Origin: Escallonia rubra
Lineage: Eukaryota; Streptophyta; Magnoliopsida; Escalloniales; Escalloniaceae
Direction of reading: 5' to 3'
Length of the DNA: 64,000 nucleotides
Assembly (NCBI GenBank): GCA_033065855.1
Contig: JAVXUO010000704.1
Span: 62,001-126,000, forward strand
The position numbers were made by a program, and so were the translations under genes. Shown here in pieces: positions 1 through 64,000 of the stretch (its first letter is position 1; the number at the start of each line of letters is the position of its first letter). The notes under the pieces were generated by a model, which was not told the origin of the DNA, did not search any database, and worked only from the letters and a program-made list of their open reading frames with translations.

Positions 1-1080
1 TCTTAGGCCAGACATGGACTCCCTACTTTTGACCAGCCCCGAGAGGTGCGGTCAGGACTAATTAAGGCTAGTTATAGCCAGTGATAGAGCCATGATTTCA
101 CCCTAGGGGGTGCTAAAAATATCGCGTTAACCTAATTAACCTAATTTCAACCCACCATTCAACTAAATCACAGATATCTTAATCCAATTGGGTCCCATCC
201 TCTATCAACAATCTCAATTCTCAAATGCTTAATGAACAGTCGACAATCTCAACTCTCAAATGCTCAATGACAGTTAACAAAATTATATAAAGAATTAAAA
301 TTGATATAAAGAAGTCTAACATTTAGAACTGTCGATTACAAAGAATGAAATTCTCTATCGTATCATCCCAGTAAATTATAAACAAAAGTTTTTCACTAAA
401 AACAATTGTGACTACGAGATTATTTAAAGGTGTAGACAATGACTACATACAACATCCCTTTTACTATGACGACGGTGTTAAAAAGGAAGGAATTCGCTCA
501 AAGAAAAAGAAAAAAATAGAAAAACTTTCGTGTGGCTCAGCCCATTTAAAGGCCAAAAACGTGTGCAGCGTCGTCTCAGTCAATTCAAATTATCAACCTT
601 ATTTTGGTCACAAGTCCGACCTCATATATATATAGTTAATATTCTTCACCATTACTACCATGTGAACCCGGTTCAACTGATAATATCACCAGTATTCAAC
701 CATGGCCGCAGTGCACGCCATGAAATCGTTCATTTTAAAGGTTAAAAATCTCTTGAAGTTCATAGTTGTTGACCAATTCAAGCCCACATACCCCCCTATG
801 TTGCCCTTATAGAAACAAAACCCTTCAGTCAGATTACCCGTAGAATCAACATGCATGACCATTTCAAAGTGATTAGCCCCTCTAAGTCCATGATCAAGAC
901 CCGAGTTGAGCTATAAATACTTCAAGTCCCTGCATATGTTGTCACACACATTTCAAGCAGCAAAAGCTACTCAGCAAAAGCTGCAATGCACAATCTCGTA
1001 GTCACAAATTCTCAATGCTCAATGCAAGGTTTAAAGATTTAATAATACAACAACTAACAAAAACATGCATTAAACAAAAT
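1..1080. other. No gene seen; AT-rich repeat-like DNA
   Basis: I see no convincing coding exon here. About 175-260 carries, in reverse complement, a motif built around GAGATTGTTGA...GGGACC.AATTGG. The same motif appears on the plus strand near 46485-46545 and 23690-23740, so this stretch is probably part of a dispersed repeat. The short open frames lack domain-like composition. Confidence 0.5.
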
Positions 1081-1089
1081 TTGGGCAAT

Positions 1090-1315
1090 GGACATACAGA
1101 TCCTGAGGTGGGTGCGGCAGCGACAACGTTAGTGGCGCGGTGGCAGTGGAAGGCTTGGTGGCGCGGTGTTGGGGGGGTGGGGGGTCGCCAGAGGTGGGTC
1201 GCCGTAGAGGGGGGTCGTCGGAGGGGAGAACACCGGTGGGTGGGTGAGAGATAAGAGACAGAGAGAGAAACGGGGTGAGAGAAAGAAAGAAGATCTGTCT
1301 GTTTTAAGGCCGGAC
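1090..1315 (-). mobile_element. Remnant resembling a CACTA 5' leader
   Basis: Read on the minus strand, this GC-rich block starts with an AAAACAGACAGATCT stretch, a CT-rich tract with TTTCTCTCTCTG, then Gly/Pro-type GC-rich sequence. The same order lies just inside the 5' end of the CACTA element at 19906 (about 20255-20420) and, reversed, in the CACTA end fragment at 28440-29004. No CACTACAAG terminus or GCGACGG repeats remain, so it is at best a remnant. Overlapping open frames in the block look like composition artefacts. Confidence 0.4.
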
Positions 1316-1406
1316 TTTTGGCTTGTTGACTTATTGATTTTGAAGATTCCCAAATTATTATTTCTAACATTAACTTAACACAATTATTAAGATAACTATT
1401 TAAGGG

Positions 1407-1530
1407 TGCGATTGAACAAGGACTTGGACATGGGATTGAACAAGGACTTGGACATGGAATTGAACAAGGACTTCAACTTGGATTGAACAAAGCTTGGACT
1501 TGGTACTGGATTGAACAAAGACTTGGACTA
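1407..1530 (+). repeat. Short tandem repeat, about 23-bp unit, ~5 copies
   Basis: Units based on ATTGAACAAGGACTTGGACATGG repeat head to tail and degenerate toward the 3' side. A further simple-repeat zone at 1630-1795 alternates TTCATTCGAA-like and TTTTCGGTCAAAG-like motifs. There is no coding signal. Confidence 0.75.
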
Positions 1531-1910
1531 CATCAAAGACTCGAGAGCTGGAGGCATTTTATTTTTGTTACTAAGCCTTTCTTAAAAGATCTCCCATAAA
1601 TTTGAGTAAAGAACCAAATCTGAAACTTTCATTCGAAGGCAAACGCTTTCATTCGAAAGCAAACTGCTTTCATTCGACTTAATCGATCGGTGTCCTCCTT
1701 CCTGTCTTCAAAAATGATTTTCGGTCAAAGCCAAAATTTTCGGTCAAAGTCAAACTTTTCAATAGAAGTTAAACTTTTCGGTCGAAGTTAAACTCGGCAT
1801 TTTTTATCATTCCATATCATTAATTCAGCCGTGTTTGGTGACATATATAGCCTTTGCAGTCTAGGTATCAAAGGAAAATGACGCAATTGCTTCACAGCTA
1901 CTTTTTTTCC

Positions 1911-2645
1911 TTATTTACGAGTTCCAGATTCTCCTTTCTTTTCCCCCTCCCTTTGAACCATCCTCCACCTTGATTTCTTGCACACCCTGCACGAATTCAA
2001 TGTGCTATCTTCCTTCCAATACAACATACAATCATCAGGACAAGCGTCAATCTTATCGTAGCTGAATCCCAAGTCACCAATCTTTTTTGTTTCATAAAAG
2101 TTGGCAGGCAACATCTCACCGTTAGGAAGTATTTCTTTTAACTTACCAAGTAGCAAATCAAAAGACTTGTCTGTCCATTTACTGGTGCATTTTAGATTAA
2201 ATAACCTCACAATAAATGATAGCTTTGTCTCAGTCTTGCGCCCCAAATATAATGGTCGATCTGCATCGCTCATGTATTTATAAAAGTTTGCAACTTTGAC
2301 AGAAGGGTCCTCTGATTGGCTGGTGAAGATGTCATTTACCATTTCATGCATAGCTCCACCACCACCAATGTTGAGCTCTACATCATTTCCCATGCGATTT
2401 GAACGAGAAGAGGAGCCTTCCCCATGAACTATCCACACTGTATAATTGCTCATAAATCCCCTTATTATCAAATGTTCTTGCACAATTTCACGCGTGTGGA
2501 ACATGCTATTAACGCAATCTCTACACGGACACAAAATCTCTTTCAAGATTGTTGTCGTATTTGCAAATGCAAAATCCAGAAACATGTCGACTCCAGCACA
2601 ATAAGTATCAGTTTCCCTAGAATGTGTCATCCATTTCTTGTCCAT
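1911..2645 (-). pseudogene. CACTA TNP2-like transposase, N-terminal fragment
   Basis: This 244-codon open stretch starts at MDKKWM and matches the N-terminus of plant En/Spm (CACTA) TNP2-type transposases. A transposase-associated domain comes first: FLDFAFAN, a C-P-C-x2-C cluster, HLIIRGFMSNYT and a W-x4-GE motif. It is followed by a linker and the start of the catalytic part, with KLKEILPNGEMLP, KKIGDLGFSYDKIDACPDDCMLYWK and C-x2-C. It stops shortly after that zinc motif, whereas full TNP2 proteins run to about 700-1000 residues. The GEKKGESGTRK tail suggests drift into other sequence. No CACTA terminus was found nearby. It is more diverged from the copy at 4773 than a recent duplicate would be. 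Confidence 0.8.
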
Positions 2646-2739
2646 GTTATCTCTCTTGTATAAAGAAAGACAAATCAGAAACACAAACAACAATAAGAGA
2701 AAGGTAAATCCGAAGATATCATGATGTAGCAACTAGGAG

Positions 2740-4765
2740 CAAGTGCTTTAGATAAGACAAGCTCTGCTTGCATTTGAATAAGTTAAAATTGTAAATAGTG
2801 GAGTAAATATAGGGGCATGTTTCCACATATCTCCAACTAGGAGCAAGTGCTTTAGCGGAGACAGACATATGGAACAAAGGGCATTGCCTCCATCAAACAT
2901 CTACTAGCTTTCTAAGCTTAAGTTACCCTAAATTAAGCATCATATGCTTGCTTATCATTACATTGTTCATAGTCATGTAATTCTTGTCGAAAGTACATGT
3001 CCACCATGAACAAGGTAATCTGATTTATTTTTGGCTGCTAATGCTCTTCCATCTGCAGTGTAATAAATTTTGTACTCTGATTTTAGCTGCTAATTCAGCT
3101 TCGTTCCTTGCTTTATTTTAATTTATTACAACAATATCCTAATCAAGGCATATGAACCTAGAAGAAATTCTAGTTCCCTTGTCTTCACTTCGCCAGATTA
3201 CAACACTTCAGCGCACTAAGGGACAGTGTACGCTTCACCCACATACATTTTGCACAGACTTCACCACACTAAGGATAGTGTAGGCTTCACCTATATACAT
3301 TTTGCGTACACTACACACACACACACACACACACACTTCACCACATCGAATGAATTTAAAGCTCAAGCATGCCCACAACACATTTTTCTAAGCCAACAAC
3401 ATGGGTAGGACATAAGTGCAATCATTTCCATTAGGAATTGCGAATGAAATTTTTCCGTATCGTGGTCATGCAATCTTTTCATAGTTAGTCTAAAATTAAG
3501 GATATGTAGGCTTTAGGATAATTCTTTTTAGTAACTATGTTTTCTGCAATAGAAGCTTCAACCACTTTAGATGAGCAAAGGCAAGAGAATCAGGTAATGG
3601 GCTACCTTGAGATGTTGCAGGTTTCATTCTGAAGTAACCTTAACTCACAAGTATGGCTTCTTTTCACTGAAGTACCCTTAACTCACAAGTTTCATTCACA
3701 AGTACGATATTTGTAATGATTTTAGAATTCATTCAATATTAGGCTCAAATCGAAGAGAGTAAAATGACAACTCAACGAAAAATTAATCCGCTGAAAAAAA
3801 TGTAACCCGAACAATGAAGAAGTGGACACAAGAAATAATACATAAGCAACTAAATCATGAGAATTTGTAAAAACTGAAATGCCACATGGGTAAACGTTAC
3901 GAAAGACAATAAAATGCACATTCTGTGCATCTTTCTCATGAACAAGACAAGACAAGGACTAAACAAAAAACAAATCAGAGATTCATGAGTGGCAAGTAAA
4001 ATGATTACTTCATCAAAATAGAGAAGTAGTCATATGCCCAGTTGCTTGCAGAAATAAATTTTCAGGGGAATTGTGTCATGGCATGGAAATCAAGAAAAGA
4101 AGAAACGTTGGAAGATGTCAGCCGATACTTTCAAAGGGTGCCACAAAAATCCAGACAATAAAGAACATCAGTAAGATTTAGCCAAGGCCATATAAACACG
4201 GTTCGAAATTTCCAACCATGGAATAGAAATTGAGACATTAATTAACCATCAGCCGTGAATATATAGTGATGGCGCAAAAATCAAGACAGGCAGATTAAAC
4301 AATTAACCCATTAAACAAACAATTGGTCCAATGCTGATTTACAATTCAAAAACGGTAAACCCTTACCTCCAATTGTGCAATTCAACCCAAAACTTTGATC
4401 TTCTAAATCAAATATATCGAAATCCCTAAAAATTAATATACGCAAAAGTTATAATTAGGGTTCCAACAACAAACGTCAATTCGATACTCGAAATAAATTC
4501 TCACCTTGAAGTAATTTGCAAATCTCTAACAATATCCTCCTATGGATTCTTTGGAGACTCTTATGAAGTTTCTTGTGTTTCTATGAAATATGTATTGTAC
4601 GTAACTATCAGACACCTAAAATATATATATTTATATTCCTAAAACAATTTAAATTTTAAAATACCCATTACGTCCCCAAACACTCTAATTTTCTTTTCTT
4701 CCTTTTCTCTTTTTTTTAATAAGCATTTAAATATGAGGGGTCTAACATATAAAGTACGTTATCTC
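2740..4765. other. No gene seen; simple and short direct repeats
   Basis: The phrase ACTAGGAGCAAGTGCTTTAG occurs twice, near 2732 and 2832. A ~54-bp direct repeat built on CACTAAGG..AGTGTA.GCTTCACC..ATACATTTTGC lies at 3217-3300, followed by an (AC)n tract at about 3308-3337. The rest is AT-rich without exon-like content. I looked here for the 5' terminus of the CACTA element that follows and found neither CACTACAAG nor the GCGACGG repeats. Confidence 0.5.
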
Positions 4766-4772
4766 AGTCGTC

Positions 4773-6972
4773 ATGTCGATCGATCGAAGTTGGATGAAAA
4801 AGAAGAATGCTGATGATTTTGAGGATCGCGTTGACGAATTTCTCGACTTTGCTTACGTGCATCCTGCACATGTTCACTTTGATAAGATAAGGTGTTCGTG
4901 CGATAAATGTGAGTTGTTGCATTGGAGAAAAAGATTTGAAGTAAAATGGCATCTTCGTCGGTACGGTTTTATGGGTGGATACACAATGTGGACGCAGCAC
5001 AGGGAAACAATAGTATTGTCATCCAACTCGGCTAGTCAAGCTGAAGTTAGGGAGGAGGCACGGTATGATTACGGAGATATGATTATGGATGCTGGGCATG
5101 CTAATGTTGACTGGGGTGACGACCGCGGCGACGATAGTCCCCAATGGCCGAACGAGCCGACGATGGATCTCCGAAACACACACGGTTGCCTGTGGTTAGT
5201 AGGTTATTACAGTTGAAATCAGACCATGGGCTGAGTGAGAAAGGATTTAATGAGTTTGTTACTTTAATCAAAGAAATTTTGCCTGAAAGTGAAAAGCTAC
5301 CCCCGTCGTACTGTGATGCGAAGAAGATGATGAGGAAACTTGGGTTGCGCTATGAGCGGATAGATGCGTGCAATAACGATTGTGTATTGTTCTGGAAAGA
5401 GAATAAGGACTTGTCACTGTGTCCAGTATGTGATCATTCGAGGTACAAACTAGACAAATGGAAGAAGAAAAACATTGCATGGAAGGTATTGCGATATTTT
5501 TCGATTACACCAAGGCTTCAGAGAATGTACTATTCCTTTAATACGGCAGAACATATGAGGGCTCACTGTGAGACTCGTAGCAACGATGCTGATGTGCTGA
5601 CACACCCAGCTGATGGAAAGGCGTGGAAGGAGTTTCACCGCATGCATCCAATCTTTGCTCAAGAAGTTCAAAATGTTAGACTTGGTCTGGCAACTGATGG
5701 GTTCAACCCTTTCGGTCAATCCATGCCTTACTCCACATGGCCAGTTATTATTGTCCCGTACAACCTTCCACCAGGCATGTGCATGAAGAAGTCGTACATG
5801 TTTTTGTCGTTGCTTATTCCGGGGCCGAAGAGTCCCGGCAAGGACATAGATGTGTATTTAAGGCCCTTGATTGATGAGTTAAAATAGTTATGGAATCATG
5901 GAGTCAAAACATATGATGCATCCCTTAAACAGAACTTTCAGATGAGGGCTGCTTTAATGTGGACTATACATGATTTTCCTGCATTGGGAATGATGTGAGG
6001 CTGGAGCACACATGGGAAGTTAGCATGCCCTACTTGTATAGGCGTGAACCCCGGTCATACGTTAAAGCACGACGGGAAGCCCTCGTGGTTCAGATGTCAT
6101 CGAAAGATTTTGCCACCGGACCATCAGTTCCTTAGGCAGAAGGATAAATTCGACGGGACAATCGAGCGTGAGGTTGTCACACTGGACTACCCATCTGGTG
6201 AAGAAGTGCTCTCACACCTGGAGGCACTTGATAGTGACATACCATATGGCAAGGGTGTGCCAGATCAGAAGATTCCAGGATACAAGAAACAGCATAACTG
6301 GAGGAAACATTGTATTTTCTGGGAGTTAGCCTACTGGAGGACACTCGTTATCCGAAACAACATGGATGTGATCCGCATTGAGAAGATCGTTTTTGGTAAT
6401 GTGTTCAACACAGTGATGAATGTAAATAGAAAATCGAAAGATCACCTTAAAGCGAGAAGGGATCTACAACAGTTGGGTGTACGCCGTGAATTGCATCCTC
6501 GGACAGTCAGCGGGAGGACGATACTTTCGAAAGAACCTTACTGTCTAGATAAGGAACAAGTGGAGAATGTCTGTCAGTGGAATAAGAATTTGAAGCTTCT
6601 GGATGAGTTTGCGTCCAACATATCTCGTTACTGCTATGTATCGGAATGCAAGTTCCAAGGGGTGAAGAGTCATGACTGCCACGTATTCATGGAGAGATTC
6701 ATTCCTATTGCCTTCCGGGGACTGTTGCCAAGGGTTGTATGCGAGACTTTGACTGAATTATCTCATTTCTTTTGAGATATATGTTCTTCCACAATCCGGG
6801 TGAGTAACATGGATGTGCTTGAGAAGAACATTGTGGTGACGATTTACAAGCTGGAGAAAATCTTCCCACCTTCGTTCTTTGATTCAATGGAGCATCTGCC
6901 TGTTCACTTGGCCTATAAAGCTAAGATGGGTGGACCTGCGCAATATCGGTGGATGTATCCATTCGAGAGGTA
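4773..6972 (+). pseudogene. TNP2-like CACTA transposase, broken
   Basis: The gene would cut and join CACTA element ends in the nucleus. The N-terminal transposase-associated domain runs from codon 1 (WMKKK, DEFLDFAYVHP, C-S-C-x2-C, RRYGFMGGYTMW). The reading then moves frame near 5150 into the catalytic core, with KEILPESEKLPPSY, GLRYERIDACNNDCVLFWK, C-P-V-C, the RMHPIFAQEVQNVRLGLATDGFNPF block, PYSTWPVIIVPYNLPPGMCMK and PGPKSPGKDIDVYLRPLIDEL. In-frame stops occur at 5885-5887, near 5998 and at 6773-6775. Conserved transposase sequence continues through each, so they are true breaks. The segment to 6972 reads like the DUF4218 region (LPVHLAYKAKMGGPAQYRWMYPFER). It needs at least four repairs to be open. 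Confidence 0.88.
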
Positions 6973-7062
6973 ATCCTTAAACTTGTTACAGTTGTTCGTT
7001 TACACTTAATGCAAAACCTGTTATCATTGATATTCCACCTAACTCGATTCGCTCAACTTCTA

Positions 7063-8400
7063 GGTTCATGTTCCATTTGAAGAAAAAAGTCCGTAATAAA
7101 GCTCGTGTTGAGGGCTCAATTACGGAGGCTTACGTAATGGAAGAGCTTGTAAACTTTTGTAGCCAATATTTGGGTCTGATGTCGATACAAGGTTAAATCA
7201 ACTAGACCGAAATGACCCCGGATCAAGCACAAATTTGGAAGGGCAATTGGCAATATTCAAGCAGTCAGGTAGTCCGTTTGGTCAAACCTATACTCGATAG
7301 CTAACGGATGAAGAGTACAGTGTTGCAACAATATATGTCCTTCCAAATTGTGAAGAAGTTTCAGCATTCGTTGAGTAAGTTAATGTCTTAATTAAAAAAA
7401 ATTGTTGTACATAATTGAAAATGTGTGATAAGCGAGTCAACTATATTGGTTTACGGTGAGTTCAATGCGGAATCTTTAATCACTGATCCCGCTGAATTTG
7501 AATCTCATCGAAAATCATAATTTGTACAGTGGTTCAGAAGGCGTGTAAGTCTTTAACGAAATTATATTATGTGTTATACATAGGTATGTGGTCAATTAGT
7601 ACACTGATTTATCCTTATTTTTTACCATCATCTGCATTAGGTTCAGTCGATGGATAGACTAGTAGCCTCCTGCTTGAAATTACTAGCTCAAGGCCCTAAT
7701 AAACAAGCATCATGTCATGGAGGCTATATCATCAACGGGTTTAGGTTTAACGTAAAAGATGATGACCGAACAAAACAAACCCAAAACAGTTGAGTCTTGG
7801 TCAACGGCGACAGTTATGACGAGAATTGCATGGACTTTAATGGAGAGCTAGATAACATTGTTGAGCTAGCATATTTGGGTTCCGAAAATCATCTGGTAGT
7901 GTTCATGTGTACATGGTTCGGTGTCACATGCAGTAAAGGAATCCATATTAGCTCTCAAGGGATTGTAGATGTCAATGTCAAGTCAAGACTTGCATTGGAC
8001 GGGCCGTTTGTGTTTGCTAGTCAAGCTGCACAAGTCTTTTACCGGAGGACGTCACAAATCCCAAATCTCATTGGTATACAGTTATAAAGTCCAAGAAATT
8101 ACCTGTGGCATATGACAGTGAGATAGACACCTTTCAAGCCGACCAACAACCTGTCTTGGTACCTGTTGAGGTGAACAACGAGGAGGACGGTCTTCCTCTT
8201 CCAACAACACTTCATGTGGGAGAAGAAGTCGTAGATGATGACGTGGAAGACGTGAAACGTGTTGAAGATGATGTGACTGAGTCTATTGATGAAGAAGATG
8301 AATTAATTACAAGATGAAGAGAACGACGAGTCCCACGAATAAGAAGATGACGAGTTTGGTGATGAAAACGATGATGATTCCCAAACTGAAAATGATTGAC
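7063..8400 (+). pseudogene. C-terminal part of the CACTA transposase gene
   Basis: After a probable intron from about 6973, coding similarity resumes with FMFHLKKKVRNKARVEGSI and VNFCSQYLGL, the end of the DUF4218-type region of plant TNP2 genes. A second block at about 7795-8110 (YLGSENHLVVFMCTWFG, DVNVKSRLALDGPFVFASQAAQVFY) matches the DUF4216-type region. An acidic tail rich in Glu and Asp follows to about 8320. The blocks lie in different frames and are separated by stops, so this is decayed. The order fits the same gene as the transposase at 4773. Confidence 0.7.
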
Positions 8401-8564
8401 TTGTACTGTTGTAACATCACGAAAAATATGTAGTAACATTTTAATTAGTACTTGGTTCATATTATGTTTTTATACTCGGTTCATATAGTGCTGATGATTT
8501 TTTATGTGCAATTATTGTTTTTAATGTGTTACTTTCTTTGCACTTTATCTATATAAAGTCAGTT

Positions 8565-10125
8565 ATGGATAGAATACGGGCTATTCATGGTCGGGGTGGA
8601 CGCCGAGCTGCCTCCTTCTCGGTGGGTCCCACCTCGTCATTGCCCACTGATGACGAGGCACAGAGTGCTCACGTACAGCAGATGGGACCCCAGCTCCAGC
8701 TCCAGCCCCGGCCCTAGCCATTGCCCCAGCCGTCGCCCCAGCTCGAAGCCGATTCCTCCCACACGCGCATTGATTCTCCTTCTTCTATGGGTTCTACCTC
8801 AGGTATTGTTGATAACGGTGGTTAGTCAATTTTTGCTAGCCTTATATTTAAATTATATTTGAACTGTATTAATGTCGATGTTTTGTACGATCGCGACGAG
8901 GCTGTGGCCTGACACGCAGGGTACGCATTGACCCCCAGTGTAAACAGAGAGTTACTCTCACCCAAGAAGGCCAGTAAGTAAAAAAAATCACATCATGCCT
9001 TATATTTAAATTTTTGCTAGCCTTAAATTATATTTGAACTGTATTAATGTATTTATTTACTTCTTTAGCAGTATCCTGAAGAATCAGGCGAGGACAAAGA
9101 TCGGCGTTCTTGTGAAGGGCCGATTCTTTGAGCCACGGCTATACTGGAAGGACTGGGATGCCGGGACGAGGGAGTCCCTATATGAGGAGTGGCTGGTACG
9201 ATTAATTATATTTTTCTGCGTTAGTATTTGTTTAATTAGAATGTAGTATTTAAATTAATTTGTGTAATTGGATGCCTTGCAAGAGGGGTTCGCGTTTGGC
9301 TCTCCTGATCATTAGGCGCTGGGGCGGCATGCCTCTTTTCCTATATCGGCAAGAACTACCACCGATGGTTGCACGACGTACGGGACCGGGGGAAGAAGAT
9401 GCTGCTCGAGGGTGCCCCAATGTAGGAGTTGAAGAAATATCCCCCACATTGGACATCTCTGACTGTATAGGTGCAAATGATTGATCGGTGCCTGACACAA
9501 GAATGTGGTTGAGCACCCGGACCTGGAGAAGGATGAGGTCATAGCTCTGACGTATAGATAGACGCACGTGACGAAGTAGGACAAGGACGAGGCACATCGG
9601 GTGTGGGACTATGTTTCAGATATTGCCCGGCGGATCGATGTAAGTTCGAGTCATTTTGTTTGATTTGTTAAACTTTTGTCTTTGTATTCAATGTATGTTG
9701 CATTAATTCCCTAACATATCTTTAAATCACTATTTTTGCAGGCCTCGTATGAACAACTTAGGGGGTCCGAGCAGCAATCCGGACAGCCATCAGCGTCCAC
9801 AAGTATGGGTATGAGTACTGGGGCGTTGAAGCGATGGCTGGATACATCGGAGGTCATCAATCGGCCGAAAGGCCGCATACGCGGCCTGCCTAGCACGATT
9901 GCGCGTGTCGTGATAGGAGCATCCCCACCCCCCGCTGCCCCTCCACACACACCAGCACCGGCTGCGCAGCGTCTGTTGGACGAGGACGAGATCCGCCGCA
10001 TTGTTACGTAGGTGTTCAGATGATCAGGGCGCAAGATTAGTAGGGCACTACTGCTGGACATGCCGAGCCAACTCCGGATCAGCATGATCCAGATCCGGGA
10101 CTCGGCAACCCCTGATGAGACCCCT
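8565..10125 (+). pseudogene. TNPA-like second gene of the CACTA element
   Basis: In En/Spm elements this gene encodes the protein that binds the subterminal repeats. The first exon-like piece (MDRIRAIHGRGGRRAAS) is Ser/Gln/Pro rich. A middle exon near 9070-9195 reads NQARTKIGVLVKGRFFEPRLYW. The last part from about 9740 (ASYEQLRGSEQQSGQ, ALKRWLDTSEVINRPKGRIRGLPS) is typical of the plant Ptta/En-Spm C-terminal region. Introns appear to end at TTTTGCAG before 9742 and at AG before 9071. The zone 9260-9640 has several stops in every frame. A related copy lies at 46697-47300, with less damage in the final exon. Confidence 0.7.
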
Positions 10126-10419
10126 CTTGTGCCCTCCCAGCTTATACTCCCCTCCCGCTCTCGTGCCCTCCCGGCTTGTATTCCCCTCCCCTCCCCTAAT
10201 CTATTGTATCCGGTTTCCGGCTTGTACATTTTATTTTCCATTATAGTAAATATTTTTTAAAGTTATATAGTTGTTTTGTGTTTATTTTAGGGTTAAATAA
10301 TTGATGATCGATCGGCAATTATTTAACCCTAATGTGCATTAGGATTTGTTTTGTGCCTTGTTGTTGAGACTTGAATTTGATTACAGGTTTGGGCATTAAA
10401 AAAATTAAAAAATTTTGAC

Positions 10420-10840
10420 TTTTAGTGACGGATTTATTCCGTTGCTAAAGAGTATCCCTAAATCTCCACTTTTTAACGACAGAATAATCCGTTGTTAAAA
10501 GAGATATTTAGCAACGGATTTTCCGTCGCTTAAAAGTTTATTCTGTCGCTAAATATTTAACTAAATAAATTATTTTCAAAAAAAAGGGAAAATAAATTAA
10601 AATACGAAAAATACATTTAGCGACAGAAATTCCCTCGCTAATATATAAAACAACCCGTCGCTGAAAGTCTAATATTAGACGATGGATTTTGGAATTCCGT
10701 CGCAAAAATTTTAGCGACGGGCTTTTATACGAGGGACTTTTAGCGACGGATGTTCCGTCGCTAAAAGTTTTAGCGACGAATTATATGCTTTTAGCGACGG
10801 ACGGATCTCCCCGTCGCTAAAAGCCTTATTTCTTGTAGTG
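10420..10840 (+). repeat. CACTA 3' subterminal repeats and terminus
   Basis: Many direct and inverted copies of TTTTAGCGACGGA / TCCGTCGCTAAAA form potential hairpins. They end in the terminal TTTCTTGTAGTG at 10829-10840. Such repeats are the binding sites of the TNPA-type protein in this superfamily. The same block closes the elements at 24105 and 47895. Confidence 0.88.
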
Positions 10841-11267
10841 ATTAAAATCACCAGCCACTAACCAAGGCCTTTGTCCAATATTATTAGCATCCAATGCTAA
10901 CTGCTGCCAAAGAGCCCTCCTTTTGTCCCTTTTATTATTTGCATATCCAAAGGTTATAAAGAAAACTATGCTTGAGCTAGGTTTAGCAACCAATTATATG
11001 TTGACTGGACTTATCGATCACAGTAATTGAGAAACTATTGCTTTTCCAGCCTATCCACAATCTTGATACTCCTTTACGATTGACACAATAATCAAATTTC
11101 CAGTCTTGTGTCCATCCTGTTTCAATTCTTTGAATATTTTCCTCCCTTACTCTTGTTTCCAATAATCTCACAATTTCAACTTTGTTGTTTTTCAACATTT
11201 TCCAAACATCCCTTTGCTTCACTGATCCATTCAATCCTTTGATATTCCAACTAGCAATATTGGTCAT
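10841..11267 (-). pseudogene. LINE ORF2, endonuclease fragment
   Basis: It opens with MTNIASWNIKGLNGSVKQRDV, the classic start of the apurinic-type endonuclease of plant L1 ORF2, which nicks target DNA. It continues with KVEIVRLLETRV (usual E of the LLETK motif). After a stop near 10983 it continues with FFITFGYANNKRDKRRALWQQL and PWLVAGDFN. The GDFN motif falls exactly at the CACTA junction, and everything beyond is missing. Confidence 0.82.
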
Positions 11268-11536
11268 TCTTTATGCTTGGCATTGCTTTTACCATTCTTT
11301 TTCTTCACCAACTGACTCTGGGACTTAGTATCAGAATCTCTACTAGTTCCAGATTCATTCAGATCCATCATTTTAATTGTATTGAAGCTCTTCTCCCTTA
11401 TGCTATTCTCCTCTACCCCTTCTATATTGAGGCTCTTCTCCCGTATGCAATTTTCTCTATTTTCAGCTAGTATAAAGAAACTATTTGTAAGAGGTAGACT
11501 ATTGTTAGTAACAGGCCTTCTAGAATTCTCCATTAT

Positions 11537-13048
11537 TTAAGGTTCTGCTGACACTACTACAACCTCCTTTTTTTTTTCCTTTTTCCTGCCTTTCTCAGTT
11601 TGAGGATTAGCCTTTTGTTTCCAAATTTGTTGGCTATTCACCTTTTTGTAACAATTCCTTACGAGATGATCATAATTCTTACAATTTGTACATTGGACTG
11701 GCAGCCATTCATATTCTACCTTTTGATGCACTATTGCTCCCCTTGGTCCTTTAAGAGGTATAGTCTCAGGGAGTGTGTTTCCCACTTCAATTTCCACGCA
11801 AACTCTAGCAAATCCCAACCTTTCTTTTTTTGCAGTCATCTGATCCATGAACAATGGTTTGCCTATAGTACTTGCTATTCTGCTAATCATTTTTGTGGAT
11901 CAGAATTGTAGTGGTAACTAGGGCAGTTTAATCCATACATGAACAATATGAGTCCCCTCTTTGTCAATCTCTATTAGGTCAGACCATGGCTCCACAATTA
12001 CAGGTTTATTGTCAAAGAACCATGGCCCTTTCTCAAGTATCTAGTTTTTTGCATTTTCCTCATCAAAACGAACTAGAAACATACCTGGTCATAGCAGGCT
12101 ACAGGTGAACGTTCCAATCTGTTTCCATTTCCTCATCATAAACCCTTGCATCACATACACATGTGGTCTTGCCCCAAGCACATATACAATGATTGTATTC
12201 TTCCATTCTTATATATAGTTCTTCTTCAATATCTGCCTGTTTATACTCTACACCTTTAATTCCATCAATTTCTTGCGGAATTACATATTCCAATCCATTT
12301 TTCTTCGTGAAATCACGGTTTGATTTTACTATCGTAGCATACAATTTGTTTAATTCTGAATTCCTTTGTATCTTGTTAGGGTTTCTTTGACTAGGCACAA
12401 TTTTTTGTACTAAGGGTAGAGGGGGAAATTCCACTTCCTTACCTGCGCTGGCTAATTCGAAAAATTGATTATTGGCTTGTATCTCAACCGTTGGATTCGC
12501 CATTATGATTTCCACCTCATCATTTTGTTTAACTTCACGCGCCTAGGATTCACGCCCCCCCAAATCAATGTCAGCCTTTTCATTCAATGTATTCGCACCT
12601 CGTGAGGCAGATTCCAAAATCTCTATCAACTTGTTGTTTACATTTAATTGCCTCTTCAATTCTGCATTTCCCTTGGAATTTGATTGCAATAAATTTGTCT
12701 TCTCCTCTTTTGCATTTAATTTCCGCATCAACTCACCATTTTCCGTTCCTAATGCATTTATTTGGGATTTTAATTTCTGGATCATCTCTTTTAGCCCCGA
12801 TTCTTCATCTGAATCTTTGCTTGATTCCACTTCACTTCCTAGACGTATGCCGTCGACATCTTGGTAGTATTGCTTGACCCTATTACAATGGTCTTTATGA
12901 ATTCTTGTGGGAAATATAGCCCTAACGTGTTGTTTGCATGAGTTTTTTGCCATTCTTTGCCCACAAAATCTTCTATAAAGTTGTCTTTAATTGGTCCTCG
13001 TATCCGTGATAAACATCGCGACGTCGGCAAATTAGTTGCCGGTGGCAT
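11537..13048 (-). pseudogene. LINE ORF1: coiled coil, DUF4283-like region, zinc knuckle
   Basis: ORF1 proteins of plant L1 elements bind the element RNA. The order here is an N-terminal piece (12839-13048), then a Lys/Glu/Asn-rich stretch at 12543-12953 with heptad-like LKEMIQKLKSQINAL and LNAKEEKTNLLQSN. A DUF4283-like start follows within 12099-12515 (GLEYVIPQEIDGIKGVEY, DIEEELYIRMEEYNHCI). The end at 11537-11890 has IGKPLFMDQMT, GFARVCVEIEV and the zinc knuckle C-TN-C-KNYD-H-LVRN-C. The pieces lie in different frames and part of the middle is lost. Confidence 0.72.
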
Positions 13049-13050
13049 CG

Positions 13051-13984
13051 CGATTCCGATTTCTCAATTTTTTAGAGAGATGTGAGAGTTTCTCTCTCTA
13101 ACTCTGAGATCTCCTAATTATGAATTGTTTTGCACATAATGACGTTGATAATCTATGTCTTTGATCATCAAATCAAAGCTAATATTCTTCGTTCATCTTA
13201 GTTCTTAAGTGCAAATGATTGCTAAAATTTTGGCCTTAATGTATAGTTACTTGAACATTTCAATTAGCATTGTTCCGGATGAAATTAAAGGAAACGAAAC
13301 TCACCATTCACTCCTGATGACTCTTTTTCAGGTTCGTAGTTTCTCTACTTGAATTTCTAACTGCTAAGAAGATTTTACATCAAAGGAAAACAGAACCCGT
13401 GAAGAAGTAATTAAGTATTAAAAGTGTATTATTTAGGGCAAAAACTCTAACAGATTAACTTTAAAAAAGTAAACCAATTAATGCTCATGTTGTTCATCAT
13501 TGTAAGTTCATGGGTAGTAATTTTCTTCTCGAGCAAAGGCCAGCAAGGTGACTAATTAATCAAAGTGACATGTTCGGTAAACAAAAACAGTTATTGATGT
13601 AACATCACACAGTGCGAAAGCTTACTTTTAGAGTAGTTAAGTTGCTTTAATCAAAGACTTTGAAATCATGAGAACAATAAAACTGCAACGGTCAATGACT
13701 GTGACAATAAGCAAAGCTCCAAATGATCGTTAGGTAAGCAGAAAAAATCTAAGAAATGATACCAAAAAAGATACAAAATTAAATAAATGTTTGGTAGAAG
13801 AAGATCCAAGGCAAAGTTCCTACTAATTCAAGTACTTTCTTAACAAGACTAAGGCAATAGCCTAGTTATACTTTTCTCTGTGATAGGACACAGATTTGAG
13901 TATTTTCTCAAATGATGTACCTAAAAAAAAGATTTAAAGAAATGGTTGGTAGAAGAAAGATCCAAAGCAAAGTTCGGTATAGCA
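13051..13984. other. Intergenic DNA upstream of the UGT gene
   Basis: This stretch is AT-rich and without coding potential. The phrase TTGGTAGAAGAA.GATCCAA.GCAAAGTTC occurs twice (near 13792 and 13949), a small direct duplication in the upstream region of the glycosyltransferase gene. No transposon end was recognised. Confidence 0.5.
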
Positions 13985-13993
13985 TATATAAAA
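13985..13993 (+). promoter_or_regulatory. Probable TATA box of the UGT gene
   Basis: TATATAAAA lies 139 bases before the start codon. That would put transcription start near 14015-14025 and leave a 5' leader of about 110 bases. A second AT-rich motif (CATATATATT) near 14053 is a weaker candidate. Confidence 0.5.
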
Positions 13994-14131
13994 TTGAGTC
14001 TTTGAAGTAGTTGCCATAAATAACAATATTTTCATACACGCAATCTTCTTGCATATATATTCCCACAAACCCTCTCTAGGTCACACGTATCAAAGGGCAT
14101 CAAGAGCGAGACAGAAAAGTTTAGGGTTTTC

Positions 14132-15472
14132 ATGGATGCTAACAGCAAAATCAGTGTGTTAATGTTTCCATGGCTGGCTCATGGGCACATATCACCCTTT
14201 CTAGAGTTGGCCAAAAAGCTCTCAAAGAGAAACTTCGACATATATTTGCTTTCAACACCAGCCAATCTCGGTTCCATTGAGCAAACAATCAGCAAAAATT
14301 TCTCAATTCAGCTAGTTGAACTTCATCTTCCAACCCTACCAAATCTGCCTCCTCTCTACCACACAACAAATGGCCTCCCACCCAATCTCATCCTCACCCT
14401 CTTAAAAGCGTTCAACATGGCAATCCCCAATTTTGCCAAGATCTTCAAAACCTTAAAGCCAGATTTGCTCATATATGATATGTTTCAACCATGGGCACCA
14501 AAGATTGCTTTGGAACACAATATCCCAGCAGTGGAGTTTATTACTTATAGTGCTACGGTTACTGCTTACATGCTTGATAAGTACAAAAATCCAGGTATTG
14601 GATTCCCTTTTCCTGAAATATATGACCGAAACTATGAGAATTATCTTGTAGCCAGATTTTGGTCTGCCGGAGTCAAGGGTAGTGGAAAGACCACTGAGAT
14701 TGAGTCGATGGAAGAGTCTTCGAAGATAGTTTTGATCAAAACTTTTAAAGATTTTGAAGGAAAATATTGTGATTATGTGTCTAAATTGGTAGGAAAAAAG
14801 GTGGTAACTGTTGGTCCATTGGTTCGAAACCCAAATTATGAATGCGAGGATTCGGATATTATCCAATGGCTTAACAAAAAGGGAAAAAGTTCCTGTGTGT
14901 TTGTTTCTTTTGGGAGTGAGTATTTCCTTTCTAAGGAGGATTTGGAAGAGATAGCTCATGGTTTGGCATTGAGCAATCTCAATTTCATATGGGTGGTGAG
15001 GTTTCCTGTGGGAGAGAATTCAAGGCTTGAAGAGGCACTGCCTCAAAACTTTCTCCAAAATGTAGCAGGGAGAGGGATGGTTGTGGAGGGATGGGCTCCA
15101 CAGGCAAGGATATTAGGGCACTCAAGCATTGGTGGATTTGTGAGTCACTGTGGATGGAGTTCTGTGATGGAAGGGATGAAGTTTGGTGTTCCAATCATTG
15201 CCATGCCTATGCAATATGACCAACCAATTAATGCTAGGCTATTAGGCGAAGTTGGCGTGGGTGTGGACGCTGTGAGAGACGAGAATGGGAGACTTCAGAG
15301 AGAAAATGTGGCCAATGTCATCAAACAGGTGGTGGTGGAGAAAGAAGGGGAGGTTGTGAGGAAGAAAGCAAGAGAGTTGAGTGATAACATAAGATTGAAA
15401 GGAGATGAAGAGATAGATGTGGTTGTGGAGGAGTTGGTGCAGCTTTGTAGGGAGAAGAAGTGCCAGAAATAA
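14132..15472 (+). CDS. UDP-glycosyltransferase, UGT94-like (sugar-on-sugar type)
   Basis: This is an intact, intronless 446-codon family 1 glycosyltransferase, a typical length for the family. Such enzymes are cytosolic and move a sugar from a UDP-sugar to a small molecule. The N-terminus MFPWLAHGHISPFLELAKKL carries the catalytic His (H19), and D116 in LLIYDMFQ is the likely partner Asp. The 44-residue PSPG box spans W321-Q364. It contains HCGWSS rather than the commoner HCGWNS, and it ends in Gln, usual for glucose donors. HCGWSS, the short PPYHTTNGLPP-like segment (here PLYHTTNGLPP) and VLIKTFKDFEG resemble UGT94 enzymes such as sesame UGT94D1, which add a sugar to an existing glycoside. 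The acceptor cannot be read from the sequence. The first ATG has a good context (G at +4). An LTR element begins about 420 bases after the stop. Confidence 0.93.
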   Translation: MDANSKISVLMFPWLAHGHISPFLELAKKLSKRNFDIYLLSTPANLGSIEQTISKNFSIQLVELHLPTLPNLPPLYHTTNGLPPNLILTLLKAFNMAIPNFAKIFKTLKPDLLIYDMFQPWAPKIALEHNIPAVEFITYSATVTAYMLDKYKNPGIGFPFPEIYDRNYENYLVARFWSAGVKGSGKTTEIESMEESSKIVLIKTFKDFEGKYCDYVSKLVGKKVVTVGPLVRNPNYECEDSDIIQWLNKKGKSSCVFVSFGSEYFLSKEDLEEIAHGLALSNLNFIWVVRFPVGENSRLEEALPQNFLQNVAGRGMVVEGWAPQARILGHSSIGGFVSHCGWSSVMEGMKFGVPIIAMPMQYDQPINARLLGEVGVGVDAVRDENGRLQRENVANVIKQVVVEKEGEVVRKKARELSDNIRLKGDEEIDVVVEELVQLCREKKCQK

Positions 15473-15890
15473 GTTAATGATATCCAGGTGCCCTCAATTA
15501 AGTTCTTCCTTTGTACAATATGTAATGTTTTTCCTTTCATATTGGAAGCATGCTTTAGTCTGCTGTTAAGTGACTCGTAGGCATGGTGCTTTTTAGACCA
15601 TGTTATTTAAGGAACACTGCCACATTTTCCAAGTTATTTTGTCTTTCACTTGATTTTCTGTTTCTTTTAAGGGGTTTTCTAGCATCTCATGTTTGCTTGA
15701 GGATCCATTACCAACTAAGCAAATCACTTAAATTCTGTATTTATATTAAAAAATAACTTCCTTAAGGATCGAGGTTGAGGATAGAGGTTGATTGAAGTCA
15801 AAATTGTAAAATCAAGGCCACATGATTTTTGCGATCTGGGTGGCAATGCGTACAAATCTGCAGCTCCCGATCAAGTACTTCAATTGAGAG
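15473..15890. other. UGT 3' flank
   Basis: This is the likely 3' UTR. AATATGTAATG near 15517 could act as a polyadenylation region. The LTR element begins at 15891. No further gene is seen. Confidence 0.45.
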
Positions 15891-16263
15891 TGATATAGCA
15901 TAGATATAACTCCCAATAATTGGGAATACCTGGCAATCCCAGTCAAACTGGAAGATCAAAAATTATCTTATCAGAGATCGTGACGTGTTCCTCAAGGATC
16001 CTAACGCGATCCTAACAGATCTGGCCCACAGCCCAGTCCTACTAGGAGTCTTCTCCTACAGCTATATAAAGGGGTCTAACGCCCAGGTAAAAGGACACAA
16101 TTCATGCTTTTTCAGAGTTATTATTCTGTAACTGCGCTCTGACTGAAGCATCGGAGAGTTTTTTCGAAGAGTTTTTCGCCGAGAACTCCACCCGACGGTC
16201 ACTCGTTTTCTTTCTTGCAGGTCATCGGTAATATATACACGAAGCATATTTTTAGCAGCAACA
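15891..16263 (+). repeat. 5' LTR of the LARD-like element
   Basis: It starts TGATATAGCATAG and ends AGCAGCAACA. It holds a TATA box (CTATATAAAGGGG, near 16062) and is repeated at 24657-26475. The primer-binding-like site starts about three bases downstream. Confidence 0.82.
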
Positions 16264-18757
16264 GATTGGCGCCATCCGTGGGACCGCCAGCCTAGCCGAT
16301 TGACTTCAAGATAATCGCGTTGTAATTTTTCTGATGATGAAGCTTGCCGCCAAAGCCACCGACGAGTCCTGCCTGACAGAGTTCCCCCTGGACAAACCGT
16401 ACGACAGGCACGGCCTGCTCCGCCATAATCAATGCCAGCGCAGCACCTCCCCAACAAGCTCTCCCACACAGTACCCCGATGTCACGTCGTCAACGACCTC
16501 ATGGCCAAGTGGCAAACAACAGTTCCGATGAGCAACCGCACAATTGCCAACACGGAACCAGTCAAACACCACAGTTCTCTAGATCCGCTCCGCAGCGGGT
16601 CCAACAACCTTTGGCCGCCACAGTCCCGATCGGAAAACACCGCCGGCAACAACGACAACCTGCAAGTGTCGTGCAACTACAAACAACATCTCAACATAAC
16701 AAAACAAAACAAAAAAGAGATCGCCGCCGCTGTACATCGGTGTCACACCGTCGCGGCCTCACTGCGTCGTACACCATAATCGGCAGTGGCGACGACTCCA
16801 AGCGACTGCCGCACCAGCCGACACCGACGCCGCAACACCGCGCCTCACTTCAGATCGTCTGTCGCCCCCTTTTCGTCAGCATCCTTCGCGTAGGCATTAG
16901 GCCGAAATCAAACCCATCCCGTAAATGCCGGTGCGCCGACAGCACCTCCCTCCGAGATCTATTTTGCCGGCCACGGCCACGGTGTTAACTCCTCCAACAA
17001 CCATGATAAATCACACAACCACAGCGGCGCAGCCGTATCAAAAAAATATGGGAGCAGCATCACCGCCGTAGTGGGCAATTAGGGGAGCACCGCCGCCATC
17101 TACCACCATCGTTGGTCACCCTTATTATCACGGCCCATGAAGAACTTCAATGTCAACCGCAGCCACCGTTATTCACTCGACGACGCCAAGCGTCAGTCAG
17201 CGCCAGAGGGATCCGGCCAACACAAAAATGCCACCATGAGAAGTGGTCGCCACCAGATCCACGAACCACCAAGAGAGCAGTAGCGCCGGAGCCACAACGA
17301 TGACATCTCATTGGCCGGTGCCGTCGATTCCTTCACCGCGACGCCATCCCATTCGCCGAAGTCGTAACTGCGCCGATCGTGGCCTCGCGACAGACGGCAC
17401 TGCAGATCTGCAACCCCACCCCACCGTTGTCGCCATCACGCCGGCGACCTTTCCCGACGTCGCGCAGTCCACCGCGAGCAAACGGCGACGGCAGAGCTTG
17501 GCCACCAGCTCCCTGCACTTAGATCAGTTGAAAGAAGGGGTAACCCCATCCAAGTCAGGTGAAATCCCTCTTTTTAGAATAAATCAACAGTAACCCCCAT
17601 AAAAGTGCATGTTTACATTTAGACCCAAAAGGTCCATTTATTTAATTTAGGCCACTCATTTTTTTAAAAGTATCAAACTTTTAACCTGAGAAGATGGTCT
17701 AATTAAACTTAAGACCCACAGAGTGTCTTTATATTTAAAATATGCCGCATAAACTCTTTAATAACGGCGTATGTTTTATCGCATATTTGTTGCTAAAAGT
17801 AAAGCACTATGACTTGCGGCGCTAGCAAGCCTTCCAAAGGCTACTCCCTATGCATTTCTATGTTAGCTAGACCTACGTTATTTTTTGGTCTAGCATTATG
17901 CAATTGTGTCAATTGACGCAAGCACGTCACATGTCGGGTCTTACCAACTGCTATGACTTTTTAAGCTCACTTGCGACATGCAGTGCAGCAAATTAGTCGC
18001 TTAACCAACAAAACCCTAATGTGGTCACGGTGTCTAAACACCGCTCTTAATTCTGTGTTAGCAACATAGTTGCACTTGTAAGCTTTATTGCTTTAAAAGT
18101 TATTTTTTCAGTCATGCACTTTTTTCTTTATGCAAGGGCTTAGACTGCACCTACAAGCATTAACAGTGCATATAAACCGCTTCATAATGCGAGGAACAAA
18201 TTCTCAACACCCCGCGACTTAAAAGTCACGCCTAGGGTTTTTTGCTGCAGTATCTTGCCGTCACGGCATTATATATCATTTCATGGTCATAGAGTGGCTC
18301 TATCTATGGCGTATTCATATCTTTGCTCATTGAGAAGCTGGTTCAACAATGATGGAAGCACACATGCTGCCACCACATCTAGTGAAATTAGAATTCATCG
18401 CCAGCCTCTACTAACAGCATCGCTAATATGTCTGTGACATCTTGCTCAGACGGACTCCATGCCCTCTAGCTTGATATGCTCGTCCAGTCAAGCAAGCAGA
18501 TACGGTCTTCTATATTGCTCCCACAAGTTCTTCTTGCGACCGACCCTACATATAGGTTGAAAAAGCCATCTTTATATATCTACGCCTTCTCAGAGGGGGG
18601 GGGGGGGTTCATATCTTATGATATCAGCAATATTACAGGCCTAATACCATGTACCCTCTCAGACAGGGGGCTTCATAGCAGCGGACATATTACAAGCTCA
18701 ATGCCCCGTGCCTTTTTATTTAGCGCCACAACAACAAGTACTCGTTGCTTCGACCGA

Positions 18758-19745
18758 AACCCTCGAGGGTATTTTTATTAGCTCCGCGCTCCATCTGCCC
18801 CTGAGGGCGCGTACGACAAGAACTCTTAAGTTCCGTCAAACCCTTGAAGGTATTTGCATGAGCTCCAAGCTCCATCCGCCCCCGAAGGCATGTACGACGA
18901 GAACTCTAAGTTCCGTCAGGGTATTTTTCGTGAGCTTTAAGCTTCATCCGCCCCCGGGGGCACGTACGACGAGAACCTTAAGTTTTGTTAAACCCTCGAG
19001 GGTATTTTCATGAGCTTTAAGCTCTGTTTCACCCCTGAGGGAGCGTAAGACGAGAACTTTAAGTTCTGTCAAACCCCTTTGGGTATTTACATGAGCTTCA
19101 AGCTCCATCCGCCCCCGAGGGCGTGTACGACGAGAACTTTAAGTTCTGTCAAACTTTTATGAGCTCGAGCTACATCCGTCCCCGAGGGCGCGTAAGATGA
19201 GAACCTTAAGTTCCGTCAAACCCTTTAGGGTATTTTCATGAGCTCGAGCTTCATCTGCCCCCGAGGGCGAGTAAGACGAGAACTTTAAGTTCCGTCAGAC
19301 CCTCGAGGGTATTTTACGAGTTTTGTGCTCATCCACCCCGATGGCGTGTACGACGAGAACTCTAAGTTCCGTCAAACCCTCGAGGGTATTTTCATGAGTT
19401 CTACGCTCTACCTGCCCCCGAGGGCGCGTACGACGAGAACTCCAAGTTCCGTCAGACCCCCGATGGTATTATCGTGAGCTTTGAGCTCCATTCGCCCCTG
19501 AAGGCGCATATGACGAGAACTCTTAAGTTCTGCCAAACCTTCCAGGGCATTTGCACGAGCTACGCGCTCCATCCATCCCTGAGGGTGCATACAACAAGAA
19601 CTCTTAAGTTTCGTCAAACCCTCGAGGGCATTTTCATGAGCTTTACGCTTCATCCGCCCCCGAGGGCGTGTACGAAGAGAACTCTTAAGTTCCGTCAAAC
19701 CCCCGAGGGTATTTACATGAGCTCCACACTCCATTAGCCCGCAAG
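18758..19745 (+). repeat. Tandem repeat, ~78-bp unit, about 13 copies
   Basis: Each unit reads roughly CCCTCGAGGG-TATTTTCATGAGC-TTTAAGCTCCATCCGCCCCCGAGGGCGCG-TACGACGAGAAC-TCTAAGTTCCGTCAAA. Unit starts fall near 18761, 18840, 18916, 18990, 19073, 19148, 19221, 19299, 19376, 19456, 19537, 19618 and 19700. It lies inside the LARD-like element, and tandem repeats are a known feature of the non-coding part of Tat-lineage Ty3 elements. Three small palindromes recur in most units. Confidence 0.9.
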
Positions 19746-19924
19746 GGCGCTTACCGGAACTCTACGTTCCACTAGCCCTCTAGGGCAGTCCCTCGAGGGA
19801 CAAACACCCCCAAGGGTGACAGGATAGATCTCGAGTTCTAACTGAACGTTTTAGCTACAGTTCTAACTCGTGAAACGGCAAAGCAGTATGTGGGACTTCA
19901 TCCCCCACTACAAGAAAACACGTT

Positions 19925-20255
19925 TTTAGCGACGGAGTTTTATCGACGGATAACAATCCGTCGGTAAAAATGAGTTTAACCGACGGATACCACCGTCGGT
20001 AAAATGCCGTCGTTAAAAACTTATTACCGACGAAGTTACCGTCGGTGAAAGTTGTTGCCGAGAATTTTTTTGCGGCGGTCTTTTAGCGATGGAATTACCG
20101 TCGCTAAAACTTTTTTATAAAATTAATTTTTTCGAGGGTTTTATAAAATTGTTTTAGGGACGGAAGGAATCCGTTGCCAAAACTACCGTCGATAGATATC
20201 GTGATTTACCGACGGACTTTTAGCGACGGGCCTAATCCGTCGCTAAAAGTCCTCG
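19925..20255 (+). repeat. CACTA 5' subterminal repeats
   Basis: Repeated direct and inverted copies of ACCGACGGA/TCCGTCGGTAAA predominate here, with fewer AGCGACGG copies. This differs from 3' ends, which are almost purely AGCGACGG. A CT-rich leader (CAGATCTGCCTTTCTTTCTC) follows. Confidence 0.85.
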
Positions 20256-20750
20256 ATTAAAACAACCAGATCTGCCTTTCTTTCTCTTCCCCCGTTTCTC
20301 TCTCTGAAAAATCTCCCACCGCTGTTCTGCTCCGGCGACCAATCTCCACGGTGACCCACTTCCGGCGATCCCCCTACACGGTGACCCACCTCCGGTAATC
20401 CCGCTCCACGGTGACCCCTCCCTCCACTGCCGCCGCGTGAAAAGACTACCACCGTCGTCGCGCCACTGACGCCGCCGCCCTCCACTGCCGCCGGCTATTG
20501 TGCCTTAAGGTAAGTTCCGTTTAGTCTTATTTATTCAATTCTTGTGCAACATTATCCGCATAACAATTCTTGTGCAACATTATGAGATTCTCTTACTTTT
20601 CGTTTGCTTCATTGAACCCTTTACTATGGAACAATATTGTTCTCGGGATGAAAAACCAAAGTGAGTTCTATTGCCAGTAAAATAATGGCTGAAGGAAATT
20701 ATCAACAACATCTTTTAAGGTGCAGAGTGACCAAAGTCGTAAACAAAAAG

Positions 20751-21062
20751 TTAAAACAATTTACCAAGAACATCAACAAATGTACGGCCGTTGGTAAAGC
20801 GACCTGTGGTCCCTTGGGGGAAGTCAATGCCATAAGGCCTATAGTTAGCCCTGGCAAGAGTAATTATGGCATTGTTGTTGCCATTATCGACCAATGAGTC
20901 ACCAAAGATGAAAAAGCATGGCACTTGGGGCCCTTGTGGAGGTTGTGAGCGAACCATAGCGAGTAATAACAGAAAAGATAGTAGTATCCACACAACACAG
21001 CCAGTAAAACTCCCCATAGTATGTATAACAGTCTTCCCCATCCCAAGATCTAGTCTCATCAC
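20751..21062 (-). pseudogene. Captured first exon of a GDSL esterase/lipase gene
   Basis: This open stretch matches exon 1 of plant GDSL-type esterases/lipases, secreted acyl hydrolases. There is a hydrophobic signal-peptide-like segment (VVWILLSFLLLLAMV), then VPCFFIFGDSLVDNGNNN, block I with the nucleophile Ser in GDS. NYRPYGIDFP and TGRFTNGRTFVDVLG follow, where the first intron usually falls. Here DVLG is followed by GTAAATTG, a plausible old splice donor, and a stop a few codons later. Blocks II, III and V with Gly, Asn, Asp and His are absent, so no active enzyme can be made. It lies on the opposite strand inside the CACTA element at 19906-24105, pointing to capture. Confidence 0.9.
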
Positions 21063-23069
21063 AATGGGAAAAGTACCCTCATGCTAGATCAGATCTTATA
21101 GTACTGAGTTATCCTGTTGAGGCTATTAAGGAGGTCATGTTATTTGATATATAGCTTTTGAGTTGTATGTCATGGATTACATAAGTGTGTTCTTCTTGCA
21201 CCAGAGGCAGCAAGAGGGGATATCTCGTGATTGCTGAATTCAGTCACCAACATATGGTTCTTATGGTCCCAGACGCACACTGGAAATGGTGTTACAAGCC
21301 CAGTATTAGTTTTCTGCACGTGAGCTCTCAATGACAAAGGCTATGTTGGTATAACCGTAGAATCCTTTATACAACAATGCTATCACATTATGGTAAATTT
21401 TAACAAAAAAACCATGGCTATCCTTCTTATTCATCAATGCTTTCTCAACCCCTTTTCAGTTTTGTGAACCCTTTACTATGGAACAATATGCAACCTATGG
21501 TTGCAAAGTGCTTAATAATGATCAATGACTCTTTTGGTAACTGTATGCAAAATATACCACTAGTTACAAAACGTCTTTAACAACAAATTCACGAACCCCT
21601 TACTACCTTACAAAACATCTTTAACCTATTACCTGTAACCACCACAATCACCCCTCTAATACACCTTCATCATCACCACCCCCATTGAACCCCTTACTAC
21701 CTGCTACCACCATCATCAACAAAGCCTAACATCATAGCTACCAACCCAACAAACCCACCACCACCACTATCGCGTCATCCAAGTTTGTGCTTTGAGTAGT
21801 TTGGCATTTGGATATTGAATGCACCGTTAGGCAGTGGGATATCGGCTAATGATAGCAGAACATCTTGACTCTATAGGGGCGCTAGCTCTTGACTAATATC
21901 AAAGGAGTCTAGAGCATCAGCTAATTACGTTTTCAAGTCCCTGTGATATTAGTCAAGCGCTGAAGCTAGCCTTAATAGAATCAGGAATTCATTTCGGTCA
22001 TACACTAGTTATTAGCCTATTAGCAGTGTGAAAGAGTCCCCTATTTGTCTGTCATTCGCTTGTGTTAGTCATATTAGCTATATACTTTAGATTTTCTAAA
22101 AAGCAAATTTTTTGAGACGAAAAGAATCATATAGAATAACTGTGAATTGTTGAAAGAGTATCACAAAATCATCACGTATACAACTGGGTCAAAGTTACAT
22201 GGAGTTATTTCTTTTATATCCTTTGTGATTACTCGGAATTCGAGATTAAGCGTGTCTCTATACCTTTGGCTTCCACATGTTAGGGGTACCTCAATCCAAC
22301 GTAATGCCACGACAGAGTCTGCTCGTTAGGACATATATTGTAGGTGAAGATCTGTATGGAATACTAAATAATGTACTTATCATAAGCACATGGTTACATT
22401 CCTTACCTTCATGGTTAGGCCTTTGATTAGGTGATCTTCTTAATGAAGCAAAACCAAAGACCATGGAAGCCAGAGAATTCCATTTCGAAAAACTCCAAGA
22501 ATACTCTTCACTCTACTGATCATGCCTTCTCACGATACTGATCATGCGCGAAACTAAAGTAGGAACTAAGGCTCTATTTTTAGCTATGGTGTAACTTCAT
22601 GCCTTCTCACGCTCATCATTGTTTGATTTGTAGTTGCTAGGTTTAGTTCATTGGTTGTTGGATTGAGTTACTGATCTTTGTTTTGCTTGCATTGCGGATG
22701 CGTTTTCGTTCGTCATTGTTCCTCTCTCAAAACAAATCTCTGGTGCTGGTATAGACTTTTGTATGCCTTTGTGTAGGTAGTAGTAAAGATACAAGATCTG
22801 AATATTTGAGCGTTCATTTGTCAATAGTAATCTGGATATAGTCATTAGATTTGTTGGTGGTTTTATTAGATAGATGGTCATCTCCTCGTTTTAGAGTCAA
22901 TGCTCATGTAGTCCACCACCATGTAAGCTACCATGTAATCTACAGAAAGGGAAAGAGTAGAATTTGAACTATGCATTCTCTTAGATTACATTTCCCATTT
23001 TGCAGCTATAAAATTGATGCTCATCAATTGAATAATGCCCGATTGGTTTTTCATGTTAAAGTAGGTTAA

Positions 23070-23515
23070 ATGGCTTCTGCTTCGGTGAACAGGGATGTTT
23101 CAGTCGGCAGGCACTTCTTCAAGGTCATGATGCCTGGTTTTCATGCAGAACTTGTATGCCATCCCGCTTTCTCTGTGTTTTCGTGCGTGTTAAAAGTTTT
23201 ATCGTTGGTTAAAAACTTACCTGTCTTATTGTATTATGAATATGTTAGGCCATACCGGTAGCATTTTGCAGATTGCTCATCACATTGAGATTTGAAGCAA
23301 CTTTAACCAGCCGTAAGGGGTCATGGCCTGTTAAATTGAAGAAGAAGGTTGGCCAAGAGGAACTTTGCTTCGAAGAGGGTTGGAACGAATTCGTGCAGCA
23401 GCATGACCTTTATCTAGGAAACTTTGTAATCTTTGAACACATGGGGCAAATGTGTTTTCAAGTGCTGGTGTTTGATCATAGCACTTGTGAAAAAATTGCT
23501 TTCCCCCAATGTTGA
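23070..23515 (+). pseudogene. Captured B3-domain (REM-like) transcription factor sequence
   Basis: Two blocks form a B3 DNA-binding domain like those of the REM family. The first (23070 to about 23182) reads VSVGRHFFKVMMPGFHAEL. The second (about 23272-23515) reads SRKGSWPVKLKKK, CFEEGWNEFVQQHDLYLGNFV and FEHMGQMCFQVLVFD, ending in TGA. If the gap is an intron from GTGCGTG at 23183 to TTTTGCAG at 23271, the phases agree and a 118-residue single-domain protein results. That splice choice is my inference. REM proteins usually carry two or more B3 domains, so this is probably a fragment inside the CACTA element, although a short protein is possible. Confidence 0.85.
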
Positions 23516-23794
23516 ACTCTGAGCAGTAATTAGACAATATTTTAAATTAATCGCATCGGATATGTAAATTTTGAACAATTTTGTGTTATTTGAACATTGA
23601 CTATTTGTTTGATAATTTTAGGTTGTTAATTGTGATTATTGATCGATGATTTTAGGTTGTTAATTGATGATTTTAGATTGTTAATCATGCGTTTGAGATA
23701 TTGAGATTGTTGACAGAGGATGAGACCCAATTGGTTTGAGTTTTTTATTACAGGTTTACGAATTAAAAAATTAAAAAAAAAGTTTAAAAAAATG

Positions 23795-24105
23795 ACTTTT
23801 AGCGACGGATTAATTCCGTCGCTAAAAGTTTTATCCGTCGCTAATTTCCTTAAAAAAGAAAATAAATTAAAAAACGTAAACATAATTAGCGACGGATATT
23901 CCGTCGCTAATTTAGAAATAAATCCGTCGCCAAACGTTCTATATTAGACGACGGATTTTATAATTCCGTCGCAAAACTTTTAGTAACGGCCTTTTATACG
24001 AGGGATTTTTAGCGACGGGTATTACGTCGCTAAAACTTTTAGCGACGGAATATAGGCTTTTAGCGACGGATTTTCCCGTCGCTAAAAGCCTTATTCCTTG
24101 TAGTG
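23795..24105 (+). repeat. CACTA 3' subterminal repeats and terminus
   Basis: Alternating AGCGACGGA/TCCGTCGCTAAAA motifs are followed by AGCCTTATTCCTTGTAGTG ending at 24105. They are near-identical in arrangement to 10420-10840 and 47520-47895, which marks one family. Confidence 0.88.
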
Positions 24106-24656
24106 CCCCCACCATTATTTGTCAATTCAAAACCCAGCCAAGCGTAAGTGCGAGGCTTCTTTGCCATGATGATAAGAGTTCGCGACAAAGTAAAACGCAA
24201 GCATGATGTGGTCGGCCTGAGCTAAAGAACACACACTTGCACAAAATGAACACCCTCCAAAGGAGAGGTGACCCCTCGAGGGGACATTCAAACACTTAGC
24301 ATATGCAACAACTTGCATGCACAGCTTTGTGTACTCTCCCGAAAGAGGCTACCATGGGGCACAACCTCTAAAAGATCTCGAGATCCCATGATTCGTCTTC
24401 CTAAAGATGATTACGAATAGCATATTCAGGCGACATTCTAAGCCTTAGCTCTCAAGAGCTAGGCTTCTAGCACCTTACTTGGGGCAAAGTTCCAAGGCTT
24501 AAGCTTCCAAGAGCTTAGGTCCGAGCACATGAAGGAGAAAAATATCATTACCTCTACAAGTGGATGGAGAATCCCTTGCAAATCTGGCACGTGTCTCGAG
24601 ATACCAGGTATAAACTTTCTCAGCCAAACATTTTGGCTAAGGAAGTGGGGGGCTTA

Positions 24657-26475
24657 TGATATAACATAAATATAACTCCCAATAATTGGGGAATACCCCG
24701 CAATCTTAGTCAAACTGGGAGATCAAAAATTATCTTATCAGAGATCGTGATGTGATCCTCAAGGATCCTAACGCGATCCTAACACATCTGGCCCACGGCC
24801 CAGTCCTACTAGGAGTCTTCTCCTACAGCTATATAAAGGGGTCTAACCCCTCAGGTAAAATGACACAATTCATGCTTTTTCAGAGTTATTATTCTGTAGC
24901 TGCGCTCTGACTTAAGCATCGGAGAGTTTTCTGTCGGGAACTCCACCCGGCGGTCACTCGTTGTCGCGCCCCGAAAACGCGAGGCCGCGACTAACATCAA
25001 ACTCCATTATATACCATTACAGTTCTAAAGATAACAGTATAGACAGAGCAACTAAATCCTCTAAGATAAAATATCTCCACAAACAAAAGTCTAAGACAAT
25101 CCGTTCACCAAAATCATTCCACTGAGTATTGCTTTACAAAATAAATTACCAAACGCAGCGGTGAAATAATTTACATTGCTCAATTATACTAACAAAGACT
25201 AAAAACTCTAATTTTCCCCAAACATGCTATGCCCGAAAATCACGTCTGATACCTGTGGTAAGGGACAAAACAAACGAGTAGGGGGGGTGAGCTCGAATAG
25301 CCCAATAAGGTAGACAATGGTAAGATGTCAAGCAATAAAGGTATAATCTAATAACAATATGGGATATGAAACAGACCAATCATGTCTCACTATCAAATAT
25401 CGAAGTATCAAAGATTAGCAATTAACCCAAAACACATTTCAATAATATGTAGGGTATACTACAAACATGGGATAACTATGGTGGTCATAAGACCCAAATG
25501 TCGAACCAAACATACAAACATCAAACGCGTGCTCCGGAGCGTACTAGGAGGCTTTGGCTCTCTAGTATAACAAATATGTGTCCAAAGGACCCTTTCAAGT
25601 TGAGAGTTGTTCAACATAGTCAATGTCAATCTTAAATTGACGGTCACAAATGTACAAATTCAAAGTTGAGCATCATTAAGACACAAATGAGAAATGGTGA
25701 ACAATGTTCTCAAGAAGGCAAAAGTGGAGCAATCAATTACAAACGGGCATAGATGAATCAAAAGTGACGAAAGTATAAGCCTTCGGATTTTCGAAGATAC
25801 CTTTCCACAGCAAAAATCGTATAAATCCTTACCTCAAACAAGCTTTTGATCCAAAGAAAACCTTATAGCACCACTCTAGCGCCAATGAGCTTCCCAAGCC
25901 TCCTATTCTCTCTCTCTCCGCTGCAAAGGAGCAAGAAATCAAGAACAAAAGGGCTAGGAATGAAATAGAACACTATTTATAGGGGACACAAATTTTAAAC
26001 CTTTAAGTTGACCGAAAATAACTTTCAGTCGACTGAAAGTACTGTTCAAAATCACTGTTCATACTTACTGTTCAAAAATCATTGTTCATCGACTAAAACT
26101 TTTAGTCGACTGAAATCACTCTTTTAGTCGACTAAAACCTTCAAATTCGACTAAAACTCCAGAAAACCATTTTTACTCAATTTAAACACATTTTAGTCGA
26201 CCGAAACACTTTTAGTCGACCGAAAACACTTTTAGTCGACTAAAACCTTTTAAATTCGACTAAAAGTTACTGTTTATTTGACCAAAAATTTCAGAAACAA
26301 TGCCAATTCATTTTCTTAGTTTTAACAAAAGACCACAAACTATTTATTAAAAAATATACAAATTTTACATAAGAAAAAGAAAACTTTCGAGGTATTACAC
26401 TCGTTTTCTGTCTTACAGGTTATTAGTTCAAGCTCGGGTTCCGAAATATACACAGAGCATATTTTTATCAGAACA
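24657..26475 (+). repeat. 3' LTR of the LARD-like element, split by an insertion
   Basis: It starts TGATATAACATAAATATAAC directly after the purine tract and ends CAGAACA. It aligns to 15891-16263 once the element at 24962-26399 is set aside. The TATA box CTATATAAAGGGG is conserved. Confidence 0.82.
24962..26399 (+). mobile_element. Solo-LTR-like element inserted in the LARD 3' LTR, fossil
   Basis: The element starts TGTCGCGCCCCGAAAACGCG and ends GAGGTATTACA, with 5-bp direct repeats CTCGT on both sides (24957-24961 and 26400-26404). The uninterrupted site survives in the 5' LTR near 16196. TG...CA ends, a 5-bp duplication and no internal region fit a solo LTR. The GGGTGAGCTCGAATAGCCCAAT and related motifs recall LTRs of Tekay/Del-type chromoviruses, but that lineage call is tentative. 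About 26010-26290 holds a cluster of palindromic TTTTAGTCGACTAAAA-like motifs. Confidence 0.75.
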
Positions 26476-28310
26476 AAAAACATTGCACCGTGTATGAACT
26501 GGCCCAGATCTAGCACTGATGCAGACACCGTCATGCTGATAAGATTTTCATTCCCAGCCTTAACTACTGCGCTTAAGAGTATCCATCGTTTATGTCCCGC
26601 TAGATGATGTAGCCAAAAACCTATCGCCATCCGCTTCCTAGCCCTGACAAAAAGCTACATTAATGTTCACTTTCTCCCAGTGGTGCAGGTATGGACCATT
26701 ATTACAGGCAATTGACTCACAAACAATAGTACTGGCTCTAAACCAACCGATGGAGTCTTCTTATCTCTGTATGTACGATGCGTGCGCAGTTCTCTCATTA
26801 CGTAACCCATGATCATTTTTTAAGAGATATTTGATAAAAATTAAGAAAACATATTTAAAAATTAGAAAAATATTTTAACATTATGGAACCAAAAAAGGGA
26901 GTATCTAAATTTACAATTCAATCCTAAAGATGCAATATTCTATTCCTCTTCCATTACTTCTTTGAATTATTTTCATGAAATTTCAGTCATACCCCCGAAA
27001 AATATGGCATACACACATAGGTTACTATTCATCCACGTATAAGCTTTAAATTTGACACAAACTTTTTAGTGCAGACAGATGTAGATAATTTTTTCGTTCT
27101 TACCTACTCAAAGAAAGACATGTCATTTTATATTTAGCAATGTGAACCTTCTTTCTCCGTAAATACACGATGCAAGTTCACTCTGTGGGCTGAGCTCCTA
27201 CTCACCTTCTTGCTCAAATTACACTCTGATACGGCGTGATAACGGTAATATTGATCATAATGCCTCTATCATGAAGCATATTTGTTCATTTTATGTGGAC
27301 TCTTTACTGTATGGTGATTGCTAGCAAAGAATAAAGTTTAAAAATCATGTTGATAGATTTTCCATCTTTCTTTTACTCCACGTCTAGTAAATATGCAAGT
27401 GCTATATAAAGAGGGAGTTTAGTGACTATTCCTCAGAAGCTCTGCTGCTTGCGAATTCACTTATAATATTTCTACTCATGTTCTTGCTTGATCAAGATGG
27501 AAATAGTTTCATTGTCTTGCTGATCCCATGGGGCATAACATCCTGATGGCGACAGAGACGGGAACTCTTGCTACGGATGACGCCATTTAAACATCAGCAG
27601 TTCTTCGGCGAAGGCTTTGACTCATGTGCAGGGATGAAGAGCTACCCCAAGGCAATCTGATATTCATTTGTGTTAAGTGGTTCAAGTGTGTCATTGGCGA
27701 AACTTGATGAGATGCGTGGATAAGAAAATTTTGTCAAATCGATCCAAATATTCCCTCTTTTTTATAGTAAAATCACATTGAATAAAAAAAAAGATAGTAA
27801 AATCACATACCTCATACCTGTCAAGTATGAAAGAACTCAAACATCGATGACACACACACACACACACACACTCACAGCAGACGCACACAACTCACACACA
27901 CAAACTTAACACACACATCAGCCACCAATCGCACAACAACGTCCACCAATCGACCATTTCCTCCGTCAATCACACACCCAAGGCCGGCCACAAACATAAG
28001 GGCCACCTTCTCCGTTTTCTATAACTGCAGAGTCATTAAGGTAGAAGCGGAAATACAGAGAAGGGGAAACTGAAATTTAATTAAGAAAATGGAAAAAAAT
28101 GCACTTACGCAGGGTCATCTGTGAGAATGAGATACTGATTGCTTGGGTTTGTTTTGTGTATTCTAACCTGTGCTTCCTTGGTTCTCACCCTGTGCTTGCT
28201 TGGGTTTGAGACCTGTAAAGCAGGAAGTTGTTGATCAATATTGATCAACAACTTACAGAAACGTGGTCTGATTTGATTATCTTAACTTACATAAAATAGG
28301 GCAGATTTGA
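26476..28310. other. No gene seen; AT-rich, microsatellites
   Basis: No coding similarity was recognised. An (AC)n tract lies near 27850-27871. A block at about 27940-28075 (CGCACAAC...CAGAG..TTAAGG.AGAAG, ACAGAGAAGGGGAAA) recurs at 30640-30715, so this is one of two diverged copies of a repeat surrounding the 28.4-30.3 kb features. Confidence 0.45.
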
Positions 28311-28314
28311 AGAG

Positions 28315-28407
28315 ATAATTCTGAATATCTAAAAGCCGATCATGAATATCTACAAACGGTAAAGAGATGATTCTGAATATCTAAAAGCCGATCATGAATA
28401 TCTAAAC
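28315..28407 (+). repeat. Tandem duplication, ~55-bp spacing, two copies
   Basis: The sequence ATTCTGAATATCTAAAAGCC followed by GATCATGAATATCTA occurs twice, near 28318 and 28372. It is non-coding. Confidence 0.75.
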
Positions 28408-28439
28408 TTACAGAAACTTGGGCTGATTTGAAGATGGGC

Positions 28440-29004
28440 GGCGCGGTTGTGGTGGCGGCGCAGCAGTGGTGGTGACGCAGTGGTGGTGGCGCAGTGGTGG
28501 TGGCGTCGCAGCAGCGGTCCTTCGGTTTTGAAGATGGGCGGCAGTGGCGGCGTCGGAGGCGGTGGCAGGATCTATTCCGTCGGGGCTAGGTTGCCGGGGA
28601 TGGCGACGGAGGATAAATCGCCGGTGAGAGAGAGAGAGAGAGAGAGCAACGGGAGAAAGAAAAGAAGAAGGGGATCTGATCTATTTAAGGCTTTTACCGA
28701 CGGAAAAAACCCGTCGGTAAAAGTCCGTCGGCAAAACCCTACTTTCACCGACGGGTATTTTTACCGACGGAAGTATTCCGTTGTTAAATAGTTTTATCGA
28801 CGGAACACACCCGTCGGTAAAAGTTCGTCGGCAAAACCCGACTTTCACCGACGGTTATTTTTGCGGACGGAATTATTCCGTCGGTAAATAGTTTTACCGA
28901 CGGACGTTACCCGACGGGTGTATTCCGTCGCTGAAAATACTTTTAGAGACGGAATTTCGTCCGTCGCTAAAAGTCCGTCGCTAATTCCCTCTTTTCTTGT
29001 AGTG
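28440..29004 (-). mobile_element. CACTA element 5' end, reverse orientation
   Basis: Read on the minus strand this starts CACTACAAGAAAAGAGGG at 29004. It continues through AGCGACGG and then mostly ACCGACGG subterminal repeats, into GCCTTAAATAGATCAGATCC plus a CT-rich leader. That is the same layout as the 5' end at 19906. The leader gives way to GC-rich triplet-like sequence near 28440-28600, and no partner terminus was found to the left, so only one end remains. The open frame at 28447-28791 runs through repeats and looks fortuitous. Confidence 0.78.
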
Positions 29005-29853
29005 AATAACAATGCTCACACTACTGTCAATTGAACAAAAAATGGCAAAGAAATACAAAGTCAAAGAGAGCGATGGTGATGAAAAGAATGCTAAGGTCGT
29101 TAGTTGACGTCGATTTCAGTCGATGGAGATGGAGAAATGAAAAAGGGATGGAGAAGGTCAGTTACGTAGAGTATATGAGTGACTCTCGGTGGCAAGGCAG
29201 AGTGGGAAGTGTTATTTTACTTTTTTTGTCGAGATAATGGACATTTGTCGATATCTCAGTGAGTTTGAGTGTAACACCAAAACCAAACGAGTTATCACTG
29301 CAAGCTGCCGTGCACACACGATGCGTGTGCGCTTCTGTTATTGTATAATTCCTGATTACTTTTTATGCGATTTTGGTAAAAATTAGAAAAACATCTTTAA
29401 CATTAAGTCACCAAAGCCGTATCTCGAATTGAGAAAATAACATTTATAACGTCAGAGATTAATTTTCATTACTAATAATACGACGGACTTGCCAATTGAT
29501 AACTTTGAATGTCCTTTTTTTTTTTATCACAACACTGTAGCTACATTAATTTTGACCCCATAGACAAAATCGGAATTATGTGGCTAGTGTACTTTAGGAA
29601 AAATAAATAAACAAAGAGACGTGAATTAGAAATTGAAATGTAACAATAAATTCCGTTTTACCAAAAAAAAAAAAAACAATAAATTCCCAAAAATCATAAT
29701 AAAAGAAAAATTAAATCTCATCAAATGAAATTGGACTAAAATTGAACTACCCTAAAATGGACTGCCCTCTGGCTCTCTCACCCAGCCCTACACACGCAGA
29801 CATTAGCAAACCCACACACACACATCAGCAGAGGCCAAGTGCCAAATAGAGCC

Positions 29854-30300
29854 ATGGACAGCGATTCTTGGACGGCTCGCCTCTCTTCCGCCTCCAATCG
29901 CCGATTATTGATTGCTAGAGTGTGTAGTGCCTCTGGCTTGTGTGACGCCGTCACGAAGAGTTGCTTCTTCGACTGAGGAAGAAAGCAAAAGGTTTTGGCA
30001 GATATTTGGACGTTTCTTTGTTGAGTGAAAATCTGGTACGTGAAGCAAGCACATTAATTCTAGTGCTCCCAAAGGAGAGTGAAACAATCTGGTATAGTGG
30101 ATCTATTGCTCTGTTTAATTATAGTGATCCTAAAGGAAAAGGGAAGAGTGAAACAGCCAAGAGAGACGGTGTAATTTTATTTTTCCTGTTATCAGTTGTG
30201 GGAATGAAATGGACGGTTCATGGTGTAGATTTCTCTTGATGGGTTTCAAAAAAATTAACGTGGTTGACGAAATTAAGGAAGAGTTCCCATGCCCAGCAAT
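29854..30300 (+). pseudogene. Fragment of a Di19-type zinc-finger gene
   Basis: Two short pieces match the N-terminus of Di19 (drought-induced 19) proteins, small nuclear zinc-binding regulators of stress response. At 29854-29901 the reading is MDSDSWTARLSSASNR, against MDSDSW.ARLSSAS.R in the family. At 30239-30295 it is MGFKKINVVDEIKEEFPCP, against MGFEEIDG.D.IREEFPCP. The separation by about 340 bases of unrelated sequence resembles an intron between exons 1 and 2, but the first piece loses similarity before its usual end. After FPCP the first zinc-finger Cys pair is lost, so no finger can form. Flanking sequence (27940-28075 and 30640-30715 are alike) suggests it sits in a duplicated or captured repeat. 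The carrier is unknown. Confidence 0.75.
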
Positions 30301-31290
30301 TTGCCGACTACCACGACCGGTGATTTGCAGATTCTTGGACTGCTCACTCTCTTCAGCCCATAGACGTCCATCCACCGTAACGCCGCCGCCCCTCTCTTCC
30401 ACGGTTAGTTCAGCGAGAAGAACACAGGCCTGGAAGCCTCCACTACCTTCATCACAACGACCGAGTGCCGCCGGCCACGTCAGTCGCAGATCCACGAACA
30501 CCAACGACCAACAATCACCCACCCGCGATCACCGAGTCCCGCCGACAGCCACCAGCGGCCACCAGTCGTCCATTTGCGCCGCCGCGCCTCTCTTTGACAG
30601 CCCAGCACCGCCGGCCCCCCACGACCCTTAAGTCTAGACGTCCATCCACCTCCAATCGCACAACCACTGTAATTGCAGAGTAGTTAAGGAAGAAGGAAAT
30701 ACAGAGAAGGGGAAAGGGTAGGGGAAATGTATGGAAGATAATGAAAAAAGTTAAAATTAGGATAATTAGAGATGCATGAAAAAAAAAAAAAAAAGCAAAA
30801 AAAAAAAAAAAAAAAAAAAATGGGCTAATGAAAAAAAGAGTGGAGCGTTTGGATAAAAAGAATTTTACCATAAATGATGAAGTTGTCAGTTTCTGATTTC
30901 AATATGTAACGGAGATGGAGGAAGGAAGGAGGAGAAGAAGATAGACTCATGAGAGAGAAAGACACCTACGTGAAGTGTAGGTGGTGGGGTATAGCATTTT
31001 ACAATTTTAGCCTCATAATGGACACTTGTCAGCACGCGAACGAGTTTCGGTGTAACACCAAAAGGGTGGGTGTTACACTCAAAATTGAAAAAGATGTTCT
31101 CATTATAAGTAGTACGAGTCATCATAACACACGCGATGCGTATACAAAAATAAAGTTGATAATATCAATCTTCTTGAAAAAATCAAGAATCGCGTATAAG
31201 TGTTTATTGTCACATTCAATAATATGAATCGTAAACTTTAGTAAAATAAATTAGTCATCCGTGGGGTAAAATAAGTTAGCAAAATATTTT
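30300..31290. other. GC-rich block, poly(A) tracts and AT-rich repeat; no gene seen
   Basis: 30320-30650 is GC-rich with Pro/Thr/Ser-rich frames on both strands and no recognisable domain. 30777-30820 is A-rich. From about 30900 the sequence resembles 29100-29290 (GGAGATGGAG, ATAATGGACA.TTGTC, TGTAACACCAAAA), suggesting two diverged copies of one repeat. Confidence 0.45.
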
Positions 31291-31299
31291 TATCTTATC

Positions 31300-32510
31300 A
31301 AACTTATATTTGATTTTAACTACAGTTTTTTTAATAAATTTGAAATTGTTAAAACCAAACATGTATAGAGATAAAGTTAACAATAGGGTATTTTTTAATA
31401 TCAAGTTTGAACTTTTATAATTTGCTTTAACTATATTTTTTTTAATGAAATTTAAATTATGAAAAGTAAACATGTCTTTATAGGTAGTTATTTACCATTT
31501 TATGATTTGTATTTTGTGTCATTTTAAAAAAAATATATCTTGGAATGCCACTCGTCACCATTCTAGATAAGTAGTTATGTAACACCAAAAAAGTGTTACA
31601 CCACCAAACCATGTTTTCCCTTTATATATAGTATAGATAGATAATTAGTATAGATACAGAAGATATAGATAGATTAATTTTATTTATAAAAAAAATTGAA
31701 CATCACGTAAAAGTATTTATTGTCACTTTCGGTAAAATTAATCTTAAATTGTAGAAAAATAAGTTTGTCATGCGTGTTATAAAATAAGTTAGAAATATAT
31801 TATCATCGTATCAAACTTAAATTTAATCTTAACCACAATTTTTTTAATGAATTTGAAATTGTTAAAACCAAGCATGTGCAAAGATAAAGTTAGCAATATG
31901 GTATTTTTGTAATATCAAGTTTAGGTTTTATAATTTTTTTTAACTACTCCCTCGGTCCCTAAAAAAGTGAACATATTTCCTTTTTGGGTCGTCCCACAAA
32001 AAGTGATAACTTCCAAATTAGGAAAGATTCTATAAGTATTTTTACATACTTGTCATTTTTATACTTTTTTTATTCTATTTCTTTCACCACATTTAATTTT
32101 CTACCAACTCATTTTCTCTCTCCTGACCCACCACTTTAGACTTTTTTATTCTCTTTATCTCTCCACATTTAACACTCTACCAACCAATTTTCTCTCTCAT
32201 GGCCCATTCTCTTACCCCTCTCTCTAAAGGGTAAAATGGGAAAGACACAATATATAACCTAAATTCTTAATATACGTGCAAAGTAAAATGGATCAATCTT
32301 TTAGGGACGGGGAGAGTATATATTTTTAATGAAATTTAAATTATGAAAATCAAGCATAGCTTTATAGATAGTTATTTACCATTTAAGATTCGTATTTTAT
32401 GTCATTTTTCAAAAAATCTCTTGAAATGTCATTTGTAACCATTCTATATATGTAGTTGGTAACACCAAAGAGGTGTTACACCAAAAGAAATTTTGCCTTT
32501 ATATTACACC
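31300..32510 (+). repeat. Direct duplication of a ~320-bp segment, one copy split by a MITE
   Basis: Copy 1 (about 31300-31620) and copy 2 (about 31800-31944 plus 32319-32505) share TGAATTTGAAATTGTTAAAACCA, CTTTATAG.TAGTTATTTACC and a closing GGTGTTACACCA motif. The MITE at 31947-32316 interrupts only copy 2, so the duplication came first or the MITE was lost from copy 1. Confidence 0.7.
31947..32316 (+). mobile_element. Stowaway-type MITE
   Basis: This 370-bp element has ends CTCCCTCGGTCCCTAAAA and TTTTAGGGACGGGGAGAG, near-perfect terminal inverted repeats, flanked by TA on each side (31945-31946 and 32317-32318). The CTCCCTCCGTCCC-type end and TA target fit the Stowaway family, moved by Tc1/mariner transposases. 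It is non-coding. Confidence 0.9.
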
Positions 32511-32574
32511 AAAAATGTAAATAGTGTTCTCATTATAAAAGTGTGTGTGTGTATATATATATAATTATAACCTT

Positions 32575-33132
32575 CGCTTAAACTCCTCAAAAGGCTACGA
32601 GGGACTATTTATGCAGAGGATTGCGACATGTAAGATTTTTAGAACTCTATCTTTACGAAATGTAGGATTTTTTAGGAACCTTATTTTTCTGCCACATAAG
32701 CTTCAACTTTACATATGGTAGCTCCCTAACTTAATTGGTCACTTCATTTAGAGTCCATCATATTTATTTTGGCATTTTTTTTCTTTTCTACCCTATTTAA
32801 CTCTTTCGTATAATTTAATATTAGAAAATTCGTGGGTATAATTTACCCTATATTTGTAAACTTTATAAAATTAAGAGGCCAGTCATACACCTTATAAAAC
32901 CCTACCTAATCATTATACTTATATATTTGGCCCTAATTTTGATTATTAACACCATACATGATTCAAGAATCCTATTTGTTATGGTATTCTTTCTTTTCCC
33001 ACCTTTGTTTTGGTGTTCTTTTCTTTTCCTACCTTATTATATAACTTTTTCTATCATTTAATATTAGAAAATTCATAGGTATAATTTACCCTATATTTAT
33101 AAACTTTATAAAACGAAGAAGCCAAATCATAC
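32575..33132 (+). repeat. AT-rich long tandem array, left part
   Basis: Units contain AGAACTCTATCTTT..., CACGTAGGATTTTTTAGG-like sequence, and a module ending AGAAAATTCGTGGGTATAAT...TCATACACCTTATAAAACTC. The array continues at 43422 after a large insertion. The break falls inside TCATAC|ACCTTATAAAAC. Confidence 0.75.
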
Positions 33133-35411
33133 TGTAACACCCCCGAAAATTCGAAGCTTTAACACTCGGACTTTTTCGAAACGTTGTCACCCTAAACTCC
33201 CGGAGCGTTAAAACAATCACTATTTAAGGACATAAAAACCTCGATTTCAAATAACTAACTATGAAAACCTATGTCAGAGCATCTAATCATTACAATTCCT
33301 CAAATCAATTTAAATCTAACCAACAAGTTAGAGAAGTTTAACAGCGTAAGGGTCGTAATGATCAATACTAAAAATTAAATAAGCTTCCTTACGCTCGACT
33401 CTAATCAGTGCTGGCAACCTCAACCTAATGCTGGTTATCACCTGCGAAAAGGAAGTCAAAGGAGAGTGAGCTTTTGAAAGCCCAGTAAGGTCGATCAAAT
33501 ATTAAAACAACAAAACGATTCGGACAAGTTTTTCATATAGAGTCAAACGAAACTTTTTAAGAGTATTTTCAATAAAACACAACATTTCAATATAGACGAA
33601 CAATATGAACGGTTTTACATTTAAGTCCAATAACATTTTTTCAAAGGATTTTGTTTTTTGATGAAATCACTGCAATTCGATATAAACATAGGGACAAGTA
33701 TCATCTTAATCCCTTAAATCAGTAGTTATTCAAAAAGGCTTCAAGTATAATAAAAGGAAATAGGAAATATTGAACATGAGCAGTACAATATAGCAAAGTC
33801 ACCCCGACAGTGCTCGATACAATTTACATATGCATATGTACACTGACTGGTCCATCTAGGTACTAGTTTAACCTAACCAACAGACCATCCTTATAACTCA
33901 CAGGTTAACTAACTCATGTCAATATTCAAGGAATTTAAACACAATTCAAAATGTTTTACAATGATGGAATTAAATAAGCAGATGAGAATAACGAATTTTA
34001 AACGATCGCTATCAGGCTCAAATTAGGGTTTCATGGACAGTTTCAAAACATCTTTTATATCAAACATAAAAATGAATAAATGTAGTTCATAAAGCTGTCC
34101 TAATAAAACATTTGAAATCAGAACGATGAAGTAGGGTTCGGATAGAATTTCTTACATTGATCAAAGTTAAGCAATGTTACACAACCTCGATCAATAATCT
34201 CTGAATAAACCTAGATTGACCTTCCATATGTTAAACCATAATCTATACTACAATACTATAAACCTAATATCAACTACCCAAATGATGATCACTTCTAACC
34301 CGAAATCGCGCAAGTCAAACGGTCCTCGCACGTATCTACCCGAAAATCTCGTACACTCCTTAAAGCGCAACAATACACCAAATTTATTATAAATTAGAAT
34401 AAAACACTTTTATAGCTTAAAACATTATAAAAAGTCAAACAATGAATTTTTTGAAATTTTGAATATTTTCGAATTAAAAATAATTTCTTTAAATGCAAGA
34501 AAACCCATAAATTTCCATAATTACTTCCAGCTGCAAACTAAGTCCCATAATTTTTGTAACAGCTTTAAAATATGTATAACAATTATAGAAATTTAAATCA
34601 AAAATTAAAAGGCATTAAAACTATTTTTAAATTATTCATTTTGCTAAAACCAATGCAATACTAAAATTATAGTAAATCAACTCTAAAATTTACAAAATTG
34701 AAACTGAGTTGTCTTTGTGATACAAAAACATTACTGAAATTTTTTCCAAACATTTTCATTAGTTTAAAGGCTCCAAAAGAATTTCACAAATATGAAATTA
34801 CAGAAAATACTAAAAATACTAGTCTACACACGTGTCGATCCTAACGCTAACCCAAATTACCCCCTACGTACTTCTCTTCTTCTTCCCTTCTGCTCACGGT
34901 CCAAAACCGAACATCCAACGACCCTTAATCCCTCTCTCTCTTTTCCTTTTTTCATGCACACAGCACATACCCTTAGCCCCTTTCTCTCCCATAACCTGTT
35001 ACACACACAAATACCACACACACATTGATTCACTCAAGCACACATGAACACATATATATAATATGCACTCCTGTAACACTATCACGCACACCTCTACACA
35101 CACACACACCTCTACACGACACACACACACAGACATTATACACACAAGATACGCTATTGTACCCACTATAACCCCTGTCGTCTTCCCCCTTTTTCACCCA
35201 CTTTCTTGGCCCTTTTTTTTTTCTGACCTTCATCACACATCCTCAACACACAAAAACACTCACTTTCATCAAACTTACTGCACTCATGGCAGTCATCATG
35301 GCTGTTCTCTCTCTCTCTCTCTCTCTCTCTCTAACCTCTCTTCAAAACCAACACACCCACGGCAGCTGGGTTGCCCACTTACAAACCCCTCCCACTTGTA
35401 CCCAGTAATAG

Positions 35412-35998
35412 TGTAACAACCCAACATGGTGACCAGCCGGGAGTGACAGCTGAGGAAGATCCAACGAGGCCACAAGAAGAAGACCTGGGAACAAAACCAG
35501 CTCAGGGAATCCATGGCAGAGCTCCAGTCATAATTAAGATCAAGAAGAAAGCTTTGGCGCCATCTGGAACGACGCCGCTTAGCTCACAAGATCATTTAAG
35601 TGGAACGGCACCGTTTTGTCATTAAACTCAATCAAGGAAGACGGCACCGTTTAGCTCACAATTGGATTTGGTTTCCAAACGTTTTAGCGACTCTTTCATG
35701 CAATTTGAATAGAGCGCGTGTTCTTATTTTCTGTTTTGAATTCTGTTTTGAATTCGGTTACAACTTCCTTTAAAGGAAGGAAGGGAAAGGGGATGGGGTA
35801 TGAATGAACAAACTGAAAGCTCCCTCTCTCTTCTTACGCTCTATGAACTCTGGTTTCTCTTATTTTCTCAATAAAGTTTCTTGTCTTCTTCAATTCTCTA
35901 CCTCAAGTTCTCTGCAATTCTGTTAATTCAGTATCTCTTAATCGAATTCCACCATAACTGAAGCTATGGAAGCAGCGTCTCTTCTTGGATACGCTACA
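35412..35998 (+). repeat. 5' LTR of the Ty3 chromovirus
   Basis: It runs from TGTAACAACCCAACATGG to CTTGGATACGCTACA. An AATAAA motif in CTCAATAAAGTTTC lies in the R/U5 region. It is about 98% identical to the 3' copy. Confidence 0.94.
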
Positions 35999-38900
35999 AC
36001 TGGTATCAGAGCTCTTACTTGGGCCTGAGCTAGTTCATTTCCTGCGTAAAATCTGAAACCACCACATCTGCTGTGAATCAAATTGTCCTTGCTATTATGC
36101 CTCAATCGGTAAGGGGTACTCAAACGGCTGAAGCTGAGCTACAGGAGTTCCAAGGCACAATGGATACTAGGCTTGCGACAAACGACATACGGATGGATTC
36201 TATGGAAGCAACTATCGGAGATCTTCAAAGAGGACAAACAGTTCTGCTACAAGGTTTTACTGAACTTAAACTTGAAATTGCTAGCTTCATGGCACAGATT
36301 AATGCTAAGCTTGAGCCACCTCCACGAATTAACCTTGAGAAAGGAGACTCTAGCCATCAGAATCATCGCATGGAGTACACTAATAATCACAATATTCCTC
36401 CCCCAGAGTGTCCACCAAAGGACAACAGTTTGCCTAAATTTCCTAAACTAACATTCCCTAGGTTTGAGGGTATGAATCCTAAAGGATGGGTGCGGAAATG
36501 CGAACAATACTTCAAATTTTGTCCACTTCATGAAGACTACAAGGTCTCATATGCATCAGTTCATTTCGATGCACAAGCAGAATGCTGGTATGTAGCCTAC
36601 ATTAAACCCTTAGGCAGGGTAAGATGGGAACCGTTTGTTAAGGACATGTATGCAAGGTTCTCATTAACTAACGGAATCAGTGTGATGGGGGACTTTAACA
36701 GGCTTGTTCAGGTTGGCTCAGTTGATGAGTATTTCAATAATTTTGAGGCAATGAGAGCACAGGTGGTGCAAGAGTTTGATTATTTGGATGAGAATTATTT
36801 TTGTATGAGTTTCGTTGGTGGACTCAAGCCTGAGATCAGGAGTAGGGTGGAGCAATTTGCGGTAGACACCCTATCCAAGGCTATTTACATAGCCAGAAGA
36901 GAAGAGGTGGCCATACAGAATCTGTTCAAAACTCTCAGAACCTTGCAGCCAACCCTCATATCTTCAAATCAAAGTCATTCCTTCACCAGGTTTAATTACA
37001 CACCTCATGGACCTGGTACCACAACTTTTCATTCCAAAAACCAAATACTGAAACCCACACCCTTACAGGCCCTTCCCTTCAAGCCTCACCCAATCCTTAA
37101 CTACAACACACCACAAAGAGGCCTACTACCTACACCACCTAGACCCCCTCCCAAAACCAATCAGTTGACTACAGAAGAGCATTAAAGGAGAATGGCACAA
37201 GGGTTGTGTTTTAAATGTGGAGCTAAATTTGACAATGGGCATAGAAATGTTTGTCCTATGAGGACAATTGCTATGATTATACCTGATGAGGAAGAAGTCA
37301 CATAAATCTCTGAGGAATTAACTGTGACAGGAACTGAGGATTGCCTCGATGAACCCCCACCTGAACCAAATTTTGAACCTGAAATCAGTGCCCATGCCTT
37401 AGCTGGCAACCAAACTCATCACACCATAAGGATACCAAGTCAAGTGAAAGAAAAAGAGTTCAGCATTCTGATTGACACTGGGTCAACAGATAATTTTTTT
37501 GATCCCCATTCAGCTGAGAAGTTGGGTTGTATTTTGGAAGGTACTACACCTTTAACTGTTGCAGTAGCTGATGGAACTAGATTAAACACTGATACCATAT
37601 GCAAAAATTTCACTTGGGTAATGGGGTCTCAACAGTTTGTTACAAACATGAGGATCCTGCCCCTAGGGGGTTGTGACTGTGTCTTAGGGATGCAGTGGTT
37701 GAGACAGTTTGGAAATGTGAATTTCAACTTCAACTCCAATCAAATTTCTTTCAAGCACCAAGGCAAGGTAATTTTATTGAGAGGAGGAGAGTTTAAGGGA
37801 ACTACTCTCAAGATGATCACAGCCCCAGCCATGAACAAATTGTTAACTGGAGATGCAGGGACACTTTTTGGTCAGGTGTTTGCTGTAAGTATTCCTACAG
37901 TGGGTGACACCTTTTTCCTTAGAGGTGCAGGAGCTGTTGACAGAATACTCTGATGTGTTTGAAGAACCAAATGGGCTTCCACCCCACAGAAGTCATGATC
38001 ATCCTATCAATCTTATGGAAGGTGCCAAACCTGTCAGCTTAAGACCTTACAGGGTCTCATATGTCCAGAAGGTGAGATTGAGAATATCATCCATGAGTTG
38101 ATGCAGGCAGGTATTATCAAACCAAGCAAATCACCATTTGCATCACCTATTCTTCTTGTTAAGAAAAAAGATGGAAGTTGGAGAATGTGTGTTGACTACA
38201 GACAGTTAAACAAGTTGACAATTAAGGATAAATATCCTATTCCTGTAATTGATGACTTGTTAGATGAATTACAAGGAGCCACCATATTTACCAAGCTAGA
38301 CCTAAGGAGTGGTTACCATCAAATTAGGCTGGTAGACAATGACACACACAAAACTGCCTTCAAAACTCACTCAGGACACTATGAATTTCTAGTGATGCCA
38401 TTTGGGCTCACTAATGCTCCAGCCACCTTTCAAAGCCTGATGAACACCATATTCCAACCTTACTTGAGAAGGTTTGTTCTAGTCTTCTTTGATGACATCT
38501 TGGTGTACAACCAAGGTATGCAGGATCATATTGCACATCTCCAGTTTGTGTTGCAGCTGCTGAGGCAACACTCTCTCTATACTAAGAAGAGTAAGTGCAC
38601 ATTTGGCCAGATGCAAGTGGAGTACCTTGGCCATATAGTTAATGCCCAAGGTGTGGCAGCTGATATTAACAAGGTGGAAGCTATGTTGAACTGGCCCACA
38701 CCCAGAAATGTCAAAGACCTGAGAGGTTTCTTGGGCTTAACTGGTTACTACAGAAAGTTTGTCAAAGGTTATGGTGTGATCAGTAAACCTTTGACAAACC
38801 TGCTTAAAAAGGATGCATACCATTGGGATGAGCTCACATCAAAGGCCTTCAGTGCACCGAAATAAGCTATGGCAACTACCCCTGTACTGGCTCTACCCAA

Positions 38901-40765
38901 TTTTACATTACCATTTGAAGTTAAAACGGATGCCTGTGATATTGGTATTGGAGCAGTACTCATGCAACATAATAGACCTTTGGCATACATCAGCAAGGGT
39001 CTAGGTACCAAGAGCATTGGACTCTCTACCTATGAGAAGGAGCTGTTGGCTTTGGTACATGCTGTGACAAAGTGGAGTCCCTACCTCAGCCACAACCATT
39101 TTGTGGTTAGGACTGACCACAGCAGCTTGAAATACCTCTTGGGCCAAAGGGTCACCTCCCTGTTGCAGCAGAAACTATTGTCAAAACTTCTGGGTTTTGA
39201 CTTTGAAGTACATTACAAGAAGGGTGAAGACAATGTGGTAGCTGATGCACTATCACGGATTCCACAGCAACATCATGGGAAGTGCTATGCAGTGACTACC
39301 ATTATTCCCTTATGGCAGCAAGAGCTGCAATCTAGTCTGGAATCTGATGAGACAGCACAAAAAGCTATATAGGAATTGGTCATAAATCCTATGGCCACTT
39401 CATTCTATTCCTATCAATGAGGCCTCCTACATTCAAAGGCAAGGTGTATGTTGGTAATGAAGGATCACTCAGAGCACAAATCTTACAGGAGCTACACACT
39501 TCAAGCACTGGGGGTCACTCAGGTATCCAAAATACTTACAGAAGAGCTAGTATGTTTTTCTATTGGCCTAACATGAAGATGCAGGTAACCAAATTGGTTA
39601 GTGAATGCCATGCCTGTCAACAACACAAACATGAAAATGTGCCTTATCCTGGCCTCCTGCAACCCTTGGAAATTCCTGGTCAACTCTGGACACACATCAC
39701 TATGGACTTTGTAGAAGGCTTACCCAAGTCCCAAGGAAAGGATAATGTACTTGTGGTGGTAGACAGGCTTAGCAAGTATGCACACTTCATCAGCTTGGCA
39801 CATCTCTTCACAGCAGATGTGGTAGCTCACCAATTTTTGGACAATGTGTTCAAATTACATGGAATGCCTACTTCCATTACAAGTGATCGAGACAAGGTTT
39901 TCTTATCCACCTTCTGGACAAAGCTGTTCAAATTGTTGGGAACTCAGTTGGCCTACAGCTCTGCTTACCATCCAGAAACTGATGGATAGACTGAGAGAGT
40001 CAACAAGTGCCTAGAAAACTACCTCAGATGTATGTGCAGTGATCGACCTCACAACTGGGCCAAGTGGTTAACCATGGCAGAACATTGGTACAATACCAGT
40101 TATCATGCCACTATCAAGATGACTCATTTTGAAGCTGTGTATGGTTACAAGTCCAGGGCTCTCAACTTAGCCACACCCGAAACCACCAACATTGCGGATT
40201 TGGACAACTACCTGAAGGAAAGGAGTAAGGTGCTGAATTTACTCAAAGATAATCTGACACAGGCACAAGCTCAGATGCAACAATACGCGAATCTTCATCG
40301 TACTGAGCGAGAGTTCACAGCGGGAGACTGGGTTTACTTGCGGTTGCAACCATACAAACAGACCTCACTAGCTCTCAAAAGGAATATGAAACTCTCACCT
40401 AAATTTTTTGGGCCATATCAAGTAATTCAGAAAATTGGCAAGGTTGCCTACAAGCTCAAGCTTCCCGCCACAGCTAAAATCCATCTGGTGTTCCATGTCT
40501 CACTCTTGAAGAGGAAGTTAGGCTATCAACTTGTTCCTTCCACTCAGTTACCTTATCAAGGTCAAGAAGGGCAGTTTTTAATCGAGCCAGTAGCTGTTAT
40601 GGCCCGGCGATTAATTAAACGAAGTAATCAGCCTATAATCCAGGTTTTAGTCAAGTGGTCTAATGCAAGCCAAGGCGAGGAGACCTGGGAAGACTGGGAG
40701 GTCATTAAGGGTAGGTTCCCAGATTTCGATCCTTGGGGATAAGGATCATTTGAAGGGGACGGGAA

Positions 40766-41351
40766 TGTAACAACCCAACATGGTGACCAGCCGGGACTGA
40801 CAGCTGAGGAAGATCCAACGAGGCCACAAGAAGAAGACCTGGGAACAAAACCAGCTCAGGGAATCCATGGCAGAGCTCCAGTCATAATTAAGATCAAGAA
40901 GAAAGCTTTGGCACCATCTGGAACAACGCCGCTTAGCTCACAAGATCATTTAAGTGGAACGACACCGTTTGGTCATTGAACTCAATCAAGGAAGACGGCA
41001 CCATTTAGCTCACAATTGGATTTGGGTTCCAAACGTTTTAGCGACTTTTTCATGCAATTTGAATAGAGCGCATGTTCTTATTTTCTGTTTTGAATTCTGT
41101 TTTGAATTCGGTTACAACTTTCTTTAAAGGAAGGAAGGGAAAGGGGATGGGGTATGAATGAACAAACTGAAAGCTCCCTCTCTCTTCTTACGCTCTATGA
41201 ACTCTGTTTCTCTTATTTTCTCAATAAAGTTTCTTGTCTTCTTCAATTCTCTACCTCAAGTTCTCTGCAATTCTGTTAATTCCGTATCTCTTAATCGAAT
41301 TCCACCATAACTGAAGCTATGGAAGCAGCGTCTCTTCTTGGATACGCTACA
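40766..41351 (+). repeat. 3' LTR of the Ty3 chromovirus
   Basis: It has the same ends as the 5' LTR. It is preceded by the purine tract TTGAAGGGGACGGGAA and followed by the AATAG target duplication. Confidence 0.94.
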
Positions 41352-42371
41352 AATAGGCATGCATTCCACTTGCAGCCCATACACAACCCATGGCACACAG
41401 CTTCTGCCCAACAGTATTACCCCTCTATCCCTTTTCGTTTTCCTTTCTCCCCTCATGGCCATGGCAGCCTCCAAACTAATTCATGGCAAAAATCCCCCTC
41501 ACAGTTGTTTTCTCCCTAAGCAGCCCCTCGCGACTGCTTCTTCCCGTGGCAACCATCACCCCAACGGCCACCATTTCGTCCCTTAAACGCACCCAAACAG
41601 GTACACAGACACACCAGAATTCTACATGAATCCAAGACCCACGGCAGCCCCTTTACAGTTACTATAAATCAGGAAACGATTTAGAAGGAAAAGGCTAGAA
41701 ACTTACCGAAAAAGTCTCGCCGTAAAACCCTTCCTCATCCTCTTCCTTTGTTCTCTCTCTCGATCTGCTTCACTCTCCTCAGACGTTTTCAGAAAAGGGG
41801 ATGAAAAATGACGGCTGCCTCACAAGTATATCTATATATAAAACCCTAAATTGGACATTTACCAAAACAATTTCTAAATTTTCGTTAGTTATTCAAATTT
41901 AACCCGAAATTTCTTATTACTTACGAAAAGGCCCAACATAGTTATTTATGAAAGATTAATGTACTAAAAGAATTCAATAGGTTGTTACTTAAACCCCGCT
42001 ACACTATTCGGCGCTAAAGTCCCAAACAAAAAATACATCGATGTTAACTAAAAGGGTAAATTACACACGGCACCCCTGAGGTTTGCCTAAACTACACACG
42101 GACCCCTCTATCTTTTTTAATTATACTAAACTACACTTTTTTATTTTTCCGTTCAAAGAATTAACAGAAGTAAGAAAATGACGCTAATACCCCTGAGAAA
42201 CAAGTTAATTTACCCCTCCCTCTCTCTCTCTCTCACGAAGCCAAGCAAGCAGCGCCGCTAGCGCCCCCCGCCCCATCACGGTCACCGCCACGGCAGCTCC
42301 TCCGAGAAAAAATCAGTGACATACCGATTAGGGATGGACTTGGTGTAGACGGTGTTTGTGTCAGATCCGTC

Positions 42372-42564
42372 AGGGCCCAGGCTGATGCCGCCTCCATCAC
42401 CGTCGAGCAGACCTGCTCCATCTTCGAGCAGAAGCACGTCTCCCTCTCTTCCGAGTTCGCCGCAGATCCAATCACAATACTCACGGCTTGCCTCCTCACT
42501 CGAACAACGCCTCGCCGAGCTCAGCCAGCTCCAGGCCGACAAGCACCAAGGCCATCTACAATCG
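42372..42564 (+). pseudogene. Captured exon of the nuclear-pore protein gene NUA (TPR homologue)
   Basis: NUA/TPR is a long coiled-coil protein of the nuclear basket, involved in mRNA export and SUMO homeostasis. The fragment reads SVRAQADAASITVEQTCSIF and EQKHVSLSSEFAA, then in another frame SLEQRLAELSQLQADKHQ..LHLQS-like sequence. Arabidopsis NUA, as I recall it, has DSVRAKADAASITAEQTCS and DRLAELAQSQAQKHQLHLQS near residue 40-100. The exon ends at a GTAATC donor near 42565. A frame change in the middle breaks it. Nearly identical phrases ACGGTGT(T/C)TGTGTCA(G/A)ATCC lie just before and after it (about 42349 and 42579). Confidence 0.85.
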
Positions 42565-42643
42565 GTAATCCATGACGACGGTGTCTGTGTCAAATCCGGT
42601 TCAGATCCTTGCCTTCCAGTTCAGATCCGATTAATCACCGAAG

Positions 42644-42820
42644 ATGTTCGAGGTGGACGAGGAGTCCAAGCAGGAGTTTTACACCGTGGTTCACGACGGT
42701 CCGGCGAGTGCCCCATCGTCTCCTCCCAGAGCCGCCGGCAAAAAGAACAGCCTCGTGATTGTTGATCACTGGTGGAAATTGGGAGAGGCCAATAAAGGAG
42801 AGATTAGGTCTTCTTCTTGA
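42644..42820 (+). pseudogene. Second, unidentified gene-like fragment in the Pack-MULE
   Basis: This short GC-rich open frame of 58 codons starts MFEVDEESKQEFYTVVHDGP and continues with a Ser/Pro/Ala linker, KKNSLVIVDHWWKL and a Glu/Lys tail. Composition and position beside the NUA exon suggest another captured coding piece, but I do not recognise its source. It could also be chance. Confidence 0.4.
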
Positions 42821-43421
42821 TTCAGACGCCTCCTTTGCACCATAATGTTCTTTGTCAGCCATTGACGCCATTTGCCCAATCGCCTTATCTGTATCTCTAG
42901 ATCAGGGTGGGCATAGTTAGGAGAGTCTCAGAGAAGAGGCGAAGTGTCCACCGCCGATGTGCGTATGTGTGTGCTTGATGGGTAGTGCGGGTTTGGTGTA
43001 AGATGGTGTTTGGATAGGCGGTAGTTGTCGGTAGTGGTTGTCAGTGTGTATGAGAAATTAGGAGAATCAGCCTTTGGCAGCAGTGGTGAGGCGTCGGCGG
43101 CAGTGGCGGAGCATCGGCGGGAGTCGCTAAGCATTGGGTTGTAAAGAAGAAGAAGAAGAGGGCATTTTGGGGATATCATAATAATTGAAAGGTGCCCTAA
43201 CTTTTCTTAACGGTTCTTTAACGGAACTGGACTTTATGTAAGACAGTTACAAACCACAGGGAGCGGAGAGTAATTAAAAAAGATAGGGGGGTCCGTGTGT
43301 AGTTTAGGCAAACCTCAGGGGTGCCGTGTGTAATTTACCCTAACTAAAATTTCGTCGCTCGTAAATATATATTCGCCGCTAAAATTTGTAATTAAGTCCG
43401 AAAAAGTATCCGGGTGTTACA

Positions 43422-44446
43422 AATACACCTTATAAAACTCTACCTGATCACTATACTTATATATTATGCCCTAATTTTGATTATTAACACCTCAAAAACA
43501 CTTTTAAATAACATAATTTTTAGAACTCTATCTTTGCGCCATGTAATTTTTTAGGAATCTTCTCCTTTTGACACGTAAGCTTCAGTTTTGCATGTGGTAG
43601 TTCCACAACTTAATTGGTTTCTTCATTTAGAGTTCAACTTTTTAAAATTGAATATATACAATTCAAGAATCCTATTTGTTTTGTGTCCTTTTTCTTTTCT
43701 ACTATATTTAACTCTTTCCTATTATTTATTATTAGAAAATTCGTAGGTATAATTTACCCTATATTTGTAAACTTTATAAAATTAAGAAGTCAACCATACA
43801 CCTTATAAAACTCTACCTAATCATTATTTTTATATAATAGGCCCTAATTTTGATTATTAACACCTTATAGGATTCAAGAATCCTGTTTGTTCTGGTGTTC
43901 TTTTCTTTTACGATCTTTGTTTCGGTGTTCTTTTCTTTTCCTACCTTATTATTTAACTCTTTCATATAATTTATTATTAGAAAATTCGTGGGTATAATTT
44001 ATCCTATATTTGTAAACTTCATAAAACTAAGAAGCCAATCATACACCTTATAAAACTCTACCTAATCACAACAAATATACAATAGGCCTAATTTTGATTA
44101 TTAATATCTTAAAAGAACTTTAAAATAACATGATTTTTAGAACTCTATCTTTGCCACGTAGGATTTTTTAGGATTCTTCTCCTACTGACACGTAAACTTC
44201 AGCTTTACATGTTGTAGTTCCCCAACTTAATTGGTCTCTTCATTTAAAGTTCAACTTTTTTGAATTGGATATAGAAGATTTAAAAAAACTATTTGTTTTG
44301 GTGTTCTTTTCTTTTTCTACCTTATTTAACTCTTTCCTATGATTTATTATTAGAAAATTCGTAGGTATAATTTGCTCTATATTTGTAAACTTTACAAAAT
44401 TAAGAAACTAATCATACACCTCATAAAACTCGACATAATCATTATA

Positions 44447-44504
<58 letters not shown>

Positions 44505-44525
44505 GCCTTAGTTTTGATTATTAAC
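43422..44525 (+). repeat. AT-rich long tandem array, right part
   Basis: This continues the array at 32575-33132. The module with AGAAAATTCGT(G/A)GGTATAATTTACC to ATTATTAACACC occurs at about 43734, 43979 and 44347, plus the copy split by the insertion. The companion module with ACTTAATTGGT and TTTAGAGTTCAACTTTTT-like sequence lies near 43600 and 44225. A (TA)n microsatellite fills about 44448-44501. Confidence 0.78.
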
Positions 44526-46690
44526 ACCTCAAAAGTATTTTAAAATAACAATATAAAATACGAAATCTTTCCCTACTTACTAACTCTTTAATATGATTTT
44601 ATTACTAAAGAATTTATAAGTATTATTGATTACTACACTTAAGATTTGCGACACGTAAGATTTGTTGAGCTCTTATATATTTTACAAGTAAGATTTTTAG
44701 AACTCTTAATTAGAAATTACATTAGAAATTCCAAGAGAATTATATATGTTCTTTGAGATTTTCAAAGGTAAGTTTGAAAAGGAATCTGATTTTTTTATAA
44801 GTTATACTGTTAAAGTCTAAGGTGTTACACTCAATTTTAACTGAGTGTAAGTTATACCATTAAAGAACATATATGTATTTGGAAGAAAATAACTTGTGGC
44901 AAACTAAAATTGAGTCGGAAGAAAATAAATGTAAGGGTAAACGAGTTCAAAGAAATTTTCCCCATTAATTGATAACAATGGCCAATTATGATATTTAAGG
45001 TAATGGTACTAAGGATATTTCGGCGGTAGATGTCACAGTATGGCAGTGGTGATAACTGGAAAGGTGGCAATGATTACTAATGTGATAGTGGTAGTTCTTG
45101 TGGTGCTAGTTGTAGTACGGTTAATTAGATTGAGATTTGCAATAGTTCTGACAAGTCATGGTTGCAACGGTACGTGTAGTTCTCGAGATGGTTGTGGTGA
45201 TGGTAATCTTAGCAGTATGAATATAGTGATGGTAGTGGTGACAGTTAGTAAGTCGTAATTCTAAGGTGATTAGAGGTAGCATTAATATAAGGTGGTTGAC
45301 AAGTTATGCTCTAATATATGCCTTAGGCAAGTGATAAGGTGTTCACATTGGTAGTTCTAAATATGCTCATTTATAGTGGTAGCACTAATGTGTTTCGAGG
45401 TAGTATCAACCTAGTAGTGGTGCATGAGTTATACTCGAAATTTGGATTGGACAGCCGAAGAAAAAGACATAGTGATGACTCGATTAATCTTTGATAATTT
45501 GAACATATAAATAGAACGTATTTTGAGTACTATATTTCCTTTTCATTATGCACCGAACAAAATACATATGAAGTGCTTTCCATAAAGAAAGATATCGATC
45601 AGATGACTCAATTAGCATATATGCTTATAGGAAGGTTGAGCTTCATATACATCGTCCCTTAAGAGGGAAAATTGTAACTTTTTACTAGCTTTTGTTAACA
45701 AAAACAAACATAATTATAAAAAGAGCATATGAATGGTGATTTTCTTCCTTCACAATATCTTTAGAGATAAGATTGCTTTAACTAAGTGATTAGAACATTG
45801 ATGGTTGACTATTAAGTTAAAGGGTATGAATCTACGACTATATATTAGTACGAGATTGTCGCTCATAATTTGTAACTGAATGTCAAAAGTACTGCTTATG
45901 AAAAAGCATTCTAAGATTATACCATAATTATTTTTATTGTAACATTCACATCCGATTTGTAAGTAAAAGTATGCATCAAAACTTTTCAAAAAGATGTTTT
46001 CAAGATGTGATCTTATACTTTAATTTATATATTTGTCGGCAATAAACAAGAGTTATAACGTATCAATTTCAACACCTTGCTTTGGTACTTTGAAATCTCC
46101 CTCATATTCTCATGCATCCTCCTGCTCTGTCAAAGAAGTTAGGATTGTTGAATACAACTTTGTGCATATATAACATGCATGAACAACATAGGCTGCGAGA
46201 AACATATGGACGTATATTACATGTTTATTAGAAATTTCAATAGTGTGACTTAATGCGTGTTTGTTTTATCTCTTAGAATTACAAGGAAGACAATTTTTTA
46301 AACCTATCCCATGCATTTGCACGGGTCCATTAGCTATATATATAAAAAGCTGAAGTCTTCGCTTAGAATTGCAACACATAGGATTTTAAAAGCTTTATAT
46401 TTATGCCACATCAACTTTTTGGAGTCTTCTCCAAGTGCCAAATTGGATTGAATGTGTGATTTTTATTAATTTTTATTGCATTTGAGAATTGAGAATTGAG
46501 ATTGTTGACAAAGGGTGGGACCTAATTGGATTGAGATACCTGTTAGGTAGCACGGACACGGACACTACGTCCGATCGACGACGACACCAAAATCCAATAT
46601 TTTGGCGACATGCTTGTGGACACCCCTTAGTTCGGTGTCCGGCACCTCTTCAATGGGTACACGGTGTTCGGCAATTGAAAGATAAATGAA
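44526..46690. other. No gene seen
   Basis: AT-rich, with a GT-rich low-complexity stretch at 45030-45260 (TGGTAGTTCTTGTGGTGCTAG-like) that yields a Val-rich open frame without a domain. 46476-46550 holds the dispersed motif also found near 175-260 and 23690-23740. Confidence 0.5.
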
Positions 46691-46922
46691 TGCAGTCTAG
46701 AACCCGGATCTGGAGGAGGATGAGGTCATAACTCTGACATATAATCAGATGCACGTGCCGAAGAGGATAAGGACGAGGCGTACTGGGCGGGCGACTATGT
46801 TTCGGATATTGCTCGGTGTATCGATGTAAGTCAATTTGTTTAAGTTAATTTTTTGTCTTTCTATTCAATGTTTGTTGCGTTAATTAATGCACTAACATAT
46901 CTTTGACTCACTGTTCTTGTAG

Positions 46923-47300
46923 GGCTCGTATGAACAGCTTAGGGGCTCCAAGCAGGCGTCCGGACAGCCATCATCGTCCACTAGTACGGGTGCGAGTACT
47001 GGGGCGTTGAAGCGATGGCTAGATGTACCGGAGGTTGTCAATCGGCCGAAAGGCCGCATACGCAGCCTGCTTAGTACGACTGAACGTGCCGTGATAGGAT
47101 CGTCCCCACCCCCCGTTTCCCCTCCACAGACATCGGCTCCTCAGCGTCCGTTGGCCGACGAGAAGATCCAGCGCATTGCTACTGTGGTGTTGAGGATGAT
47201 CAGGGAACAAGATCAGCAGGGTACCGCTGCTGGACATGCCGAGCCAGCCCCGGATCAAACAAGATCCAGATCTGGGACTTGGCAACCCCTGATGAGCCCC
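46923..47300 (+). pseudogene. TNPA-like last exon
   Basis: After an intron end at TTCTTGTAG, the reading GSYEQLRGSKQASGQPSSS, ALKRWLDVPEVVNRPKGRIR and IQRIATVVLRMIREQD is open past 47300. It matches the last exon at 9742 but keeps a longer helix-forming tail. It is the C-terminal region of a Ptta/En-Spm type subterminal-repeat-binding protein. Alone it cannot function. Confidence 0.75.
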
Positions 47301-47519
47301 TTCTCATGCCCGGTCCCAGCTTGTCCCCCCCCCCCCCCTCACCCGACTTGTACTCTTCTCCCCTCCTCTACCCGGTTTGTACAATATAAGTTTTTTTTTA
47401 TAATAAATATTTTTATTGATTTATTATATATATTTCTTTGTGTATTGATTATTGTGCGTTATTGTTGAGAATTTAATTTTTTATTATAGGTCTGGGTAAT
47501 CAAAAAAAAAAAAAAAATT

Positions 47520-47895
47520 TGACTTTTGGCGACGGATTAATTCCGTCGCTAAAAGTGTTCTTACTATCAGCTTTTTAGCGACGAAATATTCCGTCGCTAA
47601 AAATATTATTTAGCGACGGAATGTTCCGTAGCTAAAACATTTATTCCGTCGCTAATTTCACAAAACAGAAAATAAATTAAAATACGTAAAATATAATTAG
47701 CAACAGATATTCCGTCGCTAATTAATAAAGAATTCCGTCGCAAAAAGTACAATATTAGACGACAGATTTGAAAATTTCATCGCCAAACTTTTAGTAACGG
47801 ACTTTTATACGAGGGAGATTTAGCGACGGTAAATCCGTCGCTTAGGCTTTTAGCGACGGATTTTCCCGTCGCTAAAAGCCTTTTTTCTTGTAGTG
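47520..47895 (+). repeat. CACTA 3' subterminal repeats and terminus
   Basis: Direct and inverted GCGACGG motifs and the closing AGCCTTTTTTCTTGTAGTG match the 3' ends at 10840 and 24105. Confidence 0.88.
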
Positions 47896-50800
47896 TAGCT
47901 AAGGGTTTTACTCAGAGAGAAGGTATTGATTACAATGAAATATTTTTGCCTGTAGTAAAACATACTTCGATAAGAGTGTTGCTTTCTATAGTTGCTCTAG
48001 AGATGTCAATGGGCCGGCCCAGCCCGAGCCCAATGGGCCTCCAAAGAAACAGGCAGGGGTCGGGCCTGATGACTAGGAAATGGGTCGGGCCGGGCCTGGA
48101 AATATGGACATATGGGTGCAGTCCAAGCCCTGGCTCTAGGCCCAATATTTAGGGCCGGGCCCGGGCCCAATTATTTTTTTTTGGTTCCCAACTTCTTGTT
48201 AGTTATTTGCGTCGATGGCCAACAAGAATACATCAAATTAATTGGTTAAGATTGATACATGTTAATTTTGTGTAATATTGACAAGCCTTTTTTGGCCTAC
48301 TAACATTATAATTTATAAGTAGCATTTTTCGGAAGTTTGGTAAATAGAAAATGACAATTACATCTATCAAATTGCTTAATACAGTAGTTCTTTAAATTTT
48401 CGCAAATGTTTGCACGGCATTTGGCTTTTCTTTCCTTTTTTTAAATATAGTAGCATCTTCTTCTCTCTTTTCTTTTTCTTTTTTTTTCAATAAACATCTG
48501 TTGAAGTCATATGCACAAACTTTTTACCTTATGTGTATCCAAGCAAGTAGTAGCAACGCTAAATTGCCCTAGAGACTATTTCTACTATTTGAAAGAGACT
48601 ATTTCTACTATTTGATACTTTACTTCTTCTTTCGTTGCTGAAAGAATAACAATTATTTTTTAAAGTGATTGAAAACTCATAAAAAAGTGAAAATAATATT
48701 ATTATTTTACTATCTATTTTGTTATTATTATTTAATAATATAAATACTAGCTTTTTATATGTATTTTAATAGTTATTTTTTTACGCACGGTGCCAATACT
48801 AATTTATATGTAAGAGGGTAGAATTAGTCGGTTTGGTATTTATTGACAAATAAGTTCGTCCCATCCAAGACCGCTAAGGCCTCTTCAAAGAGGCTCATGA
48901 TTTCTCACGGTTCGATTGTAATCTTTGTAATCTAATTCTTGTTTTACGTCAAACATATCTTTGATTATTGCACCAAGGAAGAACGATAAACATAATTCAT
49001 GTTCAGATTCATTGCTCATTCGATCATCGTTGGACACGCACACATATTTAATAATGTGTGCATACAATAATACTGGGGCAAAAGAGGGTCTGTGTGTAGG
49101 GCCAAAAAAAAGGCCAGAAATAGGGCCAACCTTAGGCCAAAATAGGGCCAGAAATAGGGCCAACCTTAGGGCCAAAAGGGGGCCAGTTTTCGGGCCAAAA
49201 GAGGGCCGAGCCAAAAATGGGCCATTTTAGGGTCGGCCCGAGCCCGGGCCTGTTTCTCAAATAATTGAGCCTGGCCCTGGCCCAAGCCCTAAAGGTTAGG
49301 GCCAGTTCGGGCCAAAAAAATGGCCCGGGCCAGCTCGCAGGCTGCCCGGCCCTTTTGACATCTCTAGGTTGCTCTACATGACTTAGAGCTAGAACAACTG
49401 GATGTCAAGACAACATTTCTACACGGTGAGTTGAAATTCATGCGTCAGCTAGAGGGATTCATGATCCAGGATAAGGAAGATCATGTTTGCTTGTTGGAGA
49501 AATCCTTGTATAAATTAAAGTAATCTCCAAGGCAGTGGTATAAGCGGTTTGACATTTTTATGGCAGAGAAAGGTTATGTCAGGAATGCTTATGACAATTG
49601 TGTGTATCACCAGAGGCTCGTTTATATTTCTCATATATACTTGTTGTTGTATGTTGATGACATGTTTGCAAAATCGATGTTAGATGTCAACGGTTTGAAA
49701 GAACATTTGAAAAGGGAATTTGAGATGAAAGACTTGAGTGCAGCAAAGAGGATATTAGGGATGGAGATTTAGAGGGATCGACCAGCAGGAATTTTGTACT
49801 TGTCCCAGAAAAATTACACGGGCAAGTACTACAACGCTTTGGTATGGAAAACTGTAAACCTGTGACTACTCCTTTGACGGCACACTTGAAGCTTTCCGCA
49901 CCTGATTCCCCACAGACCCAGGATAAGGTGGAGCAGATGGCATGTGTTCCATATGCTAGTGCAGTAGGCAGTCTCATGTATGCTATGGTTTGTACGAGGC
50001 CCGGTATTTTTCGTGCGGTCAGTGTGGTTAGCATGTACATGGGTAATCCTGGGAAAGCTCATTGGCAGGCAGTGAAGTGGACACTTCGATACCTGAAAGG
50101 TACCGCGAATACTGGTTTAGTCTACCATCGAGGTAGTGATGTGAATGGTAGAGTTGTTGGATATGTGGATTCATACTACGCTGAAGATTTGGATAGGAGA
50201 AGATATTTGATAGGATATATCATCACTTTTTTGAGTTGTGTGATCAATTGGTAGGCTACTCTACAGAGTATTGTTGCCTTGTCTACTACAGAAGCTGAGT
50301 ACATAACAACGATTGAAGCAGTGAAGGAAGCTATTTGGTTGAAGGGCTTGGTTGGTGATTTGGGGTTCAAGCAAGATTCTAGTATTGTTTACTGCAACAG
50401 CCAAAGTGCCATACATCTGACCAAAAATCAGATGTTCCATGAGCGAACCAAACACATTGATGTCAAGTTTCATTTTATTCAGGATGTGGGTTCTCATGAT
50501 ACTGTTATGGTAGAGAAGATTTCCATAGATGAAAATCCAGCAGACATGATGACAAAGCATATCCCAGAGATCAAGTTTAACCATTGCTTAGATTTGATCG
50601 GTATCAGCAGTATTTGAGGTGCAGCCCTAGGGACAGGTGTGGTAGCAGCAGATGATATTTTCAGGTTATTTTTGGCTTGTTTTATTCAAGCCAAGGTGGA
50701 GATTTGTGATAACGTGTCCCGGATAAAAAACCCGGAATGTGTGGGTGTCCCACATCGGTTATTTAAAGAAGGTTACAACTTGGCCCTAAGTATATAAGTC

Positions 50801-51110
50801 CTCTTGTCCCAAATTGGTTATTTAGAGAAATTAAAGTCACTACTTATCTCTAAGTATATATATGTTGACTTGTACTGTGTTTTCAGTACAAGAGAGAAAA
50901 GCCATTCTCTGAGAGGTTTGTTGAGAGAGACAAAGATCTGTAATCTCCGTAACCAGACATAGTGAAATCGCTACTACCACCGTGCGGTAGGCTTTCCCCA
51001 AACCACGTAAATCTTGTGTCTTGTTTGCTTCTATTTTTTGTTATTGTTTTCGATTCTCTTCTTTATTGCTTGGTGAAAAATCTATTATATTCTTTAACAA
51101 TGTATGCTTA
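47896..51110 (+). mobile_element. Ty1/copia retrotransposon remnant (RT, RNase H, 3' LTR), fossil
   Basis: The plus strand shows the reverse transcriptase region (AKGFTQREGIDYNEIF, then LEQLDVKTTFLHGELK, LLLYVDDMF), the connection and RNase H region to about 50.6 kb (ALSTTEAEYI-like LSTTEAEYITTIEAVKEAIW), a purine tract (AAGGTGGAGATTTG) and a 3' LTR beginning TGTGATAACGTG near 50705 and ending about 51.1 kb. Gag, protease, integrase and the 5' LTR are missing. A CACTA 3' end abuts its left side and a hAT element splits it at 47998-49366. It is fragmentary with several breaks. The motifs suggest a Tork-like lineage, tentatively. Confidence 0.82.
47998..49366 (+). mobile_element. Non-autonomous hAT element inside the copia RT
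   Basis: Ends TAGAGATGTCAA and TTGACATCTCTA form terminal inverted repeats. The flanks AGTTGCTC (47990-47997) and GGTTGCTC (49367-49374) are an 8-bp target duplication with one mismatch, as expected for hAT. Both subterminal zones are full of GGGCC/GGCCC motifs (48010-48175 and 49080-49350). The 1.37-kb AT-rich interior has no transposase. Removing it makes the flanking copia reading contiguous. Confidence 0.9.
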
Positions 51111-51890
51111 AACTTTGTTATTGGCTTACCTTTCAAACCCTATAAGGAAAAAAATAAAACAGAAAGATTCCATCACGGTAGTCGTTGATCAAAATTCCTA
51201 AATGGAACACTTTCGTTTATGCAACAAGACATTGGATGCTTCCAATAAGGCTGATCTTTAGTTTAAATTCAGACTTCATGGCAACCCTAAAGCAATCACT
51301 TTGGCTGATCCAAAATTCATGAGTTATTTCTGGCATACACTCTGAGAAAAGCTAGACACGCATCCTAAATTTAGCTAGTCTATCATTGTCAAACCCATGG
51401 AGAAAATGAAGATGTGAATCGAAGCTTGTGAGATGTTTAATTAGGAAAACCCTCACGAATGGCTTCTCACTATGTCGTAATCTGAATCTGTATATTGTTA
51501 GAGACAAAGTGTCACACAAACTCGTAATTTTTTGCACTACTCACGGTCACAATATATGAGGAGGTGGAAATGGAGAGAACTTGAAGAGAACACAAAATAT
51601 AACTTAAAATTTTATCACATTCTCATACTTCTTGATCTTCTTCTTCTTCTCTTCTTATACTTGCATCATCTTATACCTTTTTATAGTGCTTCTAAGTAAC
51701 TCCTAGACATGTAATTAAGCTACCACTAACCCACTATTTCATTAACAAATTAGCCTACTACTTGCACTAAGCACATATAAATAATGCACTTGTAACTTAG
51801 GCACCACTAACATATAACTTAATTGCCACTAACATATCACACTAATCACCATTCTCAAGAACTAAATCAAGTTTACATATAACCGGTCTA
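51111..51890. other. No gene seen
   Basis: AT-rich sequence downstream of the copia LTR. There is a TTCTTC-rich tract near 51635. I recognise no coding or transposon signal. Confidence 0.45.
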
Positions 51891-51892
51891 TA

Positions 51893-52140
51893 AGTCTAAC
51901 CATCGGCAGTACCCCGTTTGAGGTAGTTTATGGTCGAAATCCTCAAGTCCCTTGGACTAAAGTCCACTACCGACAACTTATCATTTTGGTAGAGGTGCTG
52001 ATGATTTTGCCAAGCATATAAAGAAGTTACATGAGCAGGTACGCGACCGAATTATCAAGCATAACAAGATCTGTATCGTGAAATTGTAAACAAGCATAGG
52101 AAGTCTGTAAATTATGTTTTCCATGTGGACGCCATGGAAA
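51893..52140 (+). mobile_element. Fragment of a Ty3-type integrase region, fossil
   Basis: The stretch reads like the end of a Ty3 integrase domain (TPFEVVYGRNPQVPWTK, followed by sequence resembling HEQVRDRIIKHNK). No LTR or other domain is attached. It is short and broken. Confidence 0.65.
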
Positions 52141-52581
52141 ACTCAAGCCATGGCTGATGACATGGTGCTGATGATTTTGCCAAACACAATTGAAACTATC
52201 TATAGTTATAGTTTCATTTGTGTTTACTTCAAAGTTACAAGAAAATACACTTTTATTCATTGTTGTAAAAGGTTACAAGCTTACAATGGGTGTACTAAAA
52301 TATTAAAATGTCCTCTCGGTCGATCCTCTTAATGGCTCCAAAGTACGCAAGCACAGGCAAAGCTCGTTCTGAGAAGGTGGAAAGATTTATGTGTGATGTA
52401 ACGGCCTTTTCCTTAATTTTTTTTTTGGTCACTCTTTGGATTGTATAGCGTACAGGTTGCTAGCCCCTTACTGTTCCTTCAAATGTCAGAAGTAGAAATG
52501 AACTCTTTCGATCCATCTTAGTTGGTGAAGGCCTTCCATTTATACGTAGGGATCAACACAACTACTTTGAGAAAGAAGGCT

Positions 52582-53173
52582 TCACTCAAAATATTTCATG
52601 TGCACACCAATGGCATGCAAATAAGCACCATTTCTACCGTGAAAACCAACCAATTTTCCTTTAGATGGAGTAGAAACAAAATATGTGCCTCTCATCCCAT
52701 TCCCAAAAGGGCCATATTTTATTTTGGTTGTGTAAAACGTTATACTTGTTATACCCTCCAATCCGCTGTCTCCTTCAATCGGCCCAAAAAATCCTGCAAT
52801 CCCAACAAAAATCTGATCCGTGCCAGTCAGATTGATCTGCCAATCAAAGGCAGATAGCTGTGTCAGTGGTGAAATGGAGAATGAGAAATTAGGCCCCAAA
52901 CTTTGGATTCACTAAACATGACTATCGACGGTAAATTCTTACCTTTTCTACTGTATCACCAGTACATGGACTGCCATGCATGTCTGACAAAACATGCTTC
53001 CCGTTTCTATTTACATATTCAAACTGGATTCCGCGTACCCCTCTTTTCGATTCGTTCAGCGTCACATAGACTTGTTTGACATCCAAGAAAACCCCATCAT
53101 CCCAAGATTGACCACCGGAAGTACCCCAGGGTCCTACCTCCCGTGGCATATCGGCTATCATCACATCATTCCA
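52582..53173 (-). CDS. Jacalin-related lectin, fifth (C-terminal) domain, two exons
   Basis: Exon 52943-53173 encodes WNDVMIADMP then REVGPWGTSGGQSWDDG, the GPWGG-type opening of a jacalin fold. It ends at a GTAAGA donor. Exon 52582-52836 (after GGCAG) encodes INLTGTDQIFVGIAG, TSITFYT, YGPFG and KLVGFHGRNGAYLHAIGVHM, then TGA. Both exons are in phase 0. Jacalin domains bind mannose or galactose glycans, and here the usual Asp of G-x-x-L-D is His (GAYLH). Because the first exon has no strong start of its own and its phase fits a GTTAAA donor at 58244, I take these as the last exons of the gene at 58245-62671. The intron would then be about 5 kb and hold a Pack-MULE. A separate short gene starting at MIADMP is possible. 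Confidence 0.8.
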
Positions 53174-53514
53174 CTGTTGCAGGTAATTAGTAGTTTGAAG
53201 ATTGTCAGTTGCACTCGACTTTTAGGTGCTTGCATTTTAATCTATGGATTTGAAGTCTTATAATAAGGCAAAAACAAAAGTGCTAATATACTTCAGTGAA
53301 AACGGTAGAGCGTGGCTTTAATGGTTGACATACATCAAAAAAAGAAAAAGAAAAAAAAAAACACTAAAAAGTACTTGCAGCAGTAATCTATATAATATAC
53401 AATAAGCGACGCGAGAAAGACATTGATAACTTCTTTACGTGACACATTATCGTTTTTTTATATGACACGTCACCAGATTAATTATCTTTTACATTAGTAA
53501 GTCTTATTTAATTT

Positions 53515-53890
53515 AAAAACTAACTCTAATCATTCTAAAATTCTGTCTAATCAATATACTAATCAATTAAGACTTCTTTTCGACACTTATGTCCTTAAAA
53601 TTCAAAAACTAATTCTAATCATTCTAAAACTCAACCTTATCATTATACTAACTTATTAAGACTTACTATTTACTATTGTATCTTCAAAACTACTCTCTAA
53701 TATGAATATGAAAACTCATATATATATATAAAAAATGAAAATAATACTTTCGATTTAGAAGAAAAAAATTAATTTAAAAACCAATTCGATCTAATCCTTC
53801 TAAAACTCTATCTAATCAATATACTAGTCTATTAAGACTTTATTTTGATAATTATGTTCTTGAAAGTGTTTTCTAATATAAAAATTAAAA
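53515..53890 (+). repeat. Degenerate AT-rich tandem repeat, about 120-bp unit
   Basis: Three or so units share AACTAATTCTAATC.TTCTAAAACTC, TCAATATACTA.TC.ATTAAGACTT and a following TTATGT.CTT motif. They are non-coding and lie within the presumed lectin intron. Confidence 0.55.
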
Positions 53891-54924
53891 TCCATAGACC
53901 CAAAAGAAATAACTTTTGAGATATAAAATGAAAACGTGATCTAATAATTAATTTAAATTTTGATAGAATCGTAATTTTTATTTCTAAATAATTTTGCAGA
54001 GTACTCTTAACCTAACGTTTCAAGCTAATAGACTTAGTTTTAAAATGAATCAAATTGGGCCACTAAAAGAACTTAATAATAATATAGTCTTGACAAGTTA
54101 CTTTGAAACTGTTACAAATTAAGTATTAAAAATTTCTTACTACCTGCAATTATAGTTTTAGCAGAAGTAGATTTTTTTCCCATAAGATCTAAATCTCTTT
54201 TTTTTTTCCTTCTTGAAATGTGGTATTCATTGATACACCTTTTGTAACTTTTTAAAATATTTTATTAACTTACTCAAGCTTGACTCGGGATCCTGAGTTA
54301 TAATAATTAATAACTGAGGCGAGAAATGCAATCATGACACCTTATTGCATTGTGTTTTTAATATAGTAAGAGTTATAAAAACTAATGTTAAACCCATTAA
54401 TATTACTAAAAATCTCCAAACTTTATTTTGAATGGGGTCCTTAATTTTACAATTAATTAAATTAACAAATATAGTAGACATTTAAATAATTAGCCTTATG
54501 CAATTCAAAAATCAATTCAAAATATTTAAAATTCTCTAACCAATATAGTAATATATATTTGACTTTATTGGAATACTATATATAGAAAAAGCTCTCTAAC
54601 ATAAATTATTAACCTGTAAAGAAAATTACTTAAGAGATTTAATGAGAAAAATTAGGTTTATTTTCAAATGGGTCAAATACACGTAGGTACCCTGGAACTA
54701 TCACAAAATCTCAATTAAGGGTCCCAAAGTTTAATTTTTACACATAAGGGCCTATAACTCCAAATTTGCAATAAATAAGGACTTCCGTCCACTTTCTTAA
54801 CGATTGAGACTTTTCTGTCAGGGGCATTTTTGGGTTTCCATATTTGGGTGTTTTTCTCTTCTTCTTCAAAATTTCATCTTTGCCTCCACCACCACCACTG
54901 CCGCCACCCACCACCGCCGCCAGC

Positions 54925-55480
54925 CTTTCGTCCCACAAGACACCTCCCCACCGACCCAACCCCCATCCCCTTCACCTCCGCTTCCCAAGCTCCCATTCTC
55001 AACCTCCCTCTCCACCCCCACCAACGAGACCCCCTTCTTTCCTTCCTTCCCCTCCCCACCACCACCAACGGCCTCCCCTTCCTCCACATCCTTCTCGGCC
55101 AACATTTCCTCCCTCTCCCTCCTCTAGTCCCCCAAACCCAAACCCACCTCTTCCAAACTCATCGCAACTGTCGTCACGGCCGTACTCGCTGCCATCAGCG
55201 TCGTCTCCATCATCATCTTCCTCCACATCCACAAACGAAGAAAGGAATAGACTTTTAGCGACCAGAAAACCCACAGATCCGACACCAGCAGTAGAATCTT
55301 CAGCAATGGAGCTGCTATTGCCAACGTAGCACCAAAGCCACCACGAAGGCCCTCTCAGGCCGGCTCTGAATTCCTCTACCTTGGCACTCTTGTTAACTCC
55401 CACAGTGGCATCGGCGGTAATAGCCAACCTGCCAACGTCCCACCACCACCCGCGCCGTCGATTTCTGCTCCTCTGCCTGC
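54925..55480 (+). pseudogene. Captured N-terminal part of a class I (membrane) formin gene
   Basis: Plant class I formins nucleate actin at the plasma membrane. The fragment shows a Pro/Ser-rich extracellular-type region (PFVPQDTSPPTQPPSPSPPLP, PFFPSFPSPPPP), a Lys-bounded hydrophobic segment (about 55155-55225, KLIATVVTAVLAAISVV on to HIHKRRK) and the juxtamembrane signature SEFLYLGTLVNSHSG followed by a PPPPAPS stretch. The order Pro-rich, membrane span, SEFLYLGT is characteristic of the family. The catalytic FH2 domain is absent. Stops after SSLSLL (near 55126) and after KRRKE (near 55248) show it is broken. It reads toward the U-box fragment. Confidence 0.88.
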
Positions 55481-55562
55481 TGGATTGACGGCCGGTCAAA
55501 GGTGTGGCCGGATGAGAGAATAACTGGGTCCGTCATTATCTCTACTGAGATTGGAATTTTTT
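55465..55562 (-). pseudogene. Captured U-box E3 ligase fragment
   Basis: The minus strand reads KIPISVEIMTDPVILSSGHT then FDRPSIQQ, the first half of a U-box (consensus CPIS.E.M.DPVI..SGHTFDR.SI..W). U-box proteins recruit E2 enzymes for ubiquitylation. The first Cys-like position is Ile-Pro here, and the second half (CP.T...) is missing because the sequence runs into the formin fragment coming from the other side. The junction lies near 55465-55490. The best relatives are probably PUB8/PUB9-like single U-box proteins with ARM repeats, but the fragment is short. Confidence 0.82.
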
Positions 55563-55849
55563 TTCTGCATGCGTAATAGTTTTCTTTCCCTCTGTTTCTG
55601 TGGATCTTTAGGCTGGATGGGGATGAGAGAGGTGAAATTTTGATGATGAAGAAGAAGAGAAAAACACCCAAATATGGAAACCCAAAAATGCCCCTGACGG
55701 AAAAGCCTCAATCGTTAATAAAGTGGACGGAAGTCCTTATTTATTGCAAATTTGGAGTTACAGGCCCTTATGTGTAAAAATTAAACTTTGGGACCCTTAA
55801 TTGAGACTTTGTGGTAGTTTCAGGGTACCTACGTGTATTTGACCCTTTT

Positions 55850-57584
55850 TCAAATTCATATTTAAGTTTTCTTTAAATTCAAATATGAATCTAACCTGAT
55901 AACTATATTGATTAAAAATTTTGGTAAATAATTTCCTTACTTTAAAGTTTTGCGGTATCCTATTTAGTGGCATTGGTTAAATGTAAAAATATCATAATAT
56001 GCAGATTCTATATGAGATACATTAAAAAAATAGTGTAAATTTAAAACCTTAATTATGTAAGCTTTTCTTAAATTCAACTAATTTTATGTTGAAAAAGTTT
56101 TGAACTAATTTTTTTCTATGGTATTTTTATTGTGAGTAATTAACTATTATGCATTCTAAATTCTGCATTAGCAATATGCGATTTATGATTTTAATTATGT
56201 TAACTTTTATAATTTTGAATATAATTGCATATAAAATCTAAAAAGACATTAGTTATTGTGTGATGAATGTAGACTAAAACTTGGATTGAAATCCTTATTA
56301 TATCTAAAGATAAATTTTACTTAGTAAGCATGCTTATTGTATACTTTGTAAAATGTTGTTTAAATTTTGTTCAGCAATTTCCTTATTACGAGGTTTTCAT
56401 GTTGGTTAAAATTTTTAAACTTTATATAATTACTTCATGCACTGATTACTATTTTCTCTGCTTCTAAAAATGTCACACCATCCTTACTTTATTAGTTGTG
56501 TTGATTAACTTTTATAACATGCTATAAACAAATATATGGACCAAAATTTTCTCTATCTAAATTAAACTAATATATAACTAATGTTAAGGACAACTCATTC
56601 AAAGGTACAATTTTTTTTTTTAAAAGATACGTAGAAAATAATAAAAATATCTTATGCAATAGCAAATTGATCTCAATATGTTCTCCGCATAATTTTATCA
56701 GTAGAATTTACTTATTCTTTTTTGTGTACTAAGTAAGCTTTTAATTTTTGTACATCTATATAGTTACCCAATCAGAATTAGCAGATATGCACGAGGACAT
56801 TGCTTATTGATATTTGACCAGAAAGGTTAATTTATTTTATTACAAGAAAGTTCAAGCCAAAATTAAAGTAACTATCTTTGATAAAATATATAACCATAAA
56901 ATTATAAAATTGTGTAAGATATTTTATTATGCATTTCAAGACTACTAAGATAAATTATTGTTAATAAACCGTTTCGTGCTTGGCACAGGATTCTGGGCTA
57001 GTAGATGAAATACTGGTGCAAATAATCTGGATATACACAACATACAACAAGATATGAACAAAAACAATCATCAAAAGGAACCAGGATAATTGATTCAACC
57101 TCTGGGCATGGAGCTGTCGGACAATTTGGAGTGTTTTTTTTAAATTAAATAATTTGATTTATCGTATTTTAATGTTATTAGAAAGATGCGTTAGTGGCTT
57201 GTGTTACTGAGCCAAATAAATGTGTTAGTGGTAAGTAAAGCCAAAATTGAAAATGTCTAAGTAGACAAAATTTCAATGTTATTACCATATCTTCACATGG
57301 TAAAAGGAGGGACAATGACTTGGCAATATTCTCTCAATTTGCCTATACTACGTGTATTATTAGACGTCCAATACTTTAGAGATTGAGTAATTTTCGATTC
57401 TGTTATCACTTTCCTTCATTTATCACAAAAAGTTAGCAATTCAAAATGTTCAGTATGGGTTTTACAATTTAAATGTAAACCAAAAATTGATTTGAAAAAA
57501 TCATGACGTTTTGAATTCCTAAATTATTTCTTTTATCCTAAACAGATATTAAAGTTCTAATCTCACACCAAAGCCTTCCATGCC

Positions 57585-57622
<38 letters not shown>

Positions 57623-58220
57623 TAAAACTGTTAAGTTTAAACTTTGACCTCTAAGTCTACCAGTAGTTTAATTACCATCACGCTATCATTTTATCTTGTT
57701 CTCTCCATCTGCCATGTAGAATGGAGTTCTCTTCTGTGGCATAACTTCTAACCTTTAGCTTTCCATGCCGTCACACACACACACACACATATATATCATT
57801 TTTTAAACCTTTGTTTATTATTGGTGCTTGAGCTACACCATGTTTCTCATTTCTCATCCTCAATGATTGTATTGAGCATGCGGAATCCAATTGGGTTTAT
57901 TGGCATAAAATTATTCTTAGATGACATGGAAATGAAAGAAGTATCTTTTTGTTCTACTTTCTGGATGCTATTTATCTATTTTATCTATCAATATTAACCG
58001 AATACTTTTCTTTCACTTTACAACTAATAGACTGAGGTTGATTATGACTTTTTTTCCTTCCAAAATAGAACTGTTTGATTTCTTTAACAAGTTTGGTTTC
58101 AGGGTTTGAGATGTCGTCCTTACTAATCTCTTCTAATAGTTTTGGTATGAGGTGTAAATGCAATCTACGAAAAGATAAGCGCCTCTAGCACCAGCCACCA
58201 TCCTCCCTATTTTGACAGAA
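55850..58220. other. Presumed intron or intergenic DNA; no gene seen
   Basis: Very AT-rich sequence without exon-like content. (AC)n microsatellites at about 57587-57618 and 57773-57788. A GTCTACCAGTAG-like stretch near 57650 shows nothing further. If the five-domain lectin model is right, it is part of the long intron 9. Confidence 0.5.
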
Positions 58221-61200
58221 TTAAAGAAGCCAAGATGATTTAACCTCTGAGATTTTAGTCGGAGGATCCGATGCTGGCTTTGTGTAGATGCCTATAGAGG
58301 CAAGTTGTTTTCCGCTACCAATACTCCCATGAAAGCCAACTATAACTCGACCGTCAGCTCGAGATGAGAAAACTTGAACATTGTTACCGTTGTAGCCACC
58401 ATAGGGTCCCCGTTCTTTTATATTTGTGTAAAAGGACAGCGATGTTATTGTAATCTGATTAACGTAGCTGTTGGATGAATACTTCCCGCTGATGCCCGTT
58501 AGATACTCAGACGAGTTTGGAAGGTCGATCTGTACAGGTGGAGAGAATGAATTCAAAGTTGCATTGAAAAGCACCAACTTGGAGATGATAGTCTGATACG
58601 AATTAAACATCAAATAACATTTTTATGATCTCACCTTTTCGGAATCACCGCCTACATCACCGAAGTTTGCCGAATACTCACCTTTCTCGGTTCCGAACAT
58701 GATGGAGCAAATATAGTACTGGTTACGGCGTAAAGTTATATGCGTAATCTTACTGTCGGGTAGGAAACTCCAAGTTGTTCCAGGACCTCCCCATGGTCCT
58801 AAAGATGTAGATCCTTCAGCTTCTTCCTGTAAGCAAGCTACAAACGATCAGCCAACAAATGGATTTATGGTTGCACCAATTAACGGAAACCAAGTCCTAC
58901 ATACATTATTATAAGAGCCAAAGACTAGGACTACAACGACAGTAGCACGGGAGATTTTTCGAAAAAACAAAAAGCACTGTCAAACTACACATAACTAAGC
59001 TCTTGCACCTAGTCAGCGGAAGTTGGAGAATGGAAGTAATTTGATACGTCAAAGTTGAAATCTCAGGGTGCCAAGTGTGTGGGGGGTTTGGCAGTAATTA
59101 ATCCGTTTCAAAAAGAAATGAAATATGCATTTTACCTTTGGGATCGGAGGATCGATGACAGATTTTGGCTTCGTATAAATGCCTATAGATGCAAGATGTT
59201 TGCCACTGCCAACAGTTCCATGAAATCCAACTATAACACGATCTTTTGTACGACATGAGAAAGCTTGAACACTGCTGCCTTCATAGCCACCAATGGCTTC
59301 CCACTCCTTTATATTTGTGTAAAAACTTAGAGATCTGATCGTGATCTGATTAACGTAGCTGTTGGACGAGTATTTCCCGTTGATGCCCGTCAGATATTCA
59401 GAAGAATTCACAAGGTCAACCTACGTCATGTGAGAAAAAATGAGAAATATTTAAACGTATTGCACGTGTGAATATGTCATTTGCACTGATCATGAAAAGC
59501 TACTTTGGTTGAGTACTAGACACAGTCGTGAACTAGTGCGGAACCTTACCTTTTCAGGGTTGCCCTCGTCGCTGCCAAACTTTGCAGAAAACTCACCTTT
59601 CTCCGTCTTGAACATGATAGAGCAAATGAAATACTGATTACGGTATACAATTATCTGCCGAATGTTGCTTTTGGGGATGTAACTCCAACAGGTTCCTGGA
59701 CCTCCCCATGGTCCAAGGGAGGTACTTCCATCAAGGTCTACTACCTGCATGAAGAGTATAAATCTAAACATCCTAAGCGGCTTGCTTCTTTTTGATATCG
59801 TCATATCTATACCGTATATAAGTCGGATGACCCTTTTAGTGTAACATCTATTTGCTGTTACCTAATTACCAATCTAGATTGATGACACTTGACATTATGA
59901 GAAAATTATTAAAAATGACAAAAAACAAAAACATTAAACGGTCAATACTTTCCCTAAAGATGTTTTTGGGTCTTACATTTAAAAATACTCATACACCATG
60001 CTTGATTTTTTTAACAAATTTTAATTTAAAAACTTCTCGCGCATCACGTGTGCCACAAAAAATAGTTTTTTAAGATGCAAAGGAATTTTCAACCATAATT
60101 AACTTCCTTTAACCTTGATGTTACTACATTATGAGGCGGTATAGTTGGTAGTGAAAAAATGATTTCACTATAAGGATGCTCTATAGATGTTTAAATGAAA
60201 AAAACGATTATGCAAAAAGCATCTCCACGTGCTTATGCCACTATTCAGATCTCTAATTTTTATTGGTTAAAATACATAAACACTCGTTGTTGCATAAAAC
60301 TGCTAAACTGATTTTCAGAAGAAAAAAAAACACTGTCAAACTACACATAACTAAGCTCTTGCACCTAGTCAAAATTTTGAAGAATGGAAGTAATTTGATA
60401 CGTCAAAGTTGAAATCTCAGGGTGCCAAGTGTGTTGGGGTTTAGCAGTAATTAATCCGTTCAAAAAGAAATAAAATATGCATTTGACCTTTGGGATTGGG
60501 ATCGGAGGATAGACAACAGATTTTGGCTTCGTATAAATGCCTATAGATGCAAGATGTTTGCCACTGCCAACAGTTCCATGAAATCCAACTATAACATGAT
60601 CTTCTGCACGAGATGAGAAAGCTTGAACATTGCTGCCTTCATAGCCACCAATGGCTTCCCACTCCTTTATATTTGTGTAAAACCTTAGAGATCTGATGCT
60701 GATCTGATTAACATAGCTGTTGGACGAGTATTTCCCGCTGATGCCCGTCAGATATTCAGAAGAATTCCCAAGGTCAACCTACGTCAAGTGAAGAAAATAT
60801 GAGACATATTTAAACGTATTGCATGTGTGAATATGTCATTTGCACTGATCATGAAACACTACTTTGGGTGAGTAGTAGATACAGTCGTTAACTAGTGTGG
60901 AACCTTACCTTTTCAGGATTTCCGTCGTCGCTGCCAAACTTTGCAGAAAACTCACCTTTCTCTGTCTTGAACATGATAGAGCAAATGAAATATTGATTAC
61001 GGTATACAATTATTTTCCGAATGTTGCATTTGGGGATGTAACTCCAACTGGTTCCTGGACCTCCCCATGGTCCATGGGAGGTACTTCCATCGAGGTCTAC
61101 TACCTGCATGACGAGTATAAATTGAAACACCCTAAGAGAGTTGTTGGTGTGTGATATTCTTGTATTTTTTTAATAAGGAGACTCCATCGTTTGGTTCTCA

Positions 61201-62671
61201 CCCAGTACTGTTTTTTGTAAGTCAATTCCCAGTAAAACTGATCGATACTACATAAATATAAGCCGATGGCGATAGATTTTTTGCTACATCGACTAGCAAA
61301 ACATTAGTGACCTTAAAAACTGGCACTTTGCTATAAACTTGCCAGAAAAGAAGTTGTTTCACCTGTGGAGCTTTTGGTGGACAAGTAGAGGATTTCGGTC
61401 TCGTATAGAAGCCTATTGATGCAAGTTGTTTGCCACTGCCTACAGACCCATGAAAGCCAACTATATCGCGACCATCTGCTCTAGATGAGAAAACTTGAAC
61501 GTTGCTACCTTCGTAGCCTCCATAAGGTCCCCGTTCGTTTGTGTTTGTGTAGAAAGACAATGATCTAATTGTAATTTGGTTTACATAGTTATTTGAGGAG
61601 TACTTGCCGCCAATACCCGTGAGGTATTGCGAGGGATGCTCGAGGTCAATCTACACAAAGCAACATAGCACATGTAAGGGTATTGGAACATGTAAATCAG
61701 TAAATGCATAAAACGAGTTTAATTCACATTGCGGTAGTGAACTTCACTTGTAGAAGGCTTGATCCACTATATTGATAGTTTTGTAATCTCCATGTTTCAT
61801 TAGATTTTTCGAGCTTGAACGTCAACCTTCTTATGAAACATTATAGTTTGTGTAATGGTGAGTAGGTGTGCCGGCGTGTGTGATTGTGCGTGTGTGTGAT
61901 TGTGTCTGTGTTTGTGTGTGTGTGGTATTATGCGTGGCTGTGTGATTCTATATGCTTGAGATTATGGGTTCGTCTGTGTCACTGGCTCTGTGTGCGGGTG
62001 CGAGTGACTGCGCGCATGCGCTTGTTTGTGCTTGCGAGTGTCGGCAGGTAATCTGGGGAACGAAAAGAGAAGGTTTTTTCAGTAAAATTACAAAAAAAAT
62101 CTTCAGGACCTCTATATTTCATAACTTGTAACAATATTTGCAATGATGGTGCAAATGGATTCTTAATTTTTATGTATTTGATTCATATGTTTGGGCGTAA
62201 ATCCATGGTCTCTTTCCTGGAAAATTCATCGATTTCAAGTTTCTGAGATTTAACAAAAGACTTGAAGTAATACGGCAATCTAACTTACTATATGGGATGG
62301 AGCTCACCTTTTGAGGTTCACCACCGTCACCGCCGAACTTTGCCGAACACTCGCCTTTTTCGGTCCTGAACATGATGGAGCAGATGAAGTACTGGTTACG
62401 ATATATAGTAATTTGCGTAATCTTGCTATTCGGAATGTAACTCCAATTGGTTCCTGGACCTCCCCATGGTCCAGAGGATGTAAGTCCTCCCGCATTTCCC
62501 TGCAAAAATTATGAAATTCGCTAATGTAAATCCTTCGCAATTTCCGTGCATCGTACGTGATTGGCCAGTGTACATTCTGGAGGAAATTGTGTGCAAAAAA
62601 CAAAACAAGACAGACTGCATGCAGTACTTGCTACATGTATAAGAGAAACCAAGTATTATTACCCCTGTCAT
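58221..62671 (-). CDS. Multi-domain jacalin-related lectin, domains 1-4
   Basis: Exons by eye: 62663-62671 (MTG), 62308-62499, 61363-61650, 60909-61103, 60488-60778, 59550-59744, 59136-59420, 58635-58826 and 58245-58529 (or to the stop at 58221). All have GT/AG borders, are multiples of three and keep phase 0. Each jacalin domain uses two exons. The first carries GPWGGPGT.WS, ITIYRNQYFICSIMF and EFSAKFG. The second carries SEYLTGI.GKYSSNSYVNQI, SLSFYTNI and VIVGFHG..GSGKQLASIGIYTKP. The protein is about 650 residues alone, or 805 with domain 5. No signal peptide is evident with this start. An upstream in-frame ATG (62767) would add a 32-residue leader. Jacalin lectins are cytosolic or nuclear, defence-linked glycan binders. 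In all four domains the G-x-x-L-D Asp is Ala (GKQLA/GKHLA). Confidence 0.87.
58970..61158 (-). repeat. Local duplication of one lectin domain with introns
   Basis: The segments about 58970-59800 and 60330-61158 align almost base for base. They include an intron stretch (CACTGTCAAACTACACATAA, GGGTGCCAAGTGTGTGGGG-type), both exons of a domain, and the downstream intron as far as ATGA.GAGTATAAA. The spacing is about 1360 bases. Domains 2 and 3 of the lectin therefore arose by a recent tandem duplication. Confidence 0.88.
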
Positions 62672-62761
62672 AGCCTGCTGGATGGTCACTGAGAGGAATT
62701 TTGATCTGCTATTGCTCAAGAAAGGGAGGCAGAGTGGAGATGGGCAGAAACAAAGTGAAAT

Positions 62762-62783
62762 GCACATATATATATATATATAT
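62762..62783 (-). promoter_or_regulatory. Possible TATA region of the lectin gene / (TA)n tract
   Basis: A (TA)n run lies about 95-110 bases before the proposed lectin start codon on the minus strand. The position suits a TATA box, but the run may just be a microsatellite. Confidence 0.35.
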
Positions 62784-62789
62784 GAATGC

Positions 62790-64000
62790 CCAGTCGCGGA
62801 ATCAAAGTCTTATCCTAACGTACGTAATAGTGTCTGACAGTCTAATGTGTTATACCTAACGTTGCTTTGGATGTTTCTTCTACCCAACATGTCTTTGAAT
62901 TTTACTCCTTACCTAACGATCCTTTGAAGCTTTGCTCATCGTCATCGTCATTGACCATTGCCATTCAAATGTTCTCATGATTTCAAGATCTTTTTTCTTT
63001 CCTGTTAGACTCTCCAAAGTCTTTGATTAATGCAACTCGACTAATTTAAAGTAACCTTCAGTACTCTAAGGGTATGTTTAAAACTCATTTCATTTTTTAG
63101 TTAAAAAAAAACCAAAACTAAAACCCTTTTCAGTTTTCTGTTTTTAGAAAACTGACGGGTTGTTTGATACAGCTTTGCATAATTGGTTTTTGCTTGTTTT
63201 TTTTATTTTTTGTAGTTTTTTTTTTCCTTCCATTTTTCATCTCTTCTCTTTCCCTATATTTACTCTCTTCTCTTTTATATTTTCCAATACTTGAGAGCTT
63301 CTTCTGAGCTCCTATGTTCAATGTACAGAAGCGCCCGGCCCCAACACAACCAAGACATCTTCACTGTCGACATCCAACTACTGCTGTGGCAGTAACACAA
63401 TAGCTTGCGAATTAACGCTTCATTGGTTTGATTGGGGTTCGATTGGATGAATGGTTTGATTGGTTTGGAATTTACGTGTGCAAATCGAAGATATATACTA
63501 GGGCTAATTGATAGGTTAAATCTTTTGGTGGTGTTTGTTGTAAGGACAACGGTATGATGGTGATTTGGATTTAAAGGAGTGGTGATGCCGTGTGATGACC
63601 GATGTTAAAGACTTTGGTGTTCGGTAGTATTGGTTAGTGGTGGGGGTGGTGGTTGTGGTTATCAGTGGTTATGATAGTTGGCAGTGTTGGTTACCGCTGG
63701 TGGTGGCGACGGTAAGTAGCTATGGTGGTTGGCGTTGTTGGCAAGTTTGGGTGTGTTGATCAGTGGTGATGTTGTTACCTACGACGTCACTTCGCTAGCC
63801 TTCACTTGAGGTCAAAATTACTACGCATGAATTTATAACGATAAACCAAACAACACAAGCATGTGTTGGTTTACTTTTTACAAGTTGAGTTATTATATAT
63901 ATATATATGGAGTATTTTTAAGTATAACATACAAAAGTGTTCCTTATGTTTAGTTTTGACTTATTTCATAGTGGTCCTTTATTTAGGCTTCACTTTTCCA
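62790..64000. other. Upstream of the lectin gene; no gene seen
   Basis: 63590-63780 is GGT/GTT-rich low-complexity DNA (TGGTGGTTGGTG-like), similar in kind to 45030-45260. The rest is AT-rich, with a short (TA)n near 63893. No coding exon was recognised on either strand. Confidence 0.5.

Follow-up and report, generated by a model that had tools for sequence, protein, structure and literature searches.

A Pack-MULE-type element with U-box and formin-like gene fragments in a likely jacalin-lectin intron of Escallonia rubra

Pack-MULEs are MULEs that carry one or more host gene fragments and no transposase. In the relevant passages of PMC3310237, MULE terminal inverted repeats (TIRs) are typically 100-500 bp long and target-site duplications (TSDs) 9-11 bp, the Pack-MULEs of tomato most often measure 1000-1200 bp, and a screen for elements with multiple TIRs tolerated up to two mismatches in the TSD. 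The parental sequences of MULE-derived genes are described as GC-rich in parts of PMC4858842, where about 5-10% of the MULE-derived putative genes of an Oryza set have at least two parents, and Pack-TYPE elements with sequence from several loci, often in maize, appear in a portion of PMC8903248. Sections of PMC13317346 present maize Pack-MULEs, together with Helitrons and Sireviruses, as siRNA reservoirs that act on donor genes, and the alternative splicing of gene fragments carried by Pack-CACTA elements is on record in an excerpt of PMC1947982.

The locus described here lies in a 64-kb window, the whole stretch of 64,000 nucleotides of Escallonia rubra DNA that was analysed, and all positions refer to it. 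Very probably, the stretch 54670-55845 is a non-autonomous MULE of Pack-MULE type with formin-like and U-box 5' cargo, now a decaying passenger that most likely sits in a lectin intron. It offers a clean and structurally complete case of probable two-gene capture, in which both captured 5' ends face the termini.

Boundaries and cargo of the element

The element and its parts are as follows.

54661-54669, no strand: left target-site duplication, TTTTCAAAT
54670-55845: whole element, 1,176 bp
54670-54879, plus strand: left TIR, 199 nt ungapped at 96.5% identity to the right TIR, extended to 54879
54885-55478, plus strand: captured fragment 1, a formin-like N-terminal frame by composition, hydrophobic segment and motif resemblance
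55477-55629, minus strand: captured fragment 2, which PF04564 and PDB matches identify as the 5' portion of a U-box (PUB) gene; the outer limit of the fragment, 55629, is set by the start of the TIR
55630-55845, minus strand: right TIR, by alignment with the left TIR
55847-55855, no strand: right target-site duplication, TTTTCAAAT, with a single T between it and the element end

The element starts with GGGTCAAATACACG and ends with the inverse of the same sequence. Its termini (54670-54868 against 55845-55647) align over 199 nt without a gap at 96.5% identity, with seven mismatches of which six are transitions, and beyond a short indel the match continues to 54879/55630, so that the full alignment has 216 columns and 93.5% identity; this length falls within the 100-500 bp typical of MULE TIRs. 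Plant substitution rates lie between 7e-9 and 1.3e-8 per site per year, at which the 3.5% divergence of the arms would correspond to some 1.4-2.6 million years, a figure that is only rough because the arms can diverge before insertion.

The sequences that border the element, ATTTTCAAAT and TTTTTCAAAT, match at nine of ten positions when compared without offset, and TTTTCAAAT forms an exact 9-bp duplication only with an offset of one base, the extra T standing on the right side; as an exact 9 with offset or as 9/10, the duplication agrees with the 9-11 bp of MULEs. Among 200,000 random pairs of pieces drawn from the AT-rich local flanks, a 9/10 match arose in 0.0585%, and an exact match of nine with offsets allowed arose in 0.099%.

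The minus-strand cargo is a U-box fragment. At 35.2 bits (Pfam cut-off 21.4; E 1.4e-8), the ORF 55393-55707 shows a match to PF04564, the U-box family, over profile positions 8-37 of 73; the second half of the domain is missing. When the same ORF was searched against PDB, with a total of 25 sequences at E values up to 10, U-box chains matched its residues 50-77 (55477-55560); the best four, which we take to be plant U-box proteins, have E values of 9.1e-5 to 1.3e-3. A U-box truncated in this way should not function as a ligase, because only half of the domain remains.

The plus-strand frame 54885-55478 comprises 198 codons, is rich in proline (26% before the membrane segment), and is interrupted by in-frame TAG stops at 55125 and 55248. 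The proline-rich part is followed by the hydrophobic segment TVVTAVLAAISVVSIIIFL, then by HIHKRRK, SEFLYLGTLVNS and PPPPAP; a transmembrane helix is predicted at about 55167-55223, after which come a basic stretch and EFLYLGTLV. The hydrophobic 19-mer has a mean of 2.73, which was equalled in none of 2,000 codon shuffles. From this order of features and from the words EFLYLGTLV and ANISSL, the fragment is presumably the N-terminus of a class I plant formin, a name that is a good lead drawn only from motif resemblance. A text search of the literature for the two words found neither in a formin paper, and one of them only in an unrelated cancer-vaccine context; a search for "Pack-MULEs" and "formin" as whole words, which texts with "formins" or singular-only spellings would escape, returned no joint mention. 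The Pfam scan of all 12 element ORFs of at least 60 aa gave matches for the U-box ORF only, with neither a transposase family nor an FH2 domain among the 12. Because of the missing FH2 match, the class I formin label is withheld and fragment 1 is termed a formin-like N-terminal fragment.

The two captured pieces adjoin at about 55,477, and the N-terminal end of each points to a terminus. GC content is 58% in the formin-like piece, 46% in the U-box piece and 23% in the flanks, a contrast in line with the GC-rich parents of MULE-derived genes. As to two parents, the U-box is identified by Pfam, and the formin-like piece by motif resemblance and the transmembrane feature only. With a U-box fragment above the cut-off and no transposase match, the element combines host gene sequence with the lack of a transposase, and it is an ordinary Pack-MULE, probably with two parents. 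Counting against this reading are the duplication that is exact only when offset, a formin name that no database match backs, the termini that no transposase match ties to the Mutator superfamily, and the lack of a second family copy in the window, where blastn recovered only the element's own termini. A search of viral contigs with an exact 34-base terminus pattern found no match, which is the expected outcome for DNA from a plant.

In the reading of the bare letters that preceded this analysis (the sequence-only reading), the element had been described as a Pack-MULE with inverted termini of about 210 bp, a flanking duplication of 9-10 bp, and a plus-strand formin N-terminal piece converging on a minus-strand U-box piece near 55480. 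The termini, the duplication and the convergent layout were recovered almost as described, the U-box piece lies above the curated cut-off of PF04564, and the Pack-MULE structure agrees with the TIRs, the TSD, the U-box fragment and the lack of a transposase match. For the formin piece, the proline-rich frame with its transmembrane segment and EFLYLGTLV stands, and the name itself comes only from motif resemblance.

A second Mutator-like element is found about 11 kb away, at 42054-43340 (1,287 bp, 51% GC), with 70-bp termini at 98.6% identity and an exact 9-bp duplication, TAACTAAAA. Gene-like pieces occur in its interior, which also has stretches at about 61% GC, and we suspect that one of these pieces resembles the start of a nuclear-pore-anchor protein; two ORFs from this interior had no Pfam match, and against PDB one gave a match at E 0.42 and the other none. 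The pattern GGGTMAAWWACAC, devised after the fact from the ends of both elements, has four matches in the window, which are exactly those four ends.

The flanking lectin exons and the placement of the element

Jacalin-lectin exons lie on both sides of the element, on the minus strand.

58245-62499, minus strand: jacalin-lectin exons A1-D2, eight in all and each in phase 0, which make up four domains; read in the lectin orientation, they lie upstream of the element
52582-53173, minus strand: jacalin-lectin exons E1 and E2, a fifth, diverged domain with a terminal stop codon; read in the lectin orientation, they lie downstream of the element

Between 62499 and 52582 the minus strand carries five jacalin domains (A-E) of two exons each, and all ten exons are in phase 0, have a length divisible by three and keep an open frame. 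The six lectin ORFs tested with Pfam, which represent domains A, D and E, all match PF01419, and of these five exceed the cut-off and 58623-58847 narrowly misses it (20.7 against 22); domains B and C were assigned by their 70-90% identity to A and D. By PF01419, the flanking gene is thus a jacalin-related lectin. A PDB search with E2 alone gave 33 sequences at E <=0.001, the best of which are three-domain lectins of Parkia, and a tblastn search with the five domains over the window found no extra jacalin pieces.

The element lies in the gap between D2 and E1, which is likely a lectin intron because all ten lectin exons are in phase 0. It may also be, more tentatively, that the element stands between two lectin genes, with D ending at a stop of its own and E starting independently as a gene of one domain. 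The size of the gap favours separate genes, since it measures 5,071 bp and the eight other introns 105-743 bp, as does the divergence of E, which is 26-31% identical to A-D whereas A-D share 70-90% with one another. The splice sites can be read in both directions: the donor at the end of D2 (GTNAAA) aligns in register with those that follow A2, B2 and C2, and its phase fits E1, D2 and E1 both being in phase 0 like the other exons, but in the leave-one-out scores this donor ranks last among nine and the E1 acceptor last but one among ten, under rough weights derived from the ten lectin exons only. At the beginning of E1, an in-frame ATG 12 bases past the putative acceptor would suit a separate start, and a possible linker, WNDVMIADMPRE, ahead of the domain would suit a continuous lectin.

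The history of the element is most likely the following. The element or an ancestor would have taken up a copy of the 5' portion of a formin-like gene beside one terminus and a copy of the corresponding portion of a U-box gene beside the other, a transposase encoded elsewhere would have mobilised it, and its insertion at the present site would have made the 9-bp duplication. It would now be a decaying passenger, most likely in a large lectin intron, and would be removed by splicing along with that intron. The two stops in 198 codons and the U-box that is only half present argue for a non-functional cargo.

Several other features were observed in the window. At 49524-49772, on the strand opposite the lectin and some 2.8 kb past the last lectin exon, lies part of a copia-type reverse transcriptase (PF07727); the two ORFs adjoining it, up to 50617, had no Pfam match. 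The region 35412-41352 is a probable LTR retrotransposon, with direct repeats at 35412-35711/40766-41065 (97%) and 35853-35999/41206-41352 (99%) and long plus-strand ORFs in its interior, one of them with an aspartyl protease (PF08284). GC-rich tandem repeats spaced by about 80 bp, whose copies are 61-83% identical to reference copies, occupy 18757-19766, and an open frame of 482 codons at 14024-15469 matches UDP-glycosyltransferases (PF00201). A transposase-associated domain (PF13963) at 1914-2732 on the minus strand and a tnp2 transposase (PF02992) at 5999-6772 on the plus strand look like pieces of CACTA-type transposons.

Predicted hairpin and candidate exon

A transcript of the lectin strand would contain the U-box piece in sense and the formin-like piece in antisense. 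The fold predicted for the minus-strand RNA joins both termini in one long stem, with an MFE of -591.8 kcal/mol that stands without a shuffle control at that length, and leaves the formin-like antisense in the loop, outside the stem. A lectin pre-mRNA spanning the element could be diced at this terminal hairpin. If the hairpin formed by the termini of about 200 nt were indeed diced to small RNAs, the antisense in the loop could damp the parental formin gene, a course of events that the predicted stem and the siRNA reservoirs described for maize in PMC13317346 would accommodate, but which is unlikely: the formin-like piece is placed in the loop rather than in the stem, and the scheme presupposes the intron placement, itself only likely. 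It is highly improbable that, in an intronic Pack-MULE with two parents, each lectin pre-mRNA would bear the hairpin and lectin transcription would feed small RNAs onto the formin gene; if true, such a feed would connect a defence-type lectin with actin control.

The best open, in-frame exon candidate within the element is 55472-55380 on the minus strand, 93 nt with an acceptor and a donor and a combined score of 13.0, which would encode antisense formin-like sequence and not the U-box. With weights trained on the lectin exons themselves, the nine real ones that have both sites reach 17.2-27.4, a comparison that favours the real exons; under leave-one-out weights their range is 7.5-23.5 and four of the nine fall below the candidate, so that the score alone is not decisive. 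Because an equally good candidate occurs in 36 of 300 base-shuffled and 54 of 300 dinucleotide-shuffled elements, the candidate is at the level expected by chance, a chimeric exon is not supported, and it is very doubtful that the element supplies one to the lectin message.

Where the sequence-only reading had concerned placement and transcripts, its strand logic was upheld and its chimeric exon did not rise above chance; the other product that it proposed, an antisense RNA against a formin gene, would be possible. Its placement of the element in a lectin intron agrees with the phase-0 jacalin exons on both sides and is weakened by the poor splice sites and the diverged E. The element would gain in importance only with the discovery of small RNAs or of a chimeric transcript.

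Comparison with known systems

Muk (Mu killer) of maize is a rearranged element, an inverted-repeat silencing locus that silences MuDR. The element at 54670-55845 resembles it as a Mutator-derived inverted repeat that could in principle give hairpin RNA; unlike Muk, with its silencing of MuDR, it is known here from sequence alone. Pack-CACTA elements, such as Tgm-Express of soybean, are likewise DNA transposons that shuffle gene fragments. CACTA elements have CACTA termini and 3-bp duplications, whereas the Escallonia element has GGGTC termini and a 9-bp duplication.

The closest likeness is with the Pack-MULEs of rice and tomato. Although the terminal family and the gene pair of 54670-55845 have not been matched to a published element, it shares with them, as far as the relevant parts of PMC3310237, PMC8903248 and PMC4858842 describe them, the long TIRs, a TSD of 9-11 bp, a length of about 1.1 kb, the lack of a transposase, and the capture of gene fragments, sometimes from more than one locus. 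To these elements, which are well known in plants, it adds an instance and not a principle.
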